Source: a virus. Taken from it: a DNA stretch of 46,644 nucleotides. Location of the stretch: positions 1 through 46,644 of IMG/VR virus record IMGVR_UViG_3300032299_001584. One strand, 5' to 3'. Position numbers and translations under genes: made by a program. Positions 1 through 46,644 of the stretch are shown here, piece after piece (the stretch's first letter is position 1; each line of letters begins with the position of its first letter). Below the pieces are notes generated by a model. That model saw nothing but the letters and a program-made list of their open reading frames with translations, did not search any database and was not told the origin of the DNA.

Positions 1-5
1 GTCTA

Positions 6-926
6 ATGAAATACTATGGCATCCAAAATGAAGTAAAATCATACATCAATCGTCTCCAAGACGAGAATGGCATCTTTGTTTCTAATACTACCGTAAAAAC
101 CATAAATGATAGAGTAGAGAGTTTAAAGAGATCTGGTGATTGGTCTAGATTTAGTTTGGGGTTTAATGATGTAGATGGAGATGCTTATCTCGCTAGAGCA
201 GGTGTTACAGATCCTTTAGGGAGATGTGAAGTACTTTGGTTTACCAGAGGTGTAAAGGCTCTGGATTTGTGGAGAAGTATGGTTTGTTGGCCAATGAGAA
301 ACTATCAGAATATTGGTACAGGAGCTACTGTTTTTAGTTTAGGAGGAATAGGTATTTTTAACGGCACTACAATAAACAGCCCTACTTGGGGTAATAATGG
401 CATTACATTTACAAATGCTAATACCCAATATATGACTACAGATTATAATACTGTATTAAATAATTTTTCTTTTATTTCTCCCTGCAGTATAACAAATTTA
501 GGAATTACAAGATATATTGCTGGACAAGTAGCTTTTACAGGCAGTAGAGCTTGGGATTTCAACATACAAACAGTAGCAAATACATTTACTCAATTTGGTA
601 TAGAAAGTACAAGAGCTTCACCTGATTACTTCTTCAATGTTAATATAGCTACCAATACCCCAAGATACATGGCAGTCACTAGAGCGCCAACATTATTATC
701 ACAAATTCATAATGGTATACAAACTACTAATGTCGCTGTTGCTTATTCAAACTTAAATACATCTCAATTAGTAATAGGAGCATCAAGTTTTGGTACTAGA
801 AACAACGCTTTCGACGGTACAATGTATGCTGCTACTTATTTTAATACGGATCTTTCTTTTGCTCAACATGAAAGCGTAAGATCGCTTTACAAATCAACCC
901 TCGGAAACGGATTAGGTCTACCATAA
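6..926 (+). CDS. Tail adhesin paralogue 1 (LamG-like fibre protein)
   Basis: This is the first of five tandem genes sharing an N-terminal module: a YG-(I/L)-x-N-E start, an amphipathic stretch, then a segment ending LDLW at about residue 89. The 306-aa product has a beta-rich, Asn/Thr/Gly-rich C-terminal part starting near SPTWGNNGITF (about 124-134). It ends in GNGLGLP, nearly the same tail as paralogues 3 and 4. Unlike its neighbours it carries an extra insert of about 40 residues (50-88) before the LDLW motif. It is probably a virion-attached receptor-binding or decoration protein with a concanavalin-like fold. The fold is inferred from composition and from the clear LamG domain in the next gene. 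The ATG lies just after a likely upstream stop, as at the other junctions of the array. Confidence 0.6.
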   Translation: MKYYGIQNEVKSYINRLQDENGIFVSNTTVKTINDRVESLKRSGDWSRFSLGFNDVDGDAYLARAGVTDPLGRCEVLWFTRGVKALDLWRSMVCWPMRNYQNIGTGATVFSLGGIGIFNGTTINSPTWGNNGITFTNANTQYMTTDYNTVLNNFSFISPCSITNLGITRYIAGQVAFTGSRAWDFNIQTVANTFTQFGIESTRASPDYFFNVNIATNTPRYMAVTRAPTLLSQIHNGIQTTNVAVAYSNLNTSQLVIGASSFGTRNNAFDGTMYAATYFNTDLSFAQHESVRSLYKSTLGNGLGLP

Positions 927-927
927 T

Positions 928-1788
928 ATGGCTAAAAGATATTACAATCTAGAAAAAGAAACCAAAGCCTTCCTTAAAAGAATGGATGAAACTAGAGGTG
1001 TGTTGCCTGATAGCGCTGGTATTGCTAGAATTAATGATTATATTGTAAAGAGAAAAGGGTCAGGATTATTTTTGGGGAATGTTAGTTCAAGAACTGCTGT
1101 AAAATTTGAAAGTGCTAAATCTCAATATTTAACTATTAATAGTAATACATCTCTTCAAACAGGTGTTGATGGATTTACTTTTTCTTTATGGTTTAAAAAT
1201 ATATTATCTACAGGTGATAGAATTATAATATGTAAAAATATTTCAGGAGCTGTTATCAATAATGAATATGAACTAATGCTTCGTAGTGGTGGCTTATTAT
1301 TCATTGTATCAGACGGATTAACTAACTATACTGCTAATACAGGATCTGGTGTTATTTCTAATAATATTATTTATAATATAGTTTGCACTTTTAATAATTC
1401 TACTAAAACATTAAATGTTTATGTTAACAATACATTAAGAGCCACAACGGCATTTCCAAATCTACCTCTACAGGCATCCTCCTCATTTAATATAGGTAGA
1501 AGGGGTAACAATACTGGATTTAATGATTCTATAGTTAGTGATGTGGGGTTTTGGAAGCGAACACTATCCGATACTGAATTAACGTACTTATATAACAATC
1601 AATTAGGTAGACCGTATTTAGAGTTATTAGCCTATAATCCAAATATATTAACTAATATGTCTAGTTATTGGGCATTAAATGAACAAAGTGGTATAAGAAG
1701 AGATTGGCACGGGACAAATAATTTACAAAGTTTCAATACACCAGAAAGTGATGTAGGTTTAATTAATAACTTTTTTTACTTATCATGA
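928..1788 (+). CDS. Tail adhesin paralogue 2 with LamG/concanavalin-like domain
   Basis: The N-terminus (YYNLEKETKAFLKRM) matches the shared attachment module of the array. From about residue 55 it changes to a recognisable laminin-G/concanavalin-A-like domain: FTFSLWFKN near 93-101, a Y-N-I-V-C-T-F strand near 150, NVYVNN near 168 and a closing VGFWKRTLSDTELTYLYNN near 206-224. This domain class binds glycans in many phage fibres. The C-terminus lacks the GLGLP tail of its neighbours, so the gene looks like a cassette swap onto the common N-terminus. The ATG follows the previous stop by one base, and the gene overlaps the next by 4 nt. The LamG assignment is fairly sure; the ligand is unknown. 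Confidence 0.7.
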   Translation: MAKRYYNLEKETKAFLKRMDETRGVLPDSAGIARINDYIVKRKGSGLFLGNVSSRTAVKFESAKSQYLTINSNTSLQTGVDGFTFSLWFKNILSTGDRIIICKNISGAVINNEYELMLRSGGLLFIVSDGLTNYTANTGSGVISNNIIYNIVCTFNNSTKTLNVYVNNTLRATTAFPNLPLQASSSFNIGRRGNNTGFNDSIVSDVGFWKRTLSDTELTYLYNNQLGRPYLELLAYNPNILTNMSSYWALNEQSGIRRDWHGTNNLQSFNTPESDVGLINNFFYLS

Positions 1789-2618
1789 TACAATCTAAAT
1801 CATATGGTCTTCAAAACGAGACAAGGCAATACCTTAGAAGGTTATATGCCTATGGTAGAGAACTAAACCCTACAGATGTAGCAGACATAGATAATTTTAT
1901 TAAAGGATTAAAGCAATTAAATTTATGGCAAAATAGTATTTGCTTCTTAATGAGAAGTCAGCATAACATTGGAACAGGCAATACTATATTAAGTTTAGGT
2001 GGTGAGCAAAATGTTATAGGCTCTTTAGTTAATTCCCCCACTTGGGGATCTAACGGAATAACATTCAGCGGCACTAATTACATATCAGCTTTATTAAGAA
2101 AAACAATTCAAACATCAGAAGTTTCCATGGCTTCAGTAGCTTTTTCAGATAATCCAATGCCAGGATTTACAAATGGATCACCCTGTCAATTATACATAGG
2201 AGTTTCGAATTTTGGGACTAGTAGTTTAGAAATAGGCTCTTCAACTACTAGTGGTAGTACTTGGAGAGTAGGATTAAGAAGAACTAGCACTGGACTAATA
2301 CAAACAAATAGCCCTTTACTTAATTATCAATCTCCCAGATTTCAAGGTGCTAGATTTAATACATCTTTAAATTTACAGCACTATTTAAATGGGAGTACAT
2401 CTACTAATAATGGTGTTACTAATTATGGTATTTTTTCTTTCGACCGTTTACTTGTGTGTGGTAGGTGGAATAATACAATAGAGTGTACTCTAGGTACTAA
2501 TGGAGTGGGTTTTGTTGGTACACAATCTTTTGTTATAGTATCTTTAGATTATATAGATTTTAATATACTTCAACAATTAATAAAAACAACAATCGGAAAG
2601 GGATTAGGATTACCATAA
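1785..2618 (+). CDS. Tail adhesin paralogue 3
   Basis: This 277-aa protein has the shared N-terminal module (SYGLQNETRQYLRRL, then IDNFIKGLKQLNLW) and the shared C-terminal tail TIGKGLGLP. Its middle (SPTWGSNGITFSGTNYIS to AFSDNPMPGF, about residues 86-127) and C-terminal block (CTLGTNGVGFVGTQSF, about 232-247) are almost identical to paralogue 4, also at DNA level. The segment between is divergent. This pattern points to recent duplication with recombination and a variable, surface-exposed middle. The role is inferred: a trimeric tail or baseplate adhesin of the LamG-like type. Its start overlaps the end of paralogue 2 by 4 nt. Confidence 0.6.
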   Translation: MIQSKSYGLQNETRQYLRRLYAYGRELNPTDVADIDNFIKGLKQLNLWQNSICFLMRSQHNIGTGNTILSLGGEQNVIGSLVNSPTWGSNGITFSGTNYISALLRKTIQTSEVSMASVAFSDNPMPGFTNGSPCQLYIGVSNFGTSSLEIGSSTTSGSTWRVGLRRTSTGLIQTNSPLLNYQSPRFQGARFNTSLNLQHYLNGSTSTNNGVTNYGIFSFDRLLVCGRWNNTIECTLGTNGVGFVGTQSFVIVSLDYIDFNILQQLIKTTIGKGLGLP

Positions 2619-2619
2619 T

Positions 2620-3456
2620 ATGCCAACAACCAGACAATATACTTTTGACATAGATACCAAACGTTATCTCAATAGAGTTAATACATATAGATTATTAAAT
2701 GGTCTTCCTAATATAACTAATGGTGATGCTGTTGATATTGATGATTTTATTATAGGATTAAAGGATTTAGGAATATGGCATAATAGTATTTGTTTTTTAA
2801 TGAGAGGTCAGCACAACGTGGGTGTTGGATCTACTATAAATAGTTTAGGAGGGCAAGATAATATAAATGGAACTCTTGTTAATTCTCCCACTTGGGGATC
2901 TAACGGAATAACATTCAGTGGTACTAATTACATATCAGCTTTACTATCAAAAACAATTCAAACATCAGAAGTTTCTATAGCATCAGTAGCTTTTTCAGAT
3001 AATCCAATGCCAGGTTTTGTTACTGGGGTTCCATATCAATTATTCATAGGCACTAACTCCTTTACAACAAACTCACTTTCTTTAGTTAATGGCGGAACCA
3101 GCGGAGCTAGTTGGAGAGTAACAGGATATCAATCAGGTGGTAGTGTAGTATCAACTGGAGATATTAATACTCAGTCACCTAGATTATTAGGTGGTAGTTT
3201 ATTTAGTGGAGGAACTCGAAGTTATTTAAACGGAACAACCAATACATCCGCTACCGCTAGAAATAATCAAATTTTTGATCGTATACTTATATGTGGTAGG
3301 TGGTTTAATAATGCTGTAGCTTGTACTCTAGGTACTAATGGAGTGGGGTTTGTTGGTACACAATCTTTTGTTATAGTATCTTTAGATTATATAGATTTTG
3401 TATCTCTACAAAGATTAGTAAAAGAAACAATAGGGAAAGGACTAGGATTACCATAA
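2620..3456 (+). CDS. Tail adhesin paralogue 4
   Basis: This 278-aa protein is the closest relative of paralogue 3. It has an N-terminal YTFDIDTKRYLNRV module, then IDDFIIGLKDLGIW, the conserved SPTWGSNGITFSGTNYIS block, a divergent middle (about 135-225), a conserved ICGRW and GTNGVGFVGTQSF block, and the TIGKGLGLP tail. The gene follows its predecessor after one base, with the same stop-start junction (TAATATG) seen between paralogues 1/2 and 4/5. No enzymatic motif is visible. It is probably a virion fibre tip or decoration protein. Confidence 0.6.
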   Translation: MPTTRQYTFDIDTKRYLNRVNTYRLLNGLPNITNGDAVDIDDFIIGLKDLGIWHNSICFLMRGQHNVGVGSTINSLGGQDNINGTLVNSPTWGSNGITFSGTNYISALLSKTIQTSEVSIASVAFSDNPMPGFVTGVPYQLFIGTNSFTTNSLSLVNGGTSGASWRVTGYQSGGSVVSTGDINTQSPRLLGGSLFSGGTRSYLNGTTNTSATARNNQIFDRILICGRWFNNAVACTLGTNGVGFVGTQSFVIVSLDYIDFVSLQRLVKETIGKGLGLP

Positions 3457-3457
3457 T

Positions 3458-4312
3458 ATGCCAAGAACAAGAACATACGGATTAGATGTAGATACCATTG
3501 CTTATGCTGCTAGAGTAAAAGCAGGTTCTGGTGTTACTATTTTACCAGAACCATTAAAACAACTTAATAAATTTATAGTAGGAATAAAAAAATTAGGTTT
3601 ATGGAATTCTATGGTTTGTTGGCCAATGAGAAGTATTCATAATGCTGGTACTGGGTCTACTGTTTATAGTTTAGGAGGATTAGGCACTTTTAACGGCACT
3701 ATGCAAAATAGTCCTGTATGGAATGGAGATGGGTCTGGTATATTCTTTGATCAGGTAGTAAATTATAAAAGAATAGATATTCCTGTAACTACAGCTGGAT
3801 GGACTCAAGCTTCACTCTGTGGTGTTTTTAGATCAACAGATATACTTCCATTTACTTTGTTAGTTACATTAGATAATGGAGATACACAAAATGATGCTAC
3901 AGCAAAACTTGCCTTGAGCTTATTTCAACCTAATGGACAAACTATTATAAGAAGCCAGGGTCTTACGGGTGGTGATTTTTCTAGGTTTACTGGAATAACG
4001 ACTTTAGCTACACCAACAGGATATAATTATTTTTTTGGTCAAACGGAAAATATATATGATCCAGTTAATGGAAATTATTTTATTCAACAAAATAATACTA
4101 CAGTTAATTCACAATTGGGTACAGGAACACTACCATATACTTCGTCTGGTACAAATAGCTTCTTATTCAATACATACGGTACGACAGCAACTAGAGCTGA
4201 TACAGCAGCATTTGCTGTGATATTTAGAAGAACATTAGGCTTAAATACTTCAAACCTATTTAAACAACTATTCAGACAAACCATAGGAATAGGATTAAAT
4301 TTACCATATTGA
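3458..4312 (+). CDS. Tail adhesin paralogue 5
   Basis: This 284-aa protein keeps the N-terminal attachment module (TYGLDVDTIAYAARV, then FIVGIKKLGLW) and a variant tail (TIGIGLNLPY). Its motif NSMVCWPMRS after LGLW is shared with paralogue 1 (MVCWPMRN), so these two are sister forms, while paralogues 3 and 4 carry NSICFLMR. The middle is beta-rich and unlike the others. It is the last gene of the array. Its TGA stop lies inside the -35 box of the promoter for the next gene, so the following gene is likely expressed on its own. The adhesin role is inferred from family and context. Confidence 0.58.
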   Translation: MPRTRTYGLDVDTIAYAARVKAGSGVTILPEPLKQLNKFIVGIKKLGLWNSMVCWPMRSIHNAGTGSTVYSLGGLGTFNGTMQNSPVWNGDGSGIFFDQVVNYKRIDIPVTTAGWTQASLCGVFRSTDILPFTLLVTLDNGDTQNDATAKLALSLFQPNGQTIIRSQGLTGGDFSRFTGITTLATPTGYNYFFGQTENIYDPVNGNYFIQQNNTTVNSQLGTGTLPYTSSGTNSFLFNTYGTTATRADTAAFAVIFRRTLGLNTSNLFKQLFRQTIGIGLNLPY

Positions 4313-4336
4313 AATATACAATTAATAAACTAAAAT
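4309..4336 (+). promoter_or_regulatory. Early-type promoter for the 127-aa gene
   Basis: TTGAAA (4309-4314), 16-nt spacer, TAAAAT (4331-4336), then only 6 nt to the ATG at 4343. The geometry matches the other early-type promoters in this window and predicts a nearly leaderless mRNA. Confidence 0.5.
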
Positions 4337-4342
4337 AAACAT

Positions 4343-4726
4343 ATGAACTTCTCAACAACATTCAGAACATTTGCTTTTCCAGAAGCACTAGTAGAACAAC
4401 TTCCACAACTCACAGAACAATTCGGCGAAGAAGCACAGGATGGTCTTTTAACAGTTAAGACAGTAGCTTGTGGATGGGATGACTCAGAACACACAAGATT
4501 AAGAGCATTAAGATTCCCAGAAACTGCTTCTCTTACAGATCTTACTGATAGTAGAAAAGCATATACAGCACTATGGTCATTAAAATTGCTTGAAGCATAT
4601 GAACAAGGATTACTCATTAGTGTTCAAGAACTAACCAATGAAGAACTACACGCATTGCTTCCAGTATATGAAGAACCTGTTATAGAAGAAGCTCCACAAG
4701 ATGTAGTTACAGAACCTACTGAATAA
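4343..4726 (+). CDS. Small acidic protein downstream of adhesin array
   Basis: This 127-aa protein is not recognised. It is strongly acidic, with a C-terminal tail from about residue 108 made mostly of E, P, V and T. The centre (about 40-100) looks helical. There is no signal peptide or membrane segment. Its place right after fibre genes would suit a fibre-assembly chaperone or a small fibre subunit, but nothing in the sequence proves this. It has its own promoter 6 nt before the ATG, and no Shine-Dalgarno sequence is visible. Codon use looks slightly less AT-rich than in the adhesins. Confidence 0.5.
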   Translation: MNFSTTFRTFAFPEALVEQLPQLTEQFGEEAQDGLLTVKTVACGWDDSEHTRLRALRFPETASLTDLTDSRKAYTALWSLKLLEAYEQGLLISVQELTNEELHALLPVYEEPVIEEAPQDVVTEPTE

Positions 4727-4745
4727 TAGTATACAAGATTACTAA

Positions 4746-4775
4746 TAAAAAAGAGCCGATCTTTCGATCGGCTCT
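4746..4775 (-). terminator. Rho-independent terminator after the 137-aa gene
   Basis: Perfect 10-bp stem 4752-4761 / 4766-4775. Read on the minus strand the loop is GAAA and the stem is followed by a T-run (4746-4752). It ends the minus-strand transcript of 4798-5211. It lies between convergent genes and may also slow plus-strand polymerase, but there is no T-run on that side. Confidence 0.85.
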
Positions 4776-4797
4776 CTTAGTATCTGAAGAAGAAGTA

Positions 4798-5211
4798 TTA
4801 ACGATAACCTAGATATACTTCCTTTTGAATCTGTGGAAACGATGTATCAAATCCGTTTGCTGTTAAAGTTTGCTGAGTAGTAGTAGCCCCAGTAACAACT
4901 GTGAATAGTGATGATGACTCATCTGTAAAAATAACAGCCATTGTCTGGCCGTTGTATGCTCTATCAACTCTAAATGTTGTACCAGCAAATGCTGAAAGAG
5001 TGGCAAACGAACCAGTACCAGATGCTGGAGATACTGCTGATGAAAGAAGAGTATTGAAAGCTACCCCACGGACTGCTTTTGAGGCTGTTGTACCGGTGGT
5101 GAGAAGTTCGACTGTCTTAAATTGACCTGTACTGGAAAGAGACCAGCTTAAATTTACTGGACCTAAACCGAACGCTGAGAGAACCTGATTGTTAAAGCTA
5201 ATGACTGGCAT
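4798..5211 (-). CDS. Putative small virion protein downstream of gene 23
   Basis: This 137-aa protein is rich in Ser, Thr, Ala and Gly and appears all-beta. There are no catalytic motifs, signal peptide or membrane segment. It forms a single-gene unit: a late-type AATAAATA box sits 5 nt before the ATG, and strong terminators flank it on both sides (5243-5278 upstream and 4746-4775 downstream). That layout next to the major capsid gene suggests an abundant late structural product, such as a capsid decoration or tail-tube-like protein. The family is not recognised, so the structural role is inference from context and composition. Confidence 0.55.
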   Translation of the reverse strand: MPVISFNNQVLSAFGLGPVNLSWSLSSTGQFKTVELLTTGTTASKAVRGVAFNTLLSSAVSPASGTGSFATLSAFAGTTFRVDRAYNGQTMAVIFTDESSSLFTVVTGATTTQQTLTANGFDTSFPQIQKEVYLGYR

Positions 5212-5216
5212 ATTAT

Positions 5217-5224
5217 TATTTATT
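5217..5224 (-). promoter_or_regulatory. Late-type promoter box (AATAAATA)
   Basis: AATAAATA on the minus strand, 5 nt before the start codon at 5211. It fits the NATAAATA late consensus of T4-like phages and lies downstream of the gene 23 terminator, giving the 137-aa gene its own late start. Confidence 0.55.
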
Positions 5225-5242
5225 CATCTCCATATCTTTTTA

Positions 5243-5278
5243 TATAAAAAATGGCGGGGTCTTCGGCCCCCGCCATTT
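5243..5278 (-). terminator. Rho-independent terminator of gene 23
   Basis: GC-rich 11-bp stem 5249-5259 / 5268-5278 with a short TTCG-containing loop, followed on the minus strand by a T-rich tract (5243-5251). It is placed about 30 nt after the gene 23 stop codon. Confidence 0.9.
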
Positions 5279-5309
5279 AAAGTTTAGTTGTACCTAACGC
5301 AACTATCTA

Positions 5310-6803
5310 TCAAAAATAGACATTTTGCGCTGCTGGCGAGAACGCGGTACCTAATCCCTGAACAATAACAACGTGGTAGTAGAGGTTAGCACCGAAGATA
5401 TTATCAACGACACCATAACGTGTAAGCAAGCCTACACGCGGTGCGAAGTCATTCGGACCAATTGTTCTCTGTACCATGATAGGAATGTATGGGCAGTAGA
5501 TGATACCTGTATCATAGAATTCTGAACCCTTGTAGCCAAGAAGTGCATATTCAATTGATCCGGTGAAGTTGTTAGTGTAGCCAGTGTTTCCATAAGAACC
5601 ACCTGCACCACCGTATTGTACTTCAGTACGGGTATCACGGTATACCGAGAATCTTCCACCAACGGAGCCTACCTTAGCAACACCAACTGGTTGTGTTGAA
5701 ACGTCACCTTGTACAGGTACCCACTGGAATTCAGGGAGCATCTCAAGGATCGCGCAAACACGTGGTGTAGCAACGATGAAGTTAGCAGCACCGCGTCTGT
5801 TACGAACTGCGATTCTGTTTGCTTCAATGATAAGCTTTTGATAGAAGTCTCTGTTTCTCTCAACGAGCCATCTGCCGTCTGCAGAAGCTGGAGACCAGAA
5901 TGAGTAACCAGCACCTGCACCACCATTGAGTGCAGATTGGATCATTCTTACGATCATTTCACGGTCGATTTCTGCTTGGATCTCATACGACATAGCGTTT
6001 GTGATCTCAGCATCGATATCGATACCGTTCATGTTCTTAAGGTCTTGCTCTAATTCAACGGACCAGCGAGCGCCAAGTCTGCGAGTACCAGCTTCAACAG
6101 CGGTCTTCTCAAACTTAACCTCTACTTGCGGGATGTTACCGGTGATTTCAAACGCTGATAAGATCTGGGCAACGCCGCGATCTTGTTCAGAGAAGTTCCA
6201 GACATTGTTTACACCAGAAAGTCTTTGTGAAGACGAGCCAGTGAAACGAGTGTCGAGGAATTGGTAGCCAAGCTCGCGCTGATCACCGCCTACGTTACCG
6301 GTGTAACCTGCGTTAACACCGATAGGATTACCAGCACCTGTTGTAGAAGCACCGATAGGTCCAGCAGTACCGTCAATTCCGTTACCTAAGTTTTGGGAAT
6401 TGTACTGATAGCGAAGAGCGAAAGCAAGACCAACTGGACCGGACATAGGCTGAACGCCTACGATCTCGTTGGAGATAAGCTCAGGAAAGGTACGACGGAT
6501 CATCGGAATGAGGATCTTTGGAAGACGTGAATCACCTTGTGCATAGCTATCTGTTGAATTAATGCTACCAGCTTGAGGATTATATCCTGTAGTAGCACCA
6601 CCACCAAAAACACCGGTATTATTTGCTTCTGTTAAGCACCAGTTTTCTTGGTTTTCAAGTAGAATAGCAGTATTGAGGCGAGCACTCTCGTCTTTAATTT
6701 CCTTTACCGAATCAGAAGAATAGTTAAGAACTGGAGCCCACTTTTCGAGTAGTGCTTCTGCTCTTGATCTATCTACAAATGATTGTGTCGGACGAATTTT
6801 CAT
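5310..6803 (-). CDS. 23: Major capsid protein gp23
   Basis: This 497-aa protein forms the hexamers of the T4-type capsid (HK97 fold). Recognisable conserved stretches are IVGVQPMSGPVGLAFALRY near 118-136, the ARWSVELEQDLKNMNGIDID block in the middle, IQAEIDREM, and a C-terminal YCPYIPIMVQRTI and LLTRYGVVDNIF. The N-terminus carries the prohead-protease site: CLTE-A at 56-60 fits cleavage after E59 by gp21, matching LTE-A in T4 gp23. Length is close to the T4 protein (521). It has an unusually good expression setup for this genome: a late box 62 nt upstream, an AAAGGA Shine-Dalgarno and a strong terminator. Confidence 0.96.
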   Translation of the reverse strand: MKIRPTQSFVDRSRAEALLEKWAPVLNYSSDSVKEIKDESARLNTAILLENQENWCLTEANNTGVFGGGATTGYNPQAGSINSTDSYAQGDSRLPKILIPMIRRTFPELISNEIVGVQPMSGPVGLAFALRYQYNSQNLGNGIDGTAGPIGASTTGAGNPIGVNAGYTGNVGGDQRELGYQFLDTRFTGSSSQRLSGVNNVWNFSEQDRGVAQILSAFEITGNIPQVEVKFEKTAVEAGTRRLGARWSVELEQDLKNMNGIDIDAEITNAMSYEIQAEIDREMIVRMIQSALNGGAGAGYSFWSPASADGRWLVERNRDFYQKLIIEANRIAVRNRRGAANFIVATPRVCAILEMLPEFQWVPVQGDVSTQPVGVAKVGSVGGRFSVYRDTRTEVQYGGAGGSYGNTGYTNNFTGSIEYALLGYKGSEFYDTGIIYCPYIPIMVQRTIGPNDFAPRVGLLTRYGVVDNIFGANLYYHVVIVQGLGTAFSPAAQNVYF

Positions 6804-6814
6804 ATTGCTTTTTT

Positions 6815-6820
6815 TCCTTT
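6815..6820 (-). promoter_or_regulatory. Shine-Dalgarno of gene 23
   Basis: AAAGGA on the minus strand, 11 nt before the ATG at 6803. It is one of few clear ribosome-binding sites in the window and supports this start for gp23. Confidence 0.65.
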
Positions 6821-6865
6821 CAAAAAAACTCAGGTCACTAAGACCTCATTGTTCAGGGTGAAAAT

Positions 6866-7723
6866 TTATTTATATCTTTGTAATTCTGAGATATAAGGGT
6901 TAAATTCTTTTACTTGCTTAGGTTGTTGAGTAGATTCTTTAATAACAGGAGCATCTGCCTTAACTTTTCTCTCGTTAAATGCTTGCTCTTTAATTATATC
7001 TATTCTTTCTTGCTCTTTTTTATCAAAAAGTCTTAAAGTATAATCAAAGTTTTCTTCGATAAACTTAGGAGACTTATCGCCAAGCACTCTCTTAATGTAT
7101 TCTCTTTTCTTTTCCGAAAGACTTGAAGTTTTTGATTCAAGAATAAGAGCTGATTTTGTCTTTAAGTAATTTTCTTTAATGAGAGCGTTTTCTTTAGAAA
7201 GACCTTCAACCTTCTTTGTGAGCTCATCTATTTGCTTCTTACCATCAACTACTGCATCTTGAACTGATTCACTCATTAAAGCTGAATCAATTGCAAGAAC
7301 CTTGCGTAAGTTACCAAGAACTTCTCTTGCTGTTCTATTTTTGGTTGCTTCGCTGATAGCTTCAGTTGGAATAGCTTCGTCAATAAACTCTTCTAAATAG
7401 TTAGAAATTGACTCTACTAAGGCTTCTTTAAAGCTGCTAGCTTCGTTAGTAAGCTCTGTTTCATATCTCTTAACAACTTTTACAAGCTTATTAGAGTTAT
7501 TTTTATCAATAGCTTCAACCACTCTCTTTAATTTGGTAGTGTGATCTTTATCAATTGCGGCTATTAACTGCTCCAATTTCTTAGCATAAAGATCATCTTG
7601 TTGAGCTAATGCTGATTCAACGGTAAGTTCTAATTTTTTAGTAAAAGCGGCTTCTATAACTTGAAGAGACTCTTCAGTTAAAACTTGCTTTGCTTCGTCT
7701 GTTAGTAGTGTAGATACTTTCAT
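6866..7723 (-). CDS. 22: Prohead core scaffolding protein gp22
   Basis: This 285-aa protein is highly charged and nearly all helical, with heptad-like stretches (about 40-120 and 160-200), as expected for the T4 scaffold that shapes the prohead and is later destroyed by gp21. Several hydrophobic-x-E sites suited to gp21 are visible, for example VIEA near the N-terminus. The C-terminal ISELQRYK resembles the conserved scaffold end used for shell contact. It sits between the small core protein and gene 23, the T4 order. It starts 3 nt after the preceding stop with no Shine-Dalgarno, so translation is probably coupled. Confidence 0.85.
   Translation of the reverse strand: MKVSTLLTDEAKQVLTEESLQVIEAAFTKKLELTVESALAQQDDLYAKKLEQLIAAIDKDHTTKLKRVVEAIDKNNSNKLVKVVKRYETELTNEASSFKEALVESISNYLEEFIDEAIPTEAISEATKNRTAREVLGNLRKVLAIDSALMSESVQDAVVDGKKQIDELTKKVEGLSKENALIKENYLKTKSALILESKTSSLSEKKREYIKRVLGDKSPKFIEENFDYTLRLFDKKEQERIDIIKEQAFNERKVKADAPVIKESTQQPKQVKEFNPYISELQRYK
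6867..6874 (-). promoter_or_regulatory. Late promoter of gene 23 (TATAAATA)
   Basis: Exact T4 late consensus TATAAATA on the minus strand, overlapping the stop codon of gene 22 and lying 63 nt before the gene 23 ATG. Unlike most other late boxes here it leaves room for a real 5' leader. Confidence 0.75.
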
Positions 7724-7726
7724 ATA

Positions 7727-7996
7727 TTAAAAGAGAGGTTCGTTAAGTGATGATGTTATTCTTGCTTTGATCTTATCTTCAATAACTTGCTTTAAATATT
7801 TATGAGCAAGTGCATATTTTTTTGTAGAAATTGACGTAATAAAATTAGTTATATCACCTGACTCTTTAACAACCTTTTTACCTTTTTTAGCTTTTGCTGA
7901 TTTAATAGCTTTATCTTTAGAACCTTTATACTCTTCAACAGGCGATTCAAGCTCTCCATCGCGGTCGTAATCTTTTTTAGCTACTTGCTTAGACAT
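7727..7996 (-). CDS. Small prohead core protein (gp67/gp68-like)
   Basis: This 89-aa basic protein has a Lys-rich middle (KAIKSAKAKKGKKVVKES, about 28-46) and a conserved C-terminal module ITNFITSISTKKYALAHKYL followed by a KIKARI segment. The same arrangement is typical of small prohead core proteins encoded between protease 21 and scaffold 22 in marine T4-like phages. VVKE-S near 42-46 is a plausible gp21 site. It acts inside the prohead core and is probably cut during maturation. Which T4 gene it matches (67 or 68) cannot be told from sequence alone. A late box sits 5 nt upstream. Confidence 0.65.
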   Translation of the reverse strand: MSKQVAKKDYDRDGELESPVEEYKGSKDKAIKSAKAKKGKKVVKESGDITNFITSISTKKYALAHKYLKQVIEDKIKARITSSLNEPLF

Positions 7997-8001
7997 ACTA
8001 T

Positions 8002-8009
8002 TATTTATA
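8002..8009 (-). promoter_or_regulatory. Late promoter box (TATAAATA) for prohead core gene
   Basis: Exact TATAAATA on the minus strand, 5 nt before the ATG at 7996 and overlapping the stop codon of gene 21. Confidence 0.6.
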
Positions 8010-8670
8010 TCGAACGGATAAATTTTAGTATATGTTCTCTTAAAAATGCATCAACTCCTTTAGTAGGTAGATTACTAATAGATTTAGCAAAATTTTCATA
8101 TACTTCTTCATATTTACCGTTATCTGCCACTACCCACTGTTTCGACTCTAAAATCCCATTTACAAAAGCTTTAGGAAATGATGGATCAGCAACACAGTCT
8201 ACTGCTACCAACTTAAGATTTCTAACAACATTGTGGCTTGTACCCTCTTCAAGAGTTCCAAGTGCTCTGGATGACATACCTACTTTAACACCGTCATTGA
8301 TGAGTGATCTAACTATCATACCACATGGTGTTGAGAGAACTTTTGATTTACCATAAAATACATTATTGTCTTCGTAAAGCTCGGTTACCATATGACAAGC
8401 TCTTTCAAGATCAACGTCAGCAGATGCAGGATGATTAAGCTCTCCCATAGCTCTTCCCGGTATAACCATTTCTTCGTTATATCTTTGAACCTCTCTTCTT
8501 AGCTCATCTATAGGATACATTCTCTTATTTTTATTAACTCCTTCTGCCATCATGTAGGGACCCTTAATAAACAGGGTTGAAGGTGCATTTCTGTTAGACT
8601 CTTCAACTACATATTCGAACTGATCGTCTAATGCTGGGTTCTCTACTAATAGGTTAAGCTTTAATGCCAT
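8005..8670 (-). CDS. 21: Prohead core protease gp21
   Basis: This 221-aa serine protease (T4 gp21 type, peptidase family S77) processes gp23, the scaffold and core proteins in the prohead. Diagnostic motifs are NKNKRMYP near 46-53, MGELNHP with the catalytic-type His at about 80, and VGMSSRALG with the catalytic Ser at about 133-134. Length matches T4 gp21 (212). It is encoded between the head-completion gene and the core genes, as in T4-like phages. A late-type TATAAATA box overlaps the first base of its ATG, so that box cannot make a full-length message for this gene. Transcription from upstream is more likely. Confidence 0.93.
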   Translation of the reverse strand: MALKLNLLVENPALDDQFEYVVEESNRNAPSTLFIKGPYMMAEGVNKNKRMYPIDELRREVQRYNEEMVIPGRAMGELNHPASADVDLERACHMVTELYEDNNVFYGKSKVLSTPCGMIVRSLINDGVKVGMSSRALGTLEEGTSHNVVRNLKLVAVDCVADPSFPKAFVNGILESKQWVVADNGKYEEVYENFAKSISNLPTKGVDAFLREHILKFIRSI

Positions 8671-8677
8671 ATTTATA
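8670..8677 (-). promoter_or_regulatory. TATAAATA box overlapping the gene 21 start codon
   Basis: Exact late consensus on the minus strand, with its last A being the A of the ATG. As a promoter it would start RNA inside the coding region, so its role is uncertain; it may be an AT-rich translation-start context. Confidence 0.4.
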
Positions 8678-8703
8678 TTTATTGTTAAAGTGTATAAATC
8701 TAT

Positions 8704-9150
8704 TTATTTTAAGTGTTTTTCAGTCAGTATTAAAAAATGTAACCCTTTTTTCTTACAAAATTCAATAGCAGCTTGCCATTTAGCTTGGTTCTTTAAAAAC
8801 ATCGATTGTTCATAAATAAGATGCTCTTTTTTTCTATATGCTGTGGTGGGAGGTTTTGTTTGTTTTGATGGTTTTATTTCTATTAAATATTTTTTGATTT
8901 CATCACCTTCTTTAATAATAACAAAATTATCAACATAATATTTATGCGCTCTACCATCTAGAGGAGATACATAAGGTACTATTACGTTCTCACTGCCCCA
9001 CTTAATAACGTTAGGATTATTATCGCAGAATCTCATAAATTTTAATTCTAGGCCAGACCTATAAATTGCTTTAGTACCTAAAAATTTATCTTTATTCGTA
9101 GGTATAAAGACGCCCTGACGATACTTTGTATTTTTTTTAGTAAGAGCCAT
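8704..9150 (-). CDS. 4: Head completion protein gp4 (nuclease-like)
   Basis: This 148-aa basic protein has the gp4 pattern: YRSGLELKFMRFCDNNPNVIKWGSE (about 31-55), a V-P-Y segment followed by KYYVDNFV, and KKYLIEIKPSKQTKPP (about 87-102). The D...E-I-K array (about D74 to E91-I-K93) is a TnsA/PD-(D/E)XK-like nuclease core. In T4 the protein is about 150 aa and finishes the filled head before tail joining. It is encoded between gp13-like and gp21 genes. An AGG stands about 5 nt before the ATG as a weak ribosome site. Confidence 0.78.
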   Translation of the reverse strand: MALTKKNTKYRQGVFIPTNKDKFLGTKAIYRSGLELKFMRFCDNNPNVIKWGSENVIVPYVSPLDGRAHKYYVDNFVIIKEGDEIKKYLIEIKPSKQTKPPTTAYRKKEHLIYEQSMFLKNQAKWQAAIEFCKKKGLHFLILTEKHLK

Positions 9151-9151
9151 A

Positions 9152-10297
9152 TTAACCTACAAAGAACATAGGAGGATCTGCATCTCCAAATCCTGCAGAT
9201 GCACCAGTAAGTAGCATATCCTCTAGAGCTTTTTTCTCAGCAAGACCTTCTTGTAGTAAGTCATAATTGAGCGAGCCACCGCCTAGAAGGGACACGCCAG
9301 TAAATTTACTTCTTACACGCCCTATAACTATCTTAGAAAGAGCTACTGCATATTCATATACCCACTGCTCCTTAACTAGATCTCTAATTGGTCTTTCTAG
9401 GAAGCAAGAAATAACTCCATAAAATCTACTCGACCCAGGCTGAGGGTACATTTGTAAATATTGAGTTCTTTCATCAAATTTAAGATCTCTTCTAATTGCC
9501 AAGAGTTTCTCTCTAGTATCAAGCCACTCTTTTAATGTATACCAAGATACTAGATCAAATCCATAATTACCCATTGCATAACTAAAGTAGGTCTGTTGTG
9601 CTAATGTTTGCTCAAGGGTGAATAAGGTATTCACGCCTTGATTTGAACCTTCTTCAAATTCTGTAACGGATATAACTTTACGATAATCCATTGCATCGTA
9701 ATCAAATACATTCGAATATTCTTCAGCTTTTGTATCTTGACCCTGGAGTGAAACTCCTCTCTTTATAGATTCTCTAAATATGCTACTCAAACCAGTATTA
9801 AAGGAAGTTATTGAGCTATATAAAGATTTATCTACTATTTCAAGCTCAGGAAGCCCCTCATTAAAGGTGCTTGACAGTGAAGAAGAAGAAGAGAATATAG
9901 AAGATGTTAATGATGAAGTACTAATATAAACTGTTTCGGGAATCTCTGCAGTAAAATCAGCCCCAGTCCAGACGGGCTTGTTTGAAACTTTCTGCTTATC
10001 AGTAAGACCTGCTTTTGCTAGTGTATATAGATGATCTAATCTTATACCTCTATTTTTTTCATAAAGTTGTGAGTCAAAAATTAGAAACTCTTTTGTATAT
10101 CCAGCGAATTTAGAAAAGTATTCTATAGCGATCTGTATATTTTGAAACAATTGATCCTGATGTATTTCTAAAGTTATTAATGGATAACCTAGAGATCTTT
10201 TTATCCTATCTGCTAACTCACCGTATGTCTCTAACTTATTATTTAAATTAGTAGATTGAAATGCTGATACTGGTAATACTTCACATGCTAAAGACAT
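9152..10297 (-). CDS. 13: Neck protein gp13-like
   Basis: The 381-aa product has the two ends typical of the gp13 neck family of marine T4-like phages. The N-terminal part reads ELADRIKRSLGYPLITLEIH, followed by a helix of the QLFQNIQIAIEYFSKF type. The C-terminal part has KEQWVYEYAVALSKIV, then RSKFTGVSLLGGGSLNYD and a final acidic-hydrophobic tail. It would sit on the portal and seal the DNA-filled head. It is longer than T4 gp13 (309) through a Ser-rich, low-complexity insert around 128-150. It lies between portal gene 20 and head-completion gene 4. The match rests on remembered family patterns. Confidence 0.6.
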   Translation of the reverse strand: MSLACEVLPVSAFQSTNLNNKLETYGELADRIKRSLGYPLITLEIHQDQLFQNIQIAIEYFSKFAGYTKEFLIFDSQLYEKNRGIRLDHLYTLAKAGLTDKQKVSNKPVWTGADFTAEIPETVYISTSSLTSSIFSSSSSLSSTFNEGLPELEIVDKSLYSSITSFNTGLSSIFRESIKRGVSLQGQDTKAEEYSNVFDYDAMDYRKVISVTEFEEGSNQGVNTLFTLEQTLAQQTYFSYAMGNYGFDLVSWYTLKEWLDTREKLLAIRRDLKFDERTQYLQMYPQPGSSRFYGVISCFLERPIRDLVKEQWVYEYAVALSKIVIGRVRSKFTGVSLLGGGSLNYDLLQEGLAEKKALEDMLLTGASAGFGDADPPMFFVG

Positions 10298-10312
10298 ACG
10301 TATATTTAGTCG

Positions 10313-12142
10313 TTATGCTGCTGGTGCAGGGGCTTCAGGTGGAGTTGTACCAGCAGGTGTTCCTGGGGTAGCTCCCGCTTCAGGTGGCGTACCTGCTTCT
10401 GCTGCTCCTCCGCCGAATTCAGGAGGTACTCCACCGAGACCAGCACCACCCACACCACCTCCTAAGCCTCCACCCATCTCACCTCCGGGTAGTTCACCAC
10501 CACTAATATCTTGCGCTATAACCTGCTCTCTCCAAGCAGGTCCTAGAGCTGAAATTTGTTGTAACTCCCATTGCAATTCAGCATCTTTACGTAAGAACTC
10601 TCTATTAGCAAGAATATCTTTATCTCTCCATCCGAGATATTTCTTCTGCGCATATGTCTTTGAAACAAATTCGTTAGATGCGATATTGCTGAAGTTATTT
10701 GCTTTTTGCTCAAGTCTTTGACTTTCGCGCATTTCATAGAAATTAGTAGGTACGTTGAATGAAATTTCAATATTTTGCTCATTCAAGTCAAGCTTATCCC
10801 ACAATCCTTTAAATTTAAGATGAGTTATAAATCCCTTTTTAATACCTGCTGAAAATCTCTGTTGCTGTCTTATGATGAATCTAGCAAATTTTAATTCCTC
10901 GCGTAATATTTCAGAGCCATCTCTAAATGCATCCTCTGGATCTAGTCTAGAGGTAGGTACCTTAAGAGATCTATATAACTTTTTAATAAAGTACATTAAA
11001 TCAGCAAGTTCACCTAAATTTTGTCCCCCTGCTAACTGCGATACGCTTGAACCATCTGATCCTGATCTCTTAGGAAACCAGAATGCATCAAGCATTGATT
11101 GTGGATTAAACTTCTTAACGACATCAGCTTGATCTATATCAAATGTTTTAGACGACCAATAATTACTAATTAGTTTTTTAAGATAAGCTTCCGCTTTTGG
11201 TGCAGGCATATTACCCACATCCACGTTGAATACTAGGCGTTCAGGAGCTCTAACAAGTCTATAAATTACAATAGCATCTTCAATTAGAGAGAGCTGTCTA
11301 TACGCGCGTCGAGCATTTTCCAAAAATGGTAATACCATGCTCTTATTTTCATTCATTACTCCAGAGTTAATATACACCACCTGGTTTTCATCAAGAGGTA
11401 TAAACTCTATTTTCTCCTGCTTGTCTGGTTTAAGAGGATCGAATATAGGCTTTTTATATATAAAGCCTTTAACCATCATATTCTGTATATTGTTATATAC
11501 TGGATCGATAAGCTCTGTTGGTAAATTTACAACACCAAGAACACCCTCATTAAGGTAGTCTTTATGTATTATGAGCTCAAAAAACAGCTCTCCTTCAATT
11601 AAAAATTGTCTAAAATATTGCCATCCTCTATTTTTAAAATCAAAGTAATTAGCAAACTTACTAAATTCCTCATCCAGCAACGTCTTATCTTTACCTGAAA
11701 GGTCAACGTTTTTATATTTTATAATAACTTCATTTCCATTTTCATCCGTGTTTATGGCTTCATCGCAAATTTCATCAAGTGCATCGGCTACGTCTGAGTA
11801 GGCTGCCATCACCCTATAATCCCTCATTCTAGCACCCTTATTTTCCTGTATGTTAGCATACATCACTTGACCAAACGAGGTATCCTTACCCATAGAGCCT
11901 ATAGGCATATTGTTATATTCGTTTGATATCGAGATAGAGTGCTTAGCTAGCGCCTCTGAGCGACGCATACCGACGCTAGCGAAGGTCTTATATTTTGGAT
12001 TTAATTCGTTATTTTCAGTGTCTACTATATTCGAATAAGGTAGCTTATTCTGTATATAAGACATTAAATTTCTACCGAAAGTGGATGATCTTCCATCGTT
12101 AGTAACGTAATTTTTGTTCTGGGTTGGAGTAGTATCAGCCAT
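10313..12142 (-). CDS. 20: Portal protein gp20
   Basis: This 609-aa protein forms the dodecameric portal for DNA packaging. Strong family signatures are AFWFPKRSGSDGSSVSQLAG (about 352-371), LGELADLMYFIKKLYRSLKV and PTSRLDPEDAFRDGSEI (about 373-410), and an LKFARFI and RFSAGIKKGF region after them. It is longer than T4 gp20 (524), mainly because of a low-complexity Gly/Ala/Pro-rich tail of about 70 residues after the conserved part. The tail is probably disordered. It is neighboured by gp15-like and gp13-like genes. The short upstream gap is pure AT without a Shine-Dalgarno. Confidence 0.95.
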   Translation of the reverse strand: MADTTPTQNKNYVTNDGRSSTFGRNLMSYIQNKLPYSNIVDTENNELNPKYKTFASVGMRRSEALAKHSISISNEYNNMPIGSMGKDTSFGQVMYANIQENKGARMRDYRVMAAYSDVADALDEICDEAINTDENGNEVIIKYKNVDLSGKDKTLLDEEFSKFANYFDFKNRGWQYFRQFLIEGELFFELIIHKDYLNEGVLGVVNLPTELIDPVYNNIQNMMVKGFIYKKPIFDPLKPDKQEKIEFIPLDENQVVYINSGVMNENKSMVLPFLENARRAYRQLSLIEDAIVIYRLVRAPERLVFNVDVGNMPAPKAEAYLKKLISNYWSSKTFDIDQADVVKKFNPQSMLDAFWFPKRSGSDGSSVSQLAGGQNLGELADLMYFIKKLYRSLKVPTSRLDPEDAFRDGSEILREELKFARFIIRQQQRFSAGIKKGFITHLKFKGLWDKLDLNEQNIEISFNVPTNFYEMRESQRLEQKANNFSNIASNEFVSKTYAQKKYLGWRDKDILANREFLRKDAELQWELQQISALGPAWREQVIAQDISGGELPGGEMGGGLGGGVGGAGLGGVPPEFGGGAAEAGTPPEAGATPGTPAGTTPPEAPAPAA

Positions 12143-12161
12143 TTTTAATATATATATTTAA

Positions 12162-13268
12162 TCAGGATTTAGTAAAAGTAAAGCTATTTATTGTATATGT
12201 ACTTGCCCACCCTGCTCTGTTATTTATTATAATATTAAAATCTCCTTGTCCTCGCAAATAAGACAAATCGATAGACATCATATTATCATTTATGATATTA
12301 TAATAAATAGGGCTTACTAATACTCCTGATACCGACCCGGTATATTTAGAGCTTATAGAAGTAAGTGTGGAAAAGAAATTATTAGATGAATTAGTGCTTA
12401 GTAAAACAGCATCTGTATATTGAAAATTCTTTCCTTGAAGTATAAAGTTATTATAGCTTGTAATGTTTCTATTTAAAGTAAAGTTAGATGCTATTTCAAG
12501 TAAGCTACCTGTTAGGTTATAATAAGCATTAGTTATATTGGGGGTACCGGAAATAGTAATAGTATTAGTTTCACTAGATAGAGAATTAAAATAACTCGAG
12601 TAATCTTGCTCTGTAGTTATAAAATTTCCTCTTATGCTATTAAAATTAGTATCGATAAAATAAATTTGAGACGCTATATCTGTTTTATTTTTAAACAACC
12701 ACCCCTTTATAGTAAAAGAAGTATCAGCAACTACTCTAAATTTTTCTGAATAGCTAATATCAGTAGGTTCAGTTATTGAAATATTACCATTCCACAGAAC
12801 TTCAGATCTTATCTCTACAGTCCTACCTGGTACTTTTGAGGGTTCATTCCACGAAATTATTATATATGGATTGTTGTATGGTACAAAATTAGATAGTATT
12901 TGATCCAAGTCTTGAAGATATCTAGTAAGGATACTCATGCTAACCTCTATATTGATAGGTACGGGGGTTAGACCCGTAGTTATTAAGTTGTTGTTTTTAG
13001 CTTCAAAGCTATCAAGCTTGTTAAACACTCTGGAAGTGTCTCTTGAAATTCCAGTTACATTTACAGCAACAACCGGAAGAGTAAGATTTTGAGCCTTATT
13101 AACTATATCATACATCACTCTCTGCTTTGGAGCAAGTATGTATCGTACCTCTACAGATTCTCTTACAACCCTATCCTTATCATACCTCTTTATAACTACA
13201 TCATCGAAGGCTGCAATAAATTGCGTCAATAAATCTTTTATTTCGAAGTTATAACTATATTCCCTCAC
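12162..13268 (-). CDS. 15: Tail sheath stabiliser/completion protein gp15-like
   Basis: The first 210 residues follow the gp15 pattern. There is a short helix with FDDVVIKRYD (about 20-29), then VRYILAPKQRVMYDI (about 42-56) and LPVVAVNVTGISRDTSRVFN. These lead to TPVPINIEVSMSILTRYLQD-LDQIL (about 101-125) and PYIIISW. In T4 this protein caps the tail tube and sheath and docks to the neck. It is longer than T4 gp15 (272); the last 140 residues are Ser/Asn/Thr-rich and may be a fibre-like addition. It starts with GTG in a GGTGAGG context. The neighbouring portal and neck genes support the call. Confidence 0.6.
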   Translation of the reverse strand: MREYSYNFEIKDLLTQFIAAFDDVVIKRYDKDRVVRESVEVRYILAPKQRVMYDIVNKAQNLTLPVVAVNVTGISRDTSRVFNKLDSFEAKNNNLITTGLTPVPINIEVSMSILTRYLQDLDQILSNFVPYNNPYIIISWNEPSKVPGRTVEIRSEVLWNGNISITEPTDISYSEKFRVVADTSFTIKGWLFKNKTDIASQIYFIDTNFNSIRGNFITTEQDYSSYFNSLSSETNTITISGTPNITNAYYNLTGSLLEIASNFTLNRNITSYNNFILQGKNFQYTDAVLLSTNSSNNFFSTLTSISSKYTGSVSGVLVSPIYYNIINDNMMSIDLSYLRGQGDFNIIINNRAGWASTYTINSFTFTKS

Positions 13269-13281
13269 CTATATATTTAGT

Positions 13282-14931
13282 CTAAACGAATCTATCTATA
13301 AAATATTTTGGTATCTTATGCTTATTTTTAATAATAGTCTCAATAATAGCTGCATCTAGTATGTAAGTAACGCAATGATCTTTATGCGATCGTATACCTC
13401 GACCGCATGCTTGGATGAGCGAGCAAAGCATTTTGTTAGTATACCAGTTAAAGTCTAGTTTCATCATCTTCTCGATACGCACATCAGTCATCGGAAGGTA
13501 AGGAGCCTTTACTATAATTTGAAACCTAGCTAAGTCATCTCTAAGATCAACTCCATACGACATAGAGGGAGAGGCAAGTATGGTAGGTAAAGTTGAGTTG
13601 TAATGTTGATTTAGGATCTCTTCATTTCTAACACCTGGTTCTCTATATAAAACTCTATTATCGTTTAGATTCTCTTTAATATAGTTCGTAATATTATTTG
13701 ACTGTGTATGTATAATGCCTTTATCGTTAGTATGTATATTACAAATCTCTTTAATCTGTGAAACTATTTTAGGTAAATTTGATTTGAGGTTACTGTAATT
13801 TAATTTAATCTTTGTATTAGCGTAGATAGGAGCCATAGCTGGATCGAATGTAGATTCAGCTTCAATATATTTAAATTTTGTAATACCAAGAACCTTACAA
13901 AAGTTTGCCGGGTCAATAATTGTCGCGGACATTAGAACTACTCTATCTCCATATCTAAAAATATTATCTGATAGTTTATCTACTTTAAGAGGAATAAAAT
14001 TAACTCCGTTTTGAACCTTCTCAATTATATACTCACTGTCATACCAGGTATCTAATAACGTTTTAATCTTAGACTGCATTCCGTGCAGATATACTAATTC
14101 ATTTTTCTTTTCCTGTATGTAATTAGCGTCACTTTTAGTAATTCCGTTCTTTTTATTAATAATTTCTTTTACATCTTCTACGCAATCTTCTATGTTAGCA
14201 CTCATTACACTCAACCATCTTCCCATCTTACCATACTCCGTATCAAGAGGTAGAGGGTTAATGACAATGTCAGACTTTTTAAGCATCGTAAAATTAATCT
14301 GACAAGTAAATTCCTTTACTAGTTGATCCTCTAGCTCTGAAGCCTCGTCACATATAATATACTGCTTATGCTTTGTATGCGAAGGTAAAGCAAAAAACAT
14401 ATTATAATTAAGTGCTGAAAAATTAGACACGATTGCCTTATTTCTAGCTTCGTAATAAGGACATGTCTTCTTAGTCCAACAAGTCTCCTTGATATTCTTT
14501 ACATGAATACAAGGAGCGTGTTCAGCTGAATAATTTAAATCATACGAACATTGATAGTTTGATTTACCTTTTAAAATATCGATATCGTCAAACAGTCCTT
14601 TGTATTGATCTTGAAGCGTCTTTGTTATAGTCAGCGCAAAAGCACCGAAAGGTTTTTGTTCCAAAGCTTCATCCTCATACTGATATCCTCCAGTTTGATT
14701 TCTCTTAAATATCTGATACGTTTCTACCAAATCTCTATATTCTTTTGTAACACTTCTCGAGCTGTTACCAAGAGTCTTTGAAACGAACGACTTACCTGAA
14801 CCAGTCGGAGCACAACACACTACAAACTTATAACCATCCTCAAAAGCCTGCTCGATGTTTTTAATTAATTTTACTTGCTGTGAGTTTGGATTAAAGCCAT
14901 CAGGAAATTTTTGCAACAATCCAGATACCAT
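13282..14931 (-). CDS. DinG/XPD-type superfamily 2 helicase with Fe-S cysteines
   Basis: This 549-aa helicase has Walker A (APTGSGKSF, about 41-49), a DEAS Walker B box (195-198), VLMSATI for motif III, and QACGRGIRSHKD as motif VI. Between Walker A and B lie four cysteines (C128, C141, C151, C157) in the arrangement that holds a 4Fe-4S cluster in XPD/DinG helicases, which separate DNA strands 5' to 3'. The family is common in cells but not one of the core T4 helicases (41, dda, uvsW). It likely helps replication or repair, or removes R-loops. It begins a transcription unit with its own early-type promoter 6 nt before the ATG. Confidence 0.85.
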   Translation of the reverse strand: MVSGLLQKFPDGFNPNSQQVKLIKNIEQAFEDGYKFVVCCAPTGSGKSFVSKTLGNSSRSVTKEYRDLVETYQIFKRNQTGGYQYEDEALEQKPFGAFALTITKTLQDQYKGLFDDIDILKGKSNYQCSYDLNYSAEHAPCIHVKNIKETCWTKKTCPYYEARNKAIVSNFSALNYNMFFALPSHTKHKQYIICDEASELEDQLVKEFTCQINFTMLKKSDIVINPLPLDTEYGKMGRWLSVMSANIEDCVEDVKEIINKKNGITKSDANYIQEKKNELVYLHGMQSKIKTLLDTWYDSEYIIEKVQNGVNFIPLKVDKLSDNIFRYGDRVVLMSATIIDPANFCKVLGITKFKYIEAESTFDPAMAPIYANTKIKLNYSNLKSNLPKIVSQIKEICNIHTNDKGIIHTQSNNITNYIKENLNDNRVLYREPGVRNEEILNQHYNSTLPTILASPSMSYGVDLRDDLARFQIIVKAPYLPMTDVRIEKMMKLDFNWYTNKMLCSLIQACGRGIRSHKDHCVTYILDAAIIETIIKNKHKIPKYFIDRFV

Positions 14932-14937
14932 ATAGTT

Positions 14938-14964
14938 ATTATAATGTAGTTCCTTTTAAGTCAA
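14938..14964 (-). promoter_or_regulatory. Early-type promoter for the DinG-like helicase
   Basis: Minus strand TTGACT (14959-14964), 15-nt spacer, TATAAT (14938-14943), 6 nt, then ATG at 14931. The -35 box lies at the end of the upstream 114-aa gene. Confidence 0.55.
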
Positions 14965-15300
14965 AGGAGTAATGGTAACTACATTATCGTAAATTCTATG
15001 GGAATTACTCTGTTTTAAGGTCTTTAAATTAATAACGGTAGCTTGATGATTGTTACACAAAGAGGTCAATTTATAATTGAGAGTACATACACCGTTTTCG
15101 TTAATTTGTATATTAAAGGGATAAGGCAATTCAAAAATTTTATTAACCTTTTTATCATTCTCGATATGAAATCTAATAAAATATTGTTTTATATTGAATA
15201 AGGTTAACTTGCCTGATTTTAATATTTTATTTTCGCATCTTATTACTATTTTTGATTGTAAAAGATCTTGAAGTGTTTTTGAGTAGAGCTCTATATTCAT
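14956..15300 (-). CDS. Hypothetical protein (114 aa)
   Basis: Not recognised. The protein is basic, with alternating hydrophobic residues suggesting beta strands (about 18-85), and has no membrane segment or catalytic motif. It overlaps the preceding gene by 4 nt (ATGA), so it is probably translationally coupled to it, and a GGA lies shortly before its ATG. It is co-directional with the GroES-like gene and the upstream replication-like genes. No function is proposed. Confidence 0.55.
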   Translation of the reverse strand: MNIELYSKTLQDLLQSKIVIRCENKILKSGKLTLFNIKQYFIRFHIENDKKVNKIFELPYPFNIQINENGVCTLNYKLTSLCNNHQATVINLKTLKQSNSHRIYDNVVTITPLT

Positions 15301-15674
15301 GATTCCATATACAGAATTTTTTGCTCTGTAGTAAGCGTATATATCTCTTTATTAAAGAAAGTCCAGAACTCTTCATTAGCAGGAATTTGTCGTATAATAT
15401 TAACCTGATCGACAGATACTATGCGATAATCTTGCATTAAAATATCCCATACTATGCAGGCATTATTTTTATTTTCATTAAACTGCTTTCCAGAAGATGG
15501 TGGTTTGTAATTTAAAACAATTCTCCCGTTAGTAGAGTTTAATAAATCATAAGATTTAGTGCATAGCATTCTCCTAGAAGCAGGCTTATTTGGTAATAAA
15601 ACTCGCCTTGTAAACCTCAAATCTAAAACATTGTTTAGCAGTAGATTTTCAAGAGTCTGAATTGATATCGCCAT
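15297..15674 (-). CDS. Small conserved phage protein (DUF2693-like pattern)
   Basis: This 125-aa protein has a pattern common in T4-like phages: a beta strand, a basic RRMLCTKSYDLLN segment (about 34-46), a variable loop, then ACIVWDILMQDYRIVSVDQV (about 72-91). That is the general form of small SH3-like proteins described as DUF2693. The match is from remembered pattern only. It overlaps the co-chaperonin gene upstream by 26 nt and the next gene by 4 nt, so the three form one operon. Function is unknown. Confidence 0.5.
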   Translation of the reverse strand: MAISIQTLENLLLNNVLDLRFTRRVLLPNKPASRRMLCTKSYDLLNSTNGRIVLNYKPPSSGKQFNENKNNACIVWDILMQDYRIVSVDQVNIIRQIPANEEFWTFFNKEIYTLTTEQKILYMES

Positions 15675-16071
15675 TTTGTTTTTGCTTGCAAATACCGAAA
15701 ATTCTATTTTCGTTTAAGAAGATGCCACTACTGATTTTACCGTACTCACTTATATCCATATTTGATACTGTAACTCCTAAGTTGTTTGGAAAAATTACAA
15801 TGTCGCCGATTTTTGTATATTTAACCTCAGGTCCTACAAGTATTACTCTAGCCTTTCGCCATGCTTTTGAAAGAGCGTTTGTTGGAATATATAGACCGTT
15901 TCTCATCACACCGTCACCATCCTGAGCAATATCAATATACTCTACTAAAACTATATCATCAAATATAAAACTTAATTCAAAATTCTCTAAGCCAAAATCT
16001 CCGCTAGAATGTGAAGATAAATCTATAAGACTTCTAGTAGGAGCTAATTGGTCAATGTTTGCTTGTGCCAT
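15649..16071 (-). CDS. GroES/gp31-like co-chaperonin
   Basis: This 140-aa protein has a GroES-type layout. A first strand reads DDIVLVEYIDI (about 37-47), followed by a mobile-loop-like stretch ending GLYIPTNAL (about 58-66). Then come RKARVILVGPE (about 71-81) and KIGDIVIFPNNLGV (about 86-99), and a closing strand with RIFGIC. In GroES the loop ends in I-I-P and contacts GroEL. T4 encodes gp31, which replaces GroES so that GroEL can fold gp23. The same role is likely here. N- and C-terminal extensions of about 35 and 20 residues are specific to this protein. A TATAAATA box lies directly before the ATG. Confidence 0.72.
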   Translation of the reverse strand: MAQANIDQLAPTRSLIDLSSHSSGDFGLENFELSFIFDDIVLVEYIDIAQDGDGVMRNGLYIPTNALSKAWRKARVILVGPEVKYTKIGDIVIFPNNLGVTVSNMDISEYGKISSGIFLNENRIFGICKQKQNGDINSDS

Positions 16072-16072
16072 A

Positions 16073-16080
16073 TATTTATA
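16073..16080 (-). promoter_or_regulatory. TATAAATA box next to the co-chaperonin start
   Basis: Exact late consensus on the minus strand, one base before the ATG at 16071 and overlapping the stop codon of the previous gene. Used as a promoter it would start RNA inside the gene, so it may instead favour start-codon access. Confidence 0.4.
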
Positions 16081-16456
16081 TAGTATTATTATCTAGTAAA
16101 TCAATGTACATTTCTACCTCTCTCGATGATATTAAATTATTACGTGCAATTATAGTTGATTTATTATCCTCTTTATCGGTAGTTTTGTCTTTATTTTTTT
16201 TAATATAATTAATTTTTTTAAACCTTAGTAACGGAATTAAATTACTATAAAACTTAAAAGATTCGAGCTTCTCTTCGTGTAATCCTGAAAATTTATTTAA
16301 TGTCTCGTTTACAAATATTGCTCTTTGGTTATCATAAAACGATAACCATCTATTAATCATATATGGAGTAAATGACTGTAAATCGTCGCAATTAATAACA
16401 TCTGCAGAATTGGTTTTCTTAAAGAAAAGAATTCTAAGAATATCAAAAAAATTCAT
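16076..16456 (-). CDS. Putative clamp-loader small subunit (gp62-like)
   Basis: This 126-aa protein shows the sequence order seen in the short gp62 proteins of marine T4-like phages: an N-terminal helix, FTPYMINRWLSFYDN (about 29-43), FVNETLNKF, a helix leading to LIPLLRFKKINYIKK (about 73-87), and a C-terminal REVEMYIDLL. In T4, gp62 with gp44 loads the gp45 sliding clamp onto DNA. It is shorter than T4 gp62 (187) and separated from any 44 or 45 gene in this window, so the call is tentative. It overlaps the DUF366-like gene by 4 nt (ATGA) and shares its promoter. Confidence 0.45.
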   Translation of the reverse strand: MNFFDILRILFFKKTNSADVINCDDLQSFTPYMINRWLSFYDNQRAIFVNETLNKFSGLHEEKLESFKFYSNLIPLLRFKKINYIKKNKDKTTDKEDNKSTIIARNNLISSREVEMYIDLLDNNTI

Positions 16457-17034
16457 ACAAAAGCTTTTGTAGTAGCAATTTGCATGTCCTTTACCTCGAT
16501 GTTGAAATGTTTAATAACATTTTCCATAAGATTTAATACACCTGACTCAGAGAGATTGGAGCTATAAGCAAAGCCTGGTGCCTTTTTACCAGCATTGATA
16601 TTAATACCTGTATGTCCGATAGCAACACCATCCTTAGAGTAGGTAATAGATACACTAACTTTACCAATATTGTATTCTTTTTTATCTGAGCCGATGAAGG
16701 TATCATAAACCATAATATCATCACCTCTCATTTCCAGAGGTTTATCTATTAAATTAGAAAGTATATTAGCGATAGCCGTATTGAGATATCTCTGCATTGC
16801 AACCGCTCCTAATGAACACATATTAGGAATCTCCCAGCAAAAATTTATAGCATCATCGCTAAAAATATAATCTTTCGATAGCGAGTCTTCAAGATCAATA
16901 AGATTATCACTTACATACATTGGCGCTCTAAAAGCTACAATATTACCGTAAGGCGATACATCCTTCTTAAAGAATTGATATGCAAACCGTTTGTGAATTA
17001 AATCTCCATTATAAATTGCTTGTTCGATAATCAT
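16453..17034 (-). CDS. DUF366-like protein
   Basis: This 193-aa protein matches the general pattern of DUF366, a family known mainly from archaea: AFRAPMYVSDNLIDLEDSL (about 34-52), a YIFSDDAINF segment, a QRYLNTAIANIL helix, LEMRGDDIMVYD (about 100-111) and KVSVSITYSKDGVAIGHTGI (about 124-143). No function is established for the family that I can name. It resembles a small ligase-like alpha/beta fold. It is the first gene of an operon with gp62-like and GroES-like genes and has a very regular early-type promoter. Family call from memory of the pattern, moderately sure. Confidence 0.55.
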   Translation of the reverse strand: MIIEQAIYNGDLIHKRFAYQFFKKDVSPYGNIVAFRAPMYVSDNLIDLEDSLSKDYIFSDDAINFCWEIPNMCSLGAVAMQRYLNTAIANILSNLIDKPLEMRGDDIMVYDTFIGSDKKEYNIGKVSVSITYSKDGVAIGHTGININAGKKAPGFAYSSNLSESGVLNLMENVIKHFNIEVKDMQIATTKAFV

Positions 17035-17040
17035 ATATAT

Positions 17041-17068
17041 ATTATAGTTTATAATTTATTTTTTTCAA
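17041..17068 (-). promoter_or_regulatory. Early-type promoter for the DUF366/gp62/GroES operon
   Basis: Minus strand TTGAAA (17063-17068), 16-nt spacer, TATAAT (17041-17046), 6 nt, ATG at 17034. The -35 box overlaps the end of the upstream glycosyltransferase gene. Confidence 0.6.
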
Positions 17069-17922
17069 TATAATTTGTAGATGGATTCTGTAAATTGTCT
17101 CGCGAGCGCTTCCGTAGTATTGTTTTTATTTAAATGATCAGCAAACACACCCGCATACTTATCATAAAGTAGAGTAGGCTTCATCTGATTTAAATCTCTA
17201 TTTAAATTTAAACATAATTGTTTCGGAAAGCTCGTCATAGTAAGATCAGGACATTTCGCAATATCTAAAAAATATGGTAAACACCCATTTGCTAGGATTT
17301 CATAATGTCTCATGCAATCCCAGCCGGCTTTTTTAATTGTCACAGCAAGCCGTGCTTCTTGGTATCCGTTGTAGTAATCTACTTCATTATTATAAATATA
17401 AGTCGAACGATCTCGCGGATCGCAAATAGCTATATCCCTTGTTTTGTCTTTGACAAAGTTTACCTTGCATGTCGGAATTGCAAACGAAATTGGAAACAGT
17501 CGTTGATGATTATAAACAAGCTCTCTCTTGAAATACGGAATACCGAGATCAAAAACTTTGTGAATGTTTGTTTCATCTTCTCCGTCTACAGCAACAACTT
17601 TATTCTTTGGATAGTATTCTAAAATTTTTTGAATATAGTCGTTGCATCTCCAAATAGAGCCGTAAACAATGTAATCAAAATACTTGTTTTTAATTTTTGA
17701 AGTAATGTCAGTTCTATCTACTTCAACGTCCGGTAGAACTCGTGTTACTGACATTCCCATTCCGTATAGTTTGCTTGCAGCTTCTTTATCATAAGAGACG
17801 TAGTTATGTTCTCTTTTATTATAGTCAATAACATCCTCTCCAAATAACTCTCTTAAGCCTATAAGAAGGCAGTCGTCTTGATAATCAACATGATCACCTT
17901 TTGTTAGGTAAAGAATTTTCAT
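17065..17922 (-). CDS. Glycosyltransferase-like protein (CgeB/YkvP-type)
   Basis: The 285-aa product resembles GT-B glycosyltransferases of the CgeB/YkvP kind. It has an N-terminal Rossmann-like start (MKILYLTKGDHVDYQDDC), a central YIVYGSIWRCNDY strand, and a diagnostic C-terminal AGWDCMRHYEILANGCLPYF (about 199-218), where a Glu near the nucleotide-sugar site is followed by a Gly-Cys-x-Pro turn. The acceptor is unknown. It is the last gene of a run of seven sugar and methyl transfer genes and has a late-type box 17 nt upstream. Confidence 0.68.
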   Translation of the reverse strand: MKILYLTKGDHVDYQDDCLLIGLRELFGEDVIDYNKREHNYVSYDKEAASKLYGMGMSVTRVLPDVEVDRTDITSKIKNKYFDYIVYGSIWRCNDYIQKILEYYPKNKVVAVDGEDETNIHKVFDLGIPYFKRELVYNHQRLFPISFAIPTCKVNFVKDKTRDIAICDPRDRSTYIYNNEVDYYNGYQEARLAVTIKKAGWDCMRHYEILANGCLPYFLDIAKCPDLTMTSFPKQLCLNLNRDLNQMKPTLLYDKYAGVFADHLNKNNTTEALARQFTESIYKLY

Positions 17923-17925
17923 ACA

Positions 17926-18546
17926 TTATAACAAATTTTTATTTATAAAAAGGATATCTTTTTGATGCACCCTTAAATTATACTCTGTAACAGCCTTATA
18001 CTCAGCAAGTGTTTCTTTTTCTGTAAAGCCATAGTTATTCATAAATTGTACAATCTCATTGTATAGAGGGGATCCCTCATTATATTTTTCAATAGAAACT
18101 TCCATTAAGATTCCTTTGGCTTGTTTTGCAATCCTCTCACCGCCTTTAAGAATATCAATTTCTGAACCTTGTGCATCTAGTTTTATGAGATCAAAATAAG
18201 CCTCTTTAAAAGTAGTATCAATGGTATATTGCTGAACTTCTTCCTCTATTAAATTTTTATCGCTAAAGTGAGGAGTAATTTCCCTATAAATGGAGCTACC
18301 AGTACTAATCAAATCTTCTTTGTTTTTATAGAAAATAGTTTTCTTTTTCTTACTTCCAAGAAGTCTAATTAGATACGGTGTATTTAATTTTTCTAAATAA
18401 GGCTTACAATCTTCATTACCCTCTACAATAAAGATACTTGTACGTGGAAAGAAACTTTTAGCTAATGAATAAAATTCACCCGTATGACCACCTATATCTA
18501 GGATATGCTTTGGATTGAAATATTTTTGAATAAGATTTAATTGCAT
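17926..18546 (-). CDS. FkbM-family methyltransferase
   Basis: This 206-aa class I SAM-dependent methyltransferase has HILDIGGHTGEFYSLA as the SAM-binding glycine motif (about 14-29), IFIVEGNE with the acidic end of strand 2 (about 38-45), and IKLDAQGSEIDILKGG (about 121-136), which is the FkbM hallmark. The family O-methylates sugars or polyketides. In this cluster of glycosyltransferases it probably caps or decorates a glycan. It is very close to the flanking genes (3-9 nt), so it is one operon with them. The start follows a poly-A/T context without a Shine-Dalgarno. Confidence 0.82.
   Translation of the reverse strand: MQLNLIQKYFNPKHILDIGGHTGEFYSLAKSFFPRTSIFIVEGNEDCKPYLEKLNTPYLIRLLGSKKKKTIFYKNKEDLISTGSSIYREITPHFSDKNLIEEEVQQYTIDTTFKEAYFDLIKLDAQGSEIDILKGGERIAKQAKGILMEVSIEKYNEGSPLYNEIVQFMNNYGFTEKETLAEYKAVTEYNLRVHQKDILFINKNLL
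17940..17947 (-). promoter_or_regulatory. Late promoter box (TATAAATA) inside the end of the FkbM gene
   Basis: Exact consensus on the minus strand, 17 nt before the ATG at 17922, leaving room for a short leader. It may allow late expression of the CgeB-like gene by itself. Confidence 0.5.
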
Positions 18547-18555
18547 AAAAAAAAT

Positions 18556-19497
18556 TTATTTAAGAAAAACAGAATTAAAACGCCCCATGACGTGTTTTGG
18601 TGCGAATTGCTCGACGATTGATTTACAGGTAGCGCTATTATCGGCTTTTACTAAATTAATTAATATACTGTTAAGATCATTACTGTTGGTATAACTAAAT
18701 TTGCTATCTTTTAGCAAATCTACATGGTGTCTGTCAAGACCGTCCATCCAACTGATAACAGGCTTGCCTCCATATAAAAATTCGCATATCGCAAGTCCGA
18801 AGCTTTCACCGTGATTTCTTCCATGAATCATATAATCGCAAGTACTAATAAAATTAGACTTGTTCTGTAAGTTATGCGTTCCGTTTACATGTATAATATT
18901 AGGATGTTGTGGTCCAAATGGCATTGTATTCATGAATAGAAACGTTATATCTTTTCTATTATTAAGAGTATTGTATATTTCTTGATGTACAAACGGAAGA
19001 TCGAACTCTCCATAACCTCCGTATCTACCTACAACTATTTGATCTTTAGAAATACCTAGGCTTTTCCTATAGTCTAATTGAGGCTCTGGTAATGAAACAA
19101 TATGTGGAACATATCTATCTTCAGCTCCCATTTTTTTAGCCAGCCACTTTGAAACATATGCATATTGATCACCGTGAATATCTTTATTTTGAAAGACTGC
19201 ATGAATTAAATTTTTTACTCCAGGGATAATCTTACCGTCGTTATCTCCAGCTTTAATATAATAAACATAATTAATATTTTTTGATCTTACAAAATTAAAA
19301 CCCTCTTCAAAATTATTATATAAGAAAACTTCAAAGCGATTTTCAAACTTTTTTAATGCTGTAAGATCTGCATTAGCACAAGAAATAATATAAGATTTGT
19401 TGTGAAGAATTTCTTCATTATAATGAGCGTAGTCATACAAAGCAACCTCTGTACCTCTTATACCTAGTTGATTGGAGTGGAAAGCAATAGTTTTCAT
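18556..19497 (-). CDS. GT4-like glycosyltransferase
   Basis: This 313-aa GT-B protein has HSNQLGIRGTEVALYDYAHY (about 7-26), the donor-side Gly-rich loop of this family. A central GISKDQIVVGRYGGYGEFDL strand follows (about 148-167), then DYMIHGRNHGESFGLAICEF (about 225-244), the E-S-F-G-L-A-x-x-E motif for nucleotide-sugar binding. It is somewhat short for GT4 enzymes (usually 350-400). It probably adds a sugar to a phage- or host-linked glycan. It forms an operon with the methyltransferase and GT2 genes, with 8-9 nt gaps. The ATG is preceded directly by an AATAAATA box. Confidence 0.78.
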   Translation of the reverse strand: MKTIAFHSNQLGIRGTEVALYDYAHYNEEILHNKSYIISCANADLTALKKFENRFEVFLYNNFEEGFNFVRSKNINYVYYIKAGDNDGKIIPGVKNLIHAVFQNKDIHGDQYAYVSKWLAKKMGAEDRYVPHIVSLPEPQLDYRKSLGISKDQIVVGRYGGYGEFDLPFVHQEIYNTLNNRKDITFLFMNTMPFGPQHPNIIHVNGTHNLQNKSNFISTCDYMIHGRNHGESFGLAICEFLYGGKPVISWMDGLDRHHVDLLKDSKFSYTNSNDLNSILINLVKADNSATCKSIVEQFAPKHVMGRFNSVFLK

Positions 19498-19505
19498 ATT
19501 TATTT

Positions 19506-20246
19506 TTAATATGGCATAAATTGTTTATATCCTCCAGATATAAATGGTTCTTTGTTCCACTTATTTGCCAAAAGATTGCCTTGATCATTCATGTTTTTTG
19601 GAGTATATTTGAGACGCTCTTCTGCATATTTGTTAGAGTGACCTGACTGGTGACTGACTCTTGCACCGGTATGAACTCCATGTAATAATTCGCATCTTTC
19701 TAGTGACATTATATAATCATTATCTTGATAAAAGAAATAAAATGTTTCATCTAAATACCCAATTTTTTCAAAGACCGATCTCCTACAACAAAAAATACAA
19801 CCAAACATATGTAGAGAGACTTCTGTACCATAATACAGCTTATCTTCTGAAGGTAAAAATACCCTAGTATGTCTATGCCAGCTCCTATCTACAGGTGATA
19901 TAGAATGTATATTAGGATTTGTGTCAAACTCTCTTATAATGTTCTGAATGCAGTTATCGTGAATTAGCAAGTCGTTATTAGGACCAATAATAAATTCTGC
20001 TGTACATCTTTTAAGAGCAAAGTTATAAAATCTATTATAGTTAAACTTCTCGTTAGGTATAATTAGTTCGACTTTTGGTTGATTATAGCTCTTATTAAAA
20101 TCTTTATTAGTCTCTACAACATATATTTTATTAATTAATTCATCTGCTGTATTAATATAAGAGTCTATGCAATTCTTTGTAGTTTGAAAAGAATCTTCGT
20201 CTACCGCTAAAGAGAGAATAATAACATCTATTCTTTTTGAATTCAT
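19506..20246 (-). CDS. GT2-family glycosyltransferase
   Basis: This 246-aa GT-A protein has RIDVIILSLAVDEDSFQTT at the N-terminus (about 5-23), a NYNRFYNFALKRCTAEFIIG helix-strand unit (about 68-87), GPNNDLLIHDN (about 87-97) in place of the canonical DDD/DXD, and GYLDETFYFFYQDNDYIMSL (about 158-177), where a DxD-like acidic pair normally forms the catalytic base region. The family transfers sugars from NDP donors by inversion. It is part of the minus-strand glycan cluster, 5-9 nt from its neighbours. Acceptor and donor are unknown. Confidence 0.75.
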   Translation of the reverse strand: MNSKRIDVIILSLAVDEDSFQTTKNCIDSYINTADELINKIYVVETNKDFNKSYNQPKVELIIPNEKFNYNRFYNFALKRCTAEFIIGPNNDLLIHDNCIQNIIREFDTNPNIHSISPVDRSWHRHTRVFLPSEDKLYYGTEVSLHMFGCIFCCRRSVFEKIGYLDETFYFFYQDNDYIMSLERCELLHGVHTGARVSHQSGHSNKYAEERLKYTPKNMNDQGNLLANKWNKEPFISGGYKQFMPY

Positions 20247-20250
20247 AATT

Positions 20251-20868
20251 TTAATCTTTTATAATTACAGCCATACAGTTATCACCAGCGGTTCGTCCTG
20301 GTAGTCTCATAACATAATTATTTTTTATACCCTTTTCTTTAAAATATTTTTTAAATATAGGGCAGGCGCCTTCGTAAATGTCTTCTATGATATATAAACC
20401 TCCAGATTTTAGTTTATGAAACGAATTCTCAAAAAAACATTTATTTGCTTCAAATAAATGAAGACCGTCGTCTATAATGATATCAAAATTAATATCAATT
20501 TTGCTCCACATAGCTTGTATTGTATCGGGGTCAGTTTGATCACAGAAATATGTTTTAAATTCTTTTAAATGTATGTCCTTATCAATATCACAACCCATAA
20601 TAGTAGCGTTAGTGAAATACTCAGACCATCCATACAGAGAGGCGCCCGGTCTTCCATTTGCTCCCATATTTGAACGTATATTTTCATTAGTGCTTCCTAA
20701 ACCACACTCCATGAGAGCTATCTCTCTATTTTTCAACTCTGCAAATAAGAAGTCATATACAAGAGTGTAGTTATGAGTATTGCTTTTATCACTTTTATTA
20801 AAATTCATTATAGAACATAACTCCGTAGATTTATTAAAGTCTATATTATTAAAGTTTATCTCTCTCAT
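20251..20868 (-). CDS. SAM-dependent methyltransferase (class I)
   Basis: This 205-aa protein has a Rossmann methyltransferase core: LMECGLGSTN (about 53-62) as the SAM loop, NATIMGCDIDKDI (about 87-99) with the acidic ribose-binding residue, FDIIIDDGLHLFEANKCFF (about 128-146), and GGLYIIEDIYEG (about 155-166). The D-D-G-x-H arrangement is like sugar or macrolide O-methyltransferases (macrocin/cephalosporin-hydroxylase-like group). It likely methylates a sugar made by the surrounding glycosyltransferases. Confidence 0.75.
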   Translation of the reverse strand: MREINFNNIDFNKSTELCSIMNFNKSDKSNTHNYTLVYDFLFAELKNREIALMECGLGSTNENIRSNMGANGRPGASLYGWSEYFTNATIMGCDIDKDIHLKEFKTYFCDQTDPDTIQAMWSKIDINFDIIIDDGLHLFEANKCFFENSFHKLKSGGLYIIEDIYEGACPIFKKYFKEKGIKNNYVMRLPGRTAGDNCMAVIIKD

Positions 20869-20874
20869 AATTTA

Positions 20875-21654
20875 TTATTTTGTAAAGGTTTTGTATAAAT
20901 GTGCTTCGAGCTCTTTTATAACATCGTATTGATGTATAACATATGGCTCGTAGTTATTAATTGTTATAATGTTATCTCTTATATTAAGTGCTGTTTTTTC
21001 TAAATGTGCAAGATTGGCTATTTCAAATTTATTTAAAATATTATATCTATATTGATCGAAATATACTACTTTGTTTAGAGAGGCTTGATCTATATTTTGA
21101 TAGTTACCTATTCTCGAAATAATTTGTGCCATATCCACACACATCTCCTTTAATAGGCCTAAAGTGCCTATTCTTTCACCTAGTATGCTACCACCGTTAA
21201 TTATTTCATATTTTTTGAGTAAGTTGTATATATCTCTGTTATAGCATATATTAATCCAAGTAGTGTTAGTCTCGCAGTTTTCTATTAAAAAATTCTCACT
21301 AGTTACATAAGGCTTAGAGCTATCAATTAATTTAAATAAATCTTTCTGAAAGTATAAATCAGTGAAATCACATAAATAAACATTTTCACTAGTACAGTAA
21401 TGTTTGCAGTATAAGTAGAAGAAGATTACTTTTAATGTGTATGGTGAGATTGAGGTCTGAACGTTATGAGTCGCTGCTATACTGTCAGCATCTACTATAT
21501 TAACTTTATTTTGTTCTAAATATTCTTTTAACTCTGTGCTTATATTTGAACAAACTATAGTCAGCTTATCGCAAAACTTCTTTGCGGAGCTTACGAAAAC
21601 TCTAATACCGGGGGTTAAAGTATACCCTTTACCAAATGTAATAATTTCGTTCAT
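20875..21654 (-). CDS. Putative glycosyltransferase (GT-A-like)
   Basis: This 259-aa protein carries an N-terminal FGKGYTLTPGIRVFVSSAKK, then KLTIVCSN, a Ser/Thr-rich loop, and ENVYLCDFTDLYFQKDLF (about 93-110). There the C-D-F-x-D pair sits at the end of a strand, as the DxD metal site does in GT8-like and related GT-A enzymes. The C-terminal half (NGGSILGERIGTLGLLKEMC) fits the G-G sequence these enzymes use for acceptor contacts. It overlaps the next upstream gene by 4 nt, so expression is coupled. The family number cannot be fixed from the sequence. Confidence 0.55.
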   Translation of the reverse strand: MNEIITFGKGYTLTPGIRVFVSSAKKFCDKLTIVCSNISTELKEYLEQNKVNIVDADSIAATHNVQTSISPYTLKVIFFYLYCKHYCTSENVYLCDFTDLYFQKDLFKLIDSSKPYVTSENFLIENCETNTTWINICYNRDIYNLLKKYEIINGGSILGERIGTLGLLKEMCVDMAQIISRIGNYQNIDQASLNKVVYFDQYRYNILNKFEIANLAHLEKTALNIRDNIITINNYEPYVIHQYDVIKELEAHLYKTFTK

Positions 21655-22493
21655 TGCTTCGGTTTAATTTGTTTTAAGAATTTTATAACTTCTTCTTTAG
21701 ATGAAATTGGAGGTTGGTTTGGATAATAACCATGCTTCTTCTTGTAAATTTCTCTGCCAGACATTACACGCTTCATCCAATCATCTTTGTTTTGAGCAAT
21801 AGCAGAATTTTCTATTGCACCGGGTGCTTCTGTAATTAATTCATGACTATTAGCTAAATCAGCAAACCACCAAAAAGGAGGGTGATACCTAGCTTTGATA
21901 ATATAATTTGTACTCGATACATGCTCCCAGCAATTATCAAAGTCTTCACACATAAACCCAAGTCCTTTATCTAGTAGTTCTCTAGTGAAAAAAGAAAACA
22001 TCGCTACAGTATGTTCATATAAAGCAATTTTGCAAGTTTTATAATCTACAATAAGCTTTGGATTGGGGTCTGTGTCTTGGTCGAGATCGTGTCTATTATG
22101 TAGGTCAAAGTTTCTTATTTTTTGTTTTCTATTAAAGGGTGAACCGGGACCGTAATTAAAATGATGTATACCGCTTACCTTATGCGCTTCGACATATTGG
22201 GTAAAGATAGAACTATCTTTAATTATCATATCATCTTCTATTAGAAAGAAGTATTCACATCCTTTATCTAATAAATGATTTAAAGCCTTATTTTTTGACT
22301 TAGCTACACCTATGTTTTTTTCGTTATTAATTATATTTACACTAGGTAGATCCAAAGATTTGCCATCATTTACTATGACAAGCTCATCTATAGATGAAAG
22401 ACTTAATTTAAGTGATTCAAGTAAGCTATTTAAGTAATCTGGTCTATTACAAGTTATGATACCAACTCCTATACTTCCTCCTTTAACAATCAT
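21651..22493 (-). CDS. GT2-family glycosyltransferase (cluster lead gene)
   Basis: This 280-aa GT-A protein begins GVGIITCNRPDYLNSLLESL (about 10-29), followed by DELVIVNDG (about 36-44). Then come NIGVAKSKNKALNHLLDKG (about 61-79) and FFLIEDDMII (about 83-92), with the E-D-D metal-binding motif of family GT2. It is the first gene of the seven-gene minus-strand cluster and has its own early-type promoter, so the whole cluster can be expressed early. A host-surface or virion glycan is the likely target. Confidence 0.82.
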   Translation of the reverse strand: MIVKGGSIGVGIITCNRPDYLNSLLESLKLSLSSIDELVIVNDGKSLDLPSVNIINNEKNIGVAKSKNKALNHLLDKGCEYFFLIEDDMIIKDSSIFTQYVEAHKVSGIHHFNYGPGSPFNRKQKIRNFDLHNRHDLDQDTDPNPKLIVDYKTCKIALYEHTVAMFSFFTRELLDKGLGFMCEDFDNCWEHVSSTNYIIKARYHPPFWWFADLANSHELITEAPGAIENSAIAQNKDDWMKRVMSGREIYKKKHGYYPNQPPISSKEEVIKFLKQIKPKQ

Positions 22494-22501
22494 CTAATTT
22501 A

Positions 22502-22528
22502 ATTATATTTGTCGGTGAAAAAAATCAA
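22502..22528 (-). promoter_or_regulatory. Early-type promoter of the glycan cluster
   Basis: Minus strand TTGATT (22523-22528), 15-nt spacer, TATAAT (22502-22507), 8 nt, ATG at 22493. It lies in the divergent gap, next to a plus-strand late box at 22533. Confidence 0.6.
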
Positions 22529-22532
22529 CTAC

Positions 22533-22540
22533 AATAAATA
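22533..22540 (+). promoter_or_regulatory. Late promoter box (AATAAATA) for the 407-aa fibre gene
   Basis: AATAAATA on the plus strand, 8 nt before the ATG at 22549, in the gap shared with the divergent early promoter. Confidence 0.6.
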
Positions 22541-22548
22541 TATATAAC

Positions 22549-23772
22549 ATGGCATGCGAAACTAAAACGTATTCAAATATATTAGATCTTCCTCAGGTTA
22601 CTAATATAGGCAGCGGTGACTTTTTAATTATAGAGCAACCGGAGGGTACCAATATTATTGACTATTCTGATGTATTGTGGACGTTGGATAACATGACTTT
22701 CTCTCTCACTATAAGTGGACATGAAGATAGAATAACCGTTTTAGAGTCGCAAGTTCAAACTCTATGTGCGGCAATATCTGGATTAAGAACAGATGTAAGA
22801 GCTCTGTGTGCTGAAGTAGGCATTACACACCCTGGTATAGCAAATATAAGACTCTCACTTGATGGTAATACACCTATCGAATCTGGAGATAGAACAAATA
22901 TTTCTAATGTATGGATGCACCCATATAATGGCAATAAACTAAGTTTGTTCGATCTTTCAAGACAGAGATGGATGCTAAGAGAGGTTAAAAATATTTATAG
23001 AAAGTCTCTAGAAGGGTTAGCAGCAAATACTAACTATGATATTTTTGCGTTTTATTTATCAGCGTCTGATACTATAGATTTAGAATTTGTAAACTGGTCT
23101 GATTCAAAGGCGGGGGCTCCTCCTCCTAATCTACCACAAAAAGATGGTGTTAAAATAAAATCTAATACCGAGCCTAATAAAAGACTGATAGGATGCTTAA
23201 GAACAACTGACGCTGGTAGAACCGAAGTTACTTTCGGAAGAACACCTAAAATAGGAGGTAGTGGTCCAAAAATATTGTTATGGAACGCTTATAATCAAGA
23301 AGCTGCATCATTTTCTATTATAGATAGTGGAGGTACTGGTGAAACGGGTGGTATTAGATACTGGCTTTCAACAGCAGCAGGAAAAACCGGAGAAACTAAC
23401 GGGCCTTTTGAAAAGTTTGGAGGTCCCACTGCATTTGGTAACAGGGTAAGCTTTATTACTCGTGAACAGAATAACATAGGTATAACAAGTATACATTATG
23501 TTGGATATGTAGCATGCTGGTATTATGCTTATGCTCTTAATCAAGATACACCTACAGTAGCTCAGCTAAGACAGAATTTACCTGGAACGCCAATATCCGA
23601 AACCTGTACCAATGGAGGAAGTACTAATACATTTAATTCTTTAATACCACCTGGCTATAACTACCTACAAGCAGTTAGTATGACGTATGGTTCTGCGCAG
23701 CAGTATCTTATATGGTCTGGTGATGGCGATAGACATTCCTATGGATCTACAGGAACCATAGAACAGTATTAA
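22549..23772 (+). CDS. Putative tail fibre/virion protein with N-terminal coiled coil
   Basis: This 407-aa protein starts with a module seen in marine phage fibres: a short SNILDLPQVTNIGSGDFLII stretch (about 9-28), then an IDYSDVLWTLDNMTF segment. A coiled coil follows with heptads through about residues 58-92 (DRITVLESQV, LRTDVRALCAEV). The remaining 310 residues are Gly/Ser/Thr/Asn-rich and beta-like, as expected for a trimeric shaft and tip. It stands alone between minus-strand genes and has a late box. Its stop codon overlaps that of the convergent kinase gene by 4 nt. Fibre role inferred. Confidence 0.6.
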   Translation: MACETKTYSNILDLPQVTNIGSGDFLIIEQPEGTNIIDYSDVLWTLDNMTFSLTISGHEDRITVLESQVQTLCAAISGLRTDVRALCAEVGITHPGIANIRLSLDGNTPIESGDRTNISNVWMHPYNGNKLSLFDLSRQRWMLREVKNIYRKSLEGLAANTNYDIFAFYLSASDTIDLEFVNWSDSKAGAPPPNLPQKDGVKIKSNTEPNKRLIGCLRTTDAGRTEVTFGRTPKIGGSGPKILLWNAYNQEAASFSIIDSGGTGETGGIRYWLSTAAGKTGETNGPFEKFGGPTAFGNRVSFITREQNNIGITSIHYVGYVACWYYAYALNQDTPTVAQLRQNLPGTPISETCTNGGSTNTFNSLIPPGYNYLQAVSMTYGSAQQYLIWSGDGDRHSYGSTGTIEQY

Positions 23773-24500
23773 GCTAGTCCAAATTTTTTGTATAGCTCTT
23801 TTTCCTGCTCTTCTTGTTCGAGAGCTGCTTTTTGTTGCTTTACAAGTGCCTCGAGCTCATCTAGCTTTTCAGGATTAAATAGCGAGTGGTCGTCGCCATA
23901 TAGATCTCCATCTGTATCAATATACTCCGAAATAATATCAATACGTCTTTGCGGATTAGCAGGTAATACTATTACCCCAGGTGAGTCATCTTTCGGGAAG
24001 AAGATATCAGCGTCGTAATTTTGCTCGTACTGTGCAAATAGAGCCTTAAATATATTGTCTATTTCTTTAATATACTCCACATTAGTATCTCTCAGCTCAT
24101 CATCTTGTATCTTAATAGAAGAATCATATTCGAGCAAAAAGATAATATCTAAATGTCTCATTGACTCCTTTGTTAGAGTAATACATTTATCGACATATTT
24201 TTTATCAAAGCCTTCAATACCTTTATCGTGCGCCCATAGTGTATACGCTAGATTATCGAGCGGACATCTATCAAAAACTACCTTAGATTTTTTATCATAT
24301 GATTGAAGTTGATCAATCATAAAATTTAAAATATCCCACTGGGTGTCAACTGTTGTTAGTGATGAATGTGGTAGATTCTTTTCCTTGATAAGATCTCTAT
24401 AAGTCTTTTCAGGTGTAGTATAGTTTGTCCATACTGCTAAAAAGTTCTTTAATAGAGTTGTTTTACCGGTGTTTGCTGTACCTGAGAAAGCTATGCGCAT
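23769..24500 (-). CDS. P-loop kinase-like ATPase (NadR/deoxynucleoside kinase-like)
   Basis: This 243-aa protein has FSGTANTGKTTLLKNFL (about 4-20) as Walker A and KVVFDRCPLDNLAYTLWAHD (about 77-96), the D-R-x-x-x-D segment that binds phosphoryl acceptors in NadR-type and nucleoside kinases. A lid-like HLDIIFLLEYD strand follows. After about residue 205 there is an acidic, Glu/Gln-rich helical tail. It could phosphorylate a nucleoside or a ribosyl compound; the substrate is unknown. It lies downstream of the HNH and queE genes, with its own early-type promoter. Confidence 0.65.
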   Translation of the reverse strand: MRIAFSGTANTGKTTLLKNFLAVWTNYTTPEKTYRDLIKEKNLPHSSLTTVDTQWDILNFMIDQLQSYDKKSKVVFDRCPLDNLAYTLWAHDKGIEGFDKKYVDKCITLTKESMRHLDIIFLLEYDSSIKIQDDELRDTNVEYIKEIDNIFKALFAQYEQNYDADIFFPKDDSPGVIVLPANPQRRIDIISEYIDTDGDLYGDDHSLFNPEKLDELEALVKQQKAALEQEEQEKELYKKFGLA

Positions 24501-24505
24501 AATAA

Positions 24506-24533
24506 TATATATTAAAGATTAGCAATTTTTCAA
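24506..24533 (-). promoter_or_regulatory. Early-type promoter for the P-loop kinase gene
   Basis: Minus strand TTGAAA (24528-24533), 16-nt spacer, TATATA (24506-24511), 5 nt, ATG at 24500. The -35 box is inside the end of the HNH gene. Confidence 0.5.
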
Positions 24534-25121
24534 GAAAGAAGACCACTCGTCTTTATAGATATCAAATGTAAGTCCGTTATTAGGTTTATAAGGTCTATAT
24601 CTTAACTTAAGACCTGCTTCGCTCAAATATTTGTTACTCTTCTTCGAGTTAAGAAGCCTATCACAGGTAACTAAATTTTCCCATGTGTCTTTACCCCCTT
24701 TACTTTTTGGGACCACATGATCAACACTGAGTTGCTCTTTTGTTAATTTTTTACCTGTATAAACGCATGTGTAATTATCTCTTTTATAGATATTATGTTT
24801 TGTAGGAAACTGAACTCTATTAAATATAACTCTATCAAAGTTTGTACATATTACTACCTGAGGTACTCTAACAGGTCCTCTAGCTGTTTGTAAATAATCG
24901 TCATACGGTCGTATATGGAGTGATAGCCAGTCACTTACATGTGGTACTGTTGTGAAGTATTCTACATTCTCTAAATTAACACTAGCATCATCTCCTTCTT
25001 CATATGTTATATCAAGAGGTATTACTGCACCGGAAAATATATTTCCGAATGTTTTTTGAACACCTTCTACAGCAACAGGAAAATAATATTTATTTAATAC
25101 TAAAGTTTTATAGGCTTTCAT
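24519..25121 (-). CDS. HNH endonuclease
   Basis: This 200-aa protein carries a C-terminal HNH domain: NIYKRDNYTCVYTGKKLTKE (about 114-133) and LSVDHVVPKSKGGKDTWENL (about 135-154), with the catalytic His in D-H, an Asn in W-E-N, and a final NSKKSNK. The domain resembles the CRISPR-free, 5-methylcytosine-like HNH group also present in many bacteria and phages. The N-terminal 110 residues look like a partner or DNA-recognition domain. It may be a homing endonuclease, a repair nuclease, or a packaging-type nuclease. It is placed between queE-linked genes and the kinase gene. Confidence 0.85.
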   Translation of the reverse strand: MKAYKTLVLNKYYFPVAVEGVQKTFGNIFSGAVIPLDITYEEGDDASVNLENVEYFTTVPHVSDWLSLHIRPYDDYLQTARGPVRVPQVVICTNFDRVIFNRVQFPTKHNIYKRDNYTCVYTGKKLTKEQLSVDHVVPKSKGGKDTWENLVTCDRLLNSKKSNKYLSEAGLKLRYRPYKPNNGLTFDIYKDEWSSFLKNC

Positions 25122-25139
25122 TATTTACCTAAAAATTAG

Positions 25140-25772
25140 TTAATATGCCCACTTAGCATCTCCAAGAATTTCGTTTGAATCGTCCCACCAATCATCCCAT
25201 TTTTCATTTGTTGCTACCTCCCAATTAGGTATCTCACTTATAGCACTTTGCGGTGTTAATGATACAGGTAGCCATTTAAGTCTATTATTAGGGTAAATAG
25301 CTATTTGACCATTTTCTAATTTAATTACATTACCTTCTTTATGCTCTTCCAACAACTCAACATCTCCTACATCAAGCAAACCTAAGGAATTGCCTTCAGG
25401 TAAGAAATCTAATGTAAACCAATAATGACCTGTAGCGGGCTGTTCACCTTTACCAAGATTAACAAGCATAGGTACATCAACTAGTTGTAATTTTTGCCAG
25501 AGTTCTACAGACCCACTTAAGCATTCCCACATTTGAATTTTATGTAGAGGTAGAGGATTATGATACTTCTCTGGCTCGCGCCAATAAACACACTGAGGAG
25601 GTATTTTATCGTAGCATGCCGCATAAGCGTCTACCCATACCTGAAATACGAAAGGGCGATTTCTTAATGCTCTAACAGATACCAGCCACGCTGGCTCAAA
25701 TTCTTCTACACTACCACCAAAAGCGTCTTTACGGATATAAACTCGAGATTTAGGAAGATTAACATTTCTCAT
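25140..25772 (-). CDS. Hypothetical protein between queE and HNH gene
   Basis: Not recognised. From the ATG at 25772 the product is about 210 aa and rich in Trp and Pro, with a very acidic, Trp-rich C-terminus (NEKWDDWWDDSNE). No catalytic or membrane signature is visible. A longer GTG start at 25802 would overlap queE by 25 nt; the ATG sits 5 nt after the queE stop, so it is preferred. It is in an operon-like row with queE. A link to 7-deazaguanine metabolism is possible by context only. Confidence 0.55.
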   Translation of the reverse strand: MRNVNLPKSRVYIRKDAFGGSVEEFEPAWLVSVRALRNRPFVFQVWVDAYAACYDKIPPQCVYWREPEKYHNPLPLHKIQMWECLSGSVELWQKLQLVDVPMLVNLGKGEQPATGHYWFTLDFLPEGNSLGLLDVGDVELLEEHKEGNVIKLENGQIAIYPNNRLKWLPVSLTPQSAISEIPNWEVATNEKWDDWWDDSNEILGDAKWAY

Positions 25773-25777
25773 AACAA

Positions 25778-26539
25778 TTATACACGGAGAGCTAGATTCC
25801 ACAGAAGTAAATGTAATCTCGGACTGAAATTAACGTGCATTGCTTTAGCGTACTCGGCTACAGCTGGCGCCTTTTCTATATGCTCTTCACGTGAACCACA
25901 GCATGGCATAAACCATACCCGGTTGAGAGGTACATTAATACCTTCTTTATCCTTTACATATTTACGCCAAATTTCTTCGATATCTTCTGAGCTGCTAATA
26001 ACAAACTTAAATCCTGAATTATGTTCTTTATGCCATTTAAGCACTTCTGGCTTATAAGTCTTCTCTTCTGGATCTCCGTTAGTTGTAAGCTTAGGTGAGG
26101 TGGTGAACGTAGCGTTAAACTCTGTTACCCATCGCTCATCCGGCATTAAAGTAGCATTAGTTTCAAAATCGATTCGAGGTGTAAAATTGTAACGATCTTT
26201 AAACGCCTGTACAAACTTAAGTAGTTGTTTCTGCTGAATCATAGGCTCACCTCCTGTAAGCTTCCAGATAGCACCTTCACGTAAGTGAGTGACGTGATTG
26301 CCGGTCTCCATAAGATCAAAGATTTCATTAAATGTCTTCTTATTCTTTACTGACCAAGAGATAAACGAGTCACAACCATATGGTGCTGCTTCTGAAATAA
26401 AGCCGGAACAACTCAAATTACACATAGACATTCGCATAAAAACAGAAGGCCGACCAATATACTCACCCTCTCCTTCAAGAGTGTAAAAAATAAGATCATC
26501 ACTTAAAAAGATTGTTTCTTTATCACAGTCGATACTCAT
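25778..26539 (-). CDS. queE: 7-carboxy-7-deazaguanine synthase QueE (radical SAM)
   Basis: This 253-aa radical SAM enzyme turns 6-carboxytetrahydropterin into 7-carboxy-7-deazaguanine in the queuosine/archaeosine pathway. Visible are YTLEGEGEYIGRPSVFMRMS (about 19-38), the cluster cysteines C40, C44 and C56 (C-x3-C-x11-C, a spaced variant of CxxxCxxC), WKLTGGEPM (about 92-100), RIDFETNAT, and a C-terminal NFSPRLHLLLW. The insert between the second and third cysteine is known in some QueE subgroups. It is expressed from its own early-type promoter. queD and folE lie nearby; queC is not in the window. Confidence 0.88.
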   Translation of the reverse strand: MSIDCDKETIFLSDDLIFYTLEGEGEYIGRPSVFMRMSMCNLSCSGFISEAAPYGCDSFISWSVKNKKTFNEIFDLMETGNHVTHLREGAIWKLTGGEPMIQQKQLLKFVQAFKDRYNFTPRIDFETNATLMPDERWVTEFNATFTTSPKLTTNGDPEEKTYKPEVLKWHKEHNSGFKFVISSSEDIEEIWRKYVKDKEGINVPLNRVWFMPCCGSREEHIEKAPAVAEYAKAMHVNFSPRLHLLLWNLALRV

Positions 26540-26545
26540 ATGTAT

Positions 26546-26573
26546 ATTATGTACTAGTATTAGTTAGAATCAA
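26546..26573 (-). promoter_or_regulatory. Early-type promoter of queE
   Basis: Minus strand TTGATT (26568-26573), 16-nt spacer, CATAAT (26546-26551), 6 nt, ATG at 26539. Confidence 0.5.
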
Positions 26574-26582
26574 GTGTTTTTG

Positions 26583-26590
26583 AATAAATA
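26583..26590 (+). promoter_or_regulatory. Late-type box (AATAAATA) before phoH
   Basis: AATAAATA on the plus strand ending 7 nt before the ATG at 26598. It overlaps a weak early-like -10 (AATACT, 26587-26592), so timing of phoH is unclear. Confidence 0.45.
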
Positions 26591-26597
26591 CTAATGC

Positions 26598-27347
26598 ATG
26601 ACTCACAAGTCCCCTGCGCGTAAGCGTAAAAATGCAGGTTTGGATGAATTAACAGAAATTGAGAATTCTATTCAAAAAAACTGGCTTTTTAATTTTAAAA
26701 TTAAAAAGCCCTTCTACTTCAACACTAACCACAAAGCGTTTTATGAATGTATAAAGCGTGAAGAGACCAATATGGTCTTTGTAGATGGTCCTGCAGGTAG
26801 TGCAAAAAGTTATATTGCTGTACTAGCAGGTTTAGAGCTCATTAAAGATCAGAGAACAAAAGGTATAACTTATATAAGATCAGTGATAGAATCTGCGTCT
26901 AGATCTATTGGAGCTCTTCCAGGTGAGGTAGATGATAAGTTTTTACCATATGCTATGCCTCTTATTGAGAAAGTCAAAGAGGTTACAGATGATAGTACAT
27001 GCGGGTTACTACAGTCTAGTAACATTATACATGCAGTACCTGTTAACTTTGTACGAGGCTTAACCTTTAATGACTCTGTAGTTATAGTAGACGAGGCGCA
27101 AAACCTAACTAAGGGTGAACTAGTTACAATATTAACACGCTTTGGTAAAAATACAAAATATATAGTTTGTGGTGATTTAAAGCAATCTGACATTGGTAAA
27201 GCTTCGGGATACGAAGAGATATTTAAACGCTTCGATAATGAAAAATGCGTAGATAATGAAATCTACGCATTTAAATTTGGTGAAACAGAAATTGTAAGAA
27301 GTAAAATCCTACGATTTATTGTTGATGTTTTAGAAGCTAAACGTTAA
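26598..27347 (+). CDS. phoH: PhoH-like ATPase
   Basis: This 249-aa P-loop ATPase of the PhoH family is common in marine phages. Motifs are VFVDGPAGSAKSYIAVLAGL (Walker A, about 61-80), GITYIRSVIESASRSIGALP, VVIVDEAQNLTKGEL (Walker B, about 161-175), and TKYIVCGDLKQSDI (about 187-200). It corresponds to the helicase-like half of PhoH and may act on RNA; the exact role in phages is not settled. Two perfect long inverted repeats sit inside the gene (26683-26710 and 27243-27272). Its stop abuts the stop of the convergent queD with no gap. Confidence 0.9.
   Translation: MTHKSPARKRKNAGLDELTEIENSIQKNWLFNFKIKKPFYFNTNHKAFYECIKREETNMVFVDGPAGSAKSYIAVLAGLELIKDQRTKGITYIRSVIESASRSIGALPGEVDDKFLPYAMPLIEKVKEVTDDSTCGLLQSSNIIHAVPVNFVRGLTFNDSVVIVDEAQNLTKGELVTILTRFGKNTKYIVCGDLKQSDIGKASGYEEIFKRFDNEKCVDNEIYAFKFGETEIVRSKILRFIVDVLEAKR
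26683..26710 (+). repeat. Perfect 28-bp palindrome inside phoH
   Basis: Two 14-nt arms with no spacer (GGCTTTTTAATTTT and its complement), at +86 to +113 of the coding region. It can form an RNA hairpin or a DNA cruciform. Confidence 0.85.
27243..27272 (+). repeat. 12-bp perfect inverted repeat near the end of phoH
   Basis: Arms AAATGCGTAGAT (27243-27254) and its complement (27261-27272) with a 6-nt loop, inside the coding region. No T-run follows directly, so it is not a typical terminator. Confidence 0.85.
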
Positions 27348-28004
27348 TCAACCCCAGGAGGTTCCTGCAAATATATTACCTAGACCTTGCGAGGTATTAG
27401 GACCTACATGAGCAGCATTAGTGTTAATGGCTGGTGCTGGTTTTATATCTTCTTCTACGCGCTCTAACTTAGTAATACTCTCACCGGGTTCAGTATTGGT
27501 TGATGTATTAATAGTTACGTCATTAAGAGTGACAGTTTGATTGCTCATACTAACTGAAGTGCTCTGCGTAGTAAATGTCGCAGAGTTTTCTTCATGCTCA
27601 AATACCTCAACTTTATCAACCCAGCACCTACCATTAGTAAGAGATTTAATATAGCTATTTGCAATACTATGCACAACTTCTGCTACTCTTTCAATACCTA
27701 CCCCCTTTTCAAGAACTCTAAGTTGAATAATTCCCTTCTTATCGAGTTCCTCGAACGTTGCGAGCTCTGGATCGTCAGCTGCTACGGTAGTAGTATGATC
27801 AAAGACGTGCTGTAGCTTCGCCTTTAGTTCCTTTAATCCACCGAAATCTACAATCCAATTTTTCTCATCTAGAGCCGAACCTCCAAACCAGAGCTTAGCT
27901 TTAAGTTGATACCCATGCAAGAATCTGCAATTTGAATGGGTTGCACGCCATTGTCTAAATGCACATGAACCAAGCTCAATAATTTTTGTACTTTGATAAC
28001 TCAT
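27348..28004 (-). CDS. queD: 6-carboxytetrahydropterin synthase-like protein QueD
   Basis: The product resembles the phage and proteobacterial QueD subgroup that makes 6-carboxytetrahydropterin from dihydroneopterin triphosphate. Visible are CAFRQWRATHSNCRFLHGYQ with the catalytic-type Cys and two zinc-type His, NWIVDFGGLKELKAKL, and VFDHTTTVAADDPE. The usual third ligand of the HGH motif is Tyr here (HGY). The C-terminal 60 residues are an extra Ser/Thr/Asn-rich tail. ATG at 28004 is chosen over the one at 28025; both overlap the upstream gene. It works between FolE and QueE. Confidence 0.78.
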   Translation of the reverse strand: MSYQSTKIIELGSCAFRQWRATHSNCRFLHGYQLKAKLWFGGSALDEKNWIVDFGGLKELKAKLQHVFDHTTTVAADDPELATFEELDKKGIIQLRVLEKGVGIERVAEVVHSIANSYIKSLTNGRCWVDKVEVFEHEENSATFTTQSTSVSMSNQTVTLNDVTINTSTNTEPGESITKLERVEEDIKPAPAINTNAAHVGPNTSQGLGNIFAGTSWG

Positions 28005-28893
28005 ACTTATTATTATATGAGTCATTTAATAAATTCAACTGTTTTAACAGATTAATTTGTGTTTTTTCTGCTATTAAGTTATCCTTAAATACTTTTTTAA
28101 TTAAGTTAATATCGTCTTGATTAAGCATGTCATCAGGAGCTTTATTGGTTATAACCTTTAAAGCATCTAACACGCTTACTACACCACTGTCTCTTGTTAT
28201 TTCTTTTAATTCACGTGAACTTAAATTAAAGGCTCTTTTAATGACTGTAGCATATTCATCTAGTGTAGGTGAACTAGGATTAGTAATTCTACCAATGTAA
28301 GGAGCAACTGACTTATCATAATTTTTTATAATACTGTCATCTTTAGTAGTAATTGCATTACCGTTTTCATCTTTTAACTCAACCAAACTAAACTTACGAT
28401 CGCTGCCTCTTAATACTGTTGCAACACCTCTTACTAGTGCTGATCCACCTATTTGTTCAATAGAGTTTCCCGTTGTTTCATTATATTTTCTTGCTTCGAA
28501 ATATACAAAAAATCTATTTCCCTTTGTTTCTTTCGGATTAATAGAATCTCGAAGATCTAAGTTAACACTCGAATCTTGTTGCTTTTCAATAATTTTTATC
28601 GATTTAGGATCAAAAATAGAGCTATATTTACTTTTTAGCTCGTTTTCTACGAATAATTCAGGAGTTGATGCTAATTGTCTTTCTGCTTCCGCTTTATATC
28701 CGCTAACCATACCCTTTGCGCCTTGTTTTGCTACATTGAATATACTCGCACTTGTATCTGCCGCTGCTACATCTTTTGCTACCTGTTTAGCTGCTCCCAC
28801 AACTCCTCCTATAGCACCTCCTAATGTTTTAGCTGCTCCTCTTCTTATAGAATCTAAAAAACCTTCACTTAGTAAATCTTTTTGAGTCATCAT
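27976..28893 (-). CDS. Putative internal virion protein (unknown)
   Basis: Not recognised at family level. The 305-aa product starts MMTQKDLLSEGFLDSIRRGA: a short helix ending L-S-E before G, which fits a gp21-type cleavage site. After that comes an Ala/Gly-rich amphipathic part (about 20-50: GGAIGGVVGAAKQVAKDVAA). The rest is mixed charged, with a FFVYFEARKYNET strand near 130. It has two tandem TATAAATA boxes at its start, so late expression is likely. A packaged, membrane-active or DNA-bound internal protein is possible; this is inference. Confidence 0.5.
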   Translation of the reverse strand: MMTQKDLLSEGFLDSIRRGAAKTLGGAIGGVVGAAKQVAKDVAAADTSASIFNVAKQGAKGMVSGYKAEAERQLASTPELFVENELKSKYSSIFDPKSIKIIEKQQDSSVNLDLRDSINPKETKGNRFFVYFEARKYNETTGNSIEQIGGSALVRGVATVLRGSDRKFSLVELKDENGNAITTKDDSIIKNYDKSVAPYIGRITNPSSPTLDEYATVIKRAFNLSSRELKEITRDSGVVSVLDALKVITNKAPDDMLNQDDINLIKKVFKDNLIAEKTQINLLKQLNLLNDSYNNKYELSKYKNY

Positions 28894-28913
28894 ATTTATA
28901 TTATATATTTATA
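28893..28913 (-). promoter_or_regulatory. Two tandem TATAAATA late boxes
   Basis: Exact copies on the minus strand at 28906-28913 and 28893-28900, the second touching the ATG. Only the upstream one leaves space for a transcript that includes the start codon. Confidence 0.55.
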
Positions 28914-28914
28914 A

Positions 28915-29697
28915 TCATTTAATGATTTCTAATATATTTGAATATAGCCAATATACTTTAACGTTTTTAGATATTTTCTTTGCTCGAGATAACTTTAGCT
29001 GATCCCATACATAAGATTGATACTTGGTTGTTTTCTCATTCTTATACGGTGTAGCTTTACTCCACGGGTCGTTTAAAATGTCTCGCTTTGTATAGTGCCA
29101 CGGGCCATTAATTTCAATAATTGTATTTATTTCTTTATTATCATCAAAGATAACAAGGTCATAAAAACAATATTTTTTATTTATTATATTAAAGAACTCA
29201 CGGTCATTTGTACCGCCTAAGTAGTAACATTTATCTTCATTTATATTGTTATTACTGATATACTCTCTAATAAACTCATATGCAGGCTTAGAAAATCTCG
29301 AAGTCATATAGCCAGCTTCAAAGAGCTTATGCATAGAAATTCTACGCTTTATTTTTGTTTCTAGTCTGTTAGCAGCTTCTTTAATACGTTTTTTTCTCAG
29401 ACCTGGATTTTTGTAATTACCGCATTTTTTCTTTCGTATTTGAATTTGCTTAAAATCTGTCATCTGATGTGTTGTCTTTATCTTTCTTATTTCTTTCATT
29501 CTCGATGCAACCTCTTTACCAAATCTCTCTTCATAACTTTTACCGCGGCAGTAGTTAACGCGGGTAAATCTTAGTTTTTCGTCTACAACTTTAGATATAT
29601 TAAACTTCAGCTTATATTCCTCAATAGTCATATTATGCTGCTTTAAGTGAGTATTATTAATAAATTTTAACTTTCGATTACAAACCAAACATTCCAT
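28915..29697 (-). CDS. Putative homing-type endonuclease (zinc finger plus Vsr-like core)
   Basis: This 260-aa basic protein has an N-terminal ECLVCNRKLKFINNTHLKQH finger-like motif (C-x2-C...H-x4-H, about 2-21) followed by MTIEEYKLKFN, as in MucR/ROS-like modules. Then comes a Lys/Arg-rich linker (about 65-120). The C-terminal region, YDLVIFDDNKEINTIIEINGPWHY (positions about 180-203), has D...E-x-N-G-x-W-H like Vsr and the EDxHD group of phage homing nucleases. It may be a free-standing mobile endonuclease. It has a CATAAATA box 11 nt upstream. Confidence 0.6.
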   Translation of the reverse strand: MECLVCNRKLKFINNTHLKQHNMTIEEYKLKFNISKVVDEKLRFTRVNYCRGKSYEERFGKEVASRMKEIRKIKTTHQMTDFKQIQIRKKKCGNYKNPGLRKKRIKEAANRLETKIKRRISMHKLFEAGYMTSRFSKPAYEFIREYISNNNINEDKCYYLGGTNDREFFNIINKKYCFYDLVIFDDNKEINTIIEINGPWHYTKRDILNDPWSKATPYKNEKTTKYQSYVWDQLKLSRAKKISKNVKVYWLYSNILEIIK

Positions 29698-29708
29698 AAT
29701 AGTAATAA

Positions 29709-29716
29709 TATTTATG
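29709..29716 (-). promoter_or_regulatory. Late-type box (CATAAATA)
   Basis: Minus strand CATAAATA, 11 nt before the ATG at 29697, in the divergent gap with folE. Confidence 0.5.
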
Positions 29717-29762
29717 CTCGCACCATCACTTTTCTGCAGTTTTAAAATAATTTGATTTTAGG

Positions 29763-29791
29763 TTGATTTTATGGATACTGACATATATATT
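29763..29791 (+). promoter_or_regulatory. Early-type promoter of folE
   Basis: TTGATT (29763-29768), 17-nt spacer, TATATT (29786-29791), 7 nt, ATG at 29799. It supports the internal ATG over the longer TTG-started reading at 29763. Confidence 0.55.
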
Positions 29792-29798
29792 AGATGTA

Positions 29799-30437
29799 AT
29801 GAATGATATTCCCTTCTCAAACAGTAACATTGTATTGACCGAATCTGAAAAAAATAAACGCATTACTAAAGCTTCCGAGCACTTTGGTAAGTTTATGAAT
29901 GTTTTAGGTTTTGATTTTCGAAACGATCCAAACTCTATTGATACGCCTAGGCGTGTAGCTAAAGCTATTGTAAACGATATCTGTTCAGGTTGTTTTACTC
30001 CACCGCCAAACATTACCGCCTTCGATAATGTAGATCAGTATGACGGTATTGTATGTCAGAATAATATCAAGATGACCTCTATTTGCGCTCATCACTGGCT
30101 TCCCTTTACTGGTACAGCTCACGTAGCGTATATTCCATCAAAAACAGGAAAAGTTATAGGCCTTAGTAAGCTTAATCGTATTGTTGATTGGTTTGCAAGG
30201 CGCCCTCAAGTACAAGAAAATCTTACAATTCAAATTCATAACTTCGTTAATGATGTGTGTAAAGACAATCAAGGTGTAGCTGTTATGATTGAGGCAAATC
30301 ACACTTGCTGCGCTTTGAGAGGTATTAAGCATGATAGTTCGATGAGAACAGCAAAGATGTCTGGAGCATTTCTTGATAATAATGATAATAGCAGATCTGA
30401 GTTTTATAAATTTGTAGAATTTAGTAAAGATAAATAG
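29799..30437 (+). CDS. folE: GTP cyclohydrolase I FolE
   Basis: This enzyme of about 212 aa converts GTP to dihydroneopterin triphosphate, the first step toward folate and 7-deazaguanines. Clear motifs are [34 protein letters not shown] with zinc ligands Cys and His, [20 protein letters not shown], and [14 protein letters not shown] with the second zinc Cys. Length and order match bacterial FolE (about 222). ATG at 29799 is chosen because the promoter covers the sequence before it and because the upstream codons do not look like FolE. With queD and queE it gives three of the four steps to preQ0. Confidence 0.92.
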
Positions 30438-30457
30438 GAACTTAGTCATACTACCGT

Positions 30458-31057
30458 ATGAATATTTTTGTTACTAATGAAGATCCCGTGTTAGCAGCAC
30501 GGGATCTTTGTGATAAACATGTTAGATCTAAAATGCAAATTGAGGGAGCTATTATGTTAGCTCATGCTTTTCCTCAAGATATTTTAGATCATCCTTCTAC
30601 ACCGAGAACAAAATCCGGTAAACCGCGTAAATCTGGTAAAGGATACTCAAAGCATCAATGCTCTATATGGGCTCGCGAATCTAAAGATAACTTTATGTGG
30701 CTGGTTAATCATACTCTAGAGCAATTTGAAGAGAGAATGTTTAGATGGCCGAATTCTGCTGAGCACTTTACGAAGGAATTTATTGTATGGTGCAGTAAAA
30801 ATTTACACAATACAACGATTGAAAAAACTACTCTTACACCATACGCTATTGCAATAGGAGTAGATTGCATTTGTCGTAAAGTAATTCCTAATTTTGATAG
30901 TCTTACAGCAGTAGAACAATACAGAAATTATATCATACACGATAAAGATTTCGCATTATGGACGCGAAGAGAATCTCCTAGTTGGTATAATCAACTTCAA
31001 TCTGATCCCCGGCAATATGATTTGAATTTACATCAATCAAAGCGTCGAGCTGCTTAA
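30458..31057 (+). CDS. Conserved phage protein with N-terminal DKHV motif
   Basis: The 199-aa product begins MNIFVTNEDPVLAARDLCDK then HV, and IEGAIMLAHAF. This D-P-x-x-A-A-x-x-L-x-D-K-H-V pattern is seen in hypothetical proteins of many marine T4-like phages. It is loosely similar to pyrimidine-dimer glycosylase-like (Pyr_excise) proteins, but no catalytic proof is visible. It lies 20 nt after folE, probably co-transcribed. An 11-bp stem-loop sits at +23 to +51. Its last 80 nt overlap the end of the convergent minus-strand gene. Confidence 0.6.
   Translation: MNIFVTNEDPVLAARDLCDKHVRSKMQIEGAIMLAHAFPQDILDHPSTPRTKSGKPRKSGKGYSKHQCSIWARESKDNFMWLVNHTLEQFEERMFRWPNSAEHFTKEFIVWCSKNLHNTTIEKTTLTPYAIAIGVDCICRKVIPNFDSLTAVEQYRNYIIHDKDFALWTRRESPSWYNQLQSDPRQYDLNLHQSKRRAA
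30480..30508 (+). repeat. 11-bp perfect stem-loop just after a start codon
   Basis: Arms AAGATCCCGTG (30480-30490) and its complement (30498-30508) with a 7-nt loop, at +23 to +51 from the ATG of the 199-aa gene. Confidence 0.85.
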
Positions 31058-31418
31058 TAAAGTCCTTACCAATAAGAACTTTATATTCGTTCTGCGACCT
31101 GTTACCAATACTAAAAGGTATATTATCAAATTCCGTACCTGCAAACTTCATTCTAAAAGTAACAACCGGTCTTTCCTCTACGTGACCTGCACCTACATTA
31201 ATATTAATTGTATCCTGAACGTCCTTTATAATTCTCTTACCTCCTATGGTAGTAAAGGTTACCTTATTACCTTGCTTTGTTATATTTTCGCCATGTAACA
31301 CATTATAGGCTCCATTACCAGAATCTATCTTAGCTTCAAGCGAGCCAATACCAGCAAGCTCTATTTTTTCAATAAGGCCTATAACCGTAGCTTCAAAGAA
31401 TTTCTTAAAACTTTTCAT
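30978..31418 (-). CDS. Retropepsin-like aspartyl protease domain protein
   Basis: From the ATG at 31418 the product is 146 aa. IEKIELAGIGSLEAKIDSGN (about 16-35) has the D-S-G of a retropepsin-type catalytic loop, as in the RimK-linked protease family (usually D-T-G). VTFRMKFAGTEF and YKVLIGKDFIKQLD (about 111-124) match the later strands, the second like the L-x-G-R-D-F-L signature of the family. The leader MKSFKKFFEA ends in F-F-E before A, suitable for gp21. A GTG at 31472 would extend the gene into the upstream one; the ATG overlaps its stop by one base (TGATG). Substrate unknown. Confidence 0.62.
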   Translation of the reverse strand: MKSFKKFFEATVIGLIEKIELAGIGSLEAKIDSGNGAYNVLHGENITKQGNKVTFTTIGGKRIIKDVQDTININVGAGHVEERPVVTFRMKFAGTEFDNIPFSIGNRSQNEYKVLIGKDFIKQLDALIDVNSNHIAGDQIEVDYTN

Positions 31419-31909
31419 CAGTGACATTCTGGACAACCTCCGCAAGTGCAGCCCTGCTTTGCATAGGAGCAACCTGCATCTTCATGACCTGTATTATACA
31501 TGTCCTCTTCCTCGTGATTGCAACCACCGGTCTCACCTCCCTCGTGTTGTTTAAACTCCATCCAGTGATAAACAGATGATATATAATCCGATGCTTTAGT
31601 TATTTTCGATGCTATCCAACCCTCTAGACCTGACATCTGCTGAACCATTTCTTTTAATTTTGGAGCATATTCTGCAATCTTATGAAGCTCTGCCGATGCC
31701 ATTTCTATCTCGCTAGGGTCACTCTCACCCTCATGCTCCATGTGCTCCTCTTCGTGAGACTCATGCCCTTCATGATCTATTTCTGCACCAGGCATATCCA
31801 TAGTTATCATTACAGGCTTACCTCCTAACATGCTTGAAGGTGTGAGAGATATACCTCCTACATCGCTATAAGCTTCTGACAACATCTTTAAATCTTCTCT
31901 TTTAGACAT
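31418..31909 (-). CDS. His/Glu-rich protein with C-terminal cysteine cluster
   Basis: This 163-aa protein has four parts. The N-terminal leader reads DLKMLSEAYSD (L-S-E before A, gp21-like). A His/Glu/Asp-rich stretch spans about 43-66. The helical core EGWIASKITKASDYISSVYH (about 96-115) is a pattern also present in hypothetical proteins of marine T4-like phages. The C-terminus is rich in metal-type residues, with cysteines at 130, 147, 154, 156, 159 and 162 plus several His. It probably binds zinc or other metal ions. A CATAAATA late box stands 5 nt upstream. The function is unknown. Confidence 0.6.
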   Translation of the reverse strand: MSKREDLKMLSEAYSDVGGISLTPSSMLGGKPVMITMDMPGAEIDHEGHESHEEEHMEHEGESDPSEIEMASAELHKIAEYAPKLKEMVQQMSGLEGWIASKITKASDYISSVYHWMEFKQHEGGETGGCNHEEEDMYNTGHEDAGCSYAKQGCTCGGCPECH

Positions 31910-31914
31910 ATTAT

Positions 31915-31922
31915 TATTTATG
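31915..31922 (-). promoter_or_regulatory. Late-type box (CATAAATA)
   Basis: Minus strand CATAAATA, 5 nt before the ATG at 31909 and overlapping the end of the nucleotidyltransferase gene. Confidence 0.5.
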
Positions 31923-32451
31923 CTATACCTAATATCTTCTTAATTCTTTCCTTATCTGTTTGCTTAATAATTTCTGGTACGAAGAAATCTAATGATGAAG
32001 GATCCTTAGACATTATTTTTTCTCTTGTTGATGTACCTCTTACACCTTCACCGCTTAGAGGTATATCTATTATTTGAACGTTAGGATATTTTTCAGGATT
32101 TTTACGAAATGAATTATATCTCGCACTATCTTCTGGCCCTGCGCCAACTACGATATTTAAGTCAGGATTAGCTAATGCATAATCGTAGGTAGAATTTAAA
32201 GGCGTAACAGGACTTTTATAAATTTCGACAGGTCTAGATAAGTAGGGAGCATATATACTCCATATCAAATATGACATTTCTTGATCTATACCATCACGAG
32301 GACTTTTACCTATAAATACTACACCTTTATCTGATTTTTTTAGTAATTCACCTAATGCTTCAAAATGACCCTTTGTCGGTGGCTTAAATCCGCCTGGAAA
32401 AATTGCCACTGTTTCCTTGTTCTGCTCGAAGTATAACTTAAAATTTATCAT
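31918..32451 (-). CDS. HIGH-superfamily nucleotidyltransferase (NadM/cytidylyltransferase-like)
   Basis: This 177-aa protein has VAIFPGGFKPPTKGHFEALG (about 16-35), a variant of the G-x-F-x-P-x-H-x-G-H motif with T-K-G-H in place of H-x-G-H. Later come GVVFIGKSPRDG and NIVVGAGPED (about 98-107), and RGTSTREKIM (about 137-146), the S-S-T-x-x-R equivalent. The family joins a nucleotide to a phosphate-bearing small molecule (NAD, FAD, CoA or CDP precursors). The loss of the first His is notable. It overlaps the ligase-like gene upstream by 4 nt (ATGA). The N-terminus MINFKLYFEQ is a short leader of the operon type. Confidence 0.75.
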   Translation of the reverse strand: MINFKLYFEQNKETVAIFPGGFKPPTKGHFEALGELLKKSDKGVVFIGKSPRDGIDQEMSYLIWSIYAPYLSRPVEIYKSPVTPLNSTYDYALANPDLNIVVGAGPEDSARYNSFRKNPEKYPNVQIIDIPLSGEGVRGTSTREKIMSKDPSSLDFFVPEIIKQTDKERIKKILGIA

Positions 32452-34142
32452 ATACGTCCTTTATTTTTATGGAAAGTAGGAGATATTACCTTAAATGTAA
32501 ATACCTCGTCTGCCTGTAATATTTTTATAACTAACCCTTCATAATCACCTAACTTACCTGCTAGTTTTCCGAGCTTACGAAGTATTTTTGTATGCATTCT
32601 ACGTTGGTAGGGTAGTAGAACTTTAATCAGGTGCGATCTCATGGCTTTTTTGGCTATTTGATCTTCTCTCTTTCTCGAATTATTATATAGTACTTCTTCA
32701 TAATTAGGATTCTGCGACTCGAATGTTTTTATTTCTTGTACTGCATTATCTGTCTCGTATTTTAAATTAATAGGCTCGAAGACATCAATACCAAGAGGGA
32801 TGAACTTAACACTATCATTTGATAAATCTGTTAGGCTTCTAGTTATATCCTCAACGACATCATTAGAAATCTCTGAGCCCTCATAATCTGTAACGCCTAT
32901 GAGAGGGAAGGTAGACCATACGCCTAATTTATCTTTCTCGTAATTAGTTGCTACAAAATAGACAATCCCTGGAGCCTCGTCGCGTGATAGAGCAAAAGGC
33001 GAATATAGCCATTCTGCTTGAACTCTTATACCATTTAAATTTAGATCTTTTTTATATCTTAATAAGGACTTAAAAACTAATTTCTTGATTTTATTAAAAT
33101 TTTCTTCAAATGCTCGTCTTGTAGGCTCGTGTCTTATTTTATTTTTAAAGCTACCGTCAGTAACTGGTCCAGAGTAGCTACCCTGTAGGAAAAATTTATT
33201 ATCTGGTGTTACGCCAAATTTCACTGACATACCATCTGCTTTTTCTGATACACTAGAGTTACCAGGCTGTATAACTCCGTTGGTTTGTTCTAGTGCATCA
33301 AGAAGCTTTACGAAGTTCTCAAAATCCATTGAATATTGATCTGGTTTATATTCTGAGTATAAATGCTGTACCCCTACTCTCTGCCCTGTTACATCAGTAC
33401 TCTCACTAACAATATTAATGTCACCAAATATATCGACTCCGTCTTTTTGAATCGTTTGTCTAGCTTCATCTAAAAGCGACATTACTATGTTTATATCTTT
33501 ATATTTTTTAACCAAAAAGGATATAATGGATTTTATGTTGAAAAGATTCCTTGTACGAGCATTAGAATCACCTAACAATATTTGTGCAACCCTATCTGTA
33601 TCTTTATTTTCAATAGTATTTCCTGTTTGTCTATCTGTAATGCCTTTTAAGCCACTCCATCTTAAATTAAGATTTTTTGCTAAGTTGGATAAAACTATAC
33701 TTCTATACGCTCCTTTCAAAGGAAAGGGCTCATCATTCGCTAGTACAAATTTTGCAAAATTAATATCGGATACTAACATGAAATCAGTCTGTACATACTC
33801 GCTGTCTTTATTTGATATAGGGGTTCTAAAATGAATGCTTATACCTGATCTTGCAATATAATCCTTAGGATTTAAGTTTCGCTCCATGCACCAGTTAGCA
33901 AGAATATCATAGAGTTGAACTTTAGATATTTTATTTTCATTTATAGCTATATCTAAATCGCCGGAAGACTCTCGCTTACCTGTACTACCTAAGAGATTCT
34001 TCATTAAATTAGTACCTACTATATTAGATAAAAAATCTACTGTAGGCTTAATGTCTGATAAATTTATGCGCTGAGTAGGGTACTGTTTAAACACATTACC
34101 TCCCTCTAGTAGAATGTTAAAATATTGACGGAAATTAATCAT
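32448..34142 (-). CDS. Fusion: pol-beta-type nucleotidyltransferase plus ligase-like domain
   Basis: From the ATG at 34142 the product is 564 aa. Domain 1 (about 45-160) shows a nucleotidyltransferase core: GSTGKRESSGDLDIAI (52-67; acidic pair D62/D64) and a third Asp in YVQTDFML near 120. Domain 2 (about 295-564) has the ATP-ligase motifs: EKADGMSVKFG with candidate nucleophile K301, QAEWLYSP near 375, YEGLVIKI near 534, and FKVISPTFHKNK near 550. It could seal or tag nucleic acids, or adenylate another molecule. A TTG start at 34163 was rejected. The leader MINFRQYFNILLEGG ends in L-L-E before G. Confidence 0.68.
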   Translation of the reverse strand: MINFRQYFNILLEGGNVFKQYPTQRINLSDIKPTVDFLSNIVGTNLMKNLLGSTGKRESSGDLDIAINENKISKVQLYDILANWCMERNLNPKDYIARSGISIHFRTPISNKDSEYVQTDFMLVSDINFAKFVLANDEPFPLKGAYRSIVLSNLAKNLNLRWSGLKGITDRQTGNTIENKDTDRVAQILLGDSNARTRNLFNIKSIISFLVKKYKDINIVMSLLDEARQTIQKDGVDIFGDINIVSESTDVTGQRVGVQHLYSEYKPDQYSMDFENFVKLLDALEQTNGVIQPGNSSVSEKADGMSVKFGVTPDNKFFLQGSYSGPVTDGSFKNKIRHEPTRRAFEENFNKIKKLVFKSLLRYKKDLNLNGIRVQAEWLYSPFALSRDEAPGIVYFVATNYEKDKLGVWSTFPLIGVTDYEGSEISNDVVEDITRSLTDLSNDSVKFIPLGIDVFEPINLKYETDNAVQEIKTFESQNPNYEEVLYNNSRKREDQIAKKAMRSHLIKVLLPYQRRMHTKILRKLGKLAGKLGDYEGLVIKILQADEVFTFKVISPTFHKNKGRI

Positions 34143-34268
34143 TTTGTGATAATATGTTTTCAAGTTCAGAAGTTCCTAAATCAATTTTAGATATATTTGC
34201 TTTATTAAGCTTTTCGTCCTTTTTGCTTCCTCATCTATATAAAGTTTTTCAAGATTCCAATTAGGCAT
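34135..34268 (-). pseudogene. Small gene needing a -1 frameshift (44 aa)
   Basis: Frame 1 opens at ATG 34268 and reads MPNWNLEKLYIDEEAKR, then soon stops. A -1 shift at the A-AAA-AGG site (run of five A) continues as DEKLNKANISKIDLGTSE and ends at 34135. The two ends each overlap the neighbours by 8 nt in the same manner (ATG-CC-TAA and ATG-AT-TAA), which supports one real gene across both frames. It is either programmed frameshifting, a true mutation, or a lost A in the assembly. The product would be a small acidic helical protein of unknown function. Confidence 0.6.
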
Positions 34269-34938
34269 TGCTTAGGTTGTCTTCTACTTCTTTATCTTCT
34301 AGGGATTGACTTAAAATATTCTGAATAGTTTCTACTATTTTTTCTGGATCTGAATCAGCAAACTCATTTACAACAGGCTTTATTATCATGAGCTCATCAT
34401 CTGTTGGAGCATGCTTTAGGGCCTTAAGTATTAGTTCTTTATAGAGTGGAAAGATTTCCGCTAAATTTAATCCTCCATTCTTGTTTAAATTTGAACCTAC
34501 CGGTTGAGGTACTTCACCCTTAGTTACTGGTGGCGTGTCGGTTTGAGGTTCAGTAGCGTCAGCTGGCTGTTCCATTAACAGGGTGAATTTATTTAATAAA
34601 GAAAGAGTCTTTGACTCTATCCTCAAGCTTTTATCTATAGCTATAACTTTTTTAATTTCATCTACTATTTTAGCTACAGTAACATTTACCATTCCTTTTA
34701 TTTGATCTATTTTATTAAAGACATACTTTTGTTTTTCTTTATCAAATAGAGTAGGGTTGAAAATAAACGAGTTGGTGAGAATCTTGATTACGTACTTTTC
34801 ATTTTCATCTAAAGTAGTAGGTTGTTTGGGTTGTACTGGCGTCGCTTGACCTGGTGCACCTGCATCTATTTGCTCCTCAGGAGCCTGCTCCCCTAGTAGC
34901 TTATAATACCTAGATATAAGTTGTAGTGTTTTAGACAT
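34261..34938 (-). CDS. Hypothetical protein of late operon (225 aa)
   Basis: Not recognised. The leader MSKTLQLISRYYKLLGEQAP is an amphipathic helix ending L-G-E before Q. Two Pro/Gln/Thr-rich linkers (about 20-42 and 124-147) separate two helical, charged domains. The layout looks like a small internal or scaffold-like protein. There is no enzymatic motif. It starts right at the stop of the 122-aa gene (1-nt overlap) and overlaps the next small gene by 8 nt, so all are coupled. Packaging role is inferred from the leader only. Confidence 0.5.
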   Translation of the reverse strand: MSKTLQLISRYYKLLGEQAPEEQIDAGAPGQATPVQPKQPTTLDENEKYVIKILTNSFIFNPTLFDKEKQKYVFNKIDQIKGMVNVTVAKIVDEIKKVIAIDKSLRIESKTLSLLNKFTLLMEQPADATEPQTDTPPVTKGEVPQPVGSNLNKNGGLNLAEIFPLYKELILKALKHAPTDDELMIIKPVVNEFADSDPEKIVETIQNILSQSLEDKEVEDNLSNA

Positions 34939-35306
34939 TATTGTAGTTTTGATAAGCTGTCTGCTAATTTTGTAATTGCCGGGTTAATTATAGGTCTTTT
35001 TATTCTTGCAATATCTTTTAGTCTCTTAAGTCTTGCTGCTGTATCTTTGTCGCCCATATCACTCAGGGCTTCTGCTCCTGCATAAATCTCATTATCTTCT
35101 TCTGGGGTAGAGCTTAAATCGGAACCCTTACTGATAGCATTTTGTATCTTAGCAAATACTTCATCTGCGTATGTTGTACCTCTTAATTGAATTGGCTCAT
35201 ATCCAATATCATTTCCCTTATCATCTACAAGCTTAAGGTAGAAGATTGCTTGAGGATTATCTATATTTGCTAGATTTTCACCTACTATTTTCAGAAACTT
35301 ACTCAT
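34938..35306 (-). CDS. Hypothetical protein of late operon (122 aa)
   Basis: Not recognised. N-terminus MSKFLKIVGENLANID gives a short amphipathic leader ending V-G-E. The following part has a strand YLKLVDDKGNDIGYEPIQLR (about 23-42) and then a helix-rich region with charged residues. No motif for catalysis or membrane insertion is visible. A GATAAATA late-type box lies 5 nt upstream. It overlaps the next gene by one base. Confidence 0.5.
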   Translation of the reverse strand: MSKFLKIVGENLANIDNPQAIFYLKLVDDKGNDIGYEPIQLRGTTYADEVFAKIQNAISKGSDLSSTPEEDNEIYAGAEALSDMGDKDTAARLKRLKDIARIKRPIINPAITKLADSLSKLQ

Positions 35307-35311
35307 AAGTA

Positions 35312-35319
35312 TATTTATC
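35312..35319 (-). promoter_or_regulatory. Late-type box (GATAAATA)
   Basis: Minus strand GATAAATA, 5 nt before the ATG at 35306; it spans the stop codon of the upstream gene. Confidence 0.45.
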
Positions 35320-35734
35320 TAAATAAAGCTAATTTGTTACTAACTTGCTTTAGATAAACGCTACTTAAATAAGTAAATCCATTTTTCTTTAGGTATTTTA
35401 TAAAATTTTTTACAAAATTAGTACTTTTTTCAACTCTAAAAAGTTCCATCTTGTTAGCAATCTCATCAACTACTTTGAGATATTCCTCAGTATACTCTTC
35501 TCTTTTAATAAACATATGAGAGTATTGTAATATAGTCTTCTTAAACTCACACAACTCAATAATAAGATTATGTTTTAATAGTTTTTGTACATCTTTATTA
35601 TTTGCGTCAAAAGATAAATTTAAATCTATTAATTGTGACGTGGTTTTATTATATGCACTATTTAATACTTCATTAAGACAGATAGCGCTTTGGCTTTGAC
35701 ACTCTGAGATTAATGATTCCGTTATAATAGTCAT
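35315..35734 (-). CDS. Hypothetical helical protein (139 aa)
   Basis: Not recognised. The start ATG at 35734 is fixed by a strong Shine-Dalgarno (AGGAGGTG) 10 nt upstream; a longer reading from 35758 lacks one. The product begins MTIITESLISE and is mostly helical and basic toward the C-terminus (FVKNFIKYLKKNGFTYL, about 114-130). The gene overlaps the end of the GIY-YIG gene by 62 nt, an unusually long overlap for this genome. It may be a small late protein linked to the nuclease by coupled translation. Confidence 0.55.
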   Translation of the reverse strand: MTIITESLISECQSQSAICLNEVLNSAYNKTTSQLIDLNLSFDANNKDVQKLLKHNLIIELCEFKKTILQYSHMFIKREEYTEEYLKVVDEIANKMELFRVEKSTNFVKNFIKYLKKNGFTYLSSVYLKQVSNKLALFR

Positions 35735-36083
35735 CTCGTAATAGCACCTCCTCTTCAAATTGAATTTTAGCTTCTCTGTATGCTAGTGCAAATTTAGAAT
35801 CACAAAGCTCTAATATTTCAAATTTAAAATTTTCCTTACCATATTTTGCAATATCTTCATTAAGCTCACGCGAAGAAGATGTGTAAGACTTCCAATCTGT
35901 CTCTATTATTTCATGCCTTTTGTTTTTCATACCTTTTAACGGACGTCTCTTAAGGACGGATTGGCATTGCTTTTTACCTATATACTTTTTATTTGTTACT
36001 AAACAGGTTATTTTGTAAATAAACCCGTAAGGTGTAATACCCTCTTCAATTATAAGACTAGTACTCCAGTGTCCTAAATCCAT
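35673..36083 (-). CDS. GIY-YIG endonuclease domain protein
   Basis: This 136-aa protein has a GIY-YIG core: YGFIYKITCLVTNKKYIGKK (about 18-37) as the paired Y-x-Y...Y-I-G strands, then a Lys/Arg-rich loop, TSSSRELNEDIAKYGKENFK (about 68-87) and LELCDSKFALAYREAKIQFE with the metal-binding-type Glu near 107. The domain is frequent in T4-like phages, both in homing (Seg-like) and resident enzymes. No separate DNA-binding module is seen, so it is a minimal form. It starts at the stop of the 71-aa gene. Confidence 0.78.
   Translation of the reverse strand: MDLGHWSTSLIIEEGITPYGFIYKITCLVTNKKYIGKKQCQSVLKRRPLKGMKNKRHEIIETDWKSYTSSSRELNEDIAKYGKENFKFEILELCDSKFALAYREAKIQFEEEVLLRDDYYNGIINLRVSKPKRYLS
35745..35752 (-). 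promoter_or_regulatory. Strong Shine-Dalgarno (AGGAGGTG) inside the GIY-YIG gene
   Basis: Minus strand AGGAGGTG, 10 nt before the ATG at 35734. It is the best ribosome-binding site seen in the window and lies in the coding region of the upstream gene. Confidence 0.75.
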
Positions 36084-36298
36084 TATTTTTTAGATTTATT
36101 TTTTTTATGGCGCTTTTTACGTTTAAGCTTACCTGCTCTAGTATAAACCGCTCCCCCCTTTGGTATTCTTACATCACCAGGTGCGTAAAAATCTGAGCCA
36201 GATATATTATCAGGTGAAAATCCCCCGGTACCGCCTAGAACTGCACCTGCAGTCATATTTTCATAAAAAAATTGTTTAAATGTTACAGTTGATTTCAC
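36083..36298 (-). CDS. Small basic protein with cargo-type leader (71 aa)
   Basis: It starts with GTG. The product opens TVTFKQFFYENMTAGAVLGG, a leader of the F-K-x-F-F type, followed by GFSPDNISGSDFYAPGDVRIP (a pattern seen in small proteins of marine T4-like phages) and a very basic tail (KLKRKKRHKKNKSKK). The tail suggests DNA or RNA contact. It heads the late minus-strand operon; a TATAAATA box stands 9 nt before the start. A packaged DNA-binding protein is a reasonable guess. Confidence 0.6.
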   Translation of the reverse strand: MKSTVTFKQFFYENMTAGAVLGGTGGFSPDNISGSDFYAPGDVRIPKGGAVYTRAGKLKRKKRHKKNKSKK

Positions 36299-36317
36299 TT
36301 CAATAAGTATTTATAAT
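36289..36317 (+). promoter_or_regulatory. Early-type promoter of uvsY/uvsW
   Basis: TTGATT (36289-36294), 17-nt spacer, TATAAT (36312-36317), 6 nt, GTG at 36324. The -10 overlaps a minus-strand late box (36308-36315). Confidence 0.6.
36308..36315 (-). promoter_or_regulatory. Late promoter (TATAAATA) of the 31-36 kb minus operon
   Basis: Exact consensus on the minus strand, 9 nt before the GTG at 36298. It shares bases with the divergent early -10 box, so the two promoters cannot be open at once. Confidence 0.6.
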
Positions 36318-36323
36318 AATTCT

Positions 36324-36719
36324 GTGGAATTGCTAAAAAGATATAAAGAAGAAATTGGTCCGGATCTACTAATTACAGATTTTAATATTAAAGAGATGCA
36401 ATTAAAACTACCATCACGCAAGCATTTCTGGGCTGCAAGGTTAATTGATGCAAAAATAACACTTCAATCCTTACTTAAAAAGAAGAAAAATTTAAAAAAA
36501 GCTTTAGTTACAAAAATTATTGCTGAGGCTCCGGTAAAATTAACTCAGCAGACTGCAGAAATAGCAGCAGAAGCCTCAGAAGATATGACATTATTAGCAG
36601 ACTCTATAAAGGAATACGAATTTATTATAGAGTATCTTGAAAAGATTGAAAAAATTATGTCGGGTATGGGCTATGATATTAAAAATATCATAGAAATACA
36701 GAAGCTTGAGCAGTTATGA
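36324..36719 (+). CDS. uvsY: Recombination mediator UvsY
   Basis: This 131-aa helical protein has the size and pattern of T4 UvsY (137 aa), which loads UvsX recombinase on ssDNA covered by gp32. The N-terminal part is basic (KLPSRKHFWAARLIDAKITL, about 28-47), the middle is helical, and the C-terminal MGYDIKNIIEIQKLEQL corresponds to the conserved G-F/Y-x-I-K-x-I ending. It starts with GTG. It overlaps uvsW by 4 nt, an order found in T4-like phages. An inverted repeat (36671-36693) lies near its end. Confidence 0.82.
   Translation: MELLKRYKEEIGPDLLITDFNIKEMQLKLPSRKHFWAARLIDAKITLQSLLKKKKNLKKALVTKIIAEAPVKLTQQTAEIAAEASEDMTLLADSIKEYEFIIEYLEKIEKIMSGMGYDIKNIIEIQKLEQL
36671..36693 (+). repeat. 10-bp inverted repeat near the end of uvsY
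   Basis: Arms CTATGATATT (36671-36680) and its complement (36684-36693) with a 3-nt loop, about 23 nt before the uvsW start codon. Confidence 0.75.
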
Positions 36720-38167
36720 TTACCTTTGACTATACTAAAACCAATCGCAAACTAATTGTTAAGTGTGAAGATATAAACATTTATGAGAACTTACGCGAGT
36801 ATTTTAGTGTAGAGGATAAAAATGCAGCTTTTATACAAAGAAGATTTGGTTCAAGAAGAATAAAGTTACCAACTCGTAAATATGCTATTACCCCAACAGG
36901 TTTATGTGATTTAGGCCTATTTTGGGAAATAAAAAAGTATTTAATAGCTAATCAAATCACAAATAATATAGTTTTAACAGAAAAACTTAAAGAAGTATTA
37001 AATTGCGGCTCGACGTACCCTATTTTTAAGGAATTCAACCTTAAATTGCGTGACTATCAGGAAGAGGTTATAGAGAAAGCTATTAAAACCGGTTGGGGTA
37101 CGTGCGTGTTAGGTACCGGTGCAGGAAAAACACTAACCACCGCAGCTTTAATTGAGAATTATTATAAAAACTCACGTAACAGTACTACTTTTAAATGTAT
37201 AATGATAGTTCCAGATCTGGGACTAGTTCAGCAAACCTATGATGAATTTATATCTAGTGGTATAACCTTCAAAATTACAAAATGGACAGGTAATAATAAA
37301 CCAGATTTAACAAGTAATGTAATAATATGTAACATTCAAATACTATTATCTCAATTTAAAGATAACGAGTGGGTGAAGTATGTCGATTTACTGGTAGTAG
37401 ACGAGTGTCACAAGGTTAAGTCTTCTAATGAAATAAGTAAAATTATATCTGCTATTAAAACAAATAATAGATATGGGTTTACTGGTACACTTCCAGAAAA
37501 TTATATGGATAAGTGGTTCATTATAGGTAAATTAGGACCTATATTGTATGAAAAAAATAGTCACGAATTACGTTTAGAAAGTTATCTTACTAATGTTGAA
37601 GTAAAAATTATTAATTTAAATTATAAGTCTCCTTTAATTTTAAATATCACTGATAGTGAATATAGAAACGAGCTTAATTTTTTATATACTCACGAAAAAC
37701 GTAATAAATTTATAGGGCAATTAAGTAATAAGCTCAACAACAATACTCTTATACTTGTTAACCATATATCTCACGGGGAAATATTACTTAGTGTTATAAA
37801 AGATACTTGTGTAAACAAACAGGTTTTTTTTATTAGAGGAGATGTAGATATAGAGGAGAGAGAAAAAATTAAAAAATTAATGGAAGATAGTAATGATGTA
37901 ATATGCATTGCTATCAGCGCTATCTTTTCAACTGGTGTTAATATTAAAAACCTCCATAATATTTTATTCGTATCAGGCGGTAAGTCGTTCATTAGAACCG
38001 TGCAATCTATTGGACGAGGCTTGAGATTGCATAAAGATAAGAGTAAGCTCGTTATAATAGATTTAAGCGACAACTTACACTACGGCAATCTACACTCTGA
38101 AAAAAGAAAACAAATTTATAACGCGGAAAAGATTGTGTACTCGGAAAAAAATATTGATATATATTAA
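36716..38167 (+). CDS. uvsW: RNA-DNA/branch-migration helicase UvsW
   Basis: This 483-aa SF2 helicase has an N-terminal UvsW-type domain (to about 100), LRDYQEEVIEKAI as the Q-motif region, CVLGTGAGKTLTTAAL (about 130-145), VVDECHK (about 223-229), RYGFTGTLPE as motif III, and SIGRGLRLHKDKS (about 428-440) as motif VI. T4 UvsW unwinds R-loops and branched DNA and helps move from origin- to recombination-dependent replication. The length is close to that of T4 UvsW (503). Its ATG overlaps the uvsY stop (ATGA). Confidence 0.9.
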   Translation: MITFDYTKTNRKLIVKCEDINIYENLREYFSVEDKNAAFIQRRFGSRRIKLPTRKYAITPTGLCDLGLFWEIKKYLIANQITNNIVLTEKLKEVLNCGSTYPIFKEFNLKLRDYQEEVIEKAIKTGWGTCVLGTGAGKTLTTAALIENYYKNSRNSTTFKCIMIVPDLGLVQQTYDEFISSGITFKITKWTGNNKPDLTSNVIICNIQILLSQFKDNEWVKYVDLLVVDECHKVKSSNEISKIISAIKTNNRYGFTGTLPENYMDKWFIIGKLGPILYEKNSHELRLESYLTNVEVKIINLNYKSPLILNITDSEYRNELNFLYTHEKRNKFIGQLSNKLNNNTLILVNHISHGEILLSVIKDTCVNKQVFFIRGDVDIEEREKIKKLMEDSNDVICIAISAIFSTGVNIKNLHNILFVSGGKSFIRTVQSIGRGLRLHKDKSKLVIIDLSDNLHYGNLHSEKRKQIYNAEKIVYSEKNIDIY

Positions 38168-38187
38168 TAGTAATATAGTATATAGTT

Positions 38188-38625
38188 ATGTCTAAAGAAA
38201 ATTACTACGTAGATCCTGTCGAATTTAAAGAGTCCTTACGTAGGTATTATGAAACTGATAATTTAACTGACGACCTCGCTGAAAATATTAAAAAGATTGC
38301 TTATGGGTTAAGCTATAACAGTTCTTTCATTAATTATACTTACAAAGATGACATGATTGGAGACTCTCTCATTAAAATGTATTCAGCTCTTAAGGGTAAA
38401 AAATATAAATTTAGCGCCGAGTCAAATCCTTTCTCATACTTTACAACAATTGCTTTTAATGCTTTTGTAAATCGCATTAAAAAAGAGAAAAGACATCACG
38501 AAGCAGAAAAAAATTACCGTGAAAAGGTTTATGAAGATATAATGTCCGATCCTAAAACATGTAACAATCTAGTATATGTTAAACCAGTCGGTATCGGTGA
38601 CGATGATTTCTATGATCAAGATTAA
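38188..38625 (+). CDS. 55: Late sigma factor gp55
   Basis: This 145-aa protein is the small sigma70-like factor that with gp33 and the gp45 clamp directs host RNA polymerase to TATAAATA late promoters. Its core DDMIGDSLIKMYSALKGKKY (about 54-73), followed by FSAESNPFSYFTTIAFNAFV (about 75-94) and NRIKKEKRHH, is the region 2-type segment of the family. T4 gp55 is 185 aa; marine forms are shorter, like this one. It sits between uvsW and gene 47. Its presence supports reading the NATAAATA boxes in the window as late promoters. Confidence 0.9.
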   Translation: MSKENYYVDPVEFKESLRRYYETDNLTDDLAENIKKIAYGLSYNSSFINYTYKDDMIGDSLIKMYSALKGKKYKFSAESNPFSYFTTIAFNAFVNRIKKEKRHHEAEKNYREKVYEDIMSDPKTCNNLVYVKPVGIGDDDFYDQD

Positions 38626-39661
38626 TAAATCTAGAGTCGCTATTATTTCTGACCTCCACTTAGGAGTTCATACTAATAGCACGCAATGGCATGATATTGC
38701 TATAACTTGGGCAAACTGGTTTTGTAAAGAGCTCAAAAAGCAAAATATAAAGGATATTATATTTTGCGGTGATTGGTATCATAATAGAAGTGAAATATCT
38801 GTTAATACACTTCAGGTATCTGCAGATATCTTAAAGATATTTGAAGATTTTAATATTATAGCGTTAATCGGCAATCATGATATTTACTACAAGCATAGAA
38901 CTGATGTTAACTCGCTATCAATATTTAAAAATAGTAAAAATATTAACGTTATAGACAAAGTTACTACAATTACCGCATTTGATAGAACTTTAACTCTGTG
39001 CCCGTGGGGTACAACAACAAAAGAAATAGAAAAGAGCGATATTATTTTCGGTCATTTTGAAATTGAAACCTTCAAAATGAATTCCTATAAGGATTGCGAA
39101 GAGGGGTTAAGTGTTAAAGACCTCTTAAGTAAATCTCCTCTTGTAATATCAGGTCATTTTCATTTTAGGCATGAAAAAAAATACGGTGCCGGTACTATCC
39201 TCTATGTAGGTAATCCATTTCAAATGGATTTTGGAGACGTTGATAACATTAAAGGGTACCATATACTTGATCTCGATTCCAGTGAGTATGAGTTTTACGA
39301 AAATACCGTTTCACCTCATTATAAGAAAATTAGTCTTAGTGATCTAGTAGAAGCATCTACCATAACTTCTGAGATAAGATCTTCATTTGCTAATAATATA
39401 GTCAAGTTTAAGATTGATAAAAATATCTCACAAGAAGATCTATCTGTATTAACTTCAAAGCTTAACTTGTTACGTCCAGAGTCGTTGCAAATAGAATATG
39501 ATTTAGCATACAATAAAATTTCTAATGATAATAATGAAAAGGATCTTTCTGGTATAGATATATCGTGTGCAATTGAAGAATTTATAAATCTTCTTGATAT
39601 AGAGGATAAAAGCAATATACTAAAGTATACTCTAGATTTATACAATAAAAGTATTGCATGA
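38612..39661 (+). CDS. 47: Recombination endonuclease subunit gp47 (Mre11-like)
   Basis: This metallophosphoesterase of about 349 aa pairs with gp46 to resect DNA ends. Motifs in order are AIISDLHLGVHTN (D-x-H), IIFCGDWYHNRSE (G-D), LIGNHDIYYKH (G-N-H-D) and VISGHFHFRHEKK (G-H-x-H). Length is near T4 gp47 (339). Possible starts are ATG 38576, 38603 and 38612; the last is chosen because it gives the shortest lead before the first strand and the least overlap with gene 55 (14 nt). It overlaps gene 46 by 4 nt. Confidence 0.92.
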   Translation: MIKINKSRVAIISDLHLGVHTNSTQWHDIAITWANWFCKELKKQNIKDIIFCGDWYHNRSEISVNTLQVSADILKIFEDFNIIALIGNHDIYYKHRTDVNSLSIFKNSKNINVIDKVTTITAFDRTLTLCPWGTTTKEIEKSDIIFGHFEIETFKMNSYKDCEEGLSVKDLLSKSPLVISGHFHFRHEKKYGAGTILYVGNPFQMDFGDVDNIKGYHILDLDSSEYEFYENTVSPHYKKISLSDLVEASTITSEIRSSFANNIVKFKIDKNISQEDLSVLTSKLNLLRPESLQIEYDLAYNKISNDNNEKDLSGIDISCAIEEFINLLDIEDKSNILKYTLDLYNKSIA

Positions 39662-41466
39662 AAAAAATAATTTTTACTAAAATAACTATACAGAATTTTT
39701 TATCTGTAGGTACTGAACCAGTATCTGTAGACTTTAAAAAGGGACTGCATATATTAACTGGTAATAATAAAGACAAGCCTGATAGACAAAACGCTGTTGG
39801 TAAGTCAACAGTGGCGGATGCTATTTATTTTGCCATCTTCGGTGAAACTTTGAGAGAGATTAAAAAAGATCTTATTACCAATAACATTACAGGAGGTAAG
39901 ACGCAAGTAGAGTTAGAGTTCAACGTAGAGTCACCTAAAGGTAACAATAAATTTCACATTGTACGTACTCTATCTCCTACTAAGGTTAGTGTTTATAAAG
40001 ACGATGTAGATAAGACGCGTGATAGTATCGCTAATACTACAAAATATATTTGTGATGTACTTAGCGCTTCACCGGCAATTTTTCAAAATTGTGTTATTAT
40101 GACGGTTAATAATACCGTTCCTTTTATGGCGAAAAATAAAATAGATAAACGTAAGTTTATTGAAGATATTTTCGGAATGGAGGTATTTAGCAAAATGATC
40201 TCTACCTTAAGGCAGGAATATAATGATATAAAAAGAGAATATGATATAAATTTCGCTAAAATTACAGAAATAAATAAAACTCTTCTCAACTATAACAATC
40301 AAAAACAAAAACTTTTAGATAAAAAAGAAGATAAAAAGAAACTTTACCTAGAAAGACAAGTATCTAACACAAAAGAGCTTGAAGATCTACATAAAGAACT
40401 CTTACAAGAGGCTGATATTCAAAATATAAATGATATACAAATTACTATTGATAAACTAGAAGAAAAATTAACTAGTAGTGACGTCCTTATCAATGAACTC
40501 ATAAGTCAATCGTCTAATAAAAAAGCTACTATAATACATAAAAAGGAAATATATAAAAAGATGGGTACAGAGGGTGATAGTTGCCCTGTATGTCTAAGAT
40601 CTATTCAGGATCACGATAAGGAGCATATTAGTCGCGAAAAACAAATTATTAAGGATGAAATAGTATCTATAGCTAAAGAGGTGGAAGATATATGTACTAA
40701 AATACAAGAAGTAGAAACAACTAAGATCAAACTTAAGCGCGCAATTCAAGAAAAAAACAAATTAATAAATGAGACAAGCTTAAAAATACAAAGCAATAAA
40801 AATATTAACAATCGGATTACACAGCTTAATAAATGGCAAGATGAACTTATTCAAGACATTGAAGCTATAAGTAACAATAACACAGAGTTTGATGATTTAA
40901 TTGCCGAGACTAATAATAGAGTAGAAGAACTAAATTCTATTGTATCAGATATTTCTAAACAACTCGGTATATTGGATATAGTTAAATTTGTTATAAGTGA
41001 AGAGGGAGTTAAATCTTATATTGTTAACAAACTTCTCGAACTACTTAATAATAAACTATATTATTATCTTAAAAAATTAGACTCTAACTCTGTCTGCGTG
41101 TTTGATGAATATTTCGAAGAGCAGATAGTTAATGATAAAAATAAAATATGTTCTTATTTTAATTTTTCAGGTGCTGAAAGAAAGTCTATAGATCTAGCAT
41201 GCTTATTTGCATTTTCCGATATAAGGCGTATGCAGGGAGGTGTAAGCTACAATATAGCTATTTATGATGAGCTATTTGACTCTTCTTTTGATGAAAAGGG
41301 CATAGATTTAATTACTGATATTTTAAAAGAAAGAGTTAATACTCTTAATGAGTGCTCGATCGTAATATCACATCGCAAGGAGTCAATTAAAGCTGTAACC
41401 GGTGACGTTATTTTTCTTGAAAAGGAAAATGGTATAACGAGACGGGTTGACTATTTAGATTTTTAA
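39658..41466 (+). CDS. 46: Recombination endonuclease subunit gp46 (Rad50-like)
   Basis: This 602-aa SMC-type ATPase has Walker A inside LTGNNKDKPD then RQNAVGKSTVADAIYFAIFG (about 45-64). Long coiled coils follow (about 185-300 and 315-430) around a zinc-hook CPVC at 309-312. The ABC signature is SGAERKSIDLACLFAF (about 503-518) and Walker B is YNIAIYDELFD. With gp47 it makes 3' tails for recombination-dependent replication. Length is near T4 gp46 (560). The insert before the GKST (KDKPDRQ) is an unusual extension of the P-loop turn. Confidence 0.93.
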   Translation: MKKIIFTKITIQNFLSVGTEPVSVDFKKGLHILTGNNKDKPDRQNAVGKSTVADAIYFAIFGETLREIKKDLITNNITGGKTQVELEFNVESPKGNNKFHIVRTLSPTKVSVYKDDVDKTRDSIANTTKYICDVLSASPAIFQNCVIMTVNNTVPFMAKNKIDKRKFIEDIFGMEVFSKMISTLRQEYNDIKREYDINFAKITEINKTLLNYNNQKQKLLDKKEDKKKLYLERQVSNTKELEDLHKELLQEADIQNINDIQITIDKLEEKLTSSDVLINELISQSSNKKATIIHKKEIYKKMGTEGDSCPVCLRSIQDHDKEHISREKQIIKDEIVSIAKEVEDICTKIQEVETTKIKLKRAIQEKNKLINETSLKIQSNKNINNRITQLNKWQDELIQDIEAISNNNTEFDDLIAETNNRVEELNSIVSDISKQLGILDIVKFVISEEGVKSYIVNKLLELLNNKLYYYLKKLDSNSVCVFDEYFEEQIVNDKNKICSYFNFSGAERKSIDLACLFAFSDIRRMQGGVSYNIAIYDELFDSSFDEKGIDLITDILKERVNTLNECSIVISHRKESIKAVTGDVIFLEKENGITRRVDYLDF

Positions 41467-41479
41467 GTTAAATAAAATT

Positions 41480-42691
41480 ATGTTCGTTAGTCCATTTGCA
41501 AGTCCTTTTGCTCAACCTATTGTAAGTCCGATTTTTAATTCTTCTAGAAAACAAGAAGTTGACGATAGTCAGCCTAGAGAGCTATCTTTACCTAGATATG
41601 TAAATTATTTAGCTGATTATTCTGGGTGCGGGTTTTGGCGTATTTTATGGCCAGAGCTTCAAATTAACGCTATTGGGGCTGGTTGCTCTAGCTCACTTAC
41701 AGCTATGGTATTTGATCCAAGATGGTATAGAGGCGTCAAGTGTGTTAAAGTTCAGAGACAGGCCTCTACCGACCAGAAAGAGTTTATTAAGTATCTTAAA
41801 GAAGTACAAAAGGAACATAATTTTAAAATTATATATGAAGTAGATGATGTTGTATTTAGAGAAGAAATTCCCGATTATAATAAATTTAAATTTGCGTTTG
41901 ATAATGACGAAATTAGATCAAATTGTATTGAAATTATAAATCTCTGCGATGAAGTTACCGTTACTTGTGAGTATATGAGAAAGCTCTATCAAGAAAAAAC
42001 AGGTAAGACGGAAGTAACAGTAATTCCAAACTTTGTTCCTTATTCTTGGATGGGTCACTTGTATAATAAAAATCAAGTTTGGAACAACTATGATAAAAAT
42101 AAAAAGAAGCCAAGAATAGTTTATACCGGGTCAGGAGCTCATTATGATGTTGATAACAAAAATAATGGTGTAGATGATTTCTCACATGTTATTGACGTAG
42201 TTAGAAAAACTATAGATAAATACCAGTGGGTATTTGTTGGCTCCTTTCCTCCAGGTTTAGTAAACCTTGTTAGAGCTGGTAAAGTAGAATTTCATCCTTG
42301 GCAATCACTTGCAGATTATCCTCGCTTCATTACCGGATTAAATGCTCAGATTATGATCGCTCCATTACTTGACAATAGCTTTAATAGATCAAAATCAGAT
42401 ATTAAATTTATCGAATCATGCGTACTTGGATTACCATGCCTAGTTCAAGACATGGAAACATATAAAAATGCTCCTGAATTTCTTAAGTTTAAAACAGGTG
42501 ATGATTTAGAATATAAGCTAGAAAAAATTCTTAAAGATAAAGCTGGTTATTATAGAAACACTGATATTTTTAGAAGCATCGGTGAACAGCGCTTCTTAGA
42601 AAGACCTGAAAACATTGGATGCCATCTTGAGGCTCTTAACACCCCGTATGGATCATCAGAGAGAAAATATCTTAAGAGATGGAATAGTTGA
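41480..42691 (+). CDS. GT-B glycosyltransferase between genes 46 and 43
   Basis: This 403-aa protein has a low-complexity N-terminus of repeated S-P-F/S-P-I units (FVSPFASPFAQPIVSPIF), then YLADYSGCGFWRILWPELQI (about 37-56), IIYEVDDVVFRE (E-V-D-D, about 115-126), DEVTVTCEYMRKLYQ and VTVIPNFVPYSW (about 174-185). Near the end KPRIVYTGSGAHYD (about 210-223) is followed by KFIESCVLGLPCLVQDMETY (about 312-331), as in GT4-type enzymes. Its place inside the replication block could mean DNA-base glycosylation, but the sequence is closer to glycan or lipid-linked GTs. The target is unknown. Confidence 0.72.
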   Translation: MFVSPFASPFAQPIVSPIFNSSRKQEVDDSQPRELSLPRYVNYLADYSGCGFWRILWPELQINAIGAGCSSSLTAMVFDPRWYRGVKCVKVQRQASTDQKEFIKYLKEVQKEHNFKIIYEVDDVVFREEIPDYNKFKFAFDNDEIRSNCIEIINLCDEVTVTCEYMRKLYQEKTGKTEVTVIPNFVPYSWMGHLYNKNQVWNNYDKNKKKPRIVYTGSGAHYDVDNKNNGVDDFSHVIDVVRKTIDKYQWVFVGSFPPGLVNLVRAGKVEFHPWQSLADYPRFITGLNAQIMIAPLLDNSFNRSKSDIKFIESCVLGLPCLVQDMETYKNAPEFLKFKTGDDLEYKLEKILKDKAGYYRNTDIFRSIGEQRFLERPENIGCHLEALNTPYGSSERKYLKRWNS

Positions 42692-42715
42692 ATTCATCTT
42701 TCGTAAAGCTATAAT
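42688..42715 (+). promoter_or_regulatory. Early-type promoter of gene 43
   Basis: TTGAAT (42688-42693), 16-nt spacer, TATAAT (42710-42715), 8 nt, ATG at 42724. The -35 overlaps the stop codon of the glycosyltransferase gene and the -10 lies in a palindrome (42705-42721). Confidence 0.6.
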
Positions 42716-42721
42716 AGCTTT
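42705..42721 (+). promoter_or_regulatory. Palindrome over the -10 and leader of gene 43
   Basis: Arms AAAGCTA (42705-42711) and TAGCTTT (42715-42721) with a TAA centre, ending 2 nt before the ATG. In read-through RNA it would fold right at the start codon, as the T4 gp43 translational operator does. As DNA it covers the -10 box. Confidence 0.55.
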
Positions 42722-42723
42722 AT

Positions 42724-45291
42724 ATGGCGTATAGAAACTGTGTATATAGTAGCCGAACGCAATCCGTTCGGCTATTTACTTGGGATACAGAAGGTAAGCG
42801 CGTGCATTACGATGTATCGGTCTCTCCGTATCTCTATATTGAAGATAATAATGGAGAAAAGAAAACCATTTTTGGTACAAAAGCTAAAAAGAAAATATTT
42901 AATAACGGATACGAACGCAATAAATTTATTCAAGATTCTGGCATTAAGAGAGTATACGAAAATTTACCAGTAGTACAGCAATATCTGTTAGATACATTTT
43001 GGACAGAAAACGAAAAGCCGGAATTTACAAAGAACGATCTTAAGATAACATTTATAGACATCGAGACATATTCAGTAGATTCATTTCCTGATGTAGATGA
43101 CCCGCAGCATACTGTTAACGTTATAACTTGTTATGACAATTTTAGTAAGAAGTTTCATACCTTCGGACTAAAGCCATACACTGGTAGTAATAAACAAGTA
43201 AAATATACTCATTGCAGAAATGAGAGAGACCTCTTTATTAAGTTTATTGAATATATTGAAAGTGATTACCCGGATGTGCTAAGCGGATGGAACTCGGAAT
43301 TTTTCGATATACCTTATATCATTAATAGATGTGAGAGGATTCTCGGACAAGAGTATGTAAATCGTTTATCACCCACCGGTAATATTTACCACCGTGAAGT
43401 TATGGGCAAATTCGGGAGACAACAAAAACGATATTACATAGAAGGTATATCGTGTATTGACTATCTTGATATCTATAGAAGGTTTTGCCTTAAGTTGAGA
43501 GAGTCTTACAAGCTAGACGCTATCGGCGAAATTGAACTAGGAGAGAGAAAAGTTGACTACGGTGACATGAATCTGTCTACTTTAGCTGATACAGATTGGA
43601 CAATGTTCGTGGATTATAACATTCAAGACGTCAATCTCCTCGTTAGATTAGAAGAGAAATTGCAGTATGTTGTATTGTTACGAATGTTAGCGTATGTAGG
43701 TCTAACGACACTCGAAGGTGCAATGGGTACCATATCTGTAATTAATGGCGCTCTAACTATTAGAGCTAGAAAACGTAAAGAAGTGCTATCTACCTTTATT
43801 AGAAATCAGGGAGCTGGAAAAAATCCTGGTGCGTATGTAGCTGAACCTAAAAGCGGTTTCAAAAATAACGTTGTGTCATTTGATGCGAACTCTCTATATC
43901 CTAACGTTATGATTTCTTTAAATCTATCTCCTGAAACTAAAATAGGGCGAGTAGAAAAAAACAATAACGGTAATATCAACATATATCACGTTTCAGGAAG
44001 ATGTATAGAGCTAGCACCAGATAAATTTAATACGTTTATTAAGACAGAAGAATGTTCAATAACTAAAGCAGGCTTTCTTTTTACGCAAAAGAAGAAAGGC
44101 ATTATTCCAGAGTTTCTAGATTATTATTATAATGAGCGTGTTAAGATTAAAAAGGATTTATTCGAGACCAAACAACAGCTTTCCAAACTCAAGCCAAGTG
44201 ACGAGGAATATACTTCATTAAAGTATGAAGTTGAAAGACTTAATACAAAACAAATGGTTATTAAGATTCTTATCAACTCAGCATATGGATATATGGGTAA
44301 CAAGCAGGCACCAATTGGAGATGATGATATTGCCTCTTCAGTAACCTTAACAGGACAGGCAATTATTAAACAAGCAGGAAAGCTACTTCAGGGTTATCTT
44401 ACTACTAAGTATGATGTTACTGATAAAAATACCCTAGAGCAAAGCTGGGTTTATTCTGATACTGACTCATGCTACTTCTCGTTAGATTGTATTAAAGACC
44501 GTGTACCTATTAAAAAGGAAAACGACATTAATCCGGAGTTTTATAATGTCGTACAAGACATTGAAGATCATCTTAATAATAACATTACATCATGGGCGGA
44601 AAAGACTCTACTGACAAAAGATAGTAGATTTGTTTTTAAGCGAGAGTGTATAGCAGATGTCGGACTGTTCTTGCAAAAGAAGAGATATGTAATGCATATA
44701 CTTGACGACGAGGGTATCAAGGTAGATAAGTTTAAATATACTGGAGTAGAGGTAGTTAGAACCTCTATGCCTAACGCGGTTAAGCCCTACGCTAAGAAGA
44801 TAATAGAGACTATGCTTCTCACGCAATCGCATCATCAAACAAATAATTTATTAAAAGAAACATATGAAGTGTTTAAGACTCTACCTATCGAGGACATTGC
44901 GTTTGTTATGGGTGTGAAGGGTTACGATAAATATGCTACAAAGTGTAAGGAGTTTAGTATAGCAAAAGGAACGCCAGTTCACGTAAAAGCAGCATACCTT
45001 CATAACTTCATAAATAAAAAACTAGGTGTAGATAAAAAGTATGAGGAAATTTCATCGGGAGATAAAATTAGGTTTTATTACACTCTTCAACCTAACAAGT
45101 ACGGTATTGATGTTGTAGGGTTTAAGTATAACAGGCCTGCAGAATACGATGATATTTTTAAGATAGATTATGAAAAAATGTTTGAAAAGATTCTTTATAA
45201 TTCTATAGAAAGATTTTACGATAACGTAAAATGGCAAATAAGAAAGCCTACAGATAACGTTCAGACAGAGCTCTTCGAACTTTTCAGTTGA
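42724..45291 (+). CDS. 43: Family B DNA polymerase gp43
   Basis: This 855-aa replicative polymerase carries proofreading exonuclease motifs (FIDIETYSVD, D112/E114; NSEFFDIPYI; YNIQDVNLLVRLE) and polymerase motifs A (VVSFDANSLYPNVM, about 383-396), B (KILINSAYGYMGN, about 514-526) and C (VYSDTDSCYF, about 576-585). Length is near T4 gp43 (898). ATG at 42724 has no Shine-Dalgarno, but a promoter and a palindrome end just before it. A second, 10-bp stem-loop lies at +27 to +51. The C-terminal QTELFELFS is like the clamp-binding tail of T4-type polymerases. Confidence 0.96.
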   Translation: MAYRNCVYSSRTQSVRLFTWDTEGKRVHYDVSVSPYLYIEDNNGEKKTIFGTKAKKKIFNNGYERNKFIQDSGIKRVYENLPVVQQYLLDTFWTENEKPEFTKNDLKITFIDIETYSVDSFPDVDDPQHTVNVITCYDNFSKKFHTFGLKPYTGSNKQVKYTHCRNERDLFIKFIEYIESDYPDVLSGWNSEFFDIPYIINRCERILGQEYVNRLSPTGNIYHREVMGKFGRQQKRYYIEGISCIDYLDIYRRFCLKLRESYKLDAIGEIELGERKVDYGDMNLSTLADTDWTMFVDYNIQDVNLLVRLEEKLQYVVLLRMLAYVGLTTLEGAMGTISVINGALTIRARKRKEVLSTFIRNQGAGKNPGAYVAEPKSGFKNNVVSFDANSLYPNVMISLNLSPETKIGRVEKNNNGNINIYHVSGRCIELAPDKFNTFIKTEECSITKAGFLFTQKKKGIIPEFLDYYYNERVKIKKDLFETKQQLSKLKPSDEEYTSLKYEVERLNTKQMVIKILINSAYGYMGNKQAPIGDDDIASSVTLTGQAIIKQAGKLLQGYLTTKYDVTDKNTLEQSWVYSDTDSCYFSLDCIKDRVPIKKENDINPEFYNVVQDIEDHLNNNITSWAEKTLLTKDSRFVFKRECIADVGLFLQKKRYVMHILDDEGIKVDKFKYTGVEVVRTSMPNAVKPYAKKIIETMLLTQSHHQTNNLLKETYEVFKTLPIEDIAFVMGVKGYDKYATKCKEFSIAKGTPVHVKAAYLHNFINKKLGVDKKYEEISSGDKIRFYYTLQPNKYGIDVVGFKYNRPAEYDDIFKIDYEKMFEKILYNSIERFYDNVKWQIRKPTDNVQTELFELFS
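42750..42774 (+). repeat. 10-bp perfect stem-loop at the 5' end of gene 43
   Basis: Arms TAGCCGAACG (42750-42759) and its complement (42765-42774), loop of 5 nt, at +27 to +51 from the ATG. It is almost the same place as the stem-loop in the 199-aa gene (30480-30508). Confidence 0.85.
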
Positions 45292-45320
45292 TTAAAATAT
45301 ATCTGTAAATAATTAATTCT

Positions 45321-45563
45321 ATGGAATACTTAGATAGACCCGCACTTGATGATACCCCTAAAGCACATCCTGCTTATTTTAGAGGTAAGGCTAATGGAAT
45401 TAATTCCGTTTTAAAGATCGTTTCAGATATTATGATGGGTCTTGATAACGGTTCAGGTACTAACAACCACTCAGGCATTGAACAAATGCGACGTTCTCTA
45501 TTAGTATGGAGAGATGAATTAGATAAAAATTTACCTAAAGAAAAAGTTGAAATTAAAAAATAA
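45321..45563 (+). CDS. Small conserved phage protein (80 aa)
   Basis: Not recognised as a named family. It has an N-terminal segment with HPAYFRGKANGINSVLKIVSD (about 16-36), an amphipathic helix, a Gly/Asn/Ser-rich loop (about 41-51) and a charged C-terminus. Similar small proteins with an A-Y-F-x-G-K-A pattern follow the polymerase in marine T4-like phages. It starts 29 nt after gene 43, and no strong promoter is seen. It may belong to the same transcript. Confidence 0.55.
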   Translation: MEYLDRPALDDTPKAHPAYFRGKANGINSVLKIVSDIMMGLDNGSGTNNHSGIEQMRRSLLVWRDELDKNLPKEKVEIKK

Positions 45564-45581
45564 TAATATAAATTATAACAT

Positions 45582-45932
45582 ATGAGTAAAATTATAACTA
45601 TTGTAGATCACATCGGTAGAACAGTTATTGGTTCGGTAAAGGATCAGAACGAAACTACCCTCACTTTGGATAATCCTGTTATTATTCATGTTCAACCTAA
45701 CCCACAAACTGGGCAGTTGCAAGTTCAATCTTTCCCATATATGTTTATGGAATTCTTGAGCCAGGATTCTAGAGATAAAAATTTCTGGACTTTCAATAAA
45801 GGAAGTATTGTCTTGTCTGAAGTTGAGCTTGATGAGAGAATTATTTCACAATACAATAACATCAACAATCCACAGCCTGTATCACCAGAAGGCGACCCTC
45901 AAGTTGTTAAATTGTTTGATGAAGAGGAATAA
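45582..45932 (+). CDS. Small beta-rich protein (Sm-like pattern, 116 aa)
   Basis: Not recognised with certainty. GRTVIGSVKDQNETTLTLDN (about 12-31) then PVIIHVQPNP and QLQVQSFPYMFM (about 44-55) make a run of short strands like an Sm/LSm-type barrel, which often binds RNA. The C-terminus is acidic and Pro/Asn-rich (NNINNPQPVSPEGDPQVV, ending DEEE). It is placed before a strong terminator and uvsX, at the end of the gene 43 transcript. An RNA-binding regulator is possible but unproven. Confidence 0.5.
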   Translation: MSKIITIVDHIGRTVIGSVKDQNETTLTLDNPVIIHVQPNPQTGQLQVQSFPYMFMEFLSQDSRDKNFWTFNKGSIVLSEVELDERIISQYNNINNPQPVSPEGDPQVVKLFDEEE

Positions 45933-45950
45933 TAATAATTAATTTTTATT

Positions 45951-45990
45951 AAAAAAATAACCTCTAGACCTTAAGGTCTAGAGGTTTTTT
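45951..45990 (+). terminator. Strong terminator between the 116-aa gene and uvsX
   Basis: Perfect 12-bp stem (45959-45970 / 45975-45986) with TTAA loop, followed by a T-run (45985-45990) and preceded by an A-run (45951-45957), so it could work in both directions. It closes the gene 43 transcript. Confidence 0.9.
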
Positions 45991-46022
45991 ATTGATCTTT
46001 TTTTATTGATCTTTTTTTATTG
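45991..46022 (+). repeat. Tandem 14-bp repeat before uvsX
   Basis: Two exact copies of ATTGATCTTTTTTT (45991-46004 and 46005-46018) plus a third partial ATTG. The second copy supplies the -35 (TTGATC) of the uvsX promoter. Confidence 0.8.
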
Positions 46023-46033
46023 TAATTTATAAT
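46006..46033 (+). promoter_or_regulatory. Early-type promoter of uvsX
   Basis: TTGATC (46006-46011), 16-nt spacer, TATAAT (46028-46033), 6 nt, ATG at 46040. Confidence 0.6.
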
Positions 46034-46039
46034 AGTTTT

Positions 46040-46644
46040 ATGGATAAAGATATTTTAAGTGCTCTGAATGAGATTGATGATGTAAATCCTTTTGCTACTT
46101 TCTTAAGTGATAGTACGCTTAGTCGCGTGGGGGGATGGGTCGATACGGGTAGTTATGTACTTAATGCTATTATCTCAGGGTCTATCCATGGAGGTATTCC
46201 TAAAGGACGTGTAACTATGCTTGCTGGAGAATCCATGACCGGTAAATCTTTATTTGTACAGAAGATTCTCGCTAAAGCACAACAAGAAGGCCTTATACCT
46301 GTAATTTTTGATACAGAGAACGCTATTGATCCTGAGGGTGCCGCTCGACTTGGTCTTGATATTGGTAAGGTAAAGTATGTACCATGTATCAGTATTGAAC
46401 AAACACGCAATGCTTTGTTTAAGTTCCTTACCTCAGTTAAAGAAAAGAAGCTAGAAGGTAAGTTTATTGTCGCTATCGATTCGTTAGGCAATCTTCAATC
46501 AGAGCTTGAATTAGCTAGAATGGGTAAAGATAGCACTTCATCTGATATGGGTACTAAGGCTCGTGCTATGAAGTCATTAATGCAGACCTGTACTAATCTA
46601 GGAGCAGTAACTCAAACAACTATTCTTTGCACTAACCATGTTTA
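46040..46644 (+). CDS. uvsX: RecA-like recombinase UvsX (partial, runs off the window)
   Basis: The open reading frame starts with ATG 46040 and is still open at the last base, giving about 201 residues. GGWVDTGSYVLNAIISGSIH, the Walker A MLAGESMTGKSLFVQKIL (about 59-76), VIFDTENAIDPEGAARLGLD (about 90-109) and FIVAIDSLGNLQSELEL (Walker B, about 141-157) are RecA/UvsX motifs. It carries out strand exchange with UvsY and gp32. It has its own early-type promoter just after a terminator. T4 UvsX is 391 aa, so roughly half of the gene is missing. Confidence 0.93.
   Translation, partial: MDKDILSALNEIDDVNPFATFLSDSTLSRVGGWVDTGSYVLNAIISGSIHGGIPKGRVTMLAGESMTGKSLFVQKILAKAQQEGLIPVIFDTENAIDPEGAARLGLDIGKVKYVPCISIEQTRNALFKFLTSVKEKKLEGKFIVAIDSLGNLQSELELARMGKDSTSSDMGTKARAMKSLMQTCTNLGAVTQTTILCTNHV

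Follow-up and report, generated by a model that had tools for sequence, protein, structure and literature searches.

What is encoded by the block of minus-strand genes between positions 30978 and 36298 of a 46,644-nt viral sequence, and what do the similar N-termini of its products signify? The sequence (the window) is IMG/VR record IMGVR_UViG_3300032299_001584, positions 1 to 46,644, and it comes from a T4-like virus with a late-expressed block of leader-tagged genes. It is very likely that this block is a genuine T4-type capsid-cargo operon, with a probability of about 0.8. Since the N-termini share T4's capsid targeting tag, several enzymes are probably loaded into the capsid and delivered into the bacterium with the phage DNA. 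The predicted enzyme set, comprising a RimB-like protease, an NMNAT-like enzyme and a nucleotidyltransferase-RNA ligase, is new. The operon was found again in 24 IMG/VR contigs, the leaders persist even at 45-60% protein identity between relatives, and most of the cargo proteins have no PHROG assignment. The sequence basis of this reading consists of the leaders, the conservation of the T4-critical positions, an intact protease, the gp23 site and late-type promoters (Table 1, where genes are identified by their lower coordinate).

Table 1. Features of the cargo operon, the head genes and the late promoters in the window.
Feature	Coordinates	Strand	Remarks
gp23 major capsid protein	5310..6803	-	predicted gp21 site CLTE59/A60, E-A kept in relatives
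gp22-like scaffold core protein	6866..7723	-	presumed docking partner of the leaders
gp21-like prohead protease (Peptidase_S77)	8005..8670	-	GELNHP and SSR motifs intact
305-aa basic protein	27976..28893	-	leader MMTQKDLLSE-GF, plausible propeptide, resembles T4 gp24 MAKINELLRE-S
T4-type late promoter element TATAAATA	28906..28913	-	before the 27976 gene
RimB-like / retropepsin-like putative protease (PF05618), 146 aa	30978..31418	-	leader MKSFKKFFE-A; PF05618 E=3e-7
Leader of the RimB-like protein, a strong T4-type capsid targeting signal	31392..31418	-	top-ranked window N-terminus by outside-trained profile
His/Cys-rich protein, 163 aa	31418..31909	-	leader-like start not conserved; CATAAATA late-type element upstream
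HxGH nucleotidylyltransferase (NMNAT/PPAT-like), 177 aa	31918..32451	-	leader MINFKLYFE-Q
Leader of the nucleotidylyltransferase, a strong T4-type capsid targeting signal	32425..32451	-	from homologue N-termini
564-aa fusion of a Pol-beta-type nucleotidyltransferase (GS..DLD..D) and an RNA-ligase-like adenylation domain (KADG)	32448..34142	-	leader MINFRQYFNILLE-GG
Strong leader of the 32448 fusion	34104..34142	-	predicted cut E13/G14 = start of leaderless homologues (M-GGN)
225-aa protein	34261..34938	-	leader MSKTLQLISRYYKLLGE-Q, plausible propeptide, E-Q conserved
122-aa protein	34938..35306	-	leader MSKFLKIVGE-N, plausible propeptide
ORF without convincing leader	35315-35740		inside the operon run
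SegE-like GIY-YIG homing endonuclease, without convincing leader	35673-36083		inside the operon run
Basic protein of 71 aa, encoded by the operon's first gene	36083..36298	-	leader MKSTVTFKQFFYE-N, with the aromatic pair displaced by three residues
T4-type late promoter element TATAAATA	36308..36315	-	17 nt before the 36083 gene, kept in most relatives

The initial annotation quoted eight leader N-termini, all of which occur where it had placed them, and took a hydrophobic-x-Glu ending as their common motif. This generic motif was rejected as non-specific, being found at 5.9% of the internal Met positions used as a background control and in the control families queD (10/11), uvsY (7/10), sigma-55 (6/8) and phoH (5/8). 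The specific feature is stricter, namely an aromatic residue at both position 4 and position 7, followed by Glu at 9-13. Of the 32 distinct N-termini in the families of 30978, 31918 and 32448, where the Glu of leadered homologues lies at 9, 10 or 13, 31 have it, as does one sequence in about 20 other, neighboring families. The neighboring replication and metabolism genes, which had been proposed as a refuting comparison, do not share the aromatic leader. Specifically, the aromatic pair is found in all homologues of 31918 and 32448, in 7/8 of 30978 and, in a shifted register, in 36083. It is missing from 34261, 34938, 27976 and 31418; the first three retain only a plausible (L/I/V)-x-E site, and 31418 does not retain one. 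The likeness to T4 internal proteins was correctly recognized, and it is closer than was evident from the sequence alone. A comparison of MKSFKKFFE, MINFKLYFE and MINFRQYFNILLE with MKTFKEF.. of IPI and MKTYQEFIAE-A of IPIII reveals agreement at residues 4 and 7, whose importance in T4 was established by mutation.

A profile trained on T4 internal proteins and cyanophage leaders only, with the window excluded from training, ranked 30978 first, 36083 second, 31918 fourth and 32448 fifth among the 58 window genes (cargo vs rest, p=9e-5; this value, like the other p-value given below, is optimistic because the sequences are related to one another). Four of the eight proposed leaders are strong and the rest are weaker, and that of 31418 (DLKMLSE-A) fails, having no Glu at the homologous position in relatives L017, L018, L019 and L022. 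A cut cargo protein was thus rejected for 31418, which is only a weak cargo candidate because its leader-like start is not conserved. The description of consecutive leader-bearing genes holds for the presence of leaders, but the run is broken by 35315-35740 and 35673-36083.

The 30978 protein reaches 30.8 bits for PF05618 against a cut-off of 27, its DSGN motif is invariant and kept in relatives, and its leader is conserved in 8 distinct homologues. In Mosig the RimK-RimB fusion has a leader (MQVQPFKNYLEE-A), as does RimK in Melnitz (..KFSQFITE-E), and the leader therefore goes with the N-terminus rather than with the domain. In 31918, the (T/H)xGH motif (T26-G28-H29) and a C-terminal TxxR motif (G139 T140 .. 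R143) are both invariant, and a PDB profile match to PPAT was obtained (E=3e-4). Its leader occurs in 12/12 distinct homologues and in most of the wider set, with examples such as MKTFKQFVTE-A and MKSFKLFFE-Q, and the leaderless homologues start at the enzyme domain (MKKTAILPGGF, MEKIAILPGGF).

The 32448 fusion retains invariant G52 S53, D62, D64, D120 and E300-KADG-304, and E13-G14-G15 is invariant in 13 homologues. The best Foldseek match of its AlphaFold model is T4 RNA ligase 2 (E=1e-3), although with a pLDDT of 68 and a pTM of 0.36 the low-confidence model provides a hint of ligase activity only. A profile match to DUF6267 is weak; BLAST against HTVC008M gp127 revealed no direct homology, with a weak profile comparison, and the DUF6267 HMM had no match in six related contigs. 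From the wider GGNVFK set only P3 was read, and it was not used for Glu conservation because the search pattern itself contained EGGNVFK. Nor was this set used as proof of gp21 cutting, because an S77 protease was found on 1/20 contigs and an S78 protease on none.

These sites bear on whether gp21 removes the leaders at all. The leader could instead be a packaging or docking peptide that brings the protein into the head and stays on, an explanation that is unlikely but survives better than the other two considered here. P3 is aromatic (Phe/Tyr) in 30978, 31918 and 36083, and P1' is often Lys, Gln or Arg in the 30978 and 31918 homologues, which departs from the L/I-x-E consensus preferred by T4 gp21. 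Moreover, T4 separates the two functions: residues 4 and 7 direct targeting and residues 8 and 10 processing, and Asp at residue 10 blocks cutting but spares targeting (PMC9026906). However, nearly all leadered homologues retain the Glu at 9 or 10, whereas the linker behind it varies. The 32448 site has I/L at P3 in 46/48 members of the wider family, and it ends at the native start of leaderless homologues, as in the relatives Phosso 181 and immuto 181. P3 is likewise L/I in most 32448 homologues and in 34261, and L, M, C or I in gp23, whose predicted E-A site is conserved (Table 1).

The upstream regions are consistent with late expression of the cargo operon. The element TATAAATA, with no -35 box, lies just upstream of 36083, 27976 and gp68 as exact copies, and near matches precede 31418 and gp21. 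Most relatives retain it before 36083 and 27976, and before 31418 in the form [CT]ATAAATA. Several early genes have TTGA..TATAAT in its place. An excess of TATAAATA across the window was dropped as an argument, and only its position and conservation are counted, because 13 copies were found vs 13.7 expected.

The capsid-cargo reading is further supported by published virion proteomes, which place proteins with such leaders, including cytidylyltransferases, in virions of related cyanophages. In S-CREM2, whose virion proteome was determined by mass spectrometry, the T4-only rule, which replaced a slightly wider pattern, marks 5/12 of the virion-found non-structural proteins vs 0/65 of the undetected ones (p=4e-5). 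The authors of that study noted that CsCl-purified virions can hold contaminants. The leader of S-CREM2 gp154 reads MKNFSSFLTE. Additionally, the cytidylyltransferase detected by mass spectrometry in S-SZBM1 begins with MRFRQFIIE-A, and the P-SSM2 orthologue of the S-SM1 virion cytidylyltransferase begins with MKSFSQFLTE-T. The S-CREM2 result also weighs against the idea that the leaders are amphipathic starts with some other function, such as membrane association, protein docking that takes place outside the head, or efficient translation in a genome rich in AT. AT-rich codons do favor starts rich in Lys, Asn, Phe and Ile, and some non-cargo genes score moderately with the profile, such as uvsY (MELLKRYKEE). 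Nevertheless, the pattern is missing from other gene families in the same genomes, internal Met controls show it at 11/1741, and the same rule works in S-CREM2, which has a different base composition, making this idea improbable. Chance or shared ancestry without any signal is very improbable: neighboring genes could arise by duplication of a 5' end, and the 31918 and 32448 leaders both start with MINF, but the mature proteins have unrelated folds, the same leader is found on a kinase, a SAM hydrolase, RimK and a cytidylyltransferase in other phages, and the leaders differ between relatives yet keep 4/7/E.

For the phage of the window, we infer packaging, cleavage and injection of the cargo, together with roles for the enzymes, as follows. 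Late in infection, a gp55-type sigma factor acting on TATAAATA promoters would direct synthesis of several proteins that each start with a short capsid targeting sequence. This leader would dock the protein on the gp22 scaffold core, a role presumed from T4, so that it becomes enclosed in the prohead, and the gp21-type protease would cut behind the leader Glu and free the mature enzyme in the head. During the following infection, these enzymes would exit with the DNA and act ahead of phage gene expression. The 32448 protein would likely function in RNA-end repair, the 31918 protein in NAD or nucleotide chemistry, and the 30978 protein in processing a host target, e.g., ribosomal protein S6.

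More broadly, the odds appear even that aquatic T4-superfamily phages express, late in infection, a dedicated set of enzymes for injection, all of them directed into the head by a single modular leader of the T4 type. This set would cover RNA repair and ribosome modification of the RimK/RimB type, as well as NAD/nucleotide chemistry, kinases and SAM hydrolase. If so, a sequence-readable leader would make the virion cargo of uncultured phages predictable genome-wide, and the effectors that uncultured T4-like phages inject could be predicted by a sequence rule. Cyanophage proteomics papers left open whether virion enzymes are real cargo or contaminants. The leader offers an answer and a simple test, because it agrees with the signal defined by mutation in T4 and, in S-CREM2, sets the virion-found proteins apart from the undetected ones.

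Compared with known systems, the operon is closest in its leaders to T4 IPI, IPII and IPIII, which are cut by gp21: leader length, aromatics at 4 and 7, a hydrophobic residue at 8 and the terminal Glu are alike, and gp21, gp22 and late-type promoters are present. In contrast, the T4 cargo consists of small basic inhibitors and that of the window of predicted enzymes, which would extend the internal-protein system to a multi-enzyme delivery set, and the Glu in the operon is usually at 9 or 13 with P3 often aromatic. The start of T4 Alt, an ADP-ribosyltransferase, is not known to resemble an IP leader. Alt is a head-carried, injected enzyme processed by gp21 (PMC9026906), but it is a single enzyme with an activity unrelated to the window cargo. 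P1 DarB, with its N-terminal packaging signal, and the phiKZ/SPN3US ejection proteins also represent N-terminally tagged or prohead-protease-processed cargo, although motifs and proteases differ. The 30978 domain is shared with RimB and with the RimK-RimB fusions of Mosig and YerA41, but 30978 stands alone, and a search of six related contigs, each of them possibly incomplete, did not find RimK. For the YerA41 relative the label is structural protein, which counts for little because that preparation yielded 63 proteins, polymerases among them. RlaP-like systems also couple a Pol-beta nucleotidyltransferase to an RNA-ligase-like domain, whereas in 32448 the two are fused in one protein with a capsid leader. 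Finally, S-CREM2 gp154, S-SZBM1_140 and PSSM2_194 / T4-GC190 of P-SSM2 belong to the same HxGH superfamily as 31918, carry the same leader and lie in a block of genes close to those for late sigma, helicase or primase. Their sequences are only remotely similar to 31918, and the reports consulted place them in virions but do not describe a packing signal. That an NMNAT/cytidylyltransferase-like enzyme occurs in virions was already known for cyanophages, and the novelty first claimed for the whole cargo set belongs to the packing signal and the other cargo.

The eight N-termini that the initial annotation read as capsid-targeting leaders are all present in the window. The loose motif by which they were recognized, hydrophobic-x-Glu near the N-terminus, does not exceed chance: it turns up after 5.9% of internal Met residues, and queD, uvsY and other control families retain it as well. 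In the capsid targeting sequence (CTS) of T4 IPIII, MKTYQEFIAE, residues 4 and 7 function in targeting and residues 8 and 10 in processing (PMC9026906); in the T4 record, IPII shares this start and IPI begins MKTFKEF. A stricter pattern, aromatic residues at 4 and 7, was derived from T4 and not from the window. This pattern is specific to the leader families, occurring in 31 of 32 distinct N-termini of the 30978, 31918 and 32448 families (genes are named by their lower coordinate) and in one sequence in total among about 20 neighbouring families. Among the 58 genes, a profile built from leaders of T4 and cyanophages placed 30978 at rank 1, 36083 at 2, 31918 at 4 and 32448 at 5 (cargo vs. rest, p=9e-5); rank 3 went to uvsY, a false positive. 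Plausible L/I/V-x-E starts that lack the aromatic pair are seen in 34261, 34938 and 27976, and 31418 is doubtful as leader-bearing cargo.

Probable cargo enzymes with T4-type leaders (minus strand)
Gene	Assignment	Basis
30978	RimB-like	PF05618 match; DSG motif
31918	HxGH nucleotidylyltransferase	closest solved relative is a PPAT
32448	Pol-beta nucleotidyltransferase with ligase-like domain (KADG)	Foldseek match to T4 RNA ligase 2; weak profile match to DUF6267

The leaders of 31918 homologues differ (MINFKLYFE-Q, MKSFKQYFQE-Q, MKTFKKYFLE-Q, MKTFKQFVTE-A), but all have aromatic residues at 4 and 7 and the Glu, ahead of a variable linker and the enzyme domain. Remoter homologues lack the leader and begin at the domain (MKKTAILPGGF), and a few others (L111, L118, L131) carry another kind of N-terminal extension. 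In 13 sequences of 32448, E13-G14-G15 is invariant, and the leaderless relatives from Sinorhizobium phage Phosso and Flavobacterium phage immuto (protein 181 in each) start Met-Gly-Gly-Asn, exactly at the predicted mature end. Of 48 distinct leaders in the broader GGNVFK family, 46 have Ile or Leu at P3. Because the search pattern itself contained the Glu and an S77 protease was seen in only 1 of 20 of these contigs, these leaders support the type of site and not the action of gp21 in those phages. DUF6267, for which the literature search found no paper, is fused in other phages to the same nucleotidyltransferase as in 32448. Such GGNVFK fusions, present in L169 (2998-4902) and many IMG/VR contigs (>500 matched), have very short starts, e.g., MILKE-GG, and in L169 adjoin primase/helicase genes. 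Homologues of 30978 include RimK-RimB fusions; since in that of Mosig the leader stands at the very start of the fused protein (MQVQPFKNYLEE-A), it tracks the N-terminus rather than the domain. RimK-type ATP-grasp proteins with T4-type starts occur in the marine methylotroph and SAR11 phages Melnitz (L223:82-1131) and Mosig (L062:5032-6417), their sequences hinting at injected ribosome-modifying enzymes. At 34143-34260, relatives hold an extra leader-bearing gene of about 416-456 aa (L050:7767-9017, L053:10918-12288; 46% mutual identity). It seems to have been lost from the window, where, by visual inspection, just a tail-like remnant (..IDLGTSELENILSQ) stands before 32448.

Published virion proteomes place similar starts in cyanophage particles. 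In the Synechococcus phage S-CREM2 data (PMC10665884, Table 3), the non-structural proteins detected by MS include some that begin MKDFDSFLEE (SAM hydrolase), MKRFDAFLTE (kinase), MKNFSSFLTE-A (cytidylyltransferase), MQTFSMFFSE, MNFSEFNE and, with one aromatic only, MKDLHSFLTE. A rule built from T4 only (aromatic at 3-5, a second three later, Glu within four) matches 5 of 12 detected and 0 of 65 undetected proteins (p=4e-5), counting proteins of at least 100 aa outside the authors' structural set in two segments that together span about 57% of the genome. In other phages, the S-SZBM1 virion cytidylyltransferase starts MRFRQFIIE-A, and the T4-GC190 cluster, whose P-SSM2 member starts MKSFSQFLTE, was detected in S-SM1 virions. 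The available accounts of virion enzymes in these papers do not mention the leader, and two of them state that contamination of virions could not be excluded. S-CREM2 gp12 (L134:7704-10313), virion-detected, annotated as Cas9/Csn1 and without a Pfam match, has RFASFMAE-A near its N-terminus, possibly a capsid leader behind a mis-set start.

The window, a 46.6 kb T4-like phage fragment from a virus record, encodes gp21 (Peptidase_S77, E=3e-31) with the GELNHP and SSR motifs, gp23 about 35% identical to that of Prochlorococcus phage P-HM2, UvsY (PF11056), gp22, gp20, UvsW, gp46/47, gp43 and a gp55-like sigma factor. At the proposed gp23 site, CLTE|A, relatives retain the E-A pair. Elsewhere, queE, queD and folE homologues (25778-30437) suggest 7-deazaguanine metabolism or DNA modification, and the five genes in a row at 6-4312, whose products are about 277-306 aa long and in several cases have similar starts and ends (..G(N/K)GLGLP), probably encode paralogous tail or fibre proteins. 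The proposed cargo operon was found again in 24 IMG/VR contigs. In most relatives, TATAAATA lies 13-17 nt upstream of the 36083, 27976 and 31418 start codons (as [CT]ATAAATA at 31418); it also occurs near head-gene starts, its total number of sites is not above chance, and several early genes carry TTGA-N-TATAAT instead. Within the narrow gap at 36298-36324, the late TATAAATA of the cargo operon and the TTGATTT..TATAAT of uvsY overlap as a divergent early/late promoter pair. In several early genes of the lineage, the start codon follows the -10 box by just a few nt, which suggests nearly leaderless mRNAs.

Taken together, the cargo genes would be transcribed late, the leader would dock on the scaffold, enclosing the cargo in the head, and after a cut following the Glu the cargo would be ejected with the DNA. 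Sequence evidence backs the late timing and the protease, and data from relatives back the location in virions; for this phage, the docking, the cut and the ejection are proposed by analogy with T4. The enzymes may serve to repair RNA early on, to carry out NAD or nucleotide chemistry and to process ribosomal protein, and 32448 resembles the RlaP and RNA ligase repair pair of jumbo phages (PMC7824862). Proteins of this kind are already known as the T4 internal proteins, and a review proposed that the CTS allows T4-like phages to package varied proteins (PMC9026906). As far as literature searches show, the operon of several enzymes sharing a T4-type leader and the tie between this leader and cyanophage virion enzymes are new.
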